From positions 62,001-126,000 of the forward strand of contig JAGYJE010000005.1 in NCBI GenBank assembly GCA_018402305.1: a stretch of 64,000 nt of DNA. Reading direction: 5' to 3'. The notes below the pieces were generated by a model. The model saw nothing but the letters and a program-made list of their open reading frames with translations, was not told the origin of the DNA and did no database searches. Of the stretch, positions 1 to 64,000 are shown one piece after another (position 1 is the first letter of the stretch; every line of letters starts with the position of its first letter). Source of the stretch: Puniceicoccaceae bacterium. GTDB taxonomy: Bacteria; Verrucomicrobiota; Verrucomicrobiia; Opitutales; Coraliomargaritaceae. A program made the translations under genes and the position numbers.

Positions 1-737
1 AGCATACGAGTCGTATCGGGCTGGCCCGTCCCATTGGCGAAGGGAGAAATGGACAAATCGATCGCATCGACCCCCGCATCGATGGCCGCCATGTAAGTGC
101 TCGCTCCGAGACCGGCCGTGTCGTGGGTGTGGATCCAAACGGGGATTTTGACCGTTTTCTTTAATCCGTCGATGATGGCGAAGGCTTCCATCGGGGGAAT
201 GAGTCCGGCCATGTCCTTAAGCACAATCGCATTGGCCCCCATCCTCTCGAGTTCGACACCCATTTCGATAAACTTGGCCACGGTGTGCACGGGGCTGCTT
301 GTGTAGCAAATCGTGCCATGCGCCTGCGCGCCGGCCGCTTTGGCCGCATCCATGGCGCACTTCATGTTTCGCGTGTCATTCAGCGCATCGAAAATACGGA
401 AAATGTTCATCCCGTGGTCGGCGCTCGTCTTAATGAAGGCCGTCACCACATCGTCGGGAAAGTGTTTATACTGAACAATGTTTTGGCCGCGCAGCAGCAT
501 CATGTGCGGGGTCTTCGGGCAGGCCTTCTTCAGTGCGTCGAGCCGGTCAAAGGGAAACTCGTCGAGGAAGCGCAGCCCGGAGTCAATCGTGGCACCGCCC
601 CAGGTCTCTAGGGCGCCGAAGCCCCAGTTGTCGAGTGCTTCGCAGATCGGCAGCATTTGCTCCGTCCGCATTCGAGTCGCAGCGAGACTTTGGTGGCCAT
701 CGCGCAAGACATTATTGTTAAGCTGAACTGATCTCAT
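1..737 (-). CDS. Pyruvate carboxylase subunit B / oxaloacetate decarboxylase alpha subunit (3' end outside window)
   Basis: The reverse strand reads without a stop from an ATG at 737 to the window edge, giving about 245 residues. The N-terminus carries the family hallmark LRDGHQSLAATRMRTEQM, followed by ALETWGGATIDSGLRFL, LLRGQN, IFRIFDALND, KDMAGLIPP and HTHDTAGLG. These define the carboxyltransferase (HMGL-like TIM barrel) domain shared by PycB, OadA and methylmalonyl-CoA carboxytransferase 5S subunits; the metal and oxaloacetate/pyruvate site lies in this barrel. The biotinyl-carrier domain, if present, would be outside the window, so anaplerotic carboxylase cannot be told from Na+-pumping decarboxylase. 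No strong ribosome binding site is visible before the ATG. Family assignment is secure; the exact role is not. Confidence 0.9.
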   Translation of the reverse strand, partial: MRSVQLNNNVLRDGHQSLAATRMRTEQMLPICEALDNWGFGALETWGGATIDSGLRFLDEFPFDRLDALKKACPKTPHMMLLRGQNIVQYKHFPDDVVTAFIKTSADHGMNIFRIFDALNDTRNMKCAMDAAKAAGAQAHGTICYTSSPVHTVAKFIEMGVELERMGANAIVLKDMAGLIPPMEAFAIIDGLKKTVKIPVWIHTHDTAGLGASTYMAAIDAGVDAIDLSISPFANGTGQPDTTRM

Positions 738-813
738 GGTAAAACTGAATAAGTTCTTCTATTGGATTTCAGGGCCATTTGGCAAGGCTTTTCTCACAAA
801 TCTTCTGAACTTG

Positions 814-919
814 GGTGCATAACAAATTTTTTCCAAAATTGCTCTGGTCGAGTTCCTAGCCATTTTTAATGCCCAAAATGAAGGCATTTATTCCTGTTGG
901 AAAAAATTTGTTAGGCACC
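814..919. repeat. Nested inverted repeat, MITE-like or long hairpin
   Basis: A 23-base arm at 814-836 is matched by its reverse complement at 897-919 with one mismatch; both contain TAACAAATTTTTTCCAA. Inside lies a second inverted repeat, AATGCC at 868-873 and GGCATT at 883-888. It fills the gap between the divergent-looking end of metH and the start of the carboxylase gene. It is too long and A/T-tipped for a standard terminator; a miniature transposable element is one reading. No target duplication was recognised. Confidence 0.5.
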
Positions 920-971
920 CCCCGAACTTCGGCGCCAGGCTTCGGTTTGGGCGTTTCGGGCTAGCTTCTTG

Positions 972-3900
972 TCAATATCCGCGAATCGGAGCGAGCCATT
1001 TCTCACAGACCTCCAGGCTGAGGCCTTTGCGGCTTGCGTAGTCTGCCATCTGGTCCTTGTCGATTGGGCCGACTTGGAAGTATTTGGCTTCGGGGTGGGC
1101 GAAGTAGAGTCCGGATACGGCCGAGCCGGGGTTCATGGCAAAGCTGCTGGTGAGGGTCGCGCCGGTGTTGGCTTCGGCGTCGAGCAGGTCCCAAATAATC
1201 TGCTTCTCGGTGTGGTCGGGCTGACTGGGATAGCCGGCGGCCGGGCGAATTCCGCGATACTTTTCTTTGATCAGGGCTTCGTTGTCGAGGTGCTCGTCGG
1301 GTGCGTAGCCCCAAATCTCTTTGCGCACAAGCTTGTGGCAGTATTCGGCGAGGGCTTCGGCGAAGCGGTCACCGAGGGCTTTAACCATGATCGAATTGTA
1401 GTCGTCATTGGCGTCCTCAAACTCCTTGGCAAAGGTATCCACACCCTCGATACAGCAGACGAAAGCACCGCAGGCGTCGCTCAGGCCGCTTTCTTTGGGT
1501 GCGACGAAGTCGCTCAGGGCGTAGTAGGTATCACTGCCCGCTTTTTTCTTTTGCTGGCGGAGTGTGTGGAGGGTGTGGACGCGCTCACCGGTTTCCGGGT
1601 GGTAAAGCTCAATGTCGTCACCCACCGAGTTGGCGGGAAGCAAGCCGACGGCGCAGCGGGCGCGAAAACGCCTCTCTTTGAGAATGCGCTCCAGCAGCTC
1701 CTGAGCATCGGCATAGATGCTGCGGGCCTGTTCACCATACTTCTTGTGTTCAAGAATCTTCGGGTAGACTCCCTTGAGTTCCCAGGTCCAGAAGAGGGGG
1801 GAGTAATCAAAGTGGGCGGCGATGGTTTCCAGATCGACCTGGTCATTGACGGTGAGGCCCATTTTCCTGGGGGCCACCAGATCCGTCTTTTTCCAACCGG
1901 GGGCAAAGCGTTTTTGCCGCGCCTCTTTGAGCGGGATCAGTTCCGTGTCGGCCTGTCCGGCGGCGAAGCGTTCGCGGCGTTTTTGGTGGTCGGCTTCGAG
2001 CTCAGCTACATAGGCAGCACGCTTATCCGGGTTTAGCAGGCTGTTGCAGACTCCTGTCACAAGGGAGGCATCACCCACCCGCACAATCGGCTGATTGTAG
2101 TGGGGCACGATCTTAATCGCCGTATGCGCGCTGGACGTGGTGGCCCCGCCGATAAGGAGGGGCTGGGTGAAGCCGCGCTTTTCCATCTCCTGCGCGTTAA
2201 AGATCATCTCATCGAGGGAGGGGGTGATGAGGCCTGAGAGCCCTACGATATCGGCGCCCCAGGCTTTGGCCTCTTTGAGAATGGTATCGCAGTCGACCAT
2301 CACACCGAGGTCCTTCACCTCATAATTATTGCAGGCCAGGACAACCGCGACGATGTTTTTACCGATGTCGTGCACGTCGCCCTTCACGGTGGCGATGAGG
2401 AACTTGCCCTGAGCGCGGGTGTTCGGGTTGTTCTTCTTTTCCTCCTCCATGAAGGGGAAGAGGTAGGCCACGGCGCGCTTCATGACCCGGGCGCTCTTGA
2501 CGACCTGGGGCAGGAACATTTGGCCCGAGCCAAAGAGATCGCCGACGATCTTCATGCCGTCCATAAGGGGACCCTCGATGACATCCAGCGGGCGCTCAAG
2601 TTTTTGGCGGGCTTCCTCAGTATCCACTTCAACGTAGTCAACGATGCCCTTGACCAGAGCGTGGGCGAGCCGTTCTTCCACGGTGCCGTCGCGCCAGGCT
2701 AGTTTGGCGGAGTTGTCCACCACTTTATCGCTGGCAACAACGGTCTCGGCAAAGGTAATGAGCGCTTCGGTGGCTTCCGGATGGCGGTTCAGGAGAACGT
2801 CCTCGACGCGTTTCAGCAGCTCCGGTTCAATCTCCTGGTAGACCTCGAGCATGCCGGCGTTGACGATGCCCATGTCCAGTCCAGCTTGAATCGCGTGGTA
2901 GAGGAAGGCTGCGTGCATGGCCTCGCGCACGGGGTTATTACCCCGAAAGGAGAAGGAGATATTACTGACACCGCCCGAGGTGTGAGCCCCCGGGCAGACT
3001 TTTTTGATTTCGCGCACCGCTTCGATAAAATCGACCGCGTAGTTGTTGTGCTCCTCCATCCCCGTTGCCACGGTCAGGATGTTGGGGTCGAAAATGATAT
3101 CGCAAGGGTCAAAGTCGAGTTCGGCCACAAGCAGATCGTAGGCACGCTTGCAGATCCGCACCTTGTCCGCCTTCGTGGCGGCCTGGCCTTTTTCATCGAA
3201 GGCCATGACGACGACGGCCGCGCCGTAGCGCTGGCAAAGTTTGGCCTGTTCGAGGAACTTGGCCTCGCCCTCCTTCAGGCTGATCGAGTTCACGATGCAT
3301 TTGCCTTGGGCGCACTTCAGCCCCGCTTCGATGACCGACCACTTGGAACTATCGATCATGATGGGCACGCGGGCGATGGCGGGCTCGGAGGCGACGAGAT
3401 TCATGAACTTCGTCATGCAGAGCTCGGATTCGAGAAGGCCCTCATCGAAATTGATGTCGATAATATTGGCCCCGTTTTCCACCTGTTGCGCGGCGACGGC
3501 GAGAGCGCCATCCCAGTCGTCGGCTTTGATCATTTTTTTGAAGCGGGGCGAGCCCGTCACATTGGTGCGCTCACCGACCATGACGAAGCTGTTTCCTGGC
3601 GCGATGGTGAAGGCTTCCAGACCGCTCAGGCGCTGAGCCTTGGGGCGCTCCGGAATCTTGCGGGCTTCGTATTGGCTGACCTCTTCAACGACGGCGCGGA
3701 TATGGTCCGGGGTGGTGCCGCAGCAGCCGCCGACCATGTTGACGAGCCCCTCGGCGGCGAAACCGCCCACGGCGCTACCGGTGTGCTCCGGTGTTTCGTC
3801 GTAGCCCGTAGCGGCCAGTGGGTTGGGCAGGCCGGCGTTGGGATAGACGTGGACATAGGTGTCCGCCACCCGGGAGAGCTCCTGCAGGAAGGGACGCATA

Positions 3901-4682
3901 AGGTCGGCCCCGAGTGCGCAATTGAGCCCAACGCAGAGCGGCTTGGCGTGGCGGATGGAGTTCCAGCAGGCCTCGACGGTCTGCCCGGAGAGGGTGCGGC
4001 CCGATTGGTCTGTGATTGTGACCGAAACGATGACGGGGAGCCGGGCATCCAGGGTCTCTTGGAAATCCTCGATGGCGTGCAGGCAGGCTTTCAGGTTGAG
4101 CGTATCAAAGACCGTCTCGGGGAGCAGCAGGTCGACACCGCCCTCGACAAGGGCTTCGACCTGCTCGTAGTAGGCCTTGTAAAGCTCGTCGTAACTCGTC
4201 GCACGGTATTCCGGGCGGTTAACGTCCGGCGACATGGAAGCGGTTCGATTCGTTGGGCCAATGGCACCAGCCACGAATGTGGGCCGATTTTGTTTCCTGG
4301 AGATGTCGTCGGCCACCTCACGGGCCAACCGGCCCGCGGCCAAATTTATGTCGCGCACCCGATGCTCGAGGCCGTAGTCCGCTTGGGCGATGGTCGTGCC
4401 GGAAAAGCTATTGGTTTCGATAATGTCAGCACCCGCCTCGAAAAACGCGCGATGGATGCCCTCAATGATATCCGGTCGGGTGATGCTGAGCAGGTCGTTG
4501 TTGCCCTTCAGGTCGCCGGGCGCATCGGCAAAGGAAGCGTCACGAAAGTCGGCCTCCTCCAGCTTGTGTTGCTGGATCATGGTGCCCATCGCGCCGTCGA
4601 GAAAGAGAATGCGCTCGGCAAAGAGATCAGCGAGTTGCTGGCCTTTGGCGGTGTAGGGCTTGTTATGTCTGGCTTGGCTCAT
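972..4682 (-). CDS. metH: Cobalamin-dependent methionine synthase MetH
   Basis: The 1236-residue product has the full MetH architecture. An N-terminal homocysteine-binding barrel begins with FLDGAMGTM near residue 30 and carries zinc ligands in VGLNCALG (about 250) and GGCCGTTP (about 320). The pterin-binding domain starts at [14 protein letters not shown]. The cobalamin module has DVHDIGKN, where His is the lower cobalt ligand, followed by [14 protein letters not shown]. The C-terminal SAM-dependent reactivation domain has [14 protein letters not shown] and [12 protein letters not shown]. It transfers a methyl group from methyltetrahydrofolate to homocysteine in the cytosol. Length matches the usual ~1230 residues. 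The ATG at 4682 fits the expected N-terminus, but no clear Shine-Dalgarno precedes it; a palindromic site lies just upstream. Confidence 0.97.
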
Positions 4683-4687
4683 AAACG

Positions 4688-4713
4688 TATCAAGATATAC
4701 GGATAAATTGATA
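4688..4713. promoter_or_regulatory. Palindromic candidate operator before metH
   Basis: TATCAA at 4688-4693 is mirrored by TTGATA at 4708-4713, six bases upstream of the metH start codon. The arms and AT-rich centre look like a dimeric repressor site. No SAM or cobalamin riboswitch fits in the short space before metH, so a protein repressor is the simplest reading. Which regulator would bind is not visible. Confidence 0.3.
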
Positions 4714-4770
4714 TGTTCAAGTCTGGAGTCTGGAAATTAATGAGAATCCGAGGCGGCTTAAAACACAAAA

Positions 4771-4799
4771 AAGCCCTGCGGATGGTGTCCACAGGGCTT
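4771..4799 (-). terminator. Rho-independent terminator after the Cys-rich gene
   Basis: AAGCCCTG at 4771-4778 pairs with CAGGGCTT at 4792-4799 over a 13-base loop. On the minus strand the hairpin is followed by a U-rich run (plus-strand AAACACAAAA). It lies 33 bases past the stop of the gene at 4832-5257. Confidence 0.8.
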
Positions 4800-4831
4800 G
4801 GGAAATGTTTTGGCGCTCAGGAAGTGTTCCT

Positions 4832-5257
4832 CTAGGCGATGCTCGCCGTGCTTAGCGTAAATCCGGACTTTTCCTTGCTTTTATCACCACAGGAACCGCC
4901 ACCGCAGCCAGAGCCAGCGAGGAGTGAGTCGGTGGTGTCAAGTTTGGACTTGGTTTCCTTGTCGCCGCAGGAACCGCCGCCACAGCTGTAGCCGGCTACC
5001 ACAGTACTTGCTTCAGTGAAGCCGGACTTGCCAGCATCTTTCGACGTGTCTTTGCTCTTGTCCTTGTCGCCACAGGAACCGCCGCCACAGCTGTAGCCGG
5101 CCACCACAGTGCCTGCTTCGGTGAAATCGGACTTGCCAGCGTCTTTCGACGCGTCTTTGGATTTATCTTTCTCGCCGCCAGCAGCGCAGCAGCCTGAACC
5201 GGCATAGGCAAGCGTTGCGGAAAATGCGAGGAGCGTTGTCAGTAGTAGTTTTTTCAT
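4832..5257 (-). CDS. Secreted Cys/Gly-rich repeat protein (CGGGSC repeats)
   Basis: This 141-residue protein begins MKKLLLTTLLAFSATLAYA, a clear signal peptide, then has a GSGCCAAGG patch and three CGGGSCGDK units. Two of them belong to a 35-residue (105 bp) tandem unit with a Lys/Ser/Asp-rich linker and a TVVAGYS lead-in. The paired cysteines (C-x4-C) and low complexity suggest an exported metal- or thiol-reactive protein. The pattern recalls the EGKCG-repeat precursors of HvfA/bufferin-type copper-binding peptides, but no DUF692 (MNIO) modifying enzyme is in view, so that is only a comparison. It has its own terminator and sits next to a peroxiredoxin gene on the same strand, which fits a redox or metal-stress role. 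No enzyme motif is present. Confidence 0.8.
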   Translation of the reverse strand: MKKLLLTTLLAFSATLAYAGSGCCAAGGEKDKSKDASKDAGKSDFTEAGTVVAGYSCGGGSCGDKDKSKDTSKDAGKSGFTEASTVVAGYSCGGGSCGDKETKSKLDTTDSLLAGSGCGGGSCGDKSKEKSGFTLSTASIA

Positions 5258-5416
5258 GATGATTGTGTGTGGTTGGTTTATTCTGTCGAGAGTAGGTGGG
5301 AGCTGTTTAGAGATGTATTTGTTCCAGAAAAGTTGTCTTTAATCAAAACAAATCGGAGCGTAGGGCAGAAAGGATCCAATTTGTAGTTTCTTATGAGGGT
5401 AGTTTCCAGGACGTCT

Positions 5417-5908
5417 TTATAATTGATCAAGTGCGGCCAGCACATCAGCCGCTTGGTTGGAAGTGGATGCACTGAGATCGCGCCAAAGGAGTTTCCCATC
5501 TTGGAAAATGTAGGCGTGCCGGCTCCAGCGACCCTTGCCAAAAGCTTCACAAACCGTGCCCTCCGTATCGGCGATTAGCGTGAAGGGGAGACGGTGCTTT
5601 GCGCGAAACTCAGCTTGGGTAGCCGCTTTGTCCGAGGAAACTCCGAAGATCCGCACCTCCCGGCTGCTCAGTTCATCCCACGCGTCGCGCAAACTACAGG
5701 CTTGCTTGGTGCAACCGCCGGTCATCGCCTTCGGGTAAAAGAAGACCAAGACGTTGCCCGAGGCGAGTTCCTCACCGAGGTCGATGGAATCGCCTTGATC
5801 GGTGACAGCCTGAATTTGCGGAGCCGGACTGCCGATTTCGAGTGGCTGGCCGCCGAGTAGCGAGTGGATAAAAGGAAGCATCATGAGCAAGCGGGCGATT
5901 AATTTCAT
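5417..5908 (-). CDS. PrxQ/BCP-type peroxiredoxin, exported
   Basis: The 163-residue protein has the thioredoxin-fold peroxiredoxin core: GSPAPQIQA near residue 26, FFYPKAMTGGCTKQACSLRD at 56-75, FGVSSD and RHAYIFQDGK. Peroxidatic Cys66 and resolving Cys71 are four residues apart, as in atypical two-Cys PrxQ enzymes, which reduce hydroperoxides. The usual Pro before Gly-Cys in TPGCT is Gly here (TGGCT). A hydrophobic N-terminus (MKLIARLLMMLPFIHSLLGG) points to export or membrane anchoring, unusual for cytosolic BCP. It is probably transcribed in the same direction as the CGGGSC-repeat gene downstream, separated by about 160 bases. Confidence 0.88.
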   Translation of the reverse strand: MKLIARLLMMLPFIHSLLGGQPLEIGSPAPQIQAVTDQGDSIDLGEELASGNVLVFFYPKAMTGGCTKQACSLRDAWDELSSREVRIFGVSSDKAATQAEFRAKHRLPFTLIADTEGTVCEAFGKGRWSRHAYIFQDGKLLWRDLSASTSNQAADVLAALDQL

Positions 5909-6011
5909 TGTGTTTAAAACGCTGCCGTTCTGGTTTACTTACAGCTTTGTTTAAAATGATGCAGGGCGAATTGCATTGACGGAGGGCGAGCGATTTTAAG
6001 ACAACTACGGA

Positions 6012-6812
6012 ATGCCCGGTCCACGTTTCCCATTTCTCCTGTTCTTCTGCCTATTCATCGCGGTGGCCTGTTCGCCGGAGCGGGTCGAAGTCGTGAGTGA
6101 AACCGACGAAAAGCAGTATCAGCTCGGGCAGGACTATAAGAGCCAGGGCCGCATGGAGGAGGCCCTGGAGGCCTTTCAGCGGGTCATCGACATTAGGCGT
6201 GTGGCTCCCGAATCCCATCTCGAGGCCGGTTACATCTACTTGCGAACCTTAAAAGATCCGGTGCGGGCGATTTATCATTTTGACCGCTATTTGCAGCACA
6301 GCCCTCAGTCGCCGCAGGCGACGCAGGTGCGTCAGTTGATTGAGACGGCGCAAAAGGAATTTGCCCGCCAGTTACCGGCGCAACCCTACGAAGGTGAGTT
6401 GGACCGAATCGACATGATGGATCTGGTTAAGACGCTGAAAGAGGAAAATGACAGCCTCAAGCGTGACTTGATTTCGGCGACTGCGCGGGTCGAACAATTG
6501 GAGAAGGTGCTGGGTCAGGCGCGGCGGGCGACGCTGGGAGGGATGGACCCCGGCAATGTGTCGGCCTTGAACAGTCTTCAGCCGGCGGTTCAGCGGCCGG
6601 CGGTTTCACCAAATCAAACTGAGCGGGTGCAGGCGCCCGGCCCAAGTGATGCGCCAAGGTCCTACACTGTCCAGTCCGGGGACACGCTCAGCGGCATCAG
6701 TCGCCAAGTCTACGGTACCCCCTCGCGCTGGATCGACATTTACCAAGCCAACCGGGATCGGCTCTCCAGCGAGAGCGCACTCCGCGTCGGACAGGAATTG
6801 CGTATTCCGTAG
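6012..6812 (+). CDS. Lipoprotein with TPR-like repeats, coiled coil and C-terminal LysM domain
   Basis: This 266-residue protein starts with a lipoprotein signal (FLLFFCLFIAVACS; lipobox VAC, lipidated Cys about residue 20). Residues 35-110 hold TPR-like helices (YQLGQDYKSQGRMEEALEAF; YIYLRTLKDPVRAIYHFDRY). Residues 135-170 form a short coiled coil, followed by a Pro/Gln-rich linker. The last 50 residues are a LysM domain (YTVQSGDTLSGISRQVYG to LRVGQELRIP), which binds peptidoglycan glycans. It is likely an envelope protein held between outer membrane and wall, perhaps in cell-wall assembly or division. The specific partner is unknown. Confidence 0.85.
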   Translation: MPGPRFPFLLFFCLFIAVACSPERVEVVSETDEKQYQLGQDYKSQGRMEEALEAFQRVIDIRRVAPESHLEAGYIYLRTLKDPVRAIYHFDRYLQHSPQSPQATQVRQLIETAQKEFARQLPAQPYEGELDRIDMMDLVKTLKEENDSLKRDLISATARVEQLEKVLGQARRATLGGMDPGNVSALNSLQPAVQRPAVSPNQTERVQAPGPSDAPRSYTVQSGDTLSGISRQVYGTPSRWIDIYQANRDRLSSESALRVGQELRIP

Positions 6813-6915
6813 CGAATGTCGCTCTTTTAACGAGAGCCGGGGCACGCTGTTTAATGGATTGGCCGCCTGAGCCTTCGGCAAGTTGGCCGCGGGCGATGCG
6901 CAGACAGGAGCGGTG

Positions 6916-7014
6916 GAAATCATGGGGATGGCACCCAGAGACTATCGTTCGGAAAAGTTCACGGAGGGGCTGCCGTCACAACACCTGAACGGATTGAATG
7001 AAGATCTATCGTAA
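6916..7014 (+). pseudogene. Remnant of an AraC-family regulator C-terminus
   Basis: A short frame ending at TAA reads EIMGMAPRDYRSEKF. This matches the end of AraC-type helix-turn-helix domains, where F-x-x-x-x-G-x-x-P-x-x-Y-R closes the second HTH. Nothing upstream in frame restores the rest of the protein. A related AraC fragment (KIMGTAPS) directly abuts the second copy of the 268 bp repeat at 15024, so the two remnants may come from related insertions. Confidence 0.45.
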
Positions 7015-7078
7015 AATAATACGGATCAATTTACGATTGTGCTTAAATTGATCTTGCCTTAGTAGGATCGATCCGGCT

Positions 7079-7346
7079 AGCATGTCCGCCATGAAAAGGG
7101 TGTACGAGGAACTGCTTCGGAAACATTTTGCCCAAGTCTTGAAGGTGCCACACGCGTTTCAGGCCGTAATGGAAATGGAGGCAGTGGATGCTGACTGTTT
7201 CGAGGCTTCGTGCACGGGAAAACCTCTCCGAGTCCCGCTCCGAACGCTCTTATCCCAGCTGGCCTGAGGAATGCTTTCTTGAGCCCGGAAATTCGAAAAT
7301 TCGATCGAGGGTCTGGCAGGAAACATGGGTGTCCTTTTAATTTCGT
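7079..7346 (+). repeat. Duplicated ~268 bp element, copy 1
   Basis: This stretch is about 95% identical, in the same orientation, to 15024-15292. It contains a 61-codon open frame (7082-7267, MSAMKRVYEELL... ending LRTLLSQLA) that I do not recognise, and ends with a motif containing AAACATGGGTGTCCTTTT that recurs elsewhere in the island. Differences between copies include several amino-acid changes, so there is no clear sign of selection for a protein. It may be a non-autonomous mobile element or the shared remains of one. Confidence 0.75.
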
Positions 7347-7567
7347 TGAAACGGAAACGGCGCGTGTGCCACTGGCGCACGATTGCAGGCGGGCTTGGCC
7401 GGGCGAGTCAGCGCATGCGGGCCGGTGACCCGCACTCCGGCGCGTTGAAACGGAGCGTGTGCCACTGGCGCACGATTGCAGGCAGGCTTGTCCGGGCGAG
7501 GCAGCGCATGGCGGGCCGGTGACCCGCACTCCGGTACGTCGGAACGGAGCGTGTGCCACTGGCGCAC
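7344..7567. repeat. 93-94 bp tandem repeat, about 2.3 copies, with a palindromic core
   Basis: Three occurrences of GTGTGCCACTGGCGCAC (7364-7380, 7457-7473, 7551-7567) are spaced 93 and 94 bases apart, with the intervening sequence (GATTGCAGGC... GGGCCGGTGACCCGCACTCCGG) repeated. The core is nearly palindromic. The same core with its GAAACGGAAACGG leader occurs once more at 12371-12404. Open frames across it are artefacts of the repeat. Confidence 0.85.
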
Positions 7568-7592
7568 AATTTGATCGAACGACTCGGACGGG

Positions 7593-7799
7593 TTCCCTCT
7601 CAGGTAGGCTTTGATTTTGGGAAAAAACCATCTCGATTGGATTCATATCCGGAATGTAGAGCGGGCGCCCCCAATCCTCATCGAACTCCACCACCCAGTG
7701 TCCGGGGCCGTCCAGTTCGAAACAAAGGAGAGGGTCAGTCAGCACAAAGCTTTTTTCGCGGGCCAGCGGCCGAAGGACGGCGTGGTGGGGCATCGTCAT
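7593..7799 (-). pseudogene. Possible IS630-type transposase remnant
   Basis: On the minus strand a frame from 7799 contains YIPDMNPIEMVFS. This resembles the C-terminal catalytic signature of IS630/Tc1-like DDE transposases (Y-S-P-D-x-N-P-I-E), where the Glu is the last catalytic residue. The reading frame then breaks down into the tandem repeat, and the rest of the transposase is missing. The upstream part of the frame (LLCFELDGPGHWVVEFDEDW) is not recognisable as transposase. The assignment rests on one motif. Confidence 0.35.
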
Positions 7800-7911
7800 G
7801 ATTATGAAACGGCCTTGGCTAAAAATCTTTGTGCCATCTCTTTTACTATCAGTGCCAGTAGCGTAGATGGCCGTATCTTTAATGGGAAAATTAATTCACG
7901 GGAATTTCCTG

Positions 7912-9243
7912 CTAGCCGAAACTACGCTCTCGCCTCCACGATGCATGGGCGGTGCGAGGCCAGACCCAAGGCGCAACGCCCGGACGGAGAGATGGGTGTT
8001 TTTCCTGAATAAACTTCCCGTAAGCTGGCTCCAGATTTAGAAACGCATCTCTGGATTCTTCCGCCAGGGCGGTGAGTTCTCCGGCGGGGATGGTACCCTC
8101 GGTTTGGCACATGGCTTCGCAGATGGTCCGGTAGAACAAGAGCCAGAAACGAAAATTTTGCTGAAGAGCGGGCTTGGTCCGACGCAACTGGTCCATCCAC
8201 AGGATCCATTGATCGTGCTGAGGGTAATGAAAGCCGTCGCTGGAGTCGACATAGATGCGGCCTTGAATAGCTGAGTTGCCAAGTCCGAGAATGATTTCTC
8301 CGAAGGTCGCCGCTTCGTCTTCATCTAGAAACAGCCATTCCCTGCAGTAGTCCCGGACAATTGAATCTGCACTCAAATTTTGGTCGGCGGCCAGGCGCAG
8401 CACAGTGTATTTATTGACGTCGTCGTGAATGCCCTCCGAGTAGGCGACGATTCCCTCGACCGCATCGGATTCGCTTTGATAGAGGGTCTGTATGGCCTGC
8501 GGGCAAGGACAGGCACCCAGTGTTCCCCAGCTGCCCAGCATGGTAATCTCGGGATACATGTAGTATTTTATCACGGGTTTTCCCGCGCCTCTCGGGATGT
8601 CCGCCACGTAGTCCAACCAGTTGCAGCTGGGCAGCGCCTCCCGCAGCATGTCCAGCTCGTCAATGGGCAGGCCATGACCCGCCCCGATGATCTTTACATC
8701 GGGATGGAATTCTTTCATCAGATCCACCTGCATCTCAAAGCGTTTCAGGTAAGTCAAGGGCCAGGGAGCGCAACTCTCGCTCCCATCACCACCATAGTCG
8801 GTGGCCGGCGTGATCATATAGTCGACATAGGGCAACTGGGCATAAAGCTTCCGGCGCAGGCGCATAATTTCTTCCCATGCTTCGAGGATGGATGGGGTAG
8901 CATGCCCCTCCTCCAGGAAATACTTACCCTCTTCGGCTTTCCAATCCGGATGAGCGATGAGCGTTTCCGCGAACACGTCGTTGAGCCCCTGATAAATGCC
9001 TACGGACAGCCCTGCATCGTGAATTGCGTGCCCGATCGCGACCTGAAGCTGCATGTGCTTCGAATCCGGCTGGAGATCCTCCGGCTTCCGCTGCCCGAAT
9101 TGCAAAGGCAGGTACCAGATGGTTTCCGCGCCCATTACTTTCAGGTCCTCGATTTCCCGCTTCCATCGATCAATTCCCCAATGCATGAGACCAGTATCCT
9201 GGTTGTGATTCGCGAGGAAGATTCCTTTTAGGTGTATTCTCAT
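7912..9243 (-). CDS. Glycosidase-like protein of unknown family
   Basis: The 443-residue protein has no signal peptide (MRIHLKGIFLANHNQDTGLM) and looks like a TIM-barrel sugar-active protein. It alternates hydrophobic strands with aromatic and acidic residues: AETIWYLPLQFGQ near residue 40, LSVGIYQGLND (about 80), YVDYMITPATDYGGDGSESC (about 140-160) and IGAGHG. I cannot place it in a named glycoside hydrolase family. It is the last gene of a run with an SDR, an enolase-superfamily dehydratase and a truncated RraA-like gene, so a role in uronic acid or sugar-acid release is plausible. The last ~15 residues (PRTAHASWRRERSFG) are Arg-rich and unlike the rest, which may mark a damaged 3' end next to the repeat island. 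Confidence 0.6.
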   Translation of the reverse strand: MRIHLKGIFLANHNQDTGLMHWGIDRWKREIEDLKVMGAETIWYLPLQFGQRKPEDLQPDSKHMQLQVAIGHAIHDAGLSVGIYQGLNDVFAETLIAHPDWKAEEGKYFLEEGHATPSILEAWEEIMRLRRKLYAQLPYVDYMITPATDYGGDGSESCAPWPLTYLKRFEMQVDLMKEFHPDVKIIGAGHGLPIDELDMLREALPSCNWLDYVADIPRGAGKPVIKYYMYPEITMLGSWGTLGACPCPQAIQTLYQSESDAVEGIVAYSEGIHDDVNKYTVLRLAADQNLSADSIVRDYCREWLFLDEDEAATFGEIILGLGNSAIQGRIYVDSSDGFHYPQHDQWILWMDQLRRTKPALQQNFRFWLLFYRTICEAMCQTEGTIPAGELTALAEESRDAFLNLEPAYGKFIQEKHPSLRPGVAPWVWPRTAHASWRRERSFG

Positions 9244-9265
9244 AAGATTCGTAAATTCGAAATTT

Positions 9266-10057
9266 TCATTGGTCCTGCATCAGGGCGCTGCGACCCCCGT
9301 CGACGCAAAGCGTGGTACCTGAGATGAAGCCTGCCATGGGAGAGCTGAGGAAGGCGCAGAGCTGGCCGATTTCCTCGACGCTGCCGATGCGCCCGACCGG
9401 ATGGCTCGACTCGGTGCGCTGACGTTCCGCAGCGGGATCTGCAAAGCTGTTGAACCAGGCGTCACCGCCCGCCGTATCGATAAAGCCCGGCGCGATACCC
9501 ACCGTCCGGATGTCAGGCCCCCATTCGATGGCGAGGGACTGGACCATCCCGAGGAGGCCAGCCTTGGCCACGTTGTAGGGGAAGCATCCCGGAATCGTAT
9601 TCCAGCCATGGTTCGAGCCAATGATGATTATGATGCCCGGTTGCGATGGCACCAGATGCGGCCGGGCGGCTTGAGCCAGCCGCCAATGGGCCGCGAGGTC
9701 GAGATTCATGCATTCCTCCCAGTCACTTTCGCTGCAGTCCTTTGTGCCTTTGAAGATGTTGCGACCCGCGTTGGAGACGAGAATGTCGATGCCACCCAGA
9801 GTGCCCACGACTTGTTTGATCAGTGGCTTGGGCACTGATTTTTCAGAGAGGTCGCCCGGATAGTAGGCGGCTTTACGTCCGCATGCTTCCACCGACGCGA
9901 TGAATTCGCGTGCCCCCGTATCGGTTGCGGCGCTGCGGCCGCAGCCAGCGACATCGCAACCCGCCTGTGCGAGTATCTTGGCAATGGCCGCACCGATACC
10001 GGAAGTCACGCCGCTGACAAAAGCCCGCTTGCTGCTTAGGTCTATTTTAAGGCTCAT
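9266..10057 (-). CDS. Short-chain dehydrogenase/reductase (SDR)
   Basis: The 263-residue product is a classical SDR. The Rossmann dinucleotide motif is SGVTSGIGAA (Gly16-Gly22), NAG lies at 96-98, and the catalytic residues are Ser148 with Tyr161 and Lys165 in YNVAK. The C-terminus has the usual substrate loop and the SPMAGFISGTTLCVDGG segment. It should oxidise or reduce a hydroxyl group with NAD(P). It lies three bases downstream of the dehydratase gene, so the two are almost certainly co-transcribed in a sugar-acid pathway; the substrate is not evident. The enzyme looks intact. Confidence 0.9.
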   Translation of the reverse strand: MSLKIDLSSKRAFVSGVTSGIGAAIAKILAQAGCDVAGCGRSAATDTGAREFIASVEACGRKAAYYPGDLSEKSVPKPLIKQVVGTLGGIDILVSNAGRNIFKGTKDCSESDWEECMNLDLAAHWRLAQAARPHLVPSQPGIIIIIGSNHGWNTIPGCFPYNVAKAGLLGMVQSLAIEWGPDIRTVGIAPGFIDTAGGDAWFNSFADPAAERQRTESSHPVGRIGSVEEIGQLCAFLSSPMAGFISGTTLCVDGGRSALMQDQ

Positions 10058-10060
10058 GGT

Positions 10061-11227
10061 TTATACGTAGAAATTCTCTTTGGCGTTCATCTCACGGATG
10101 CCCGGGTGCTGCTCGAGTGCCTCCTCAACCAGATCGACCCCGAGACCGGGCCGTTCCGAGAGGTGCAGGTAGCCATCTCTGACATCGAGGGGTTCGGTGA
10201 TGACGTCATCTCTCCAGGGAACATCATTGAGCATGAATTCGCAACGGAAGAAATTAGGTATCGAGGCGCAGACATGGGCGCTGGCCAGGGTGCTGAGAGG
10301 ACCGTTCGGGTTGTGCGGCGCGAGGAGCACGCCGTACGCCTCGCCCATGGTCGCGATACGTTTCATTTCGGACGGGCCGCCGCAGCGGGTGATGTCGGGC
10401 ATGATGACATCGCAGATATGTTTCTCTAAAACCGGGCGAAATCCATGTCGCGTGTAGTGGCGTTCGCCCACGCAAATGGGCACATTGGATGGCAGGCGCC
10501 GGCGGAAGGCGAGCAGGGTATCGGAGTTTTCCGGGCCGGCCGGCTCTTCATACCAGGTGACTCCCAGTGGTGCGAGGCGCTCCGCCATTTTGACCGCCAC
10601 CTCGAAGTTAAGCATCGCGTGGGTTTCGATCATCATGTCAAATTCCGGGCCGATCGCCTCCCGTACCGCCTGAGTCACTTCGAAGGCGACATCCTGTTGC
10701 GCCGGAGTGAGTCCCAGATCCGTATTGAGGTCGTCGCCGTAGAGGTAGTTGGTATGGGCGAAGGGGTCGAACTTCAGGCCGGTGAAGCCGAGGTCCTTAA
10801 CCCGTCTGGCCTGTCGCGCGTAATCGGCCGCAGTGTGTTCGCCGCCGGTAAACCAGTAGTTTGCGTAGAGGCGTATGCTGGTGCGGAAGGAACCGCCGAG
10901 CAACTGATAACACGGCACGCCGTAGACCTTGCCTTTCAAATCCAGCAGGGCCATGTCGATGCCACTGATCGCACACATGCTGGCCCCATAGGGGCCGATC
11001 CAGTTCAGGTCGCGGTAGAGCTTTTGCCAGATGAAGTCGGTCCGCAAGGGATCGAGGCCGATGATCCGTTCTCCGGCATGCCGCGCGGCCGCCTCGATGA
11101 TGGGGCTGCCCGGCCAATTGGTGGCCTCGCCAACACCGCTGTGTCCGGTATCGGTGTGGATTTTGATCATGGTCCAGTTATACTTAACCCCCTCGACCAG
11201 CCATACTTTGATTTCAGTAATTTTCAT
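10061..11227 (-). CDS. Enolase-superfamily sugar-acid dehydratase (mandelate racemase/galactonate dehydratase-like)
   Basis: The 388-residue protein has the capping-domain start MKITEIKVWLVEG and a modified TIM barrel. Likely Mg2+ ligands are Glu201 (in MIETHAML), Glu227 (WYEEP) and Glu255 (VGERH), with catalytic bases His203 and His305 (APHNPNGP). The pattern fits the DgoD/RspA-like branch that removes water from aldonic acids to give 2-keto-3-deoxy acids. The SDR follows after three bases, and a truncated RraA-like gene lies immediately upstream. A divergent IclR regulator at 11586 probably controls the group. The exact sugar acid cannot be read from sequence. Confidence 0.88.
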   Translation of the reverse strand: MKITEIKVWLVEGVKYNWTMIKIHTDTGHSGVGEATNWPGSPIIEAAARHAGERIIGLDPLRTDFIWQKLYRDLNWIGPYGASMCAISGIDMALLDLKGKVYGVPCYQLLGGSFRTSIRLYANYWFTGGEHTAADYARQARRVKDLGFTGLKFDPFAHTNYLYGDDLNTDLGLTPAQQDVAFEVTQAVREAIGPEFDMMIETHAMLNFEVAVKMAERLAPLGVTWYEEPAGPENSDTLLAFRRRLPSNVPICVGERHYTRHGFRPVLEKHICDVIMPDITRCGGPSEMKRIATMGEAYGVLLAPHNPNGPLSTLASAHVCASIPNFFRCEFMLNDVPWRDDVITEPLDVRDGYLHLSERPGLGVDLVEEALEQHPGIREMNAKENFYV

Positions 11228-11285
11228 TTCAATTTACTCAGTCCCTGATGTTGTCTTTCCGCATTCTGATGATCAAAATCGCGGC

Positions 11286-11504
11286 TTACATGATCCCGAA
11301 TTGATCGTCGGCCTCCAGCACCGGCATTGCCCGCCCGACGATAATCATATCCTCGCGCAGCGCTTGTATCCCGGGAGGCAGGAACTGATCCTGATACCCC
11401 ATCAGATCCATGACATCCCCGATGACGGCGGAGAAGAGCCCTTCGCGCATGAGTTGGAACCGCTCGTCGTCGTTTTGACAGGAAGGAATTTCGCACGTTT
11501 TCAT
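11286..11504 (-). pseudogene. Truncated RraA-like aldolase/decarboxylase family gene
   Basis: The frame starts MKTCEIPSCQNDDERF and reads LMREGLFSAVIGDVMDLMGY, QFLPPGIQAL and VGRAMPVLEADDQFG, which matches the N-terminal third of RraA-like proteins (usually ~200-230 residues). These include 4-hydroxy-4-methyl-2-oxoglutarate aldolases and oxaloacetate decarboxylases. It stops after 72 residues, before the conserved central glycine-rich active-site loop, and no continuation is found in other frames before the dehydratase start. I read it as a deletion-truncated gene that once encoded a step of the same pathway. Confidence 0.65.
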
Positions 11505-11585
11505 GGCTTGAACAGTAGCCGGGTCCTTAGAACCGACAAGCAGAATAAGGTTGAAAAATGACGCTATAATGGAATTTTAGCCGAT

Positions 11586-12263
11586 ATGAAACCGAACACC
11601 TCATTGATCAAGGCGCTTGATACGCTCTCACTCTTATCCGGCAGGACTGACGGCTGGAGGTTGCAGGAACTGGCTGAGGCGATGCATCTGCCCCGGTCCA
11701 CTCTGGTCCGGACCCTGGCTACGCTGGTCGCTTATGGACTGGTGGAAAGAGAGGGCCGGAAGTATGGCTGCGGCCCGAGGTTTGACCAATGGGTGCGTCG
11801 GGACCGCTACCAGGACTGGATCCGGCGCTACCGGCGCGTGCTCGAACAGGTCGCGAAGCAAACCGGCGAACTGGTCCTCCTGGGCCTGCACGAGGGGCGC
11901 GGCATCGTTCATATCGATTATGTGGAAAGTGATCAACTGGTGCGGGTCGCTCCGGCGCCAATGACACGGCACTCATTGGAGCTGACCGCCCAGGGTAAAT
12001 TGTCGCTTTCCCGTCGGCGGGATCTCTTCGATCCAGTGACGCGTCCGGAGTTAAAGGCAGAGCTCCGGGAGATTCAGCGCAGCGGCGTCGCATGGAACCG
12101 TGAAGCGACAGTCCCCGGAATGATCGCATTGGCCACGCCGGGCTTCACCAACTATCCAACGGAGCCGATTCTGGCGGTGGCCTGGCCGGTCAACCGTTTC
12201 TCGGAGGCAAAAGGGGAAGCCGCCGTTCAGGCAATCCGGGCGGCCCTGCTGGAACACCGATAA
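11586..12263 (+). CDS. IclR-family transcriptional regulator
   Basis: The 225-residue protein begins with a winged helix-turn-helix (IKALDTLSLLSGRTDGWRLQ, AEAMHLPRSTLVRTLATL) over residues 8-60. The C-terminal part is an IclR effector-binding domain (GELVLLGLHEGRGIVHIDYV; LTAQGKLSLS; VPGMIALATPGF). IclR proteins bind small carboxylic or sugar acids. It is divergent from the sugar-acid genes across an ~80-base gap, the usual arrangement for a local regulator. The effector domain is slightly shorter than normal but seems complete. Confidence 0.9.
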   Translation: MKPNTSLIKALDTLSLLSGRTDGWRLQELAEAMHLPRSTLVRTLATLVAYGLVEREGRKYGCGPRFDQWVRRDRYQDWIRRYRRVLEQVAKQTGELVLLGLHEGRGIVHIDYVESDQLVRVAPAPMTRHSLELTAQGKLSLSRRRDLFDPVTRPELKAELREIQRSGVAWNREATVPGMIALATPGFTNYPTEPILAVAWPVNRFSEAKGEAAVQAIRAALLEHR

Positions 12264-12695
12264 AAGCCGGGTGGTTCTGCCTGATGGTGCTTGTTAGGCT
12301 CGAGCGCGTGCATCGCTTCCGTCTTTCGCAAGCGCTTCTTGATGCTTAACGACTATTCAGCTCGGCACCTTGAAACGGAAACGGAGCGTGTGCCACTGGC
12401 GCACGGCGAGGCGATTGAGGTGGGGGTCTCGATTTCCGGAATCCCCATGAATAATCCCATTATACCACACACAGGGTATGCGACCCGCATGTTCATGTCA
12501 TCGACGGGGGGGGCGTGTGATCCACCTCAGTCTCAATCTGGCAGTAAAAAGTAAAAGTTCGTTAGCGGGTAAATCTCGCAAGTTTTTTGTCAGAAACATG
12601 GGTGTCCTTTTCATTCCTTGTGATGTGTTCATGCCGAGAGGGCGGTGTCAAATCGGCCTCTTGACATTCTTACCGAATTGGGCCATCGGTAAGAC
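12264..12695. other. Non-coding stretch with repeat fragments
   Basis: No convincing gene is seen in these 432 bases. They hold an isolated copy of the palindromic repeat core (12388-12404) with its GAAACGGAAACGG leader, an AAGCGCTT palindrome near 12330 of the kind LacI-type regulators often bind, and a copy of the AAACATGGGTGTCCTTTT motif at about 12595. Short frames here contain repeat sequence only. Confidence 0.6.
12388..12404. repeat. Isolated copy of the GTGTGCCACTGGCGCAC palindrome
   Basis: The 17-base core is identical to the three cores in the tandem array at 7344-7567 and has the same upstream GAAACGGAAACGGAGC. Its presence 5 kb away shows a dispersed repeat family rather than a local duplication. 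Confidence 0.8.
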
Positions 12696-12968
12696 ATGCA
12701 ACTATTAAGAGCCAGAGTGACCTCCAAAGGTCAAGTAACCCTTCCGAAGACGCTGAGGGATACCCTTGGCATACATGAAGGCGACCATATAGAATTCGCC
12801 GTGGAAGCATCAAACAATGCAAGCATTAGAAAATTGGCTGCCCCCGGTTCAAGTGCTGGAGCTCTCAAGCATTTGGCTAAAAGCAAGCCCTTGACCGTGG
12901 AAGAAATGGACGAGGCGATTCGGCGGCATATGCGCAAGAAGTATGGCTACCTGAGTTTGAAGAAATGA
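12696..12968 (+). CDS. AbrB/SpoVT-type antitoxin
   Basis: The 90-residue protein opens MQLLRARVTSKGQVTLPKTL with RDTLGIHEGDHIEF, the swapped-hairpin AbrB/MazE DNA-binding fold. The C-terminal half (LTVEEMDEAIRRHMRKKYG) is a helical toxin-binding tail typical of VapB-like antitoxins. Its last codons overlap the start of the PIN-domain gene by four bases (12965-12968). The pair should autoregulate its own promoter through the antitoxin. Confidence 0.88.
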   Translation: MQLLRARVTSKGQVTLPKTLRDTLGIHEGDHIEFAVEASNNASIRKLAAPGSSAGALKHLAKSKPLTVEEMDEAIRRHMRKKYGYLSLKK

Positions 12969-13342
12969 TTGCTTTCGATACCAATTACGTCGTTCGACTT
13001 CTTGTCCAAGATGATCCCGCCCAATCCGCGGAAGTTTCTGTGACCATGCGCGCGGAAGCGGAAAGTGGTCGGAATATCATTCTCTACGATGTCGTGCTTT
13101 GCGAAACGCTATGGGTATTAGGCTCAGCTTACGATGCAAGCCGGATGGATTTGCTCACGGCATTGAAGGTTTTGAAAGATGAGCCCGTATTTGTTTTCGA
13201 GAGCCCTGAGCGAGTCGAGGCAGCGTTTAAGCGATTCGAGGGCGGAAAGGCGGATTTCGCGGACTACCTGATTTTGGAAATTGGAAAGCAGAATGGTTAT
13301 GAATTGAGAACGTTCGACAAGAAGTTGAAGCGGGAGATGTAG
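12965..13342 (+). CDS. PIN-domain toxin (VapC family)
   Basis: The 125-residue product has the PIN nuclease layout: Asp5 in AFDTNYVVRLL, Glu47 in ETLWVL, Asp97/Asp100 in KADFADYLI and Asp118 in RTFDKKL. These four acidic positions bind the metal for RNA cleavage. VapC toxins usually cut initiator tRNA or 23S rRNA, though the target cannot be told here. All catalytic positions are intact, so this module may be functional, unlike much of the surrounding island. Confidence 0.9.
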   Translation: MIAFDTNYVVRLLVQDDPAQSAEVSVTMRAEAESGRNIILYDVVLCETLWVLGSAYDASRMDLLTALKVLKDEPVFVFESPERVEAAFKRFEGGKADFADYLILEIGKQNGYELRTFDKKLKREM

Positions 13343-13490
13343 ATGAAATCCGGCAAGGCAGCTTAGCCCGGCTGCGATCAGCGAATATGGCATTCATAAT
13401 CTTAATCGGAAAGTTGATGACGACCTAAGTCCGACAGGTGGCTGGTGTTTTGTTCTTGTCCAAAATTATATGTATTTTAAGTTCTGAAGA

Positions 13491-13831
13491 ATGAAAATAC
13501 ATAAAATGATCCCGCGTCATTTGTCTGAAGAGATCCTTCGCTCCTCGCGCGAATATCCGGTGGTGACCCTGATTGGTCCCCGCCAATCAGGGAATTGCTG
13601 ACTGGGCGCGTGGGACAACTGGTCAACCTCAATGCCATGTCCGGCGAAGTGGGGGTCGCCCAATCCACGCTGACCAAATGGCTGAGCGTTTTGAATATCC
13701 AATTGGAATCTTTCCCTGATGCCATGTCGTGCCATCTTTCTGGCACCGGGAGCTTTGAAGTTGACAGAGGTGGGCGGAAGACAGCGATTGTCGTTAAAAT
13801 GTGGGTGTCCTTCAAATTTTATTGTCGTTAA
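13491..13831 (+). pseudogene. Internally deleted AAA/DUF4143 ATPase
   Basis: The frame from ATG 13491 reads MIPRHLSEEILRSSREYPVV, TLIGPRQSG and stops at 13601 just where the Walker A lysine should follow. From 13595 an overlapping frame gives LLTGRVGQLVNLNAMSGEVG and VAQSTLTKWLSVL, which is the DUF4143 helix-turn-helix segment near the middle of the same protein family. The ~150 residues that normally separate them are missing. This is a P-loop ATPase gene that lost its core. Confidence 0.65.
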
Positions 13832-13854
13832 AATGTGGGTGTCCTTCAAATTTT
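13787..13854. repeat. 34 bp tandem duplication carrying the GGGTGTCCTT motif
   Basis: ATTGTCGTTAAAATGTGGG followed by TGTCCTTCAAATTTT occurs at 13787-13820 and again at 13821-13854. The inner GTGGGTGTCCTT resembles the ATGGGTGTCCTTTT motif that ends both long repeat copies and recurs near 12595. The rest of 13832-14040 holds no convincing gene. Confidence 0.75.
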
Positions 13855-14040
13855 CGTCTCCTTTAAATTTTCGTCCGCTACCCGCATCCGACACCGCGAA
13901 GCTGGATTGGATCACACGAGGTCGCTTGCCAGAGGCGACCGTCCGCGCGGCGCTCGAGCGCTGCCGCGGGTGAGAGGATGCCAATGGAGTCAGGGTCAAA
14001 CTTGATTGACATGGTCACAAAATAAGACCATGTTGGTTAA

Positions 14041-14343
14041 ATGAAAGTCAAAATAGGTGAACTCAAAACACATCTGTCCAAATATCTTCGAAATCTGAAA
14101 GAAAGCGACGAGCCTATTGAAGTCTGTCTGCGGGAGGATACGGTCGCCTACCTGACGGCGGCGAAGGCGGAAGATAGTGGGAATCCCGAGCCTGCTGGAC
14201 TGAAGCGGAGGTTGGAAGCCGCCGCTATCACCGTCTCCAAGTGGGGAAGCGCCGCCGATCCACTGCGTGCGGCGGGGCGTTGTGAAACCCCAGCGGGCGG
14301 CCCAAATAGCGTCGAGACGATTCGGCAGGAGCGGAGTTACTGA
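14041..14343 (+). CDS. Phd/YefM-type antitoxin
   Basis: The 100-residue protein starts MKVKIGELKTHLSKYLRNLK, the classic Phd/YefM N-terminal pattern (K-x-x-E-L-K-x-x-L-S-x-x-L), followed by EPIEVCLREDTVAYL. The C-terminus is disordered and Gly/Pro-rich, and looks less conserved than usual. Its stop overlaps the ATG of the next PIN-domain gene (TGATG-type, 14343), which supports a toxin-antitoxin pair. Confidence 0.82.
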   Translation: MKVKIGELKTHLSKYLRNLKESDEPIEVCLREDTVAYLTAAKAEDSGNPEPAGLKRRLEAAAITVSKWGSAADPLRAAGRCETPAGGPNSVETIRQERSY

Positions 14344-14744
14344 TGCGGGTTTATTTTGACACCAGTGCGGTCATTCCTCTCGTTTTGGCCGAAACGCACT
14401 CGGAGGCGGTGCGCTCTGCATGGCCGGATATTACGGAACGCTGGGCTTGGAGCTGGCTGGTCGTCGAAGCCGAGGCAGCTCTGGTGCGCCAGAGGGCCGA
14501 CGCCGATGCTTGGGCGGAATGGTCTCGAGTCGCACGGAGCCTGAACCTCGTCGAACTTAATCCGCGCGATCATGACGCACTTCGGGCCTTTAATCGGGGA
14601 CTTGGCTTGCGGGCCGCAGACGCCGGCCATCTTTTCCTCTTTGATCGCCTTTCGCGGGAGGTCGATGGCTTGCAATTGGTCACCTTCGACCGTGAGATGA
14701 GTCAAGCCGCCAAGGATTTGGCTATGCCGGTACACGCGTTTTAG
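14343..14744 (+). CDS. PIN-domain toxin (VapC family), second pair
   Basis: The 133-residue protein has PIN acidic residues at Asp6 (YFDTSAVIPL), Glu42/Glu44 (VVEAEAAL), Asp93 (LRAADAGHL) and Asp116 (LVTFDREM). The arrangement R-A-A-D-A-G-H-L is typical of VapC toxins. It is translationally coupled to the Phd-type antitoxin. It is unrelated in detail to the other pair 1 kb away, so the island holds two separate toxin-antitoxin modules. Confidence 0.9.
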   Translation: MRVYFDTSAVIPLVLAETHSEAVRSAWPDITERWAWSWLVVEAEAALVRQRADADAWAEWSRVARSLNLVELNPRDHDALRAFNRGLGLRAADAGHLFLFDRLSREVDGLQLVTFDREMSQAAKDLAMPVHAF

Positions 14745-14813
14745 CTCATCGCCCCGCATTCGACCACCAGTTTGTTGAATCCGATCTGCCGGGTGTAGTC
14801 CTTCTCCACCTCC

Positions 14814-15023
14814 ATGCAGGGCTACTTGCCCGAGGCGCATCATCATGGGATTTCCCGGAAGAAGGGGACCCGTTTCGCTAGACTGATCGTCTGCCAGGCG
14901 GATCGCGGCTGGGTGGAACTGGACGGGGAGCGCCTCCCGGTGGCACGTGTCGCCGAGGCGGCCGGAATCGAGGATCCGTTTTATTTTTCCCGGCGCTTCC
15001 GCAAAATCATGGGGACGGCACCC
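14814..15023 (+). pseudogene. Internally deleted AraC-family regulator abutting repeat copy 2
   Basis: An open frame reads LPEAHHHGISRKKGTRFARL and IVCQADRGWVELDGERLPV, a cupin-like AraC sensor segment. It is joined directly to ARVAEAAGIEDPFYFSRRF and RKIMGTAPS, the second helix-turn-helix of the DNA-binding domain. About 150 residues normally found between are absent. The frame then runs without a stop into the 61-codon frame of the 268 bp repeat. This is a deletion product, not an intact regulator. Confidence 0.65.
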
Positions 15024-15292
15024 AGCATGTCCGCCATGAAAAGGGTGTACGAGGAACTGCTTCGGGAGCATTTTGCCGGAGTCTTGAAGGTGCCACACGC
15101 GTTTCAGGCCGTAATGGAAATGGAAGGAGTGGATGCTGACTGTTTCGAGGCTTCTCGCGCGGGAAAACCTCTCCGCGTCCCGCTCCGAACGCTCTTATCC
15201 CAGCTGGCCTGAGGAATGCCTTCTTGAGCCCGGAAAATTCGAAAATTCGATCGAGGGTCTGGCAGGAAACATGGGTGTCCTTTTAATTTCGT
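15024..15292 (+). repeat. Duplicated ~268 bp element, copy 2
   Basis: This copy matches 7079-7346 in direct orientation with scattered substitutions and a one-base indel. Its left edge joins an AraC remnant right after GTAPS and its right edge joins an AAA ATPase gene right at DEI, so it sits at two gene breakpoints at once. That placement suggests insertion or recombination mediated by the element. Confidence 0.75.
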
Positions 15293-15509
15293 CAATCACC
15301 ACCCGCTGATCCGGTGGCAGAGCGCGCAATATCTCACGCAACTGATGGGGTTCACGCTCAAAGCGAAGCCGTTCTTCGGTTCGAAGAAGATCGATGCGAT
15401 ACGCCTCTGGGTAGCGTTGTTTGAGAAGAGTCGTTTTCCCGGACTGGCGAGGCCCCCAAAGAAAAAACGATTGATCCGGAAATTGAATGCGGCGTGATAA
15501 ATAAAGCAT
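15287..15509 (-). pseudogene. 5' fragment of an AAA (AAA_14/DUF4143-type) ATPase
   Basis: From ATG 15509 the minus strand reads MLYLSRRIQFPDQSFFLWG, PRQSGKTTLLKQRYPEAY, FEREPHQLREILRALPP and VVIDEI. These are the N-terminus, Walker A (GPRQSGKTT) and Walker B (VVIDE) of this ATPase family. The sequence then passes into repeat copy 2 and the remaining ~300 residues are gone. It is a second, differently broken member of the family also seen at 13491. Confidence 0.75.
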
Positions 15510-15545
15510 ACACCGCTTAAATACATGTAATTTTAGTATACAATC

Positions 15546-15710
15546 CTAAATTTTACAAAAAGAGGATACGGGGATTAACGATGCATCGCCGCCGGCCAGT
15601 ATTTGCCTGAGGAAACAAGCGATCAGGCCCTCGATCTTCGCGTTGACCTCGGGATCTTTCAGGCGGAGGAAGAAGAGCTCGACCAGTTTGCGGCAGGCGT
15701 GTGTTTGCTC
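15546..15710 (-). pseudogene. Unrecognised coding remnant
   Basis: The minus strand carries a protein-like tail ([40 protein letters not shown]) ending at a stop near 15546. The upstream continuation runs antisense through the bL36 gene and cannot be real coding sequence, so only this part is offered as a remnant. I do not recognise a family. Confidence 0.25.
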
Positions 15711-15831
15711 ATTTCGATCTGGCCCTGGCCTGAAGTATTGGACGGCACTTCTGACTCTCAAAAATCTTTGGCTTTGTCTTGACAGTACGGTGCGGAACCC
15801 CTTTTCTCCCCAATTCTTCAAATTTCTCGCT

Positions 15832-15957
15832 ATGAAAGTCGTATCCTCAATCAAATCTCTCAAAGACCGCCACCCTGATTGCCAAGTCGTGCGCCGCAAG
15901 GGCCGCGTCTATGTAATCTGCAAAACAAATCCGCGTTTCAAAGCCCGCCAAGGCTAA
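15832..15957 (+). CDS. rpmJ: Ribosomal protein bL36, zinc-free (C-minus) form
   Basis: This 41-residue gene is too short for most gene calls. Its product reads [20 protein letters not shown] then [21 protein letters not shown]. It matches the YkgO-like type of bL36, which has the R-H-P-D-C and Y-V-I-C-K-x-N-P-R-F-K-A elements but lacks the full C-x2-C/C-x4-H zinc site. A TTGACA box at 15779-15784 may be the -35 element. The bL31 gene follows 160 bases downstream on the same strand; the two probably form a small unit ended by the terminator at 16417. Confidence 0.93.
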
Positions 15958-15968
15958 GCGTCCTGCTC

Positions 15969-16020
15969 CCTGCGTGGCGCTTCCTGCGTGGCGCTTCCTG
16001 TGTGGCGCTTCCTGCGTGCT
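15969..16020. repeat. 14 bp tandem repeat, 3.7 copies
   Basis: CCTGCGTGGCGCTT repeats at 15969, 15983, 15997 (one change) and partly at 16011, directly between the bL36 and bL31 genes. It could affect spacing of transcription or translation signals, but no function is evident. Confidence 0.9.
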
Positions 16021-16115
16021 GTGCGCGGCTACTATTCGACCTGCTTCGCCGGGTCCCAATATGTCGTGATTGCCATCCGTAGATAAAATAAAAACTCAAC
16101 CCAGATCCATTTAAA

Positions 16116-16361
16116 GTGAAAGCTGAAATCCATCCTAAACTGAACCGCGTTGCCTTTGTCGATGTTTCCACTGGCCATAAGTTCCTGACTCGCTCCACCA
16201 TGCGCAGCAGCAAAACAGAGACCATCGACGGTGTTGAGCATCAAGTGATCATTTGCGACATTACCGCCGATTCGCACCCTGCCTTTACCGGTGAGAAGCG
16301 CTTTGTCGACACGGCTGGCCGTGTCGAGAAGTTCCAAAACAAGTTCAGCCGCCGCCGCTAG
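16116..16361 (+). CDS. rpmE2: Ribosomal protein bL31, type B (zinc-free)
   Basis: The 81-residue product (MKAEIHPKLNRVAFVDVSTG, HKFLTRSTMRSSKTETI, SHPAFTGEKRFVDTAGRV, EKFQNKFSRR) is a type B bL31. It lacks the Cys residues that hold zinc in the standard form, and has the HPFYTG-like element as HPAFTG. The start is GTG at 16116; no nearby ATG fits. It sits with the C-minus bL36, the same pairing as ykgM-ykgO of enterobacteria. It is followed by a strong terminator. Confidence 0.95.
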   Translation: MKAEIHPKLNRVAFVDVSTGHKFLTRSTMRSSKTETIDGVEHQVIICDITADSHPAFTGEKRFVDTAGRVEKFQNKFSRRR

Positions 16362-16416
16362 CTCGGCGGTGTCGAAGTGCGCGTGGCATCGAGGTGTCCA
16401 TGACAAATTTTTTCAA

Positions 16417-16446
16417 AACCCTGTCCGGCAAGGACAGGGTTTTTTG
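16417..16446 (+). terminator. Rho-independent terminator after bL31
   Basis: AACCCTGTCC (16417-16426) pairs perfectly with GGACAGGGTT (16432-16441) over a five-base loop and is followed by TTTT. Confidence 0.93.
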
Positions 16447-16477
16447 TTTCCGCATCCGGCGGTGTGGTCCGAATTAG

Positions 16478-16659
16478 GCTTTGGTGCGGGTTGCTTGCCG
16501 ACAACGCTGCGGGCCCGCGCAAGCGCGGACGCCACGTTTTTGGGTTTGGTTGGTCTTGGTGTGAATAGGGCTGTGCTTTGGTGCGGGTTGCTTGCCGACA
16601 ACGCTGCGGGCCCGCGCAAGCGCGGACGCCACGTTTTGGGGTTTGGTTGGTCTTGGTGT
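16478..16659. repeat. 97 bp tandem duplication between two terminators
   Basis: GCTTTGGTGCGGGTTGCTTG through TTGGTCTTGGTGT occurs at 16478-16562 and again at 16575-16659 with one indel, giving a 97-base period. The unit contains GCGGGCCCGC and CGCGCAAGCGCG palindromes. No gene lies in this gap. Confidence 0.9.
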
Positions 16660-16668
16660 AGGCGATAA

Positions 16669-16701
16669 AAAAGGCCGTATCCTTTTGGGATACGGCCTTT
16701 T
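16669..16701. terminator. Terminator after gltD, usable on both strands
   Basis: AAAAGGCCGTATCC (16669-16682) pairs perfectly with GGATACGGCCTTTT (16688-16701). A-tract on one side and T-tract on the other make it bidirectional. It lies 22 bases beyond the gltD stop. Confidence 0.92.
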
Positions 16702-16722
16702 GAAAGCAGGTGCTATCGACGT

Positions 16723-18210
16723 TTAGGGGAGCTTCGTGGTTCCCATCAGGAAGCGGTCGCATTCGCGGGCGGCGGCGCGGCCTTCGTTGATCGCCCAGAC
16801 AATAAGGGACTGGCCGCGGCGCATGTCGCCTGCGGAGAAGACCCCTTCGATATTGGTGTTGAATTTGCCATACTCGGCTTTGACATTCGAGCGGGGGTCC
16901 AGCTCAAGTCCCAACTCCTCGGCAATGGTTGCTTCGGGCCCGAGGAAGCCCATGGCAAGCAGAACAAGTTCGGCCTCAATGACGCGCTCGGTGCCTTCCA
17001 CCTTTTTTGGGATGAAGCGGCCATTTTCATTGGTCCACTCGATGTTGTGGATGTGCACGGCCTTCACATTACCCTCAGCATCGCCTTCAAACTTGCTTGA
17101 ATTGACGAGATACTGCCGGGGATCTTGCCCCTGGATAGCGGCGGCCTCTTCCTGCCCGTAGTCCATCTTGTAAACCTTGGGCCATTCGGGCCAGGGATTG
17201 TTGGGGGCGCGCTCTTCTGGAGGCCTCGGCATGATCTCCAGTTGGGTGACGTTCTTGCAGCCGTGACGCAAGGAGGTGCCTACGCAATCCGTGCCGGTGT
17301 CGCCGCCACCGATGATGACGACGTTCTTGCCTCTGGCCAATTCGGAAAACTGCTCAGCCTTGCCTTCCTTCAGGTCCCAGAGTTCCTTGGTATTGGGGCC
17401 GAGAAATTCCATAGCGAAGCGGATATTACCGAGCTCGCGACCCTCGATGGGCAGGTCGCGGGGCTTCGTCGCCCCACAGCAAAGCACGACCGAGTCAAAC
17501 TCGTCCATGAGTTGCTTAGAGGAAATGTCTCGGCCGATTTCCACACCGCATCTGACCGTGATCCCTTCATCTTCCATGAGGCCGATGCGGCGGGTGACTA
17601 CGTCCTTCTCAAGTTTCATATTGGGAATTCCATACATGAGGAGACCGCCGGGGCGGTCGGCACGCTCAAAGACAGTGACGAGGTGCCCTGCCTGATTGAG
17701 CTGATCCGCAGCGGCGAGGCCAGCAGGACCGGAGCCGACAACGGCAACTTTCTTACCGGTGCGTTCCTTGGGGATCTTCGGAGTGACCCAACCTTCGCGC
17801 CAAGCCTTATCAATGATGGAGCACTCGATATTTTTAATCGTGACGGGCGGTTCGATGACGCCGAGCACGCAGGACCCCTCGCAGGGAGCCGGGCAGACGC
17901 GCCCGGTGAACTCGGGGAAGTTATTCGTCTTCATGAGCCGCTTGTAGGCGTCATGCCAATGGCCGCGGTAGACGAGGTCGTTGAACTCAGGGATGAGATT
18001 GTTGATGGGGCAACCGCTGGCCATATTGGCAAGGGTGATCCCCGTGTGGCAATAGGGTGTGCCGCAGTCCATGCAGCGCGCGCCCTGAGTTTGCACTTTC
18101 TTTTCGTCGAAGTCTTCGTGAACTTCGTTCCAGTCTTTAATGCGCACGAGCGGGTCGCGGTCGGCGATTGGCCTGCGCTCGTATTCTAGAAATCCAGTTG
18201 CTTTACCCAT
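16723..18210 (-). CDS. gltD: Glutamate synthase small subunit
   Basis: The 495-residue protein has N-terminal iron-sulfur cysteines ([12 protein letters not shown] and [12 protein letters not shown]), an FAD-binding motif [17 protein letters not shown], an NADPH motif [17 protein letters not shown], and the end motif [20 protein letters not shown]. It passes electrons from NADPH through FAD and the 4Fe-4S clusters to the large subunit. It lies 68 bases after gltB on the same strand, which is the standard operon order, and is closed by the terminator at 16669. All expected motifs are present. Confidence 0.96.
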
Positions 18211-18278
18211 AGTATTTAAGAAGTTAAAGATCGGTAGTTAGGAGGTGGGAGGCAGAAGGTGGGCCTTAGTGGTGGACC

Positions 18279-22937
<4,659 letters not shown>

Positions 22938-23161
22938 ATCGCTGGTTTAGTAATGTGGCAGGAAGCTGCCGTCGGCAAGTTTTCAGGCTAATTTGTCGTC
23001 ATTCAAGGCAAGTGCAATACCGGGTGCCATGAGGAGCCGCGAAGTTAGCGGCTCGACCCCGACTGTCTAGGGTAAATTTCGCGGCTTAATTGGTCGGGTC
23101 TGTCGTCGGCCCTATGTCAGCACTGGGAGCCGCTTTGAAATCAGCCCCAAGCTGGATGCTT

Positions 23162-23497
23162 TCAGAAGAAGCGAACTGTTTTTGTGCGCATCGCCTCGTG
23201 CGCTTCGTCCGTGCAAGGTGCATTGGTTGGCACGTCTGTCTCGTGGTCACTGGGCGAGACCAGGCCGTTGCTCAAGAGGTAGTTTTCCACCTCTTCACCG
23301 CTCACATCGGCCAGTAGTGTTCCATCAATCTCAACGCAGGGGGAGAGTGGCTGGCCGGACTTTTCGACCATCTCAGCGTATTCCTCCGGACGGTTGATGA
23401 TATCGCGGTCCTCATACTCCAAGCCGTATTTCTTCATGATGGCGCGCACGCCCATACTCCAGCCGCAGGTTGGTTTTAGGTAAGCTATAATCTTCAT
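23162..23497 (-). CDS. Monothiol glutaredoxin-like protein
   Basis: From ATG 23497 the product is about 111 residues: MKIIAYLKPTCGWSMGVRAI, with the active site CGWS (Cys11, Ser14), then YEDRDIINRPEEYAEMVEKS and a Pro-containing strand (LSPCVEIDGTLLADVSGEEV). This is a glutaredoxin fold with a single active-site Cys. The frame could be extended to a TTG at 23533, but the added residues (MTSLKKTSSTHC) are not part of the fold. The C-terminal tail has two more Cys-poor, acidic segments of unknown use. It is probably co-transcribed with the DUF5069-like gene just upstream (~36 bases). Confidence 0.85.
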   Translation of the reverse strand: MKIIAYLKPTCGWSMGVRAIMKKYGLEYEDRDIINRPEEYAEMVEKSGQPLSPCVEIDGTLLADVSGEEVENYLLSNGLVSPSDHETDVPTNAPCTDEAHEAMRTKTVRFF

Positions 23498-23533
23498 ACA
23501 GTGCGTCGATGATGTTTTTTTGAGACTTGTCAA

Positions 23534-24058
23534 CTATGCGGACTTTCGGGCGATCACCCAGTCGATCAATTTCGATGGATCCTCTTCATAGGCCCAAGCC
23601 GCGCGAAGGAATTCTGCGGGATGGATGCCGTTCTCCTTAAAGAACCGGCGATCGCCCCCACAGCCGTACATGGTTTCGGGAGGTAATTCGCCTCTTAACT
23701 TGGCGATTGCCTTGGGCATGATGCGGGGTAGCCAGACGATACCCTTCACCTCGGCGTCCTTCGGGGGCAACGCGTCGGAAGCGATGGTCTCTGCTGATGG
23801 TTGGCCCTTTTGGACCGTCAGGAAGTAGTCGCGCCGCGCCTCACAAACCATAAGAAAGGTCTCAAAGTCCGGCTCTTCGCGCGTCACGTAATCTTCGGCG
23901 TAGTCGAAAACATCCATGGTGTTTAAGCCAACGGAAGCCAGCTCGGCGAGTGTTGCCGCGTCGAAGAAGTTTTCGGGGCTCGTCGTGCCCGCTTTGTATT
24001 TGGCGACGGCGCCCTCCCAGATCGTTTTGAGGCTTTTTTGGTAGGTGTAGTGTTCCAT
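23534..24058 (-). CDS. DUF5069-like conserved protein
   Basis: From ATG 24058 the product has 174 residues (MEHYTYQKSLKTIWEGAVAK). The C-terminal half has VKGIVWLPRIMPKAIAKLRG, MYGCGGDRRFFKENGIHP and a final D-W-V, the typical pattern of DUF5069 proteins common in Verrucomicrobiota and Planctomycetota. No function is established for the family. A TTG at 24154 would add an unlikely 32-residue leader. It precedes the glutaredoxin gene on the same strand. Confidence 0.8.
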   Translation of the reverse strand: MEHYTYQKSLKTIWEGAVAKYKAGTTSPENFFDAATLAELASVGLNTMDVFDYAEDYVTREEPDFETFLMVCEARRDYFLTVQKGQPSAETIASDALPPKDAEVKGIVWLPRIMPKAIAKLRGELPPETMYGCGGDRRFFKENGIHPAEFLRAAWAYEEDPSKLIDWVIARKSA

Positions 24059-24211
24059 AGCAGCGATTCTAACCACGGCGGTCAAAAAAAACAACCCGCG
24101 AATTGAATTCGTTCGCTTGTAATTTTGGTTGTGGTGAATTTTGATTTTCAACAAGGTACCCGCAGCAGACCACGGTAAATAGCTTCCACTCCCTTAGCCT
24201 CAGCCCTCAGC

Positions 24212-25153
24212 ATCGCAATTAAAATACTAGGTAAAGACGAAAACGGGCGCCTCAAACGAATTGAGTATCGCGGCAAGTATCTGCGTGCCAGCCGCACCGG
24301 TGGCATTGCGCTCCGAGCACAAACAGAGCTCAGCGGCATCAACCTCACCGCTAACAGCAACCACGGCTTGCGCGCCTCAACACGGGTCGCCAAAGGCACG
24401 CAGGTGGCCTTTCAAAACGGGCGCTTCATCCTGCGCGGTCGCTACGGTCAGGGACCCACCAAGCTCAATCTTTCCAAGAGCGGTGTTTCCGTCTCATCAA
24501 AGACCGAGATCGGCACAATCAATTGGTTCAAGCCACGCTATTCGAGTGCGAAAATAGGCGGCATTCAAGTCCGTGGGAAAAATGCACTCTACCTCCATGC
24601 TCTACTGGCAGTCATTCAACTACTTGTCGCCTGCACCCTCATCGCTGTTCAGGCCATCGTGATTTCAGTTCAAGTGGTCTACTGGCTGACTGTCACCCTC
24701 ACGCAACGGGCCCAACGCGTCTGGGCAAAACGCCACGCTCAAGCCATTCAAGCTGCAGAAACAAAATGGCTGGAGGCCTTTTCAACAAGGGAGGCCATCT
24801 GGCTTTACGAAAGTCTAAAATGGTGCTTCCTCCACCTCGGGCAGGGGGGCATTCGGGAGCTCCGGCCGAACTTTAAAAATCAAATAGCCGACGAACTCAT
24901 CACCTACCTCGCCGCCAGTTCCTTGCCCCAACCACTCAATTTGGAAATCCTCTTCGGCTGCCTCGCTGAAAGCTATGAGCGCACCGCTGGGGAAGAAGCC
25001 TGTCTCGAGCTTTTTTTTGACCTCGACAACGCCGCCGTCGCAAGCGGCGGTCGCAATCAACTACAGGAGCGACTGCTCGCCGCCTACGCCGCCTGCTGCG
25101 GGATCGATCTTACCGATACGCACGACGGAAGCGAGAGGGCAGAAAGCAAGTAA
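24212..25153 (+). CDS. DUF4236-like membrane protein with unclear start codon
   Basis: The open frame is protein-like from about 24212 (IAIKILGKDENGRLKRIEYR), yet contains no ATG or GTG upstream of the TTG at 24368. Residues include a beta-rich part (FILRGRYGQG, TKLNLSKSGVSVSSKTEIG), which resembles the DUF4236 motif L-N-L-S-K-S-G-V-S, a hydrophobic stretch of two likely membrane segments (ALYLHALLAVIQLLVACTLI; AIVISVQVVYWLTVTL), and a helical C-terminal region. Either translation starts at ATT (24218) or ATC, or at TTG 24368 leaving ~50 conserved residues unused, or the start was lost by mutation. Function unknown. Confidence 0.6.
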   Translation: MAIKILGKDENGRLKRIEYRGKYLRASRTGGIALRAQTELSGINLTANSNHGLRASTRVAKGTQVAFQNGRFILRGRYGQGPTKLNLSKSGVSVSSKTEIGTINWFKPRYSSAKIGGIQVRGKNALYLHALLAVIQLLVACTLIAVQAIVISVQVVYWLTVTLTQRAQRVWAKRHAQAIQAAETKWLEAFSTREAIWLYESLKWCFLHLGQGGIRELRPNFKNQIADELITYLAASSLPQPLNLEILFGCLAESYERTAGEEACLELFFDLDNAAVASGGRNQLQERLLAAYAACCGIDLTDTHDGSERAESK

Positions 25154-25218
25154 TGAAGAGCAAAAAAATATTGCTCTGGTTACTCAAAAAATCATACATC
25201 ACAAGGTACGAGTTCGTT

Positions 25219-25295
25219 GAGGGTGTAGCTCAGTTGGATAGAGCATCGGTTTTCTAAACCGACGGTCCTGGGTTCGAATCCCAGCGCCCTTGCCA
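25219..25295 (+). tRNA. tRNA-Arg (anticodon TCT)
   Basis: A full cloverleaf is seen: acceptor GAGGGTG pairs with CGCCCTT, D arm GCTC/GAGC, anticodon stem TCGGT/ACCGA with loop TTTCTAA (anticodon TCT at 25253-25255), T arm CTGGG/CCCAG with loop TTCGAAT, and encoded CCA at 25293-25295. It reads AGA codons. Confidence 0.97.
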
Positions 25296-25375
25296 CTTTG
25301 CGTCGCGTTGGTATAACTGAGCACGGCTGCTTCAGCTGCCGGATTGCGAAGATCGCCGGGTGGATGGAGTCAAGT

Positions 25376-28300
25376 TTATCGAGTTAGTTCCTGTGTAAGG
25401 GAGGCGGCGAGGGCGGCGAGGCGTTTTTCTGAGGTGGTTTGCGCGGTGCCCAGTTCTTGGGCGTAAATTGAAACCTTAAACTCTTCGAGCAGCATTTTGT
25501 AGGGCTTGATCATTTGGAAGGAATTCTGCGGATGGGTGCGGCTGGCGAGTGTTTCGAGTTCGGTCAGTTGGGTCTCGAAGGGAGCGGTGCGTTTCGACTT
25601 TTCGATATCGCGCTGGATGCTCTCGCGGGCGCGTTGCGCGCGGAGGCGCATGCCCTTGAGATAGCGGGTGAGGTGCGGGAGGTCGGTGAATTCGTAAACC
25701 GCAAGGAGATCGGTCGGGGCGACCGATTCCAGTTGGGCCCGCATGCCGGGGTAGGTGATGGCCTGGGCGCTGCGCTTTTGTTCCAGTAGGTGGCGCAGGG
25801 CTTCGCGCACTTCGAGTAGGTCACGGAGGTGGTCGGTGAGTTTGTGGATAATACCGCGGGATTCCTCTTTTGCGCGCTGTAAGGTCTGCTTAAGGTGGGC
25901 TTCGCGCAGGGGCAGAAGCGTCTCGCAGCGGAAAAGGTGGCGGCGGAGATGAGCCCAGGCAGGGGCCTTGATGGCCTCATAGCCTCCCAGTTGAACGAGC
26001 GCGGTGCCGAGAGATTTGAGCTCTTTGAGGTCGCGCTGAACCCAGGCGATATCGCGGCCCATAGCCTGCTCGGCCAGGGTAGGCCAGGCCCGTTTGGTTT
26101 CGTAAAGCGCTGCTGCCCGGTTGGGCAAAAGTCGCAGATGAACGACTTGATCGTCAGCTACGAGGGCCGGGTAGGCGCGAAGTGGAAGGCCCAACTGGCC
26201 GCTCAGGTCAATGGACTCCGGTAAGTCGCCCAAGTCAAGGGTCTGGAGGCTCTCGCGCTCGTAGCGGATTGCGGCGACCTGCCATGCGGGCACGGCGTGC
26301 AGGCCTTCGTCGCTGGCGGCCTCGTTGGAGAGCGCTCTGAGCTCGTCACGCAAGGCTTCGAGGTCACGGCCCTGCGCGAGGATTTCATTTTTTGTAGTCT
26401 CCACTTGGATACGTGGCTTCAGGTGTTTGGGGAGGTCTGCCTTGGCCCATTGATCGCGGTAGGTTTCAATCTTGTATTGATGGCGCAGGTACTCGGCAAG
26501 CTGTTCGACGAGGGGACGGTCGCTGGGGGTGAGTGCCTTGCGTATTTCGAGGGCCCGTTCTTTGAGTGGATGGAGTTGGATGCGAATCTGCTTGGGTAGG
26601 GCGCGGAGACAGCACTCAATTTTCTGGTCGAGGTGGCCGGGGACGGCCCAGTCGAGAATGCCCTGCTGTATGAGATCGACGTGTGCGATAGGGAGACGCA
26701 GCGTGACGCCGTCATCCTCGCTGCCTGGCTCGTTCCGGTAGTGGAGGGGTATCTCAAAGCCGCCGAGCCGAAGGCTTCGTGGGAAGGCATTAAGGTGCGT
26801 AGCACTCTCCGCTGCCGGAAGCAGATCGGTTTCACTGGCTCGTAAGAAATCCAGCGAGCCGCCATGGTGTTTTTTAGCGAAGGCGCATAACTCGGCGAAA
26901 GAACCAAGGCCCTCAAGGCGCTGGCGATAAAAGTCGAAGAGATGATCCTCAACAAGAAAGGCGGATCCGATACGGCGCCGGGCCATTTCGGACTCAGCGG
27001 CGAGGAGCGACTCCGCATTGTGGGCGAGGAAGGGCGGGCGTTCGCGGATGCCCGTCTCAATCAGGCCATTACGAATAAAAATATCGGTGGCCTCAGCCGG
27101 ATCGATTCGGCTGTAGCTGACTTCACGGCGGCTCAATTCGAGGCCGAAGAGGAAGCGCCGTTCGCGGCAAAGGGCGGCGGCGGCCTTTGTGCTCCAAAAT
27201 GGCTCCGAGTGCCGGATTTGAATGAGGTCGCCCGCCAGGTCCTCTACCCAGGCGACATCGATGCGCGCAGCAGTGCGGGCAAAGAGGCGACTGGTCTCCA
27301 TCCATTCACCGCAGACGATCCACTCAGGTGCCTTTGTTTTAACGGGCTTTGGCTTTGTCTTTTTGGCGTAAGTCGCCTTGCGCTGTTTTTTCGAGGCATC
27401 GTGATCAAAGAGGCCGGAACCGGGAAAGAGCAGGGCTTTGCGGTTGCGTGGCCCACGATACTGGTGCGCTTCCTCTTTGTGGGCGATATTACTGAAAAGT
27501 CCCGTCAGAATCGAGCGATGGATGGCCGCGTAGTTTGCGGATGCGGGATCCTTTTCAGAACCGCGTGAGGCTTCGCCTTTTACGCGGTACGGCTTTTCTT
27601 TGGCGAGGGTCCGTTCCAACTGCTGGTGGATGTCGCGCCATTCGCGCATGCGCTGGTAGGCGAGGAAGTGGGATTTGCAAAACTTGCGGAGCTGGTTCTG
27701 CGAGAGGGTCTCGAGCTTTTCGTGGTAGGTGTTCCAGATGTTGAGCAGGGTGAGGAAATCGGACTCGGGATGGGTGAAGTGCCGGTGCATCTCGTCAGCC
27801 TCCTTGGCCAGTTCGGCGGGGCGCTCGCGGGGATCCTGGATGGAAAGACCAGCGGCGATGACGAGCACGTCGTCGAGCACGCCCTCCTCACGTCCCTGAA
27901 GCAGCATGCGCCCGACCGTCGGATCGACTGGGAGGCGTGCCAGCCGTCGGCCGAGCGGAGTGAGGCGGTAATCCTCAGTTTGGGCGCTCTGGGATTGAGC
28001 ACGCACGGCACCGAGTTCGGCGAGCAGGCGAAAGCCACCCACAATGGCATTTTCGTTGGGCGGGTCGATGAAGGGAAAGCTGCGAATGTCGCCCAGGTTG
28101 AAGGCCATCATCCGGAGGATGACGGAGGCGAGGTTGGAGCGGTGTATCTCCGGAGTGGTGAATCGTGGGCGGGCGAGGAAATCCTGCTCGCTGAAGAGTC
28201 GGTAGCAGACACCGTTGCTAACGCGTCCGCAGCGACCCTGGCGTTGCTCGGCGCTGGACTGTGCGATCGGCTCGATGGGGAGCCGAAGTGTGCGTGAATG

Positions 28301-29248
28301 AGGACTGTAGCGACTGATTCGGGCCAGGCCGGTATCGACAACGTAGCGAATGCCGGGAACGGTCAATGAGGTCTCGGCGATATTGGTGGCGAGGATGATG
28401 CGGCGTCGGCCGCCCGGCTGAAATATGCGCTGCTGCTCACCATTGCTCAGGCGTCCAAAGAGTGGGAGCCGGTCACAGTGTCGGGCGGGGCCATCGCCCA
28501 GTAGGCGGTTAAGCTCGTGGATATCACGCTCGCTGGGAAGGAAGGCGAGGATATCGCCCGCCTGGTTATGCTTGATGATGCCCTCGATGGTTTGAGCGCA
28601 GTGCTGAACGTAGTCACCCTCTTCGCCGCTCTCTTCCGGCGGGCAGTAGAGAGTTTCTACGGGATACATGCGCCCGGATACCTCAATGATGGGGGCCCCG
28701 TCGAAGGCCGCCGCGAAGCTTGCCGTATCGATCGTCGCGGAGGTGATGACGATCTTCAGGTCCCGCCGATGCCGCATCAGTTGGCGGAGGCAGCCGAGAA
28801 TAAAGTCAATGTTGAGGCTGCGCTCGTGAGCTTCGTCAATCACGATGGCCTCGTAGGCGCTGAGCCGAGGATCACTCTGCAACTCATTGAGCAGAATCCC
28901 GTCCGTCATGACCTTGATCAGGGTGTTTGGTCGGGTCTGGTCGGTAAAACGGATTTTAGCTCCCACCTCAGCTCCAAAGTTAACGCCCAGTTCTTCAGCG
29001 ATGCGCTGTGCAACGGTCAGCGCGGCGACCCGTCGCGGTTGGGTGCAACCGAGCAAGCCCTTGCGGCCCAATCCGCAGTCGAGCAGAAACTTCGGGATTT
29101 GGGTGGTCTTGCCCGACCCCGTCTCCCCTGCGATGACGACGACCTGATTTTCCCGGATTGTCCGAATAATTTCCTCCCGCCGCAGATGGATGGGCAGGTC
29201 TCCGGAGTAGGTCGGCATCGGTAGGATGCTCTCGTCAACGACAGGCAT
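25376..29248 (-). CDS. hrpA: ATP-dependent RNA helicase HrpA
   Basis: The 1290-residue protein is a DEAH-box helicase: Walker [11 protein letters not shown] (41-50), DEAH at 138-141 ([11 protein letters not shown]), motif III TSATID, then [17 protein letters not shown] (motif VI), the winged helix/ratchet region and the long C-terminal DUF3418-type half found in bacterial HrpA. In other bacteria HrpA acts on mRNA and stalled ribosomes. Length and domain order match family members of ~1300 residues. The start ATG at 29248 is well placed. It lies downstream of the uracil-DNA glycosylase gene on the same strand (~84-base gap). Confidence 0.96.
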
Positions 29249-29332
29249 ACCCTAAGCGGAATTCGAGAACGGGAATCGGATCGTGGCGTTTAGGGGTGGA
29301 TCTTTGCATGGAAATGACTTTTTGAGGGCACA

Positions 29333-30289
29333 CTACTTCGGCAGGAAAAATCCCTGTTGGCGATCAGAAATCGGTAGCCGGCACTGCTCCATGACTTTGA
29401 GCATATCCTCCCAGGCAATGCGCTTTGTTTTCAGGGTACCGTTGCGCAAAAGGTAGGACGGATGGAAGGTAATCATGAGCGGGGTTCCGTCGAAGTCGGC
29501 CCAGGTGCCACGGACCGAGCCCATCTGCCGCTTAGGATCGGGACCGAGGAGGCCACTCACCGCCGTGTTGCCCAATGCCACGATGACCTTCGGGCAAACA
29601 ATGTCGATCTGTGCCTTGAGATAGGGCAGGCAGAAGCGCATCTCATCGTTTGTCGGGGGGCGGTTTCCGTAGGGCTCCTCGTCCCGCGGGCGCCAGTTTA
29701 GGATATTGGTGATGTAGACCTGTTCAGGCGAGAGACCCATGGCTGAGATGATTTTGCCAAGCAGTTGTCCTGCCTGCCCCGCGATGGGATCGCCCGAAAG
29801 CGCCGCATCCGGATCCGGCGCGTCCCCGCAAAAGAAAATATCGGCATCCGGATGCCCTGTTCCAAAAACGATCTGCTCGCGCGAATCCAAGTGGGCATTG
29901 CAGGTGGGACAGGCCATGACTTGCTGCTTCAGGTAGGCGAGCTGCGCCACGGCGTCGCCATCGGGAAGGCGGACCACGGGTGCTTCGTTCGGTAAAAGGG
30001 ATTTGGCTGGGGAGGCAGAGGCATTCGACGCTTGGACCGCTTTTGCGTTCGGCGTTGCGTCAGGTTTCGACGGCTTATCGATGAGCGAACGTAAATCCAT
30101 GTGGGCACCGGGCGAAGCGGAGCCCCGTGATTCTCTCGAAGGCAATGGATTTGAAGGCTTGGCCGCAGGCCGGTCCGCAGACCCCACGGAAATCGACTCA
30201 AGCGTCGCGGCATCGATGAAAACACGCTCAACGCCCTCGCGTTGTAGGCGACGGAGTTCCCTCGCTATAATGGAAAGGCCTGCTGACAT
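29333..30289 (-). CDS. Family 4-type uracil-DNA glycosylase with disordered N-terminal extension
   Basis: Taking ATG 30289 as start (a TTG at 30325 would add 12 residues), the product has ~318 residues. The catalytic part begins near residue 115. It has the 4Fe-4S cysteines at 127, 130, 220 and 232 (CPTC ... FCLPYLKAQIDIVC), the uracil-binding motif FFCGDAPDPDAALSGDPIAG, QAGQLLGKII and the DNA-minor-groove motif TFHPSYLLRN. It excises uracil from DNA. The Pro/Ser/Ala-rich first ~110 residues are not part of known family 4 enzymes. In motif A the usual G-E-A-P-G is G-D-A-P-D, so substrate range may differ. Confidence 0.88.
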   Translation of the reverse strand: MSAGLSIIARELRRLQREGVERVFIDAATLESISVGSADRPAAKPSNPLPSRESRGSASPGAHMDLRSLIDKPSKPDATPNAKAVQASNASASPAKSLLPNEAPVVRLPDGDAVAQLAYLKQQVMACPTCNAHLDSREQIVFGTGHPDADIFFCGDAPDPDAALSGDPIAGQAGQLLGKIISAMGLSPEQVYITNILNWRPRDEEPYGNRPPTNDEMRFCLPYLKAQIDIVCPKVIVALGNTAVSGLLGPDPKRQMGSVRGTWADFDGTPLMITFHPSYLLRNGTLKTKRIAWEDMLKVMEQCRLPISDRQQGFFLPK

Positions 30290-30436
30290 AGGAATGAACT
30301 TGGCAGCTCCTTGGCTCGGGTCCAATGAGAAAAAGATCGATTTTTACGAGAATCTGAGTAAGCATCACAAGTCGTTTCCTAAGTCGACGTAAATCCCTCA
30401 GGGGCGGATTATCAGAAGCCTCCAACCAATTCCTCT

Positions 30437-30649
30437 ATGCTGACTGAATCGCTCAAAATAGACATCGAGTTTGTCACCGCGCAAAGGCCGCTGCCGGCGG
30501 GGCTCACCCTGCTGGATGTGATGGCCCGTCTGGACAAGGTTGCTCAATCTTCGCAGACGCCGGATCGGCTCAAGCATTATTTGGAGCGTCGCAGTTATCT
30601 CAAAGCATTGGAATACTTGAAAAACCCGGAGACCCCGCACCGCCGATGA
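30437..30649 (+). CDS. Small conserved hypothetical protein upstream of SUI1
   Basis: The 70-residue protein (MLTESLKIDIEFVTAQRPLP ... LKHYLERRSYLKALEYLKN) is mostly helical and basic with no known motif. Its stop overlaps the next start (GATGAG at 30646-30649), so it is translationally coupled to the SUI1-type factor. That coupling suggests a real gene; I do not recognise the family. Confidence 0.65.
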   Translation: MLTESLKIDIEFVTAQRPLPAGLTLLDVMARLDKVAQSSQTPDRLKHYLERRSYLKALEYLKNPETPHRR

Positions 30650-31065
30650 GCTCACGGAGTCAAAAGAAGGTGCCCACGGATGGCGGCGACGATCGGTCGG
30701 CGGCTTCAGCCTTCGCTGCCTTTTCGGCCCTGGACAGGCTGGTCGGTCAACTCCCTCCGGTAAAATGCCCGCCGTCAGAAAAATCGACCGAATCCAAGGC
30801 TAAAGCAAAGGCCACCGCCAAGGGTCGAGTCGAGGTCCGTCGGGAGAAGGCGGGGCGGGGTGGAAAAACCGTCACGACGCTTCAGAGTTTCCCCAGCCAT
30901 CTACCTTTGAAAACATTGGAGGCCATGGTCTATGAGCTGAAAAAAGAATGTGCTTGTGGAGGCACTCTGAAAGGTCGGTGTATTGAGCTGCAGGGAGACG
31001 TTTGTGACAAGGTCTGCGAGCTGCTCAAGGGACGTGGCTACACCGCGGTCCGGGCCGGGGGGTAA
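30646..31065 (+). CDS. SUI1/YciH-type translation initiation factor homologue
   Basis: The 139-residue product has a low-complexity Lys/Ser N-terminal half and a C-terminal SUI1 domain: VEVRREKAGRGGKTVTTLQS, LKKECACGGTLKGRCIEL, QGDVCDKVCELLKGRGY. This is the bacterial YciH/eIF1-like fold thought to influence start-codon choice; its bacterial role is weakly defined. The stop codon is followed at once by a 21-base minisatellite. Confidence 0.88.
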   Translation: MSSRSQKKVPTDGGDDRSAASAFAAFSALDRLVGQLPPVKCPPSEKSTESKAKAKATAKGRVEVRREKAGRGGKTVTTLQSFPSHLPLKTLEAMVYELKKECACGGTLKGRCIELQGDVCDKVCELLKGRGYTAVRAGG

Positions 31066-31066
31066 C

Positions 31067-31190
31067 GATACGCTTTTAAGGGCAGGCGATACGCCTTTGG
31101 GGGCAGGCGATACGCCTTTGGGGGCAGGCGCTACGCCTTTTGGGGCAGGCGATACGCCTTTGAGGGCAGGCGATACATTCCTTCCCGAAC
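31067..31190. repeat. 21 bp minisatellite, six units, just after the SUI1 stop
   Basis: GATACGCC-containing units recur every 21 bases (31067, 31088, 31109, 31130, 31151, 31172), each about GGCAGGCGATACGCCTTTGGG. The period keeps frame, and in the +1-type frame relative to SUI1 it would encode AGDTPLG repeats. GGCGATACGCC can form a small hairpin in each unit. Units vary slightly. Confidence 0.92.
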
Positions 31191-31192
31191 AC

Positions 31193-31669
31193 TTACTTCC
31201 GTTTTCCGAGTTTGCGGTAGAAATTTGGGCCGTGAATTTCCCGCATCATCTTCCTTCGATGTTCGACAGCCAGTTTGAAGGCTTTTTTCTCTCCGTATTT
31301 GCTTATGGAGAACGAGGTGCATTTTTGAATCCCCGGCTCGGGACGCCAGCTGACCGAAAAACAATCATGCTTCATGCCGTTAGGACCGACTTTTGTTGTT
31401 CGAGAGACCCCCAGCTCACCGGTGGTGTTGCGTGAGTCGGTCACGACAATTCGCCGCTGTCTCGGAGTCTTGGGGATTGCAGAGAGCTCTTCCGCGAGCG
31501 CGTCCCGATACTCTTTTGCAAGCTTCTGAGCCTTGCCCTTACCGCCACATTTACGGTCACTAAACAGCTTTGAGTAGGTTTTTCCGTTGCGGTAGCCCCG
31601 GACGAACCAGCCGTGAGTTGAACCTGAGTCGATGCGACTAATTCCCTTGTTTGCCTTTGATTTTGCCAT
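31193..31669 (-). CDS. AP2-like domain protein
   Basis: The 158-residue protein has two similar halves. The first reads KGISRIDSGSTHGWFVRGYR and FSDRKCGGKGKAQKLAKEYR. The second reads GVSRTTKVGPNGMKHDCFSV, SISKYGEKKAFKLAVEHRR. Each looks like an AP2 three-stranded sheet plus helix, a fold used for DNA binding in plant factors and in some bacterial and phage proteins. Basic composition supports nucleic-acid binding. No integrase or endonuclease domain is attached. Its target and role are unknown; the gene runs convergently with SUI1 across the minisatellite. Confidence 0.65.
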   Translation of the reverse strand: MAKSKANKGISRIDSGSTHGWFVRGYRNGKTYSKLFSDRKCGGKGKAQKLAKEYRDALAEELSAIPKTPRQRRIVVTDSRNTTGELGVSRTTKVGPNGMKHDCFSVSWRPEPGIQKCTSFSISKYGEKKAFKLAVEHRRKMMREIHGPNFYRKLGKRK

Positions 31670-31710
31670 AGGATAATTTACGTTAGACTGCGGATTGAGG
31701 GGAGCGTTCC

Positions 31711-33099
31711 CTAAAGTTTTGGCTTGGGCTTAAAAAACTCGTCACTTGGCGGCGCATCACTCGCTTTTTCCTCAAAATCATAAAAAGCGCCATTGGGACC
31801 TCGAGAAAGGAGTTGCTTCATATTGTCCGCAATGCGTTGACTACTGCCGCGGTTTACTGCGTGCCAGTCAAGGCTGCTGTGGCGCATTCGGCCGCGTCTT
31901 TCCCCGTCCAACGCCAATTGCAGGCAGGTATCGACAAGCGCGCGGCGGTCGACAACCAAACTGGCTGCACCGCAGCGTAAAAGAGATTGCGAGACCTCAC
32001 TGAAATTTGTCATGTTTGGCCCGAATAGAACGGGTAAGCCAAGTCCTGCGGCTTCAATCGGGGTTTGTCCGCCTTCGTTGGGAGGCAGGCTTTTCCCCAC
32101 AAAAGCGAGATCCCCCGCCTGCATGAGATGGCTTAGTTCGCCCGTGGTGTCTGCCAAATAGACGTGGGTTTCGCCAGGCGGTTCCCCACGGGAAGACCGC
32201 TGAAACCAGGTAAGTGGCTGTTTTTTAAGGTTTTGCGTAAGGCTGCTGCCGCGTTCCGCGTGTCTTGGGACGAGGAGGAGGCGGCAGTCGATACCCCGTT
32301 TCCGTAGGCTTAATTGGGCATCCAGGAGGGCCTCCTCCTCGCCTGGCCAGGTCGATGCCCCCACAAGTACGAAAGGAGCCGTCTCCGGGCCTGCTTTGAA
32401 ACCGAGTTCTGCTCGAAGTCGCTCGCGCTCGAATTGGGTGAGTCGTTGACCGACGCCGACATCAAACTTGATACTGCCCGTTTGAAGAATCTGGCTTTCC
32501 GGGCAACCAAGTTTGCGAAAGCGGCCCTCATCCAAACTGCTGGCGGGGTATATTTTTGTAAAATTATGCAGTAGGCGACCCGCAGCCCCCCGGAGGTATT
32601 CGTAGCGTCGAAAACTGCGGTCCGAGAGTCGGGCGTTAATGAGGAAGGCGGGCACTTCATTCCGCTTTGCGCGGTGCAGATGTTCCGGCCAGAGCTCGCT
32701 CTCTGTCAGCGCAATCACTCCCGGTTGGATTCGTTGCCAGGCACTGCGGTTGAAGGGCCAAAAATCGAGAGGGAAGATCCCAATAAAGCGGGTTAGCTCA
32801 CCATAGCGCTTGCGCGCCTCTGCATAGCCAGTGCTGGTCGTAGTGGTCAGCACAATCTCAATGGACGGGTCCTGCACAAGCATTTTCAGAAGCGGGCCGA
32901 TGGCCAAGACCTCGCCCACGCTCACGGCCTGAAGCCAAATACGGACAGTGCCCTCTGGAGGCGGCGGCAAGCGCTCAATGAGCCCAAAGCGGTGCGCAAA
33001 CCCGCTTCCATAGCCCCCCCGGCGCCACATGCGAAAGAGGTAGTTGGGGAGCGCAATGAAAAGCGCCGGTAGAAAAAGCAGGCGATACAACCAAATCAT
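31711..33099 (-). CDS. waaA: 3-deoxy-D-manno-octulosonic acid (Kdo) transferase
   Basis: The 462-residue protein begins with a membrane anchor (MIWLYRLLFLPALFIALPNY) and has the WaaA/KdtA GT-B pattern: IWLQAVSVGEVLAIGPLL, the catalytic-type Glu in that segment, ALTESELWPEHL, FLINARLSDRSFRRY, VLVGASTWPGEEEALLDAQ and a nucleotide-sugar site (AFVGKSLPPNEGGQTPIEA). It adds Kdo from CMP-Kdo to lipid IVA at the inner membrane, which implies an LPS-bearing Gram-negative outer membrane. Length is slightly above the ~425 residue norm because of the C-terminal tail. Confidence 0.94.
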   Translation of the reverse strand: MIWLYRLLFLPALFIALPNYLFRMWRRGGYGSGFAHRFGLIERLPPPPEGTVRIWLQAVSVGEVLAIGPLLKMLVQDPSIEIVLTTTTSTGYAEARKRYGELTRFIGIFPLDFWPFNRSAWQRIQPGVIALTESELWPEHLHRAKRNEVPAFLINARLSDRSFRRYEYLRGAAGRLLHNFTKIYPASSLDEGRFRKLGCPESQILQTGSIKFDVGVGQRLTQFERERLRAELGFKAGPETAPFVLVGASTWPGEEEALLDAQLSLRKRGIDCRLLLVPRHAERGSSLTQNLKKQPLTWFQRSSRGEPPGETHVYLADTTGELSHLMQAGDLAFVGKSLPPNEGGQTPIEAAGLGLPVLFGPNMTNFSEVSQSLLRCGAASLVVDRRALVDTCLQLALDGERRGRMRHSSLDWHAVNRGSSQRIADNMKQLLSRGPNGAFYDFEEKASDAPPSDEFFKPKPKL

Positions 33100-33175
33100 T
33101 CCGTTGTATATGAGGCCGCCTGCGGCAGGTTTGGAAGAACAAAGTTAACCGTGTCGGCAGAGTGCGCTGCCTGAT

Positions 33176-33655
33176 TTAAGCTGAGGCGGCTAGCGTGCGC
33201 ATTTCCCCTGCAGAGCTGTGCTGGGCGCTGCGCTCCTTCAACTCAAGCTCAAGCAAGGAGGCCCAGGTCCGCATGTAGAGGGCCGCATTGCGCGGCTTGC
33301 CCTTTTCCAGGTACTTCGGACTGCCCGGAATCGCATTCAGAACACGGGGGTTGGAGAGATATTCCATGTGGTGGATATCCTTGAGTTCAAAGCCATGGGC
33401 AATCAGTACATCCATGAGCTGATCCACCGACGTGCCGTCGTTCGGGCAGTAATCGTTGGCAAATTCCGTCCACTCATCGACGTAGTTCTTGCGCGCCATG
33501 GCAAAGATTTCCTTCGCCGAAAAATCTGTCAGGCACTGGACCAAGTGACCACAATTGCAGCGGCCGATGTGACCCCAGTTATAATCACCGGCGTTTTCGA
33601 TATTGGCTGCCGCTTCGCGGAGCTTTTCAATGAGGATTGGTGTTGCTCGTGCCAT
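33176..33655 (-). CDS. Conserved hypothetical protein (NWGH/CNCGHL motif)
   Basis: The 159-residue protein has two striking conserved-looking segments: YNWGHIGRCNCGHLVQCLTD near residues 24-43 and FANDYCPNDGTSVDQLMDVL around 70-85. The Cys/His cluster (C-x-C-G-H ... C-P) could bind metal. No signal peptide or membrane segment is present. I believe it belongs to a family seen in Bacteroidota and Verrucomicrobiota but know no function. Confidence 0.7.
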   Translation of the reverse strand: MARATPILIEKLREAAANIENAGDYNWGHIGRCNCGHLVQCLTDFSAKEIFAMARKNYVDEWTEFANDYCPNDGTSVDQLMDVLIAHGFELKDIHHMEYLSNPRVLNAIPGSPKYLEKGKPRNAALYMRTWASLLELELKERSAQHSSAGEMRTLAASA

Positions 33656-33870
33656 GGTTGGATGGTTACACGGGTTTTTATTTTCTCAACTGCTTTTGAG
33701 ACATTTTTACCGATATTTTGGGTCGATTGGGCTGCTCGGGGATTTCCTGTGAAAAGTGCAAGACTCCCGCCAGCGGTTCGGCGCGGGTCCTTCAGAATCT
33801 CCTTGAACCGTTGCAGCTTATCGAACTACTAAACTGAAATTGAAATCTATTCGATCGATCAACCGCGCTC

Positions 33871-35967
33871 ATGCCTCGTAAAAAAACGCCTAAAAAAGAC
33901 AACCTGGAACTGGAATTTGACCAGCCTTCATCGGAGCTGGAGTCTGCATTGCAGGATTCCCCAATGTCGGATGCAGATATTTTCTCGATAAAAACGGACT
34001 CCGGGCACGTCGATGCGATGTTCAGCTCTTGGTTTCTTGACTACGCCAGCTACGTCATCCTCGAGCGCGCCGTGCCGCACGCAAACGACGGCCTAAAGCC
34101 GGTACAGCGCCGCATCCTGCACTCCATGCGTGAACTGGAGGACGGCCGCTATAACAAAGTCGCCAACGTGATCGGAAATACCATGAAGTATCACCCGCAC
34201 GGCGACGCCTCGATCGGCGACGCCATGGTCCAGCTCGGGCAGAAGGAATACCTCATGGACACGCAGGGGAACTGGGGCAACACACTGACCGGCGACTCGG
34301 CGGCGGCTCCCCGTTATATCGAGGTCCGCCTCTCGAAATTTGCGCTCGACGTTGTTTTCAACCCCAAGACGACCAATTGGCTGGCTTCCTACGATGGTCG
34401 CAACAAAGAGCCGGAGACGCTACCGGTAAAATTCCCGCTGCTTCTGGCGCAGGGGGCGGAGGGTATCGCCGTCGGGCTCTCCTGCAAGATCCTGCCCCAT
34501 AACTTTCACGAGCTGATTGATGGCTGTATTGCGCTGTTGCGTAAAGAGACGCCGGAAATCGTGCCTGACTTCCCCAGCGGCGGCATTGCCGATGTCTCCG
34601 AATACAATAACGGGAAACGCGGCGGACGCGTAAAAGTGCGTGCCCGGATCGAGGCCAGGAAGCGAAATCTCTTGGCAATCACCGAGCTGCCCTTCGGTAA
34701 GACCACCACCAGTCTGATAGAGTCGATCATTTCCGCCAACGAAAAAGGGAAAATCAAGATTCAGCGTGTCGAAGACAACACGGCGGACGTGGTCGAGATT
34801 CTGGTGTATCTGCCCGCGGGCGCGGACCCGGAGACCGTAGAGCAGGCGCTCTATGCCTTCACGGACTGCGAAATGTCGATCTCGACCAATATTTGTGTGA
34901 TCGAAAATGAGAAACCACACTTTTTCTCGGCATTGGACCTGCTTTATCTGGCAACCGAGAAAACGCGTGATCTGCTCAAGTTGGAGCTCGAAATTGAACT
35001 GGGCGAACTCGAAGAAAAATGGCACTTCTCCTCGCTGGAGAAAATTTTCATTGAAAAGCGCATCTACCGCCGGATCGAGGAAGCGGAAACCTGGGAGGCA
35101 GTTATTGCCACGGTTGACGAGGGCCTGAAGCCCTACAAGTCGCTCTTCAAGCGGGAAATCACCCGCGACGATATTCTGCGCCTGCTGGAGATTAAAATTA
35201 AACGCATTTCCAAGTTTGATACCCTCAAGGCTGACGAGCTCATCAAGGGCTTGGAGGACGCCATCGAGGCTACGAAAAAGAACCTCAATCAGCTTACCAA
35301 GTATGCCATCAAATGGTTTACCGAGCTGAAAAAGAACTACGGCAAGGGGCGTGAGCGCAAGACAGAGTTGGCGTCCTTTGAGCGCGTCGTGGCCCAGGAT
35401 GTGGTGATCGCCAACGAAACGCTCTATGTTGATCGCAAAGAGGGCTTCGCCGGCACCGGGATGAAAAAGGATGAGGCGGTCTGCAAGTGCTCCAGCTTGG
35501 ACGATATCATCGCGATCAATCAGGAGGGTAAGCTCATCGTTAGCAAGGTCAGCGACAAAGCTTTTTTCGGAAAAAATATCCTTCACATCGATAGCTTCAA
35601 TCGGGCCGACCCGAACGCCTTGACCTACTGTATGGTCTACCGCGATGGCAAAACCGGCCCCACATTGGCGAAGCATTTCACCATCGGCGGGGTGACCCGC
35701 GATAAGGAATACGACCTGACAAAGGGCAAGCCCGGCTCGAGGGTTTTCTACATCGCCTGCTACCCAACAAAGGAGGGAATTCCCGATGCGGTTAAGGTGA
35801 ACCTCAAGCCGGCTCCGCGCCTCCGCAAGACAGAGGAGGCAGTTCTCTTCAAAGACTTCGCCGTGCGCGGGCGCAGCACGGGGGGAACGATCATCACGAA
35901 AAACCCCGTGCGCAACGTCGTTCGACTGACAAAGGTTGAGCGCGAGGCGGCGGTGGGCGCATCGTGA
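33871..35967 (+). CDS. Type IIA topoisomerase subunit A (GyrA/ParC-like)
   Basis: The 698-residue product has the breakage-reunion core: MFSSWFLDYASYVILERAVP, NDGLKPVQRRILHSM, KYHPHGDASIGDAMV and the catalytic AAAPRYIEVRL with Tyr149 preceded by Arg148. A coiled-coil tower and a reduced beta-pinwheel-like C-terminal part follow (DDIIAINQEGKLIVSKVSDK). The layout and length resemble the Bacteroidota-type ParC more than full-length GyrA (~850 residues). The GyrA-box is not obvious, which argues for topoisomerase IV-like decatenation. No ParE/GyrB gene is next to it within the window. Confidence 0.9.
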   Translation: MPRKKTPKKDNLELEFDQPSSELESALQDSPMSDADIFSIKTDSGHVDAMFSSWFLDYASYVILERAVPHANDGLKPVQRRILHSMRELEDGRYNKVANVIGNTMKYHPHGDASIGDAMVQLGQKEYLMDTQGNWGNTLTGDSAAAPRYIEVRLSKFALDVVFNPKTTNWLASYDGRNKEPETLPVKFPLLLAQGAEGIAVGLSCKILPHNFHELIDGCIALLRKETPEIVPDFPSGGIADVSEYNNGKRGGRVKVRARIEARKRNLLAITELPFGKTTTSLIESIISANEKGKIKIQRVEDNTADVVEILVYLPAGADPETVEQALYAFTDCEMSISTNICVIENEKPHFFSALDLLYLATEKTRDLLKLELEIELGELEEKWHFSSLEKIFIEKRIYRRIEEAETWEAVIATVDEGLKPYKSLFKREITRDDILRLLEIKIKRISKFDTLKADELIKGLEDAIEATKKNLNQLTKYAIKWFTELKKNYGKGRERKTELASFERVVAQDVVIANETLYVDRKEGFAGTGMKKDEAVCKCSSLDDIIAINQEGKLIVSKVSDKAFFGKNILHIDSFNRADPNALTYCMVYRDGKTGPTLAKHFTIGGVTRDKEYDLTKGKPGSRVFYIACYPTKEGIPDAVKVNLKPAPRLRKTEEAVLFKDFAVRGRSTGGTIITKNPVRNVVRLTKVEREAAVGAS

Positions 35968-35992
35968 GGCTGGGGAGCTTGCGGGTGATCAC

Positions 35993-36032
35993 TAAAAAAC
36001 GCCTCCCCCCGCCGGGAAGGGGGGGTTGGAGG
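35993..36032 (-). terminator. Rho-independent terminator after lgt
   Basis: On the minus strand a G/C hairpin (CCCCCCC, short loop TTCCCGGC, GGGGGG, with flanking CCT/AGG) is followed by CGTTTTTTAG. It lies 45 bases beyond the lgt stop and 26 bases beyond the topoisomerase stop on the other strand. Confidence 0.65.
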
Positions 36033-36076
36033 TAAAGAAGACCAAATCCTGCGAATATGGGACCGTCCTTTCTTCT

Positions 36077-36925
36077 TCAACCCTGAGCTTTTGGGGGCGC
36101 TTGCCGTGCGAACCAAATAACGGCCGTACCGGCAGCGATGAAAAAGAGCGAGTAAAATTGCCCGCGGGTAAGCCCCAGCAGCAAAGAGGCATCCGGCGCC
36201 CGAAAGAGCTCCCCGATAATTCGCACGATTCCGTAGCCGAGCAGGCACTCGCCGCCGATTTGGCCCGCTGGTGGGCGGGTCCGCCAAAACCGCCACTGCA
36301 AATAGCCCAGCAAAAGACCGCCTTCCAGAAAGGCCGCGTAAAGTTGGGAGGGGTGCCGGGGTTCCGGTCCATAGGTCTGGAGGAGCGCGTTGTAAGCCCG
36401 TGGACTGTCTGGGAAGATAACGGCCCAGCTTACATAAGTGACCCGCCCCCAGAGTTCGCCGTTGATAAAGTTGGCCATGCGCCCAAGCAAAATACCGAGC
36501 GGTCCGACTGTGGCGACGACGTCGCCGAGGCTAAGAAAGCTGCATGACTGCTTGCGGGCGAACCAAAGCAGGGCGAGGATAATGCCAACGAAGCCACCAT
36601 GGCTGGCCATGCCTCCCTGATCCACCCGAAAGAAGAGGAGCGGGTTTTGCAAAAAGGCAGCCAGATCATACAGCAGCATGTAGCCAAGGCGCCCACCGAC
36701 GAGCACGCCAATGATCACAGCGGTCATCAAGCTGGCGCGGGCATCGGCATCGACGTTAAAGCGTCCCTTCGCATGATAGAGACGAAGTAAATACCAGGCA
36801 CCGAGAAAGCCGAGTAGGTAGGCCAATCCATAGTAACGAATGCCATCGATCCCGACTGGGTTTTCCGGGAATCGGATCAGGAAAGGGCTTAGGTCGTGCA
36901 CCCAATATTGGCTGTGTTGAGTCAT
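36077..36925 (-). CDS. lgt: Prolipoprotein diacylglyceryl transferase
   Basis: From ATG 36925 (a TTG at 36976 would add 17 residues) the ~282-residue protein has several membrane segments (YYGLAYLLGFLGAWYLLRLY; LMTAVIIGVLVGGRLGYMLL), the family signature GRMANFINGELWGRVT, and RHPSQLYAAFLEG near the middle, then a C-terminal FFIAAGTAVIWFA helix. It moves diacylglycerol from phosphatidylglycerol to the lipobox Cys of prolipoproteins, such as the LysM lipoprotein at 6012. Confidence 0.95.
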   Translation of the reverse strand: MTQHSQYWVHDLSPFLIRFPENPVGIDGIRYYGLAYLLGFLGAWYLLRLYHAKGRFNVDADARASLMTAVIIGVLVGGRLGYMLLYDLAAFLQNPLLFFRVDQGGMASHGGFVGIILALLWFARKQSCSFLSLGDVVATVGPLGILLGRMANFINGELWGRVTYVSWAVIFPDSPRAYNALLQTYGPEPRHPSQLYAAFLEGGLLLGYLQWRFWRTRPPAGQIGGECLLGYGIVRIIGELFRAPDASLLLGLTRGQFYSLFFIAAGTAVIWFARQAPPKAQG

Positions 36926-37050
36926 TGCGAGGATTGAAGCAGGTCGGTGTGGAAGCGCTTTGTTGCCACGCGCCAAGCTGTTAGACTGAATAGAAAACGG
37001 GTCTGTCTCTTTTCTTTGACTTTTTGAGCCAGGGCAAGATCGTTGTGACT

Positions 37051-37659
37051 ATGAAACGTCTTTCACTTCCGTTTTTTCTCGGCGGGTGCGCGCTCGTCGC
37101 CCTGGGAGGCCCGCTGGCAGCCCAAACGGACAACCTGCGCGTCAATGTGGCTAATCTGACTCAGGATGTGAATGCACTCACGCAGGAAGTTAGAACTTTA
37201 CGGCTGGAGGTTGAAGAACTGCGCCGTGAAAATGGGCGCTTGCGTGCCCAAGTCGCTGAGGCCAGTTCGAATCGAGATGCGCAGGCACAGGTGGCCCGGC
37301 TATCCACCGAGATTGAGCGGCTCCGGAGGGATTATCGCTCGGCCGACGAGGCCCAGAAGGAGCAAATTGTTTCGGAAATCAGTCGGCAAATGAATGCCTT
37401 CGCCAAAGAGACGCAGGGGGCGATCAACGCAGTTGCGAACGCGGTGGGCAGCCAGCCGCAGATTGAAACAACAGTCAATTTCTCCAGCGACTACCCGCAA
37501 ACCGGCCTGACCTACACGGTGCGCTCCGGCGATACCCTGAGCAAAATCGCCCGCGACCACGGCTCTACGGTTAAGCATATCCAAAATGCCAACAAAATTG
37601 TCAATCCGTCCCGCGATCTTAGGGTTGGCGAAACCATTTTTATTCCCATCGCTCAGTAA
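37051..37659 (+). CDS. Exported coiled-coil protein with LysM domain
   Basis: From ATG 37051 the product has 202 residues: a signal peptide (MKRLSLPFFLGGCALVALGG), a coiled coil over about 35-110 (QDVNALTQEVRTLRLEVEEL), and a C-terminal LysM domain (YTVRSGDTLSKIARDHGSTV to LRVGETIFIPI). A TTG at 37024 would spoil the signal peptide. It should bind peptidoglycan. It is followed seven bases later by parB on the same strand, so the two may be co-transcribed. It shares its plan with the lipoprotein at 6012. Confidence 0.85.
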   Translation: MKRLSLPFFLGGCALVALGGPLAAQTDNLRVNVANLTQDVNALTQEVRTLRLEVEELRRENGRLRAQVAEASSNRDAQAQVARLSTEIERLRRDYRSADEAQKEQIVSEISRQMNAFAKETQGAINAVANAVGSQPQIETTVNFSSDYPQTGLTYTVRSGDTLSKIARDHGSTVKHIQNANKIVNPSRDLRVGETIFIPIAQ

Positions 37660-37666
37660 AGCATTT

Positions 37667-38626
37667 ATGGCTAATTCAAAATCCAGACTCGGGCGTGGCC
37701 TCGGCGGCCTTATTTCAGGAGCGGGTGGCCAGCAAAGTGCGTCCGCTAAGGCGGCATCGGCCTCGGGAGACAAAACCCCGGTCAAAAAAGCGAGCCATCA
37801 ACCGGTTGCGGCGGCCAGCGAAGTGCCCAACGCACCTGGCTATCGGGAGATTGAGGTTAAATCAATCGTGGCCAATCCGTATCAGCCCCGCCGTGAGATT
37901 CATTCGGGGCAGGTGGAAGAACTGGCCAAGAGCATCCAATCCGAAGGACTGCTGCAACCCATCGTTGTTCGCGAGAAAAAGGGGACGTTTGAACTGATTG
38001 CCGGTGAACGTCGCCTGCACGCCTTTAAATTCCTCAAACTTGGCAAAATTCCCGCCCGTATCATTGAAGCGAGCGATGCGTCATCGGCTACACTGGCCCT
38101 CATTGAGAATCTCCAGCGGGAGAACCTCAACCCCATCGACGAAGCGCTTGGTTACGCCAGTCTGGTGCGCGACTTTGACCTCACCCAGGAGGCTGCCGCC
38201 GAGCGGGTGGGGAAGGGCCGGGCGACCGTGGCCAACGCGCTCCGTTTACTCACCCTGGGATCGGAGATTCAAGGCTATCTCAGTCGCCGCCTGATTTCTA
38301 CCGGGCATGCTAAAGTCTTACTCGGCCTGGAGAGTCCGGAGCACCAAAAGCTCCTGGCCCGCCGGGTAATTGAAACGGGCATGAGCGTGCGTGAAGCCGA
38401 GGTGCAAGTGCGGCGGCTAAAAGAGGGCGGCGGCGGCAAGAGCGCATCCAAGAAAAAAGGGCCCGAGGCTGAACAAACGGCCATCCGCGACTTGGAAAAG
38501 CGGATGGGTGCCCACTTTAATACGCGGGTCGCTCTCAAGCATAGCCCAAAGAAAGGACGTATCACCATTGAATACTATGGCAACGACGACCTCGACCGCA
38601 TTCTTGAAAAACTCGGACTCACCTAG
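37667..38626 (+). CDS. parB: Chromosome partitioning protein ParB
   Basis: From ATG 37667 the product is 319 residues and starts MANSKSRLGRGLGGLISGAG, the usual ParB N-terminus. It has the CTP-binding/ParB box (IVANPYQPRREI; LIAGERRLHAFKFL; LALIENLQRENLNPIDEA), the helix-turn-helix for parS binding (LTQEAAAERVGKGRATVANA) and a C-terminal dimerisation domain. The frame can be read from 37586 inside the LysM gene, but the first 27 residues are not ParB-like. No parA is adjacent in the window. Confidence 0.95.
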   Translation: MANSKSRLGRGLGGLISGAGGQQSASAKAASASGDKTPVKKASHQPVAAASEVPNAPGYREIEVKSIVANPYQPRREIHSGQVEELAKSIQSEGLLQPIVVREKKGTFELIAGERRLHAFKFLKLGKIPARIIEASDASSATLALIENLQRENLNPIDEALGYASLVRDFDLTQEAAAERVGKGRATVANALRLLTLGSEIQGYLSRRLISTGHAKVLLGLESPEHQKLLARRVIETGMSVREAEVQVRRLKEGGGGKSASKKKGPEAEQTAIRDLEKRMGAHFNTRVALKHSPKKGRITIEYYGNDDLDRILEKLGLT

Positions 38627-38629
38627 GAA

Positions 38630-39109
38630 ATGAATTACTGGTTAATGAAATCCGAGCCGGACGCCTTCTCTTTTGAGGACCTAAAGGCGCGCCCCAAGCA
38701 AACCGAACCCTGGGACGGAGTACGAAATTATCAGGCGCGTAATTTCATGCGCGATGCAATGAAGGTCGGTGACCCGATCCTGTTTTACCACTCGAACACC
38801 AATCCGCCGGGTGTTGTGGGCATCGCCCAGGTGGCCAGCGAGCCCTATCCGGACCCGACCGCATTCGATAAAAAATCGAAATACCACGATCCGAAGAGTG
38901 ATCCGGTAAAGCCCCGCTGGATCCTCGTGGATGTCGCCTTCAAGGCCGACCTGAAACGCCTTGTCTCCCTCGATGAAATGAAGACCATGCCTGAACTCAG
39001 TGAGATGCGCGCCCTGCAGCGGGGTAACCGACTCTCGATCACTCCGGTCACGAAAGACGAATTTCAGGCGATTAAAAAAGCCGGCATGCGCAAGGCGCCC
39101 GGTACGTAA
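38630..39109 (+). CDS. EVE-domain protein
   Basis: The 159-residue product has MNYWLMKSEPDAFSFEDLKA, WDGVRNYQARNFMRDAMKVG, ILFYHSNTNPPGVVGIAQV and PRWILVDVAFKADLKRLVS. These are the hallmarks of EVE (PUA-like) domains, which bind modified bases in nucleic acids. It begins three bases after the parB stop and is likely in the same transcript. Which modification it reads is unknown. Confidence 0.93.
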   Translation: MNYWLMKSEPDAFSFEDLKARPKQTEPWDGVRNYQARNFMRDAMKVGDPILFYHSNTNPPGVVGIAQVASEPYPDPTAFDKKSKYHDPKSDPVKPRWILVDVAFKADLKRLVSLDEMKTMPELSEMRALQRGNRLSITPVTKDEFQAIKKAGMRKAPGT

Positions 39110-39134
39110 GGGCGCTCCGGCTATTCCATTCGAC

Positions 39135-40340
39135 TTAAAGATCCGGCGTGCTTTGCTTGCGGCGATACTCGGTGGGTGTAAGGCCGGTCTCCTCGCGAAA
39201 AACCTGAGTGAGGTAACGGACGTTCTCAAAGCCCGCCGCCTTGGAGACATCCCCGATACTCATATTTGTGCTCGTTAGCAATTTCTTGATGCGCTCCATT
39301 TGGACACTTTGGATTTCGCTGTGGATCGAATGCCCCAGCGACTTCATGAACTTGCGGTAGGCGGTTGAGTTCGACATGCCGGTCACCTTGAGGACGTCCG
39401 CAGTGCTGATCGGGTCACAGGCGTGCTCTCGGATGTAGCGCAGCGCAAAGGCGACTTCCGGATCGTCGAAGTTCATGAAGTTACTCGAGTCACGAACGAT
39501 GATTTGAGCGGGTGCGATCCGCGAAACCGGCGGCTTCACTGGCTCCTTGCGCATCAGCCTGTCAAGTTGTTCGGCAGCGGTATAGCCGGCCTTGCGGACA
39601 TTGACGTCTACGCTGCTCAGCATCGGTTGAGAGAGTTCGCAGAGCCATCGATCATTATCGACGCCCAATACCGAGATTTCCTGAGGGACATTGATATGCT
39701 CGATCACGCAGGCATCGAGCAGCCAACGGGCCCAGCCATCGAAAAAGACAAAAACCCCGCAGGGTTTTTCCAATGAGGCGAGCCACTTGCTCAGTGAGCG
39801 TACCGCGTCCGGCATGTTGACGGCTTTCTTGAAGGAAGGCTCGTATATTTCGCAGGAAAACCCTTTTCTGCTGAGCTCGTCGACAAATCCCTCCCGGCGT
39901 TGGGCACACCAGGGTGCCTTTTCATTGCCACCGCAAAAGGCGAATTGCCGAATGCCATTACTCATGAAATGCTGAGCGGCCATGCGGCCGATGGCATGTT
40001 GGTCCGACGTAACGATGGGGAAATCAAGATGGCCATCCCGCTCCTCTGAATAGCTCCCGAAGCCCACGGTCGGGATATCTGTGAGTTTTGAAACCTCCTT
40101 GATGGCAGGCAGGTGGATGCTCGTGATAATACCATCCGGATTCCAATGCTGGATGCCCTCCATACTCACTTCCATCATCGGATCCATGAGGATGATCCAG
40201 CCCGTGTGGTTGCGGATGTAATCACCAATCCCGCGGGCTATCCCCCGGTCGAAGGCCTCGTCTGACTCCAGAAGCAGGGCGACGCGTTTGAGGCGACCGC
40301 TTTTTGTCTTTTTCTTTGTTGGTGTGGTTTTTTTTGCCAT
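39135..40340 (-). CDS. XylR-type regulator (LacI-like sensor with AraC DNA-binding domain)
   Basis: The 401-residue protein starts with a short Lys-rich tail and then a periplasmic-binding-protein sensor of the LacI/GalR type (RVALLLESDEAFDRGIARGI; VLGVDNDRWLCELSQPMLSS). Residues ~295-395 are an AraC helix-turn-helix pair (LKVTGMSNSTAYRKFMKSLG; DVSKAAGFENVRYLTQVFRE; GLTPTEYRR). The arrangement is that of E. coli XylR, which senses a sugar. It is transcribed away from the sulfatase/glycan genes and is a likely local sensor of a monosaccharide released by them. Confidence 0.92.
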   Translation of the reverse strand: MAKKTTPTKKKTKSGRLKRVALLLESDEAFDRGIARGIGDYIRNHTGWIILMDPMMEVSMEGIQHWNPDGIITSIHLPAIKEVSKLTDIPTVGFGSYSEERDGHLDFPIVTSDQHAIGRMAAQHFMSNGIRQFAFCGGNEKAPWCAQRREGFVDELSRKGFSCEIYEPSFKKAVNMPDAVRSLSKWLASLEKPCGVFVFFDGWARWLLDACVIEHINVPQEISVLGVDNDRWLCELSQPMLSSVDVNVRKAGYTAAEQLDRLMRKEPVKPPVSRIAPAQIIVRDSSNFMNFDDPEVAFALRYIREHACDPISTADVLKVTGMSNSTAYRKFMKSLGHSIHSEIQSVQMERIKKLLTSTNMSIGDVSKAAGFENVRYLTQVFREETGLTPTEYRRKQSTPDL

Positions 40341-40711
40341 GGAGAAACGTGTGGCTGGATTTTATCAGTGAAGATTAAAAATCTGTCAAAATAATACGTA
40401 CGGAATGGAGGTATTTTGGGAGGCAACGGCCTGCTTTTTGTTGGCTTTTTTTGGCGGGGGCTGTGTCATTTTTGCGGCTTTCGACGCCTCCGATTCGCTG
40501 CGTTCCGGGGGTTCTCGGAATGACAAAATTTTGAACATAAGATTGTAAAACTATTCATTTTGCTTGATTGCCGGCAGCCGATCCGCATGGTGTCCTTTTG
40601 CGAAGTGCGATTGTGCCGTTGGCATCTTGAGCGGCTGAGAACCTTCCAGTCGATCTTGGATTCTGTTGTGTCGATGTGCGCGGTGAACTTGAAACAAACC
40701 AAACTTGCCTC
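40341..40711. other. Divergent regulatory gap between xylR-type gene and sulfatase
   Basis: No gene is supported in these ~370 bases. They must hold the divergent promoters. At 40465-40524 there is a GTCATTCCGAGAACCCCCGG-type segment (minus strand) of the kind often found as dispersed intergenic repeats. No clear palindromic operator stands out. Confidence 0.45.
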
Positions 40712-43087
40712 ATGTGCCCTAAAAATACCCTGCTTCCCCTTCTTTTGCTGCCTGTCGGTTTGTTTGCCACAGAGCGCGCCCAGTTCGCCGCTGATCCTGT
40801 GCCGAATGTAATCATCTTTATCGCGGATGACATGGGTTTGGGTGACAGCAGCGCGTATCAGGATCTGACCGGTAATCCCGATAACGAGCAAATTGATACA
40901 CCGGAACTGGAGCGCTTGGCGCACATGGGGACTCGGTTCACTGATGCGCACTCAAACGGAGCAACCTGCAGCCCCGCCCGTATTAGCCTGCTCTCTGGCA
41001 CGTATTCCTTCCGCTCTCCGCTCAAAACGAGGGCGGTCCGTGACAATGACCATACGCATGGGATCATGCTGCCCGGTCGCCGCACAACACTTGCGCACAT
41101 GCTGCAGCGCAGCGGTTACGGCACCTACGGCTATGGAAAGTGGCACCTGGGGCTGCACAGCGACGTTGGAGAGGACCGTAACGGAGACGGCGTCATTGAT
41201 AAGCCCGGTTCGGGGGCCGTTTATGAGGGGCCCATCGAAAGCGGATTTGATACCTATACGGGCACTCCGGGGAATTTCAGCTATGGCGGGGCCATGATTC
41301 AGGATAAGCACTACATGCGATTCGCCTCGCCGGATCCACGGGACTACACGCTGGTTCCGATCAATCATGCATCCGCGCAGCCCTGGGTCCGCCAGGGGCC
41401 CGGTAGCCCGACCGATCCCAACCTACCCAAGGTTCAGCCGGCCATCTTTGAGAAACTTCAACAGGATCTCGCCGCACACATGGACAGCCGAGGCGAGGAC
41501 CCCTTTTTTATTTACTACGCCTCCCACTCGAATCACGACCCTTATGTTCCGGCGAATTACGATCCGGAGCATTCCGATGGTCCGCGTGCCTCGCTTAACG
41601 GCGTCATCATCGATCCGATGGTGACCAAAGCGGGTGGAATGATCGATATTGTTACGGGTAAGGATGTCAACGGAGACGGAATTCCCGATCCCGATTATGC
41701 CTACTATGAAGCCAACGGGGGATGGATATGGAATGATGCCTTCCGCAAAAAATGGTGGGATCATGTGACGGAGGTCGATGCCTCGGGCGCGATCACCGTG
41801 AACGGGCCGACCAACCGGGCAATGATGGTGCAGGAAAATGACATCATCGTCGGCTTTATGCTGGACTATCTGGAGCAGACAGATGATCCGCGCAACCCTG
41901 GTCATAAGCTTATCGATAACACGATCTTCATCTTCACCTCGGATAACGGGGCTGACATTCGCAGCGAGGCAGCGGTCGGTGCTTTGCCGCAGAGGAGCGA
42001 CGGGGTGATCACGAATTTAGCCGGTTTCAAGGGCAGTCGCTGGGAGGGGGGCACCCGTGTGCCCTTTATTGCCGCGTGGCCGGAGCCTGCGGGCGGTCGG
42101 CGGGCCGGTATCCCTGCCGGGGCGACATCCCCAGCGCTGTTTGGATTGAACGATCTATATGCGACACTCGCCGAGGCAATTGGCTACGAGCTTCAGGCGG
42201 AGGAAGCGGTTGATAGCGAGTCTTTGTTGAAGTTATGGACCAGCGGAGTCTTGGATGCGGTCAACCTGGTCCGCCCGGGTGCCGACGAGGGCTTAATCTA
42301 CCAATACGGTCAGCGACTGATGCTGCGTCAGGGCGAACTCAAGCTTACCGCCATGGATGCAAACTTCGATGATCGCTTTCCCGATGATCGTTTCGGCGAC
42401 AAAAGCAAGTTGGATTTCAAAAACATGGTTTTTGACAGTAACCCGGGAAACTGGCGGCAGTATATACGCGTGCTGGTTGATCTTTCCACGAATCTGGATG
42501 AGCGCCAGGAAGGCGATTTTGGAGAGAATAAACAGGCGGAAAAAATGCTGGCTGTGCTCAACACCCTGACGAACCAGGGCTATAGCCGAGCGGGTGCCGC
42601 TGCCTTCGAAAACGGCCTAAATTTCAAGGGAGGCGATTTGCAGCAGGCCTCGGACTGGCATGCCTACAAAGCTTCGCGAGGCGGCGTCCTACCCAGAGGA
42701 CCGACGCCGGGCATCATCGCGGCAGACGGTTTTGTTGAGGGTTTGATTGAAACGACGACCTGGATCCATCGCTCGGGTAGTCTGAGCTACCGTCCCGGGA
42801 AATCCGGGTCTTTACTAAGGTCTTTTTACGAACTGGACGGAGGCACTCTAACGGTGGAAGGGGATTTGCGCCTGGTGAACAGTCGTCTCATGACTCACCG
42901 GGGCACGCTTGATCTGGGATCCAATAATCTGCTCCTGCAGGGAAGCAGTTGTGGCATCGTCGTGTCCGGTGGCACGATCCATGGTGCAGGCCTTTCCTTT
43001 GGCGGGGAAGGCCGCGACGAAGGCTTCCGAATAGTTCTTCAAGGCCGTAGACTTCGTCCGGCTTGGTGTCGCCATCGCGATGGATGA
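40712..43087 (+). CDS. Sulfatase with C-terminal beta-repeat region, possibly truncated
   Basis: From ATG 40712 the product has ~791 residues with a signal peptide (LLPLLLLPVGLFATERA). The catalytic domain has the metal-binding NVIIFIADDMGLGDSS, the formylglycine motif CSPAR (Cys86), GYGKWHLGLH, and FTSDNGAD. It should remove sulfate esters from a carbohydrate. After residue ~620 comes a beta-rich section (GGTLTVEGDLRLVNSRLMTH; LDLGSNNLLLQGSSCGIVV). The last ~25 residues (GFRIVLQGRRLRPAWCRHRD) lose this character and overlap what looks like a reversed sulfatase tail at 43026-43106, so the original C-terminus was probably replaced by recombination. A TTG-type or GTG start at 40676 is less likely. 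Confidence 0.85.
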   Translation: MCPKNTLLPLLLLPVGLFATERAQFAADPVPNVIIFIADDMGLGDSSAYQDLTGNPDNEQIDTPELERLAHMGTRFTDAHSNGATCSPARISLLSGTYSFRSPLKTRAVRDNDHTHGIMLPGRRTTLAHMLQRSGYGTYGYGKWHLGLHSDVGEDRNGDGVIDKPGSGAVYEGPIESGFDTYTGTPGNFSYGGAMIQDKHYMRFASPDPRDYTLVPINHASAQPWVRQGPGSPTDPNLPKVQPAIFEKLQQDLAAHMDSRGEDPFFIYYASHSNHDPYVPANYDPEHSDGPRASLNGVIIDPMVTKAGGMIDIVTGKDVNGDGIPDPDYAYYEANGGWIWNDAFRKKWWDHVTEVDASGAITVNGPTNRAMMVQENDIIVGFMLDYLEQTDDPRNPGHKLIDNTIFIFTSDNGADIRSEAAVGALPQRSDGVITNLAGFKGSRWEGGTRVPFIAAWPEPAGGRRAGIPAGATSPALFGLNDLYATLAEAIGYELQAEEAVDSESLLKLWTSGVLDAVNLVRPGADEGLIYQYGQRLMLRQGELKLTAMDANFDDRFPDDRFGDKSKLDFKNMVFDSNPGNWRQYIRVLVDLSTNLDERQEGDFGENKQAEKMLAVLNTLTNQGYSRAGAAAFENGLNFKGGDLQQASDWHAYKASRGGVLPRGPTPGIIAADGFVEGLIETTTWIHRSGSLSYRPGKSGSLLRSFYELDGGTLTVEGDLRLVNSRLMTHRGTLDLGSNNLLLQGSSCGIVVSGGTIHGAGLSFGGEGRDEGFRIVLQGRRLRPAWCRHRDG

Positions 43088-43106
43088 ATTTCCATTTGCC
43101 CGGTTC
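43026..43106 (-). pseudogene. Possible fragment of a sulfatase C-terminus
   Basis: In frame with and directly after the manA stop, the minus strand reads EPGKWKFIHRDGDTKPDEVY and GLEELFG. This resembles the sulfatase pattern W-K-F-I/L-x-x ... P-D-E-L-Y-D-L-x-x-D-P-x-E near the C-terminus. It then degenerates. The match is short and could be chance, but it coincides with the abnormal end of the sulfatase gene on the other strand. Confidence 0.3.
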
Positions 43107-44039
43107 TTATCCGGCAAAGTTCTCCGTAAGCAGCAGTTCCGTTGCTTCCTTGGCGGTGAACTTGAAGCTGTGCTCGGCGGGGAGCAGGGCGTTGTCGCTC
43201 ATTTGCAGAGCGGAGCCGTCGGCCTCCTCGATCTTCCCGGCGACGAGGCTAAGGATGCGCGGTTGACCGGCTTCCAACTGAAAGGTCTCACCCGCCTTCA
43301 AACAAACTTTGCGCAGGTCGAAGACGTCACTTGCAGCCAGCACTTGATTGCTACCGGTCGGTTTAAGAGTATCCGGCTCAAAGTCACTGAAGTCGGTGCT
43401 TTTGAGCGAGGCTTCGATGTGCAACTGCCGCGGTTGGCCGTCAAGACCGACGCGGCCCCAGTCGTAGACGCGGTAGGTGGTGTCGGAGTTTTGTTGAATT
43501 TCCAGGATAAGGTTGCCTCCGCCGATGGCATGCAAGCGGCCACTGGGGATGAAGATTGATTCACCGGTCGACACCTGAATCGAGTGCACCAGTGGCTCCA
43601 GGGTGTTCTCGGCGAGTCCATGCTCGAAATCCTCGCGACTGACTCCCGCGCGCAGACCAGCCATGAGCGTGGCACCCGGATCCGCCTTGGCGATATACCA
43701 GTTCTCAGTCTTCGGCTCGCCACCGAGCTCAGGGGCCACGGCAGCAGGCGGGTGGACCTGAAGGCTGAGTTTTTCGCGGCAATCGAGCCACTTGACGAGG
43801 ATCGGGAAGGGGCGCTCGGCAGGCCAGCCGCAGCCCATCACGCCTTCCGGGTTGCTCTGGATCAATTCCCGGATGCTGCGGCCATCGGCCAGCGTTGATT
43901 GGGCCTCCGGGCGATCAACGATTTCCCAGCTTTCGCCGATGACCTTGCCCTCGGGGAGTGTGCGACCAAGGTCGGAAGTGAAGCGTGTGCCGCCCCAGAC
44001 GCGTTCTTGGTAGATTGGTGTGAAAAGGTAGTAGTTCAT
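43107..44039 (-). CDS. manA: Mannose-6-phosphate isomerase, class I
   Basis: From ATG 44039 (a TTG at 44066 would add nine residues) the product has ~310 residues. It has the metal-binding cupin site: KLSLQVHPP, with a later Glu-Asn (TENWYIA), and SGRLHAIGGGNLILEIQQNS with DTTYRVYDWGR. The short, single-length layout is the B. subtilis-type ManA. It interconverts mannose 6-phosphate and fructose 6-phosphate with zinc. Located among sulfatases, a GH130-like gene and a symporter, it points to mannose as a product of the glycan being degraded. Confidence 0.94.
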   Translation of the reverse strand: MNYYLFTPIYQERVWGGTRFTSDLGRTLPEGKVIGESWEIVDRPEAQSTLADGRSIRELIQSNPEGVMGCGWPAERPFPILVKWLDCREKLSLQVHPPAAVAPELGGEPKTENWYIAKADPGATLMAGLRAGVSREDFEHGLAENTLEPLVHSIQVSTGESIFIPSGRLHAIGGGNLILEIQQNSDTTYRVYDWGRVGLDGQPRQLHIEASLKSTDFSDFEPDTLKPTGSNQVLAASDVFDLRKVCLKAGETFQLEAGQPRILSLVAGKIEEADGSALQMSDNALLPAEHSFKFTAKEATELLLTENFAG

Positions 44040-44215
44040 AGTGTGCGCTTGAGCTGTAGGGTTCAATGGTGGTCAAGCCAAAAATTCAATCACATATGAC
44101 AAAAATGTGAAAAAAGATTATGAAATATTTCCATTATGCTTGAATGCGTCGTGAGAAGTGGTAAAACCCGTTTCTTTCTTGTAATATTATAATCAAGTCG
44201 AACCCCTCCCCGAAA

Positions 44216-45490
44216 ATGTCTTTTGTTTTTAGAACGATCATTCTGTCGTGCGTGCTCCTGTTTGGCTGTCTCTTGTATGCCGAGGAACGTCCCGCGCCCT
44301 TCAGTTTATCGGTAGGGACGCAGAGCATCGGGGTGCGCTATCAGTTCAGCGACGAGAGTGCTTTGGTCGAGAGCGCTGAGCAGATCCTCGCTCTGGGCTC
44401 AGATACCCTTAAAATTGCGTTCACTCCGAAGTATGCGGACGACTACCGTTTGGAAATCGACCCTGCGATTCGATCGATTAACGATTTAGTCGCAGTCGAG
44501 CTGGATTATTTTCGGGTCATGGATAAGCCGTTTCGGAATATCATGCTCTGGATCTACCCGTTTAGTGACAGCATGTCTGCCTTTGCCACCGGTGAGATCA
44601 GCGAGTCCGAAGCCGAAGCGGTTTATGAGGAGATCTATACCTTTACAGTAAATCTGCTGGAACGGTATTCCGGGAGCGGGAAGTCTTTTTTCCTTGGGAA
44701 TTGGGAGGGGGACTGGCATCTGCTTTTGGAGAACTACGATTACAACCTCGATCCGACGCCCGAGGCGATTGAAGGCGCCATTCAATGGTTTTCCCTGCGC
44801 GAGCGCGCGATCGCCGATGCGCGGCGCGATACCCCGCATCACGACGTTGCCGTCTATTACTACATCGAGCTCAACCATGTTCGCAAATCGATGGACGATA
44901 ACCGTCCAACCATCGTGAATCGGGTCTTGCCGCACATTCGCACCGATTATGTATCCTGGTCCAGTTACGATGTGACCAAGCCGGCCGCACTCATGGACGA
45001 AGCCGAGGGGCGGCAACGGGTATTGGACGCTTTGGACTACATTGAGGACCACATGCCGGAGAGCGATATTCCCGGCAAGCGCGTCATGATTGGTGAATAC
45101 GGCTTTGAGCTGTCTTCATTCAAGGATGTCGATTTGCAGAGGAAATACACAGCGGCAATTATGAAGTGGGCGCTGGAATGGGGCTGCCCCTTTATCCTTT
45201 ACTGGGAGCTGTATTGTAACGAAATCGATTCGAGGACTGGCGAACACCGCGGTTACTGGTTGATTGATGACAACGGGCAAAAACAACCGATCTGGTATTT
45301 TCATAGAGAATTTCTGGCCAAGGCAAACCGCTATGTTGAAGACTACCAGCGCGAGCATGGGACCCTGCCCAGTCAGGCGACTTATAATCGAGTGGCGGCG
45401 GAGTGGATCGAGTCATTTTCGTCCTACGATGTCCGATTGAAAGACCACCGTATTTACGGAAAAGGACAGCGGGGAGGGCGGGCGCAATGA
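44216..45490 (+). CDS. Secreted clan GH-A-like protein of an unassigned family
   Basis: The 424-residue protein has a signal peptide (MSFVFRTIILSCVLLFGCLL) and a single domain with motifs shared in order with residues ~490-900 of the giant protein at 55648: GNWEGDW (161-167), YYYIELN (Glu218), SWSSYD (247-252), IGEYGFE (Glu294) and LYWELYCNE (Glu331). Two Glu on consecutive barrel strands, one in I-G-E-Y-G, fit the acid/base and nucleophile of clan GH-A glycosidases. I do not match it to a numbered family. Its stop overlaps the symporter start (ATGA), so both are co-translated, suggesting it supplies the transported sugar. Confidence 0.72.
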   Translation: MSFVFRTIILSCVLLFGCLLYAEERPAPFSLSVGTQSIGVRYQFSDESALVESAEQILALGSDTLKIAFTPKYADDYRLEIDPAIRSINDLVAVELDYFRVMDKPFRNIMLWIYPFSDSMSAFATGEISESEAEAVYEEIYTFTVNLLERYSGSGKSFFLGNWEGDWHLLLENYDYNLDPTPEAIEGAIQWFSLRERAIADARRDTPHHDVAVYYYIELNHVRKSMDDNRPTIVNRVLPHIRTDYVSWSSYDVTKPAALMDEAEGRQRVLDALDYIEDHMPESDIPGKRVMIGEYGFELSSFKDVDLQRKYTAAIMKWALEWGCPFILYWELYCNEIDSRTGEHRGYWLIDDNGQKQPIWYFHREFLAKANRYVEDYQREHGTLPSQATYNRVAAEWIESFSSYDVRLKDHRIYGKGQRGGRAQ

Positions 45491-46896
45491 GCGAAGCAAG
45501 CAAACAGCCAGCGCCGGACCCGGCCGTCAAACTTGGCTGGACGGAAAAATTCGGCTACGCGTCAGGGGACATGGCATCCTGTCTTTATTTTGGGATCTTC
45601 ATGAATTTCATGGCGATCTTTTACACCGATGTCTTCGGTCTGTCGCCTGCCGTTCTTGCCACGATGCTTTTAATTACCCGGACCTGGGATTGGATCAACG
45701 ATCCGATCATGGGTGCAATTGCAGACCGCACCACTAGCAAAATGGGTAAATTCCGGCCCTGGATCCTCTGGATGATCCTACCCTACATGCTTCTCGGGGT
45801 ATTGACGTTCACGACCTTCGACCTCGGGCCGACGATGAAAATCGTTTATGCCTTCGTCACGTACACCTTTCTGATGATGGCTTACACCGCGATCAACGTG
45901 CCCTATGGCGCGATGATGGGGGTGATGACGGCCCGTTCAGACCAGCGGACGGTGCTGGCAGCGTATCGATTCATCGGTGCGAATGCCGGTATTTTCACGG
46001 TCACGCTGCTCTTGCCGATTTTGGTCAAATCGATCGGGCAGGGCAATGAGCAGTTGGGTTATTCCGGGGCGGTTGCCGTGATCGCACTTATGGCAGGTGC
46101 GTTCTTTTTTATCACCTTTAAAACCTGTAAAGAACGCATTCAACCGGTTGAACGGGAGCGGGTGAGGCTTCGGATTGAAATAAAGGAACTCCTGCGTAAC
46201 AAGCCCTGGCTGATTATTATCGGGATCAGCATTTTGACGGTTCTGGCTCAGGCGATACGGGCCACGCCGTTGCTGCACTTTTTTAAATACGTCGTGGGCA
46301 ATGAAGACTGGGGCACAAAACTCCTGCTTTATAATTCGGTCGCCGCAATTGTTGCGGTTATGCTAAGCAAATACATCGTGGCAGCCTTCGGCTGTAAGAA
46401 ACGAGCTTACATTACCCTCAACCTTATTTTTGCGGGGCTACTGGTGTGGTTTTACTTCATACCGCTCGACAATTTTCCTCTGATGGTTGTCAACCAACTA
46501 ATGATCGCCATGGTGGCGGCACCCATGATGCCGCTTTTCTGGTCGATGATCGCAGATACGGCAGACTATGGAGCCGCTACTTTTGAGCATCGCTCCACAG
46601 GGATCATTTTTTCTGCCGGCACGGCTTCGCAAAAGATCGGCTGGACCGTTGGACCGGCCCTCGCCATGCTCCTGTTAGGGAGCGTTGGCTATGTCGCCAA
46701 TTCGGAGCAATCACCGAATACGCTGCTTACCCTACACCTGATGATGAGCATCCTCCCAGCAGGTGTTGCGGTGCTCACGGCCATCGTCACCTGTTTTTAC
46801 CCAATCAACCATCAAACGGAGAAAGTGCTGGAGGAAGCAATGAGAAAGATGGCGATGGCATCGGCTGATGATTCCGACGCAGGTGGCACTCGTTGA
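45487..46896 (+). CDS. GPH-family (MelB-type) sugar symporter
   Basis: From ATG 45487 the product has 469 residues and about 12 membrane segments. It has GYASGDMASCLYFGIF, FYTDVFGLSPAVLATMLLIT, the RTWDWINDPIMGAIADRT motif (D-x-x-N-D-P loop with acidic residues for Na+/H+ coupling), and a C-terminal PLFWSMIADTADYG. These are characteristic of melibiose-type cation:sugar symporters of the inner membrane. Its start overlaps the stop of the GH-A-like gene, and a sulfatase follows 45 bases after it. Confidence 0.93.
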   Translation: MSEASKQPAPDPAVKLGWTEKFGYASGDMASCLYFGIFMNFMAIFYTDVFGLSPAVLATMLLITRTWDWINDPIMGAIADRTTSKMGKFRPWILWMILPYMLLGVLTFTTFDLGPTMKIVYAFVTYTFLMMAYTAINVPYGAMMGVMTARSDQRTVLAAYRFIGANAGIFTVTLLLPILVKSIGQGNEQLGYSGAVAVIALMAGAFFFITFKTCKERIQPVERERVRLRIEIKELLRNKPWLIIIGISILTVLAQAIRATPLLHFFKYVVGNEDWGTKLLLYNSVAAIVAVMLSKYIVAAFGCKKRAYITLNLIFAGLLVWFYFIPLDNFPLMVVNQLMIAMVAAPMMPLFWSMIADTADYGAATFEHRSTGIIFSAGTASQKIGWTVGPALAMLLLGSVGYVANSEQSPNTLLTLHLMMSILPAGVAVLTAIVTCFYPINHQTEKVLEEAMRKMAMASADDSDAGGTR

Positions 46897-46941
46897 GAAT
46901 GCTTTGCATAGATACCCGCGGGAAGGCGTTAAATACAACAT

Positions 46942-48567
46942 ATGCAAGTAGCATGGTCACAGCTTGTCATTCTCTTTAGCTGCTTGCTCAGCAGTGTGAG
47001 CCAAGCGGCTAACAGACCCAACATTGTATTCATCTTCAGCGATGATCACGCTGATCAAGCGATTAGCGCGTATGGCCACCCCATCTCAAAGCTGGCACCC
47101 ACGCTCAATATTGATCGGCTGGCAGAAGAAGGGATGCGCTTCAACCGATGCATGGTAACCAACTCGATTTGTGGCCCCAGCCGTGCGACGATCCTGACCG
47201 GGAAATACAGCCATCTCAACGGATTTTATTTTAATGAGGATACGGAGTTTGATGGTTCGCAGGTCACCTTCCCGAAACTTTTGCAGGCGGGTGGCTACGA
47301 AACCTCAATCATCGGGAAGTGGCACCTCGGTTCCGAACCCACCGGCTTTGATCATTGGGAGGTCCTGCCGGGGCAGGGGCTCTATTACCAGCCGGATTTT
47401 CGGACTCCCCAAGGCCTGCACATCGAAGACGGCTATGTCACGGATGTCATCACCGATAAGGCCATTCAATGGCTTGATGAACAGCGGGACATCAGCAGGC
47501 CGTTTCTTCTGATGGTCCAGCACAAGGCGGCGCACCGGGAGTGGTCGCCGCCAGTCAAATACCTGGAGCTGTTCGAAGGGATTACCTTTCCGGAGCCGGC
47601 CACTTTGCTGGATGACTATCGCGGCCGGACGACCGCGGCGCACGATCAGGACATGAGTCTGGCCGTGACCTTCGAAAAAGACCGCGATCTCAAGGTCGAT
47701 GTGCGGCAGCCGGGTAGCGTCTTTTATGAGCGGGTTTATTCGAAGCTATCGCCCGAGCAGAAAGTCGCCTGGGATCGCAATTTGGATCGTAGGGAGGCCG
47801 AATACAAGGACCCCGACCTGAAGGGGGTCGCATTGACCCGATGGAAGTTCCAAAGCTACCTGCGGGACTACCTGGCCGTGGTGCGGTCGATGGACGATAA
47901 CATTGGGCGGCTGCTCGACTATCTCGAAAGCAGCGGCTTGGATGAAAACACCATCGTGATCTACTCGTCTGACCAGGGCTTTTACCTGGGCGAACACGGG
48001 TGGTTCGATAAGCGCTTCATGTATGACGAATCCTACCGCACGCCTCTGCTCGTGCGGTGGCCGGGTGTAGTGCCGCCCGGTTTGGTCAACGCCGACCTCG
48101 TTTCCAATTTGGATTTTGCGCAGACTCTGCTGGAGGTGGCGCAGGTTCCGGCGGATGCGAGCATGCAGGGAGCGAGCCTCGTGCCTATTTTAAGGGGCGC
48201 CACTCCGGATGATTGGCGGCGCTATCATTACTACCACTACTACGAGTATCCTGGCTGGCACATGGTGCAGCGCCATGAGGGCGTCTACGATGGTCGCTAC
48301 AAATTGATCCATTTTTACGACTTGGATGAGTGGGAGCTGATCGACATGGAGACCGACCCACATGAGTTGAGGAATCAATTCCACTCGCCGATCCACACAT
48401 CCGTGAAAAATCGGATGCTCGATGCGCTGGCCGAGGTGAAAAAACGCTACGAAGTGCCTGAAGGCATCCCCGCTCCCCGGATCGGTGTCGATCCCATGAA
48501 CTACTATTCTACCGACCGCCGGTTGATCGAAGAGCAAAGGACTGGTTCCAATACCTTAGGCCAATAA
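46942..48567 (+). CDS. Sulfatase (CGPSR type)
   Basis: The 541-residue protein has a signal peptide (MQVAWSQLVILFSCLLSSVS), metal ligands in NIVFIFSDDHADQA (Asp34, Asp35), the formylglycine motif CGPSR (Cys77), GKWHLGSEP, and SSDQGFYLGEHGWFDKR. The C-terminal half ends with KLIHFYDLDEWELIDMETDP. It should be a periplasmic or secreted carbohydrate sulfatase of the S1 class; the exact subfamily and substrate cannot be fixed. It follows the symporter gene and belongs to the same unit. Confidence 0.93.
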   Translation: MQVAWSQLVILFSCLLSSVSQAANRPNIVFIFSDDHADQAISAYGHPISKLAPTLNIDRLAEEGMRFNRCMVTNSICGPSRATILTGKYSHLNGFYFNEDTEFDGSQVTFPKLLQAGGYETSIIGKWHLGSEPTGFDHWEVLPGQGLYYQPDFRTPQGLHIEDGYVTDVITDKAIQWLDEQRDISRPFLLMVQHKAAHREWSPPVKYLELFEGITFPEPATLLDDYRGRTTAAHDQDMSLAVTFEKDRDLKVDVRQPGSVFYERVYSKLSPEQKVAWDRNLDRREAEYKDPDLKGVALTRWKFQSYLRDYLAVVRSMDDNIGRLLDYLESSGLDENTIVIYSSDQGFYLGEHGWFDKRFMYDESYRTPLLVRWPGVVPPGLVNADLVSNLDFAQTLLEVAQVPADASMQGASLVPILRGATPDDWRRYHYYHYYEYPGWHMVQRHEGVYDGRYKLIHFYDLDEWELIDMETDPHELRNQFHSPIHTSVKNRMLDALAEVKKRYEVPEGIPAPRIGVDPMNYYSTDRRLIEEQRTGSNTLGQ

Positions 48568-48583
48568 AGGCGCCCCGGAAAAA

Positions 48584-49666
48584 TCAGACTGGATTCTCGA
48601 GCAGGTGGTCGATGAGCGCTTGTAATGGCGTGGTGCATACCGCGCAGTGCACATCACCTCCGCCGTAGTAGAGGAAGTAAGTGCCGTCGATCACAACATG
48701 CCCGCAGGGGAAGCAAACTCCTTTGTAAATCCCCTTGGTCTCGTAATCCTCAACAGGTTCGTAGATCGGTTTGGGAGTGCGGTGCGTGACCTTCATCGGG
48801 TCGTCGAGGTCGAGGAGCAGCGCGCCGAGGCGATACTGTTTGTCCGCGCCGACGCCGTGGTAGATTTGCAGCCAGCCATGCTCGGTTTTGAGCGGTGGGT
48901 TGTTGGCCCCAATCTTCTCCTCCCAGGGATACTCTCCCTTGGCCAGCAGTTTCATCTCTTTCCACTCCAGTAAGTCTTCGCATTCAGCGATCCAGATGCC
49001 TGGGAATTTATTGGGGAAGCCCTCGCCATGCCATTGCATTGGGCGGTGAATAGTGAACCACTTGCCGTTGATTTTTTCCGGGAAGATGACGACGTCGCGG
49101 TCATCCAATTTCGGGTTGGTCAAGCGCCCGGCGCGGAGCCAGTCCTGGCCCGCGAGGTCTTTGGTCATGAAGAGGTGCGTTGAGGTGAAATTCTCGCGCA
49201 TCGCGATGGGGAACTCCTCGGGGAAGTGCCCGTTTTTATCGGCGTGGTGGTTTTCATTCTCCCAATACTTGCCCGGAGGAAAGGGGCGGGTGGCCGAGGT
49301 GATGTAATACCAATCACCTATCTTGATGATGCGGGGATCTTCCACACACCCGTTATCAATGCTGCCGATCAAGGGCGTCAAAACAGGATGGTCGGCGACA
49401 CGCTCAAAGTTGTAGCCGTCCTTACTGACCGCGAGGCCGAGGTGCACGCGGTGCTCGGCATCCCTACCGGCCGCCCGGTAGACAAGCTGCACTTCGCCTT
49501 TCGCCTCGTCATACCACGCGGCCGGGTTGGTCGTGACCTCACTCTCCCAGTCAGATCCCGGTTTCGGCGAAAGGATCGGGTTGCCTTCGTAGCGTTTGAG
49601 TTGGTAGGCATCGACCGGGATGCTTGGCTGCGTGCTTGCTTGGTTGATTAGGTTTGTATCACTCAT
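48584..49666 (-). CDS. GH130-like glycoside phosphorylase/hydrolase
   Basis: The 360-residue protein shows the five-bladed propeller pattern of GH130: YEGNPILSPKPGSDWESEVT, TNPAAWYDEAKGEVQLVYRA, GCVEDPRIIKI (the conserved Asp in E-D-P-R), TIHRPMQW, IGANNPPLKTEHGWLQIYHG and FPCGHVVIDGTYFLYYGGGD. Known members phosphorolyse beta-mannosides, giving mannose 1-phosphate. No signal peptide is present, so it acts in the cytosol after uptake. With ManA in the same locus it supports manno-configured substrate use. It faces the upstream sulfatase convergently (16-base gap). Confidence 0.93.
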   Translation of the reverse strand: MSDTNLINQASTQPSIPVDAYQLKRYEGNPILSPKPGSDWESEVTTNPAAWYDEAKGEVQLVYRAAGRDAEHRVHLGLAVSKDGYNFERVADHPVLTPLIGSIDNGCVEDPRIIKIGDWYYITSATRPFPPGKYWENENHHADKNGHFPEEFPIAMRENFTSTHLFMTKDLAGQDWLRAGRLTNPKLDDRDVVIFPEKINGKWFTIHRPMQWHGEGFPNKFPGIWIAECEDLLEWKEMKLLAKGEYPWEEKIGANNPPLKTEHGWLQIYHGVGADKQYRLGALLLDLDDPMKVTHRTPKPIYEPVEDYETKGIYKGVCFPCGHVVIDGTYFLYYGGGDVHCAVCTTPLQALIDHLLENPV

Positions 49667-49684
49667 GAGTCTGTATTTCCAATT

Positions 49685-52471
49685 TTAGAATCGCAATCCA
49701 GCAGAGACCAAAATCTGGCGCGAGTTACGGTGAAAGGCGTTTTTATTGCGATTAATAAGATCGGTCGTATCGAAGAGGTTGTTGACCCGCAGGCTTAGGT
49801 TTAACAGCGGTGCCCTTCGGCCTGAGCCAAGTTTGGTCCTATAATTTACGAAGGCATCGGTTATGTATTCTGGGTCGAAGTCGATATCATACCAGGAGCC
49901 TTCGCCCACCGCATCCGTAGCATCTTCGATATACCATTCGCCGATGGTGGAAGCGGAGCGGAAGCTTTGGTTAGCACCTACTGTTAAGCCCCTTAGGGCC
50001 CCATCGGTAAAGGAATAGCGACCAATTAGTAGCAGGTTATGGGGCGCTTGGCCAAAAACCTGGGCAAATCGCGGATTCACGTTCTCGTTGATCTTAATCG
50101 CGTCGAGATTTGTGTAGGCGTAGGAAAGCGTGAAGGAAAGATTCTGGTTTGGATTGTAATAAAACTCAACCTCAACGCCTTCTGAGCGGGAGACATCCCC
50201 GGCCACTTGCTTACCGGGCAGCAGATTGTTGTTCAGGGTTCCATTAGGATTGAAGATCTGTGGGTGCGAGGTACCATACTCAGCGAATGTATAAATGTCC
50301 TGCAGGCGGAAATCGTAATTAACAATGTTGTCGTTCTCTTTCTCGATGTAGAAGGTTGTAATCTGCCCGGTAAGTTTGCGATCGAGTAAATCAAAGCGGA
50401 TGCCATACTCGTAGCCGTCACCATAGACTGGTGGGATCAACTCGCCCAGTGGATCGACATGAATGTTGGTCGGGGATTGAATGGACTGTGCATAGTTGGC
50501 AAATACGGCAAATTCACCGGTGATCCAGAACAAAGCCCCTGCCGAGGGGCTCACTTGCTCAAAAGTCCGGTTGGAATCATCGATATTTGTGACCGCTCTG
50601 GAGAAGTCGCCACCCAGGGTGTTGTTCACATAATTTGGCGCGACGCCGTATTTGTAGTCCTCCAGTGTGTAGTCAATATCGATGTGGTCGTAGCGCAGGC
50701 CAAGCATGGTCCGTAGGCGGCCCTCTAGAAAGCTGCTTTGCGTAGCGAACCAAAGACCGGAGGTATCGGATTCAAATTCGTTGTCCTGTCGGAGCACGAA
50801 GAGGTCGTCGCGCCCATTATAGCCAATATTTAGAGCGCTGGGGCCAAAGCCATCCGAAAGATAAAACCGCTCCTTCAGGAGATCATTCCCGCTGAAAAAT
50901 TGGCTGTCCTGCAGCAAGGCGGGGTCGCTGATTTGCTCGTATATTTTAGGTTTACGATTGAGTTGATCCCAGTCGTAGCCGAAAAGAAGTTTGTGTTTAC
51001 TGTCCCGAAAAAGGGGCAGGTTGTTATTCATCTCAATATCCCAGAGAAGGGTAGAGCGAAGTGCATTCGCCTCGGTCTGGCCTTCCTGTTTCACCCAATA
51101 AGTTTCCACATAGGGGTCGAATGCACGAGGCCCGGTAGCATCACTCAGTACACGACCTGCACTGTAGCCATCTCGTGCAAGTGATTCACGGTCGTTATCT
51201 TCACGGTTAACGGAGACCTTGGCTTGCAAGGCGTCAGTGATCTTCTGGGTCCATTCAACTGTGGTGATCAGTCCTTCCCGTTTGTTGAATTTGTCAGGCC
51301 CCGTTACCGAGTAGCGATCATTCTGGCCGGCCCAGGGAGCATAGATTTGATTGAGGACGTCGCGCGTCACTGTAGTGTCGCCGCCGAATTGCTCCTCCGC
51401 GTAATCCGGGTTCAAAACGAGGTCGTCGATAATTCCCTGTGGGATGTTCGAGATACCATCCGGGCTGTAGATATACTCATTCCGATAGGCGCCCAACGAG
51501 AAGGATTCACTGCCATCTGTTTCGCTGGCACGGCTGTTTGGATAAAATCGTTTGTCCCCGTTGGTATTCTCAATGTTCCCGTTGGGCAATCGTCTGTACC
51601 CGTTGGTTGAAAAGAACATATTTGGCGCGAGATTTTGGTCGAGTCCAACGTGCTCAATATGTGCGCGGAGTTGGGTTTTTTCCGTAGGCCGATAGTTTAA
51701 CTCAAGCGTGGCACCCTGTTGATCGACGTATTCATAGAGCTGATCAAGGTCACGGGAAAAATCCAGCCCCATCAAACGCATGGCGAATTTATCATTGAAG
51801 ACATGATTGATATCGAACTCAGCGCGGCGGAAATCATTCGTCCCCATCGTGCCCTTGAGCGCTACGAAGTTTTCTTTAAATTGGGCCATTTTTGGAACAC
51901 TGTTAATCTGCCCACCGGGATCGGCCTGTCCGTACATTAAGCTGTTGGCACCTTTTACGATATCGATCCGCTGGATGTTGTAACCATCGCGCTCGATTTC
52001 TCTCCAAAATAAATCGTAGCGTTGGGTTAGACTGCGGAACCCGCGAATGCGCAGCTGATTGAGCGAGAAGCCGTCGGGGTCGGCAGAAACGCTCGCGGTC
52101 GCACGGTCTAGGTCCTGATCGTTAAGAATGTTTAGATCCTCCAACATTTGCTCGTTGATAATTGTGAGCGAAATAGGCGTGTTTTTGACCAAAGCATTGG
52201 TCCGCGTCGCAGAGACTGAGTTTGCTGAGAAATAACCCATGTCGCCATCAGTGGTAACAACGAAGTCGTCCAGCACGAAAACTTCGTCCGTTAAGTCACT
52301 GTCCGCCTCGCCAGGTGCATTTTGCTCGGGGGCGAATGTGGGGGAGGGTGCACGTTCGACTTCCTCCGAACTGGAACCCAAGAGGCTTGTCTGAGCGGGA
52401 AGGGCCGCCGAGGCAGCAAGGAAACAAAGCGAGATGAATAAGCTGGGTGAGGCAGGGATTTTTTGGATCAT
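49685..52471 (-). CDS. TonB-dependent outer-membrane receptor
   Basis: From ATG 52471 (a TTG at 52498 is less likely) the ~928-residue protein has a signal peptide (LFISLCFLAASAALPAQTS), a plug domain (VKNTPISLTIINEQMLEDLN; IQRIDIVKGANSLMYGQADP; PGGQINSVPK) and a long beta-barrel ending in a C-terminal aromatic strand (ILVSAGLRF). The plug looks like the siderophore/FecA group, but in Verrucomicrobiota such receptors also take up oligosaccharides. The neighbouring GH130 gene lies 18 bases downstream on the same strand, so a glycan-transport role is the better inference. Confidence 0.93.
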   Translation of the reverse strand: MIQKIPASPSLFISLCFLAASAALPAQTSLLGSSSEEVERAPSPTFAPEQNAPGEADSDLTDEVFVLDDFVVTTDGDMGYFSANSVSATRTNALVKNTPISLTIINEQMLEDLNILNDQDLDRATASVSADPDGFSLNQLRIRGFRSLTQRYDLFWREIERDGYNIQRIDIVKGANSLMYGQADPGGQINSVPKMAQFKENFVALKGTMGTNDFRRAEFDINHVFNDKFAMRLMGLDFSRDLDQLYEYVDQQGATLELNYRPTEKTQLRAHIEHVGLDQNLAPNMFFSTNGYRRLPNGNIENTNGDKRFYPNSRASETDGSESFSLGAYRNEYIYSPDGISNIPQGIIDDLVLNPDYAEEQFGGDTTVTRDVLNQIYAPWAGQNDRYSVTGPDKFNKREGLITTVEWTQKITDALQAKVSVNREDNDRESLARDGYSAGRVLSDATGPRAFDPYVETYWVKQEGQTEANALRSTLLWDIEMNNNLPLFRDSKHKLLFGYDWDQLNRKPKIYEQISDPALLQDSQFFSGNDLLKERFYLSDGFGPSALNIGYNGRDDLFVLRQDNEFESDTSGLWFATQSSFLEGRLRTMLGLRYDHIDIDYTLEDYKYGVAPNYVNNTLGGDFSRAVTNIDDSNRTFEQVSPSAGALFWITGEFAVFANYAQSIQSPTNIHVDPLGELIPPVYGDGYEYGIRFDLLDRKLTGQITTFYIEKENDNIVNYDFRLQDIYTFAEYGTSHPQIFNPNGTLNNNLLPGKQVAGDVSRSEGVEVEFYYNPNQNLSFTLSYAYTNLDAIKINENVNPRFAQVFGQAPHNLLLIGRYSFTDGALRGLTVGANQSFRSASTIGEWYIEDATDAVGEGSWYDIDFDPEYITDAFVNYRTKLGSGRRAPLLNLSLRVNNLFDTTDLINRNKNAFHRNSRQILVSAGLRF

Positions 52472-52666
52472 GGTTCTTATTTTGGGGTTAAAAACCAAAG
52501 ACTATTTTGAATAACTGGGCAGATAACAAACAAAAAATCAAAAATAAATTCATTCAGCTTGACCTGATTGGAATCTCATTCAGCGTTCTGGTGGTAGCGA
52601 CCCCCGTGTACCCTGAAGATTAAGCGCTTGGCCGAGTCGTCTCTCGTCCTCTTGACCCTGGGTCTT

Positions 52667-52689
52667 GCCCGGTTTCGGGGCGTTTTTTT
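52667..52689 (+). terminator. Terminator-like hairpin in leader of the 52723 gene
   Basis: GCCC (52667-52670) pairs with GGGC (52678-52681), followed by GTTTTTTT, 34 bases upstream of the next start codon. It is short, so weak. It could end a small RNA made from 52550 onward or attenuate the downstream gene. Confidence 0.3.
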
Positions 52690-52722
52690 GTCAAACAGTC
52701 CACCTCTAAATCACACCTAACT

Positions 52723-53514
52723 ATGAAACGACTATCCATAACATTCATGGCTTCACTGAGCCTTTTTCAACCCATCACCTTCGCCCAGCTTTATGAGGGC
52801 TTCAATTCGGATGCGCCGGCTGCGGAGGAACGCCTTGGATTTATGACGGGCTGGCACCGAATGGTGGGCGAGGTTGGCGTCGTCTCGGACAGTCTTAGCC
52901 TCAGCGGTTTTACGGAGAGTGCCGGAGCGATTCGTCTGAAAAAAAAGGGCGAGGCGCTGGCTCAGATAAGCGCAAACGTGGGTGACACCTACTACGGAAG
53001 CTTTCGCTTTCGGAGTGCCCGCTTAAACCAGGATTCGATTATCGCTCTTTTGCTTGCCAAGCCTGACCTCGAGGAGCTCACCCCGAAGTCGGCGAATCTT
53101 AGCATACTTGCCAAGGGATGGCGGAGTGAGCACGGTGCACTTCTTTCCGAAGGGAAGCTGGCCAAGACGACTGAGGGCGTTCCTATTGAAGCGCAAATGA
53201 CTTATTTGGTGCTCTTTAAAGTTGTCGACGGCAAGCCGAGCCAGCGTTCTGTCGAGTCCTGGATACTCAATGTCGACCAGGCGGAACATTTTGCAAAGAG
53301 TGCCTTCAAGGAAACTGAGCTAAATGCGGCGCCCCTGGGTGTCGAAGCTGGAGCCGTTATGCAGCGGACACAGCTCAAGCCGAAAAGTTCGGCGCGCCTC
53401 GCCTTAAGACCGGGCGACGTGATTGCCTGTGTCGCCAAGTTCACCCCGGACGCTCTATTTGACGAGATTCGTATTTCGAGCAAAAGCCTCCGTGAGGCAG
53501 CCGGTGTTCTTTAG
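52723..53514 (+). CDS. Exported hypothetical protein
   Basis: The 263-residue protein has a signal peptide (MKRLSITFMASLSLFQPITF) and an all-beta-looking body (YYGSFRFRSARLNQDSIIAL; VESWILNVDQAEHFA; FDEIRISSKSLREAAGVL). The start LYEGFNSDAPAAEERLGFMT and the ending D-E-I-R-I-S resemble LamG/jelly-roll proteins of Verrucomicrobiota, often annotated as hypothetical. It lies just upstream of a sulfatase with a LamG-like C-terminal domain. An AAGCGCTT palindrome at 52622-52629 may be an operator for a LacI-type regulator. Function unknown. Confidence 0.7.
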   Translation: MKRLSITFMASLSLFQPITFAQLYEGFNSDAPAAEERLGFMTGWHRMVGEVGVVSDSLSLSGFTESAGAIRLKKKGEALAQISANVGDTYYGSFRFRSARLNQDSIIALLLAKPDLEELTPKSANLSILAKGWRSEHGALLSEGKLAKTTEGVPIEAQMTYLVLFKVVDGKPSQRSVESWILNVDQAEHFAKSAFKETELNAAPLGVEAGAVMQRTQLKPKSSARLALRPGDVIACVAKFTPDALFDEIRISSKSLREAAGVL

Positions 53515-53547
53515 TCGCCTAACAACCCAATTACCCCCCCAAAAAAA

Positions 53548-55635
53548 ATGCATTCGTTTCCGCCCTTTCTCGTATCCGGAATATCCTCTGTGCGTGCTGC
53601 AAGCTTAACTCTTTTGTGTTTGGTCGCCTTACTGACCACCAGCCTCAACGCGCTCTCGGTCGAAGATCGCACAAGTAAGCAACCGGACATTGTCTTCGTC
53701 TTGGTGGATGATTTGCGTTACGATGCGCTTTCATTCCTGGGGCACCCATATATCGAGACACCGCATTTGGATCGCCTCCGGGAGCAGGGTGCCTGGATGG
53801 AAAATGCCTTTGTTACCACCTCGATATGCTGCCCTTCGAGGGCAACGTATTTGACGGGGACCTACGCCAGTCGCCATGGAGTGATCGATAACGAGACGGC
53901 AGAGTATGTGCCGGAAATCACGCCTCCGGTCACTAAATACCTGCAAGAGGCGGGCTATGATGTGGCGATGATCGGGAAGTGGCACATGGGCCACTCCGGT
54001 AAGCCGAGGCCGTTTTTTGATACTTGGCTGAGTTTTGACGGGCAGGGTGTTTACTTCGATCCCGAGTTGATCCACACAGACGGAAGGCGGGAAGTCTTTG
54101 AAGGGTACACCACGGATATTCTCACGGATGAGGCGATTCGCTACATTCAAAGCCGTCCAAAGGACCAGCCTTTTTTCCTTAAGCTCTCACACAAGGCGGT
54201 GCACGAACCGTTCCAGCCGGCCCCGCGCCATAAAAACGCCTATGGTTATCATACAAGAGACCCGGAGCCGGCGAGTTTTAGCGATACCTTCGAAGGGAAG
54301 CCTAAATGGCAACGGCGGCAACGCGTCCGCGATGTTCGCTGGGATTGGCGCACCCGTGAAATTGAAGAGGAGGTCATTCCAGAGTCGATTGAGCTAGAGC
54401 CTTGGCAAAACCGCAAGAGGTATGTCGACCAGCTGCGCTGCCTCGCTTCGGTGGACGAGGGCATTGGCCGCATTGTTGAAACTTTACGCGAGCGCGGAAC
54501 TCTGGAAAACACCCTGATCGTCTTCGCCAGTGACAACGGCTATTTCCACATGGAGCATCGTCGTTGGGACAAGCGTCTGGCTTATGAGGAAAGCCTGCGG
54601 ATTCCTATGATCATGGTCTACCCAGGGAAAATTGAGCCAGGCTCGACCATTTCTGAAATGGTGCTCAATGTGGACTTTGCGCCAACGGTTTTGAGCTATG
54701 CCGGAATTGAGGTTCCCGAGCAAATGCAGGGTTATAGTGTGCGACCGCTTTTTGAGGCTGTGCCCACAGAATGGCGGGATGCATTTTTCTACGAGTATTA
54801 CACAGATCTCGTGCATGCGATACCAACGATGAAAGCGCTCCGCGGTGAGCGCTTCAAATTAGTCCACTATCCGGAAATCGAGGATATTGATGAACTCTAC
54901 GATCTCCAGAACGATCCGGATGAAATGCGGAACTTGGCGGAGAGCCCCGAGTATGCGGCGGTCTACCGGGACATGACGGAGCGTTTGGCGAAAGAATCGC
55001 AACGCCTCGGCTGGAATGCCGATATTTTTCCACATAACTTGGATCGCGTTCGGGGGCCCCTCGGCACGCTTCTGGATTTAAAGCCCACCGAGGATGGTGT
55101 GATCGATGCCGCCGATCCGAAGCGCAAGTTACAGGCGCAAAACATTGAGTTTTCGGACGAGCATCTACTCTTCAACGGATCGAACAGTCGGATACAGATC
55201 CCCTTTGATTCTAAAATAGATCCATCGATCTGGCCCTACCGAGTCTCGGTTGACGTCAATGCCGGGAGTGACGGCGTGATCGCCACGCAATCCTCCCCCG
55301 GCTACGGGTTTAAGCTGTTTGTTCAGGATGGGCGTCCGGGGATTTCCGTAATTTGTAAAACTTGGGTGGCCAATCGGACGACCATCGATGGGCCTGAATC
55401 AATTCTGGATACGTGGACGAAGTTGGAGGCGGAGATTGACTACAACCGTCTTCGCTTTTGGGTCGACGGCGAGCTGATCGATGTGATGATGCTGCCATTG
55501 CCGTTTAAAGCAAAAACCAACGCGCCCCTCATTGTTGGTGCCGGTGGAAAGCATCGGGTGAACGACAAAGTGCCGCACAATCCTTTTAAAGGGGTACTCC
55601 GTAGTTTCCGCATCGAGCGGCACCCCCCGGAGTGA
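53548..55635 (+). CDS. Sulfatase with C-terminal LamG-like domain
   Basis: The 695-residue protein has a signal peptide (residues ~1-36), metal ligands DIVFVLVDDLRYDALS (Asp54, Asp55), the formylglycine motif CCPSR (Cys94), GKWHMGHSGKP, and FASDNGYFHMEHRRWDKR. The catalytic domain ends near residue 480 (LYDLQNDPDEMRNLAESPEY). Residues ~535-690 form a concanavalin-like jelly roll (LFNGSNSRIQIPFDSKID; GFKLFVQDGRPGISV; FRIERHPP) that may bind the polysaccharide. It starts 34 bases after the hypothetical protein gene, and ends convergently 12 bases from the giant GH-A-like gene. Confidence 0.93.
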   Translation: MHSFPPFLVSGISSVRAASLTLLCLVALLTTSLNALSVEDRTSKQPDIVFVLVDDLRYDALSFLGHPYIETPHLDRLREQGAWMENAFVTTSICCPSRATYLTGTYASRHGVIDNETAEYVPEITPPVTKYLQEAGYDVAMIGKWHMGHSGKPRPFFDTWLSFDGQGVYFDPELIHTDGRREVFEGYTTDILTDEAIRYIQSRPKDQPFFLKLSHKAVHEPFQPAPRHKNAYGYHTRDPEPASFSDTFEGKPKWQRRQRVRDVRWDWRTREIEEEVIPESIELEPWQNRKRYVDQLRCLASVDEGIGRIVETLRERGTLENTLIVFASDNGYFHMEHRRWDKRLAYEESLRIPMIMVYPGKIEPGSTISEMVLNVDFAPTVLSYAGIEVPEQMQGYSVRPLFEAVPTEWRDAFFYEYYTDLVHAIPTMKALRGERFKLVHYPEIEDIDELYDLQNDPDEMRNLAESPEYAAVYRDMTERLAKESQRLGWNADIFPHNLDRVRGPLGTLLDLKPTEDGVIDAADPKRKLQAQNIEFSDEHLLFNGSNSRIQIPFDSKIDPSIWPYRVSVDVNAGSDGVIATQSSPGYGFKLFVQDGRPGISVICKTWVANRTTIDGPESILDTWTKLEAEIDYNRLRFWVDGELIDVMMLPLPFKAKTNAPLIVGAGGKHRVNDKVPHNPFKGVLRSFRIERHPPE

Positions 55636-55647
55636 TTCGAGGCAAGC

Positions 55648-58600
55648 TCACGGCGCCACATCCCAAAGCACACGCATAAACTTGGCATCGGCGGGAGGGA
55701 TGGAGTCGAAGTCGATGATCAACCAGCCGTCTTCGATAAAGGGAGTATCTCTCTGCGAATCGAAGACGGTGTAGGGCCAAGTCTCTAAATCGAGCGAGGC
55801 AAGCACGCGCACGCGCACATCTGATTTCCGTTCATCAAAGGGGATCGCGTAAACAAGTTTCGAACCGCTGAGTCGAAGTTCCGGCGTGAGGCTGTAGTCC
55901 GTATCGGACAATCCCATTTCCGTCAGGTAGCGGAACAGGTTGCTCACGCCGGCACTACCAAAGATCGCATTCGGAGCGGAGATGGATGGGTCGGCTTGGT
56001 CGCTGCTGTCAGGGAAATTCTCCTGCTTCCAAAAGGCGTACCCCGTCGCATCACCAAAGAGGGCCACTTCGCCAATTTGTGGCGTGTAGTGGTGGACCGG
56101 ATCCTGGAGCACGAGCCGGAGATAGTTGGTGCCTGCAGGAAGTGGTGCGGAAGGGGCCACCCATGCGCGCTTCCAGGAACCAATCGTCACCGTGGGCGGA
56201 TCCTCCCGCAGTGCAATGTTTTGCCAAGACGAGCCGTTCGACGAAATTTGAGCCGAAAGATTCAAATCATTGAAGTAGAAAATTTTGGCATGAAAGCGGT
56301 CGAGCCCGGCCACCTTCCAGGTGATAGCCTCCGGTGCGGTTGAGGCGATGCGTCGGATGCGCGAGCGGTCACCCTCGAAGCGCAGTTCGGCATTATCGCC
56401 AACGATCTCGAGTGCAGGATTGATGGTGGCAAGCTTGGAGAAATTACCCAACGAGTCGTAGATGCTAGCCGCGGGCAGAACGAAGCGCACCGCCTTGCTG
56501 CCCGTCGCACTGCTGTCACTTACCAGTGAAGCGCTCACCGTGTAATCGCCTGGAGATGCATTGCCCGGCACGCTGAGCAATCCCGTTGTGCTATTGAGCG
56601 TGGCGCCGTTGCCGGGTTGTAATTGCCAGGCAACCGACTCATTAAGAACGACACCGCCAAAGCCATTACCCACTTGGGCTGAATAAAGTTCTGTTAAGAC
56701 GCCATCGACAGAGTCCGGGATCTGCAGGGTGCCCGCGCTGCTTGGATCAATCTCCACGGTGAAGGGCCAGGGGGAGAACCCGCCCACTTTAAGCAGCGCT
56801 TGGTCACGGTAAGCGGCCGAGCTGGGGAAGTGGCTGTTAGTTTCGACATAGTCCTCGAGCCATTGCTGCATCTGCCGATAGTAACTTTCATGCAGGTGGT
56901 AGAGCGGATGCAGCTCGTTCTTCGAGTTGATCATATGCATGTTCTTAGGTAGCCCGTTGCCGGCATCCTCTTCCCAGAAAAATTCCCACATGAGGATAAA
57001 ACGCGGCGGGCCCCAGGTGAGAAAATTTTCGATTTCATCCACATACTGGTAGGTCTGGGTGTATGGATCACTGGCTCCTTGAAAGTAGCCATACTCGCCG
57101 ATGATGAGCCGCTCCCCGGTGGGCTTTAAATAATCGGGCAGGGCTGGGTCGATGGGGCGCAGGGCATCGCGGATTTTGTCCAATATCGCGTGCGTTTGAG
57201 TCCGACCGAGGTTTTTCGAGGAGTAGGCAGAGTAGGAGACAAAATCAAGCTTCTCCAATTGGGGCATGACACTATTGACAACGCAGGGACGTTCATCGAT
57301 GGCCCAGTCGCCTCTGTTCATTTCGAGGTAGTACCAGACCTCTACATTACTGTGCGTTGTTTGGGTCTTGGCATCGTCGATGGCCTGTTGCCGGATTTTG
57401 GCCCAATCCACCATGGTCTGAATGCGCGCCGGAGTGATGTCGGTCTCCGGGTTTTGGGAGCCAAGAGTGGCCAGCACCCAGTCACCCTCCCAATTACCAA
57501 CGTAAAAACGGCGTCCGGTTCCGTTGTAGGTTTCGAGGAGATGCACCGTAAGGTCGTAAATCTCATCATAGATAAGTTGCTGCTGGGCGTCTGGCAGCCC
57601 ATTCGCTGTGGCCCGCGCCATGATATTCGGTACGGAAAACGATGAGCACCAGAAAAGAAGGTCCTTGAAGGGCATGTCAAAAACGGCCCGAAGCGAGGGC
57701 TCGTCGCGCACCAATTCGGTAAGGGTGTCGATTTCCGGATTGATCGGCACACCGTTCTGTTGAGCGTAGTTTTTTGAAATCGAAAGCTTATAAACATTCG
57801 CCCCCTGGCGGTAGACGGCGCGCGCCGCATCCAGAACCCGACGGCCCGATTCGCCGAAGCTGTATTGCGTCCCTATTTGCTGCGTACCCAGAATGTGGTT
57901 ATAGGTCTCCAGCGGATGGCCAGGTGGGTTGTTGGCCATTTCAATACGATACTTATCTTCCAAGTAGGCCTGCACCGCGAAGCGCTCGGAATCATTTAAA
58001 ACAGAGTCGTAGACCAAGAGCTCTCGGATGTCATTTTGGCCAAAGCCCCCGTTTTGGTTTTGGGCACCGAGAAAAAGCGACGAATTTTGGGGCAGTGAAG
58101 TGTAGGCGGCCGTGCCGACATAGAAGCGGTTGGGTAATATATCGGTCCCAGTATGCCTTGTATCGAGGCCATTAACCCAGCTGCTGACGGCCCCCGCGCC
58201 TCCGGCGACAAAGCCGGGGTAGTCGGGCGGAGCGGGGGGTAGGGCGACAACAATGCCACCGATAAAAAATAGGTTCTGGGAGGAGTTGCCCGCGCCCTCG
58301 GCAGAAACCGTTACCTCAGCCCCTGCGGCAAGGGTAACAGAGCTCGGGAAGTTGAAGACTCTTAAACTTAAATTGGAGCGGTCCTCCCAATCACTCGTGA
58401 CGGCTGTATTGGCAAGGGTCGCATAGTAGGTGCCGCCACTCGCTAAGGTGATGCGGGCCCGATCATTTTCGTTATTGAAGCCACTCAGCAGTAATTGCCT
58501 GAGTTCGACCGTTTGATCGAGGCTGAAAGTCCAGCTGGATTCGAGGGATTCACGGAAACCAGAGCTGCCCCCGGGTTGGCTAATACCCAGCTGGTCGCCG

Positions 58601-59358
58601 GACTGCCGGGTGTGGGTGACGAGTGGATCAGACGATGCAATAACCTCGCTGGTTAAGGTGAGCCCACTGTTTGAAGACCTGAGCCGCGCGCCGACCCCTG
58701 TGTTGTTGAGCGTTCCATTATCACTTGCGTTCGCCCCAAAGATATCAAGACCACTCCACTCAACGATCTCGTCTGCGCCGATCTGACTGCGGTAGGCGGC
58801 GCGGTAGTAGCTGTCGCGATCCCAGCCGAATTGCACGATGGAGCCTTCTTCAATCAAACGACTGGAGGCGAGTTGTAGGCCCGAATCCGTATTCGAAGGA
58901 TCGACACTGCTCAGGAGGACCTCCGGTTGGTCCGGCTGAAGGGAGGCGCGTCGATTGGCGTAGACAATAAAAACGGTTGCCTCCGGCCCTGAATTAAAAG
59001 CCCCCTGCAAGTATTGCCCGATGCCGTCAAAGCGCAGCGCGGGGAAGCCGCTTCCGCTGTCGCTTAGGAAGGTGGGTGGGTTGGGCGACGAGAAGACGGC
59101 GTTGGCATTATTTGCGTCCGCCCAGCCACCCAGCAGCGGCATGCTGTCTGACAGTCGGTTGATCGTAGCGGCATCGAGGTGCAGGTAGAGACCATCGGAG
59201 GGAGGCACTGGCTGAGCCCGCAGAGGGGCGGTCGCGGCAGAAACTAACAGAAGTAGAAACGGGGACCACGGGCAAAACGATTGACGAATAAATTCCGTAA
59301 GGCCGGTCCTAAAATGAGTGGGACGGCAGGCCCTTGGGCAGCTTTGGCGAGTGGGCAT
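55648..59358 (-). CDS. Giant secreted protein: split LamG, clan GH-A-like catalytic domain, C-terminal binding modules
   Basis: The 1236-residue protein starts with an unusual long leader whose hydrophobic core is FLLLLVSAATAPLRA (34-48). A LamG-type sheet at 55-180 (GLYLHLDAATI; PALRFDGIGQYLQGAF; ATVFIVYANRR) seems interrupted by a ~200-residue segment (TFSLDQTVELRQLLLSGFNN) and completed at 380-470 (SSLFLGAQNQNG; RELLVYDSVLNDSERFAVQA). Residues ~490-900 repeat the motifs of the protein at 44216: GNWEGDW (621-627), YYLEMN (Glu679), IGEYG (Glu755), MWEFFWEE (Glu792). The C-terminal third holds an Ig-like part and a discoidin-like domain (SSWQNIALREDPPTVTIGSW). A secreted glycosidase of new family is my reading. 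Confidence 0.75.
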   Translation of the reverse strand: MPTRQSCPRACRPTHFRTGLTEFIRQSFCPWSPFLLLLVSAATAPLRAQPVPPSDGLYLHLDAATINRLSDSMPLLGGWADANNANAVFSSPNPPTFLSDSGSGFPALRFDGIGQYLQGAFNSGPEATVFIVYANRRASLQPDQPEVLLSSVDPSNTDSGLQLASSRLIEEGSIVQFGWDRDSYYRAAYRSQIGADEIVEWSGLDIFGANASDNGTLNNTGVGARLRSSNSGLTLTSEVIASSDPLVTHTRQSGDQLGISQPGGSSGFRESLESSWTFSLDQTVELRQLLLSGFNNENDRARITLASGGTYYATLANTAVTSDWEDRSNLSLRVFNFPSSVTLAAGAEVTVSAEGAGNSSQNLFFIGGIVVALPPAPPDYPGFVAGGAGAVSSWVNGLDTRHTGTDILPNRFYVGTAAYTSLPQNSSLFLGAQNQNGGFGQNDIRELLVYDSVLNDSERFAVQAYLEDKYRIEMANNPPGHPLETYNHILGTQQIGTQYSFGESGRRVLDAARAVYRQGANVYKLSISKNYAQQNGVPINPEIDTLTELVRDEPSLRAVFDMPFKDLLFWCSSFSVPNIMARATANGLPDAQQQLIYDEIYDLTVHLLETYNGTGRRFYVGNWEGDWVLATLGSQNPETDITPARIQTMVDWAKIRQQAIDDAKTQTTHSNVEVWYYLEMNRGDWAIDERPCVVNSVMPQLEKLDFVSYSAYSSKNLGRTQTHAILDKIRDALRPIDPALPDYLKPTGERLIIGEYGYFQGASDPYTQTYQYVDEIENFLTWGPPRFILMWEFFWEEDAGNGLPKNMHMINSKNELHPLYHLHESYYRQMQQWLEDYVETNSHFPSSAAYRDQALLKVGGFSPWPFTVEIDPSSAGTLQIPDSVDGVLTELYSAQVGNGFGGVVLNESVAWQLQPGNGATLNSTTGLLSVPGNASPGDYTVSASLVSDSSATGSKAVRFVLPAASIYDSLGNFSKLATINPALEIVGDNAELRFEGDRSRIRRIASTAPEAITWKVAGLDRFHAKIFYFNDLNLSAQISSNGSSWQNIALREDPPTVTIGSWKRAWVAPSAPLPAGTNYLRLVLQDPVHHYTPQIGEVALFGDATGYAFWKQENFPDSSDQADPSISAPNAIFGSAGVSNLFRYLTEMGLSDTDYSLTPELRLSGSKLVYAIPFDERKSDVRVRVLASLDLETWPYTVFDSQRDTPFIEDGWLIIDFDSIPPADAKFMRVLWDVAP

Positions 59359-59637
59359 CGTTGTTAGGAGTCAAGGGGGGATGAGCTTTTAAAAGACAGC
59401 GGAACGCGAAAAAGAACCATACTCTGAATAAATAAACAACAAAAAGTGTAAAAAAAAGCCATTTAACATGGCAAAAGTAGAGACCTGATCAATTTTAATA
59501 AGTCAAAAATTGACGTTCTGAAAGGATTTTAAAATAAAATGCAGAAAATTTTAAAAACGAGTTGACAACAAATGTGATAATTATACCGATATAAGTTCAC
59601 CGTGTTTATTGCACTCACATCAACCCAAACTAGAATC

Positions 59638-60435
59638 ATGAACTCACCCCACTCCCTCTCTAAAAAATTCATTGCGTTGGCGGGCAGCCTTATCTTCGGG
59701 CTGATGGCAAACGCACAGCCCGTCTGGACCGAAGATTTCTCCGGCTTTACCGCTGGGACGAACTACGTTCAGGGGGTATCCGTCTACACCTTCGGCTTCG
59801 ATGGCGATGGCACAGCCGCTTTCGATGTGAATCCCAGTGCCGCAGACAACGTAAAAGCAGTCGCCTCCGGGCAGTGGGCAAAGGCAGCCGCAGGCACCAC
59901 CGCCTTCGGTTTCAACGATGTAGGGGGCGGAAATCTTGTTACGCAGCCAAACCAAATCGGACAGCAGGCGATGCGTGGCTCCGGTACCTTTTTGTCCAGT
60001 TCCTTATTCACCAGTGGTTCGGGAACCTACCAACTGCAATACGATCTTATTGCGGACAGCCAAGGGAACAATCGCAATGCCCGGATTTGGATTGGCACGT
60101 CCAGCACACATGATAGCACGGCTGTAAATGGCTGGGGTTTCAGCTTGGCAGGAGTCAATCCATCCAGCGAGCCTCCTGAAGAGCCTTGGAGAACCACCGG
60201 TTTGACCGCTGTAGGGACGACGTTCTCAGACAACCTGGATACTTCTTCCAGCTTTACCGGAACGCTCAACTTCACCTATACAGCAGGAGAGGATGTTTCC
60301 ATTGTTTTTGGCACAACCAACACGGATACGGCATTTGACAACCTGAGTATCTCTTTAATTCCTGAGCCATCCAGTTTTGCTCTGCTTGTCGGGTTGGCTG
60401 GAACCTTGGCGGTATGCATCCGGCGCCGACGCTAG
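59638..60435 (+). CDS. PEP-CTERM-tagged exported protein
   Basis: From ATG 59638 the product has 265 residues with a signal peptide (MNSPHSLSKKFIALAGSLIF) and a beta-rich body poor in Cys. The C-terminus is a PEP-CTERM signal: IPEPSSFALLVGLAGTLAVC followed by IRRRR, which directs processing by an exosortase and anchoring or release at the outer surface. The body starts VWTEDFSGFTAGTNYVQGVS and ends in a typical jelly-roll strand. It may bind polysaccharide or form matrix. It has a strong terminator at 60485. No exosortase gene is in the window. Confidence 0.85.
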   Translation: MNSPHSLSKKFIALAGSLIFGLMANAQPVWTEDFSGFTAGTNYVQGVSVYTFGFDGDGTAAFDVNPSAADNVKAVASGQWAKAAAGTTAFGFNDVGGGNLVTQPNQIGQQAMRGSGTFLSSSLFTSGSGTYQLQYDLIADSQGNNRNARIWIGTSSTHDSTAVNGWGFSLAGVNPSSEPPEEPWRTTGLTAVGTTFSDNLDTSSSFTGTLNFTYTAGEDVSIVFGTTNTDTAFDNLSISLIPEPSSFALLVGLAGTLAVCIRRRR

Positions 60436-60484
60436 CGTTGGCGTTTGACCAAGGGTGGGCATTTTTGCGCCCTGCGGATCATTC

Positions 60485-60518
60485 ACTCGGGTCACACACT
60501 GTGGCCCGAGTTTTTTTT
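60485..60518 (+). terminator. Rho-independent terminator after the PEP-CTERM gene
   Basis: ACTCGGGTCACA (60485-60496) pairs with TGTGGCCCGAGT (60500-60511), one G-U pair, followed by eight T. Confidence 0.93.
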
Positions 60519-60570
60519 CCTATCCCATAGTGCTTAGGGTGGCGGAAGGTGCCGCTTTTTCCGCTAATAA

Positions 60571-60600
60571 AAAACGCCACCCCGTGTGGAGTGGCGTTTT
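60571..60600 (-). terminator. Terminator after glnA
   Basis: AAAACGCCACCCC pairs with GGAGTGGCGTTTT over GTGT (one wobble/mismatch), with A-tract upstream giving a U-tract on the minus strand. It lies 64 bases beyond the glnA stop. Confidence 0.85.
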
Positions 60601-60623
60601 GAAAGGCGCGTTCAGTGCGTTGG

Positions 60624-60660
60624 AAAGACCGGCCGCGAAAGACCGGCCGCGAAAGACCGG
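60624..60660. repeat. 14 bp tandem repeat near the glnA 3' end
   Basis: AAAGACCGGCCGCG repeats at 60624 and 60638, with a partial third copy at 60652-60660, just past the glnA stop. Confidence 0.9.
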
Positions 60661-60664
60661 TGGC

Positions 60665-61693
<1,029 letters not shown>

Positions 61694-61935
61694 TGTATTC
61701 TGTGTTGTGTCAGGTTGTTGGTTGACTGTTTGGTTTCCGAAAAGGCAGGCAATGCATTTCCGGTAAAAGATAATGGAGCAAATTGTATGCCATTAAAAAT
61801 TAACCGGCACGATTCATTGGGCGAAAAGTGCGGTTGTCGAACATTTTGTGGAGAATTCTGGAAAACGGGTCATTTGTCGAAAACGAAGGGCATTCAGGAT
61901 TGCGCCAATTGCTCTGTCAGATTTACTTCCGTGGC

Positions 61936-62385
61936 ATGGAGGAGGCGAAAAACACGGCACGGGCGGTGGTACACATCGGCTACGATGGCTTGGTTTACAA
62001 GACGTTCAGGGGCCCGCAGGCGCGTGAACGCTACGAAAATGAGGTCCGGGTTTTGGAGTTCCTGGAAAAGCACGGCTGTAATTTTGTCCCAAAGATCGTG
62101 GAAAAGGATGCGGACAAGCTTTATTTGGTGACGACAAATTGCGGAAAGCGGGTGGATCGTTTGAGTGCTTTTAAAAAGGAGCGGATCTTTGCCGAGCTGG
62201 AGCAGTATGGTGTTCGGCACGACGATGCCGAGGTCCGGAACATCACCTACAGCGGGGAGCTTGGCCGGTTTTGCGTGATCGACTTTGAATTTGCGACAAT
62301 TCTTGTCGAAGGATACCCGGCATCGCCCAAGATGGAGTCGGTGGCTGATCGCAGCCAGTGGCAGAAAGGGAATGACGATGATTGA
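61936..62385 (+). CDS. Very small protein-kinase-like protein
   Basis: Taking ATG 61936, the product has only 149 residues but keeps key kinase elements: a Lys in LVYKTFRG (Lys22), Glu36 in ENEVRVLEFL, the catalytic loop HDDAEVRN (His95, Asp97, Asn102 in H-x-D-x4-N spacing) and the metal motif DFE (116-118) in GRFCVIDFEFA. The glycine loop is short (GYDGLV). Most of the usual C-lobe after DFE is missing. A GTG at 61828 would add 36 residues with no kinase features. It overlaps the PP2C phosphatase gene by 14 bases, so a kinase/phosphatase pair is implied. Confidence 0.7.
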   Translation: MEEAKNTARAVVHIGYDGLVYKTFRGPQARERYENEVRVLEFLEKHGCNFVPKIVEKDADKLYLVTTNCGKRVDRLSAFKKERIFAELEQYGVRHDDAEVRNITYSGELGRFCVIDFEFATILVEGYPASPKMESVADRSQWQKGNDDD

Positions 62386-63211
62386 GGAAGCCGGCCTGGC
62401 AGGTAAAGGCATCCGCTGGTCCGGTCGAACAGATGTGGGGCGTTTTCGAAAGAATAACGAAGATGCGTTTCTGGCGCTGGCTCTGAATGGGGAAGGGGTT
62501 CGTCGCTTAGGGAAATACGGTGAGGCGGGAATTGAGGAAAACGACTACATCTTTGCAGTCAGCGACGGGATGGGGGGCGCCAATGCGGGCGAATTTGCCA
62601 GCCGAATTGCGGTGGACAAAATCACGCGAATGCTGCCCCGGGTTTTTCGAAGTGCGGCCGGCGGTATGGGTGTTGGGTTTCAGGATATTCTTGGTGAGTT
62701 ATTTGACGAGATCCATCGGGAACTGACGCGACTGGGGCAATGTTATGAAGAGTGTAGTGGGATGGGGGCAACGCTGAGTCTTTGTTGGGTGCGTCCCGGT
62801 TGGGTTTATTTGGCTCAGGTCGGCGATAGTCGGATCTACCTGCTGCCGGAAAAAGGGGGGATCCAGCAGGTAAGTCATGATCACACGCATGTCGGGTGGC
62901 AGCAACGCGAGGGCAAGCTTACGGAGATTCAGGCTCGATCGCATCCTGGGCGCAATTCGTTGCAGCAAGTGCTCGGCGGGAAGAATCAAAACCTGAGCCC
63001 TCAATTCAGTGCGATTGGTTACGAAGCCGGTGATGCGTTTTTGCTTTGCAGTGACGGCTTGGTCGAAGGATTGTTCAACAGTGGGATGAGGCGGTTGATT
63101 CGGAACCCACCCCGCAATGCTCCGAATGATGTGGCGCAGCGTTTGGTTGAAGAAGCGGTGCAGACCGATGGCAAAGACAACACGACCGCGCTTGTTTTTG
63201 AGTTTTTTTAA
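62372..63211 (+). CDS. PP2C-type serine/threonine phosphatase
   Basis: From ATG 62372, preceded by AGAAAGGG at a good distance, the ~279-residue protein has the PPM metal motifs: DVGRFRKNNEDAF (Glu30, Asp31), SDGMGGANAGEFAS (Asp65, Gly66), GATLSLCWV, QVGDSRIYLL, LLCSDGLVEG and DNTTALVFEF. It needs two Mn2+/Mg2+ ions and removes phosphate from Ser/Thr (or signals in stress pathways). It overlaps the mini-kinase gene by 14 bases, indicating coupled translation. A membrane protein gene follows after 23 bases. Confidence 0.93.
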   Translation: MTMIEEAGLAGKGIRWSGRTDVGRFRKNNEDAFLALALNGEGVRRLGKYGEAGIEENDYIFAVSDGMGGANAGEFASRIAVDKITRMLPRVFRSAAGGMGVGFQDILGELFDEIHRELTRLGQCYEECSGMGATLSLCWVRPGWVYLAQVGDSRIYLLPEKGGIQQVSHDHTHVGWQQREGKLTEIQARSHPGRNSLQQVLGGKNQNLSPQFSAIGYEAGDAFLLCSDGLVEGLFNSGMRRLIRNPPRNAPNDVAQRLVEEAVQTDGKDNTTALVFEFF

Positions 63212-63234
63212 AATAAGGTACGTTTTTTTCGGGG

Positions 63235-63933
63235 ATGTTTGAATACCAAACAGTTTATAACGCCTACACCGCTCTGATCGCCGGGCTGATCACCAGCGTA
63301 CACTGCGTGGCCATGTGCGGGCCGCTTTCCTGTGCCTTTGCGCCGAGCAAGGTGAAGGACGCCAACCCCCAGGTGGTTCTGACGGCCTATCATTTGGCGA
63401 AATTACTATCCTATGCGATTGTTGGGACGCTGGCAGGGGCATTTGGTTCGGTGGTGATCCGAACCGTAGAGGATTCCTGGTTAAATTATCTGCCCTGGGT
63501 GCTGGTGCTTTTCTTTTTGGTCGTGGCCTTTCGGCTGGACCGGTTTTTCCCGAAACCAAAATGGTTGGGTGGGCTCTATCGGCGTCTCAGTGCCCGCTTC
63601 ATGCGACTGAACAAACCGGTTGCCGCTGCCGCAATCGGATTGGCCAGCCCGCTGCTTCCCTGTGGTCCACTTTACATGATCTTCGGTCTCGCGCTCTTTT
63701 CCGGTTCCGCGCTGAAAGGTGCAGAGTTCGCCATCGGCTTTGGACTGGGGACGCTCCCGCTCCTCTGGTTGGCGCAGAGCCAGTTCATGCGGATCCATTT
63801 AAAAGTGACTCCGTTGACACTCGGTCGTATCCAGCGTGTAGTGGCTTTAACGGCGGCGCTCGTTGTTGCTTGGCGCCTTCGAACCACACTCGGGATTGAA
63901 GGGGCGGAAGACTGGGTCTGTCACCCATTTTAG
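63235..63933 (+). CDS. SafE/DsbD_2-type membrane protein
   Basis: The 232-residue protein has about six membrane segments and two conserved Cys-Gly/Pro motifs: TSVHCVAMCGPLSCAF near residue 21-35 and SPLLPCGPLYMIFGLA near 140. This is the DsbD_2/sulfite-exporter-like 'UreH/CcoH-neighbour' family, often linked to copper or heme handling near cytochrome oxidases. The two C-x-x-x-C-G-P/PCGP motifs could carry a thiol pair or metal. No ccoNOP genes are in the window to test this. The gene seems complete. Confidence 0.8.
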   Translation: MFEYQTVYNAYTALIAGLITSVHCVAMCGPLSCAFAPSKVKDANPQVVLTAYHLAKLLSYAIVGTLAGAFGSVVIRTVEDSWLNYLPWVLVLFFLVVAFRLDRFFPKPKWLGGLYRRLSARFMRLNKPVAAAAIGLASPLLPCGPLYMIFGLALFSGSALKGAEFAIGFGLGTLPLLWLAQSQFMRIHLKVTPLTLGRIQRVVALTAALVVAWRLRTTLGIEGAEDWVCHPF

Positions 63934-64000
63934 TTTCAGCGAGGCAATTCTGTGGAACCGCGATCGGCGGTCTTTGTCGCAGTTCGCTTATCAGATAAGG

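Follow-up and report, generated by a model that had tools for sequence, protein, structure and literature searches.

The window, as we call the whole 64,000-nt stretch of Puniceicoccaceae DNA that was analysed, carries a polysaccharide locus that begins at 39135 with the gene of a XylR-like regulator and ends near 60 kb, with parB and EVE-domain genes adjoining its low side. Two of its genes, P0001 and P0002, encode members of one protein family. The features are as follows (window coordinates, strand, assignment and evidence):

39135..40340, minus strand: XylR-like regulator (periplasmic-binding plus AraC HTH), with a relative in 8 of the 80 loci of family members
40676..43087, plus strand: third sulfatase (PF00884, 2e-32)
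43107..44066, minus strand: phosphomannose isomerase type I (PF20511, 3.4e-9, above cut-off)
44216..45490, plus strand: P0001, 424-aa family member (ORF list, BLASTP, AlphaFold2 fold, conservation rows); signal-like segment at the N-terminus (by eye), then a single barrel domain, residues ~24-399
44705..44707, plus strand: codon of P0001 E164, in GNWEGDW directly after strand 4, proposed acid/base (conservation, DSSP strand map)
44867..44869, plus strand: codon of P0001 E218, in YYYIELN on strand 5, near-invariant Glu of the putative active site (conservation)
45095..45097, plus strand: codon of P0001 E294, in IGEYG on strand 7, proposed nucleophile (conservation, DSSP strand map)
45487..46896, plus strand: GPH-family sugar:cation symporter (Pfam MFS_2, 1.8e-85; TIGR00792, 8.2e-105, above cut-off)
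46942..48567, plus strand: sulfatase (PF00884, 2.2e-54)
48584..49666, minus strand: GH130 mannoside phosphorylase or mannosidase (PF04041, 2.3e-43)
49685..52498, minus strand: TonB-dependent receptor (PF00593, 2.1e-18)
52723..53514, plus strand: 263-aa protein with no Pfam or NCBIfam family match and a relative in locus L020
53548..55635, plus strand: sulfatase (PF00884, 5.2e-56) with a weak C-terminal LamG-like match (PF13385, 2.7e-5, below cut-off)
55648..59358, minus strand: P0002, 1236-aa family member (ORF list, BLASTP, Pfam, conservation rows); barrel-type domain at ~484-855 with extensions of ~480 residues (N-terminal) and ~380 residues (C-terminal)
56794..57909, minus strand: P0002 catalytic-type domain, retaining Glu 624, 679 and 755 (fold via homology only)

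The preliminary description of this DNA had placed both genes in one polysaccharide locus, and the GH130 gene, phosphomannose isomerase, three sulfatases, symporter and TonB receptor agree with this. It had also coupled one of the two proteins to a sugar symporter. The probable ATG of the symporter gene (45487; the mechanical ORF start is 45403) overlaps the P0001 stop codon as ATGA, bearing this coupling out. The closest PDB sequence to the GH130 protein is 9fj8, a 1,2-β-oligomannan phosphorylase (6.3e-48); NCBIfam mannobiose phosphorylase models match it below their cut-offs, and no signal peptide was seen by eye. Since the best NCBIfam match of the TonB receptor is a siderophore-receptor model (TIGR01783, 106.9 bits, below the cut-off of 223.5), it is solely the gene context that points to glycan uptake. 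The window's genome has GH130 matches on two other contigs as well and 18 sulfatase matches in all; these points, like the siderophore-type match of the receptor, weaken the context as evidence. A PEP-CTERM sorting-signal protein adjoins the locus (59602-60435; Pfam match just below cut-off).

The two ORFs, of 424 and 1236 residues, share a series of motifs in the same order, as had been described. BLASTP aligned P0001 with P0002 over 384 residues at 32% identity (201 bits, E=1e-60). Judged by this similarity, which is far above chance, the two domains are true paralogues, as had been proposed. The glutamates at 218/294/331 in P0001 and 679/755/792 in P0002 are spaced by exactly 76 and 37 residues in both proteins. 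The GNWEGDW motif starts at residue 161 in P0001 and 621 in P0002 and holds the first near-invariant glutamate (E164 and E624), which the preliminary description had left uncounted. It precedes the next one by 54 residues in P0001 (E164-E218) and 55 in P0002 (E624-E679). The extensions of P0002 had no match in a Pfam search. In the window's genome, which is 90% complete, there are exactly two family matches, P0001 and P0002. An ORF at 972-4682 with the same 1236-aa length was considered as a duplicate of P0002 and rejected, the sequences being unrelated on comparison; it resembles what we take to be methionine synthase.

Structure prediction had been suggested as a check on the 424-aa protein. 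AlphaFold2 (residues 24-424) returned a confident (β/α)8 TIM barrel (pLDDT 93.6), and in structural alignments the nearest structures were glycosidases of clan GH-A; families missing from this VIA-align list are not counted as excluded. The P0002 domain is predicted to share the barrel fold, by homology only. The clan GH-A families compared (GH5_18, GH39/PslG, GH164, GH157, GH1 and GH2, some of the neighbours' family numbers being presumed by us) have the same barrel with a Glu after strand 4 and another on strand 7, and the strand map and conservation place E164 and E294 at these strand ends. The window family differs from the clan in its 7-16% identity to the P0001 model in the alignments listed, in having no sequence-profile match, and in carrying a Trp in place of the Asn before the strand-4 Glu. 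This Asn is typical of clan GH-A, although not universal. Because Trp163 replaces it, we call the family GH-A-like and do not file it as GH-A. Profile-profile comparison (hhalign) with GH5 and GH42 gave weak alignments (probability 16 and 20%, respectively), in which E294 falls on the nucleophile position and the strand-4 Glu is unplaced.

Residue conservation was assessed on a profile of 122 rows, 75 of them picked by motif and 47 others that include many near copies. The scan pattern builds the conservation of W163-D166 into the 75 motif-picked rows, and the remaining rows are given separately here. Among these, E164 is Glu in 44 of 45 (Gln in one), E218 is Glu in 44 of 45 (118/119 overall), E294 is Glu in all 42 (116/116 overall) and Trp163 is present in 45/45. 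The exceptions are a Halobaculum member with Gln at E164 and a Halomontanus member with Ser at E218. Position 331 has Glu in 83 of the 116 rows with a letter there and in just 13 of 42 rows not motif-picked; E331 is, on these alignments, for this reason no feature of the family. Two of the three glutamates first singled out, 218 and 294, are thus near-invariant and the third is poorly kept. The expectation of a barrel with central glutamates was borne out for P0001 by its predicted fold, with near-invariant Glu at strands 4, 5 and 7. An invariant residue at every strand end, true of a 70-row alignment, failed in the wider rows; in those not motif-picked, Q36 is kept in 18/42 and W112 in 40/45. 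Together, fold model and conservation suggest that E164 and E294 are likely the catalytic pair.

The pattern Fx[LVI][GQ][NH]WEGD was used to search genome contigs for relatives and matched 419 stretches, 392 of them encoding relatives. The best 80 of these 392, taken as the locus set, come from Verrucomicrobiota, Bacteroidota, Armatimonadota, Planctomycetota, Acidobacteriota and others. Counting the window's own genome, members occur in 8 of 91 related genomes and, across the phylum, in 26 of 383. In haloarchaea, members annotated 'hypothetical protein' were found on three plasmid records from two species, and in viral contigs none of six pattern matches was confirmed as a relative. For some loci (L022, L048, L089 and L092) the family ORF is absent from the ORF listing, and alignment A2 omits 12 of the 80, of which seven lacked a clean reading frame across the match and five were near-redundant. 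From sequence comparison, the family is large, spans several bacterial phyla and haloarchaea, and is unnamed in both Pfam and NCBIfam.

A quick tree was built from 114 of the 122 profile rows, dropping duplicates and rows of <250 letters; it carries long-branch warnings. P0001 forms a group with orthologues from seven Verrucomicrobiota loci and one Akkermansia-labelled protein (support 100), and this group joins the main Bacteroidota enzymes with a support of 94 (SH-aLRT, not starred). P0002 lies outside the P0001 clade, in a three-row branch with L008 and a 793-aa protein of L020 (support 100). In L020 the P0001 type and the P0002 type are adjacent, so the pairing seen in the window recurs. 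The 114-row tree demonstrated no Bacteroidota counterpart of the P0002 type.

The Bacteroidota loci have a core order of GH130, SSF symporter, sulfatase, HTCS, one to three family members, SusC and SusD, often with an extra sulfatase, and the window locus is its Verrucomicrobiota counterpart. Among 24 loci classed as Bacteroidota, HTCS is present in 16 and three family members in 13. The third member is a protein of ~820 aa; a type IX secretion tail was seen in the single example scanned. In L032, L036, L043 and others these third members have lost E336 and form a long-branch clade; their specificity possibly differs. A tally over 59 of the 67 unclassified neighbouring ORFs of the 24 loci gave GH2 (at most five members), further GH130 (three) and GH92, GH88 and GH3 (one each), and the scan of L097-L101 covered 10 of 54 ORFs. 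Seven ORFs of the L043 genome, individually scanned, contained no Pfam glycosidase beyond GH130. Phosphomannose isomerase was detected with a two-sequence profile in 0 of the 80 unextended loci; an extended Polaribacter locus has it, together with additional sulfatases. A 300-aa protein lies beside this isomerase (L100, 13320-14219) and has no Pfam match.

We then compared clades, using lists made by hand from the tree, with L022, L025 and L095 added by identity. GH130 is present in 15 of 36 P0001-clade loci versus 2 of 44 others, and sulfatases in 23 of 36 versus 2 of 44. The link to mannose and sulfate therefore belongs to the P0001 branch and not to the whole family. The incomplete presence of GH130 in this branch may be partly due to contig ends. 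This conservation across genomes outweighs the context in the window as evidence, and suggests that the substrate of the P0001 branch is probably a sulfated, β-mannoside-containing polysaccharide.

We consider it somewhat probable that these proteins form a GH-A-like retaining family, with catalysis by E164 and E294, and that the locus encodes a pathway for a sulfated β-mannoside polysaccharide. Hydrolysis would proceed by retaining double displacement, with E164 as acid/base and E294 as nucleophile, in a site shaped by the strand-5 residue E218. P0001 and P0002 both look exported. P0002, with its large extra domains, would attack the polysaccharide extracellularly. The TonB receptor would import the oligosaccharides, which P0001 may trim alongside the sulfatases. 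A small mannoside would then enter the cytoplasm through the coupled symporter and be broken down fully by GH130 and phosphomannose isomerase. Against this reading weigh the Trp before the strand-4 Glu, the weak GH5 and GH42 alignments, the conservation that the scan pattern builds in, the members with Gln at E164 or Ser at E218, the patchy occurrence of GH130 and phosphomannose isomerase in related loci, the abundance of sulfatases in the genome, the separate branch of P0002 and the siderophore-like receptor.

Proteins of the same GH-A-like family might instead cleave another equatorial bond of a sulfated polysaccharide (β-glucuronide, β-galactoside, β-glucoside or xyloside), with GH130 serving for minor mannose. 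The structural neighbours include β-glucuronidases and GH1 β-glucosidases besides mannosidases, the rarity of GH130 outside the P0001 clade means that a tie to mannose does not extend to the entire family, and GH2, GH92, GH88 or GH3 accompany some relatives. We regard this as rather unlikely, given that GH130 recurs in loci from two phyla and phosphomannose isomerase in both the window locus and one Bacteroidota locus.

A β-mannoside substrate can be compared with two known systems. GH130 enzymes work on β-mannosides (PMC4599007). The β-mannan PULs of North Sea Flavobacteriia combine GH26 with GH130 and are depicted as non-sulfated in PMC6298971. As described there, they likewise have SusC/SusD and GH130, but they differ from the loci here, which carry sulfatases, in being non-sulfated and having GH26. 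We found no GH26 in the window's genome (90% complete) or in the genomes of L075, L088 and L020; GH26 was present in two of six genomes tested, on other contigs (two weak matches for L043, two strong for L019). GH195 is described in PMC13063451 as an endo α-1,3-mannanase from a PUL for diatom sulfated mannan, distantly related to GH99. That PUL has a sulfated mannan, a Polaribacter host and sulfatases in common with the loci here. The GH195 enzyme differs, by its description in PMC13063451, in its α-linked substrate and GH99 kinship; the window proteins have no GH99 Pfam match.

P0001 and P0002 gave no meaningful match in Pfam or NCBIfam, and the best Pfam result for the 11 rows of alignment A1 was a chance match (E=0.0021). 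At the Pfam level none of these sequences matched GH5 (PF00150), GH42 (PF02449), GH99 or other GH families having Pfam models. Against PDB sequences, P0001 itself had no match, the 11-row profile found nothing (best E 5.1), and the 70-row profile, up to E=10, returned three chance matches to chains of 120-131 residues named 'endo-1,4-beta-xylanase D' (best E 0.34); the solved members of GH157, GH164 and GH5_18 showed no sequence similarity to it. A literature search, mostly without subscription journals, found the family not recognisable in titles or abstract starts. A clear match to an existing GH family, which would have spoken against the original proposal, was thus absent from Pfam, NCBIfam and PDB sequences. 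Because these three, and not CAZy or dbCAN models, set the family apart, a new CAZy family is likely rather than established. The proteins could belong to a family already numbered in CAZy that has neither a Pfam or NCBIfam model nor a solved structure. The numbering runs to at least GH195 (PMC13063451) and our comparison contains no CAZy models, yet we think this unlikely: sets that include GH157, GH164 and GH5_18 gave no match, and the haloarchaeal members carry no family annotation. A barrel that binds or processes sugar without hydrolysis (a transglycosidase, a lectin-like protein or one that has lost activity) is most improbable; non-hydrolytic members are common among GH-like barrels and one member has Gln at E164, but the carboxylates of strands 4, 5 and 7 are near-invariant in rows not motif-picked, from several phyla and archaea.

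The reading as a GH-A-like retaining family combines a fold and a proposed chemistry of known kind with a family and a locus that appear new. The shared Bacteroidota core has no recognised glycosidase except GH130, which makes the family a sharp candidate for the enzyme that opens the sulfated polysaccharide. Tentatively, this would be a new GH-A-like GH family whose P0001/Bacteroidota branch might supply the missing backbone cutter of sulfated β-mannan-type loci, common to Verrucomicrobiota and Bacteroidota. The family counts hundreds of proteins from several phyla and from archaea, nameless in Pfam and NCBIfam, and naming it would allow many genomes to be annotated for this substrate.

Two further neighbourhoods were observed. 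The haloarchaeal plasmid member with Gln at E164 (L015, 15001-16137) lies about 3 kb from a protein annotated as GH99-like (19181-20989). A branch in freshwater-type Verrucomicrobiota has a quite different setting, among DUF1501, DUF1549/1553, DUF1552 and GMC oxidoreductase genes. In six related Verrucomicrobiota loci (L037, L044, L046, L065, L068 and L080; around 2.7-18 kb) the genes conserved around the family member encode DUF1501, planctomycete cytochrome/DUF1549-1553 and GMC oxidoreductase proteins together with gluconate dehydrogenase subunit 3, BNR-repeat and GDSL proteins, and in five of the six also DUF1552.
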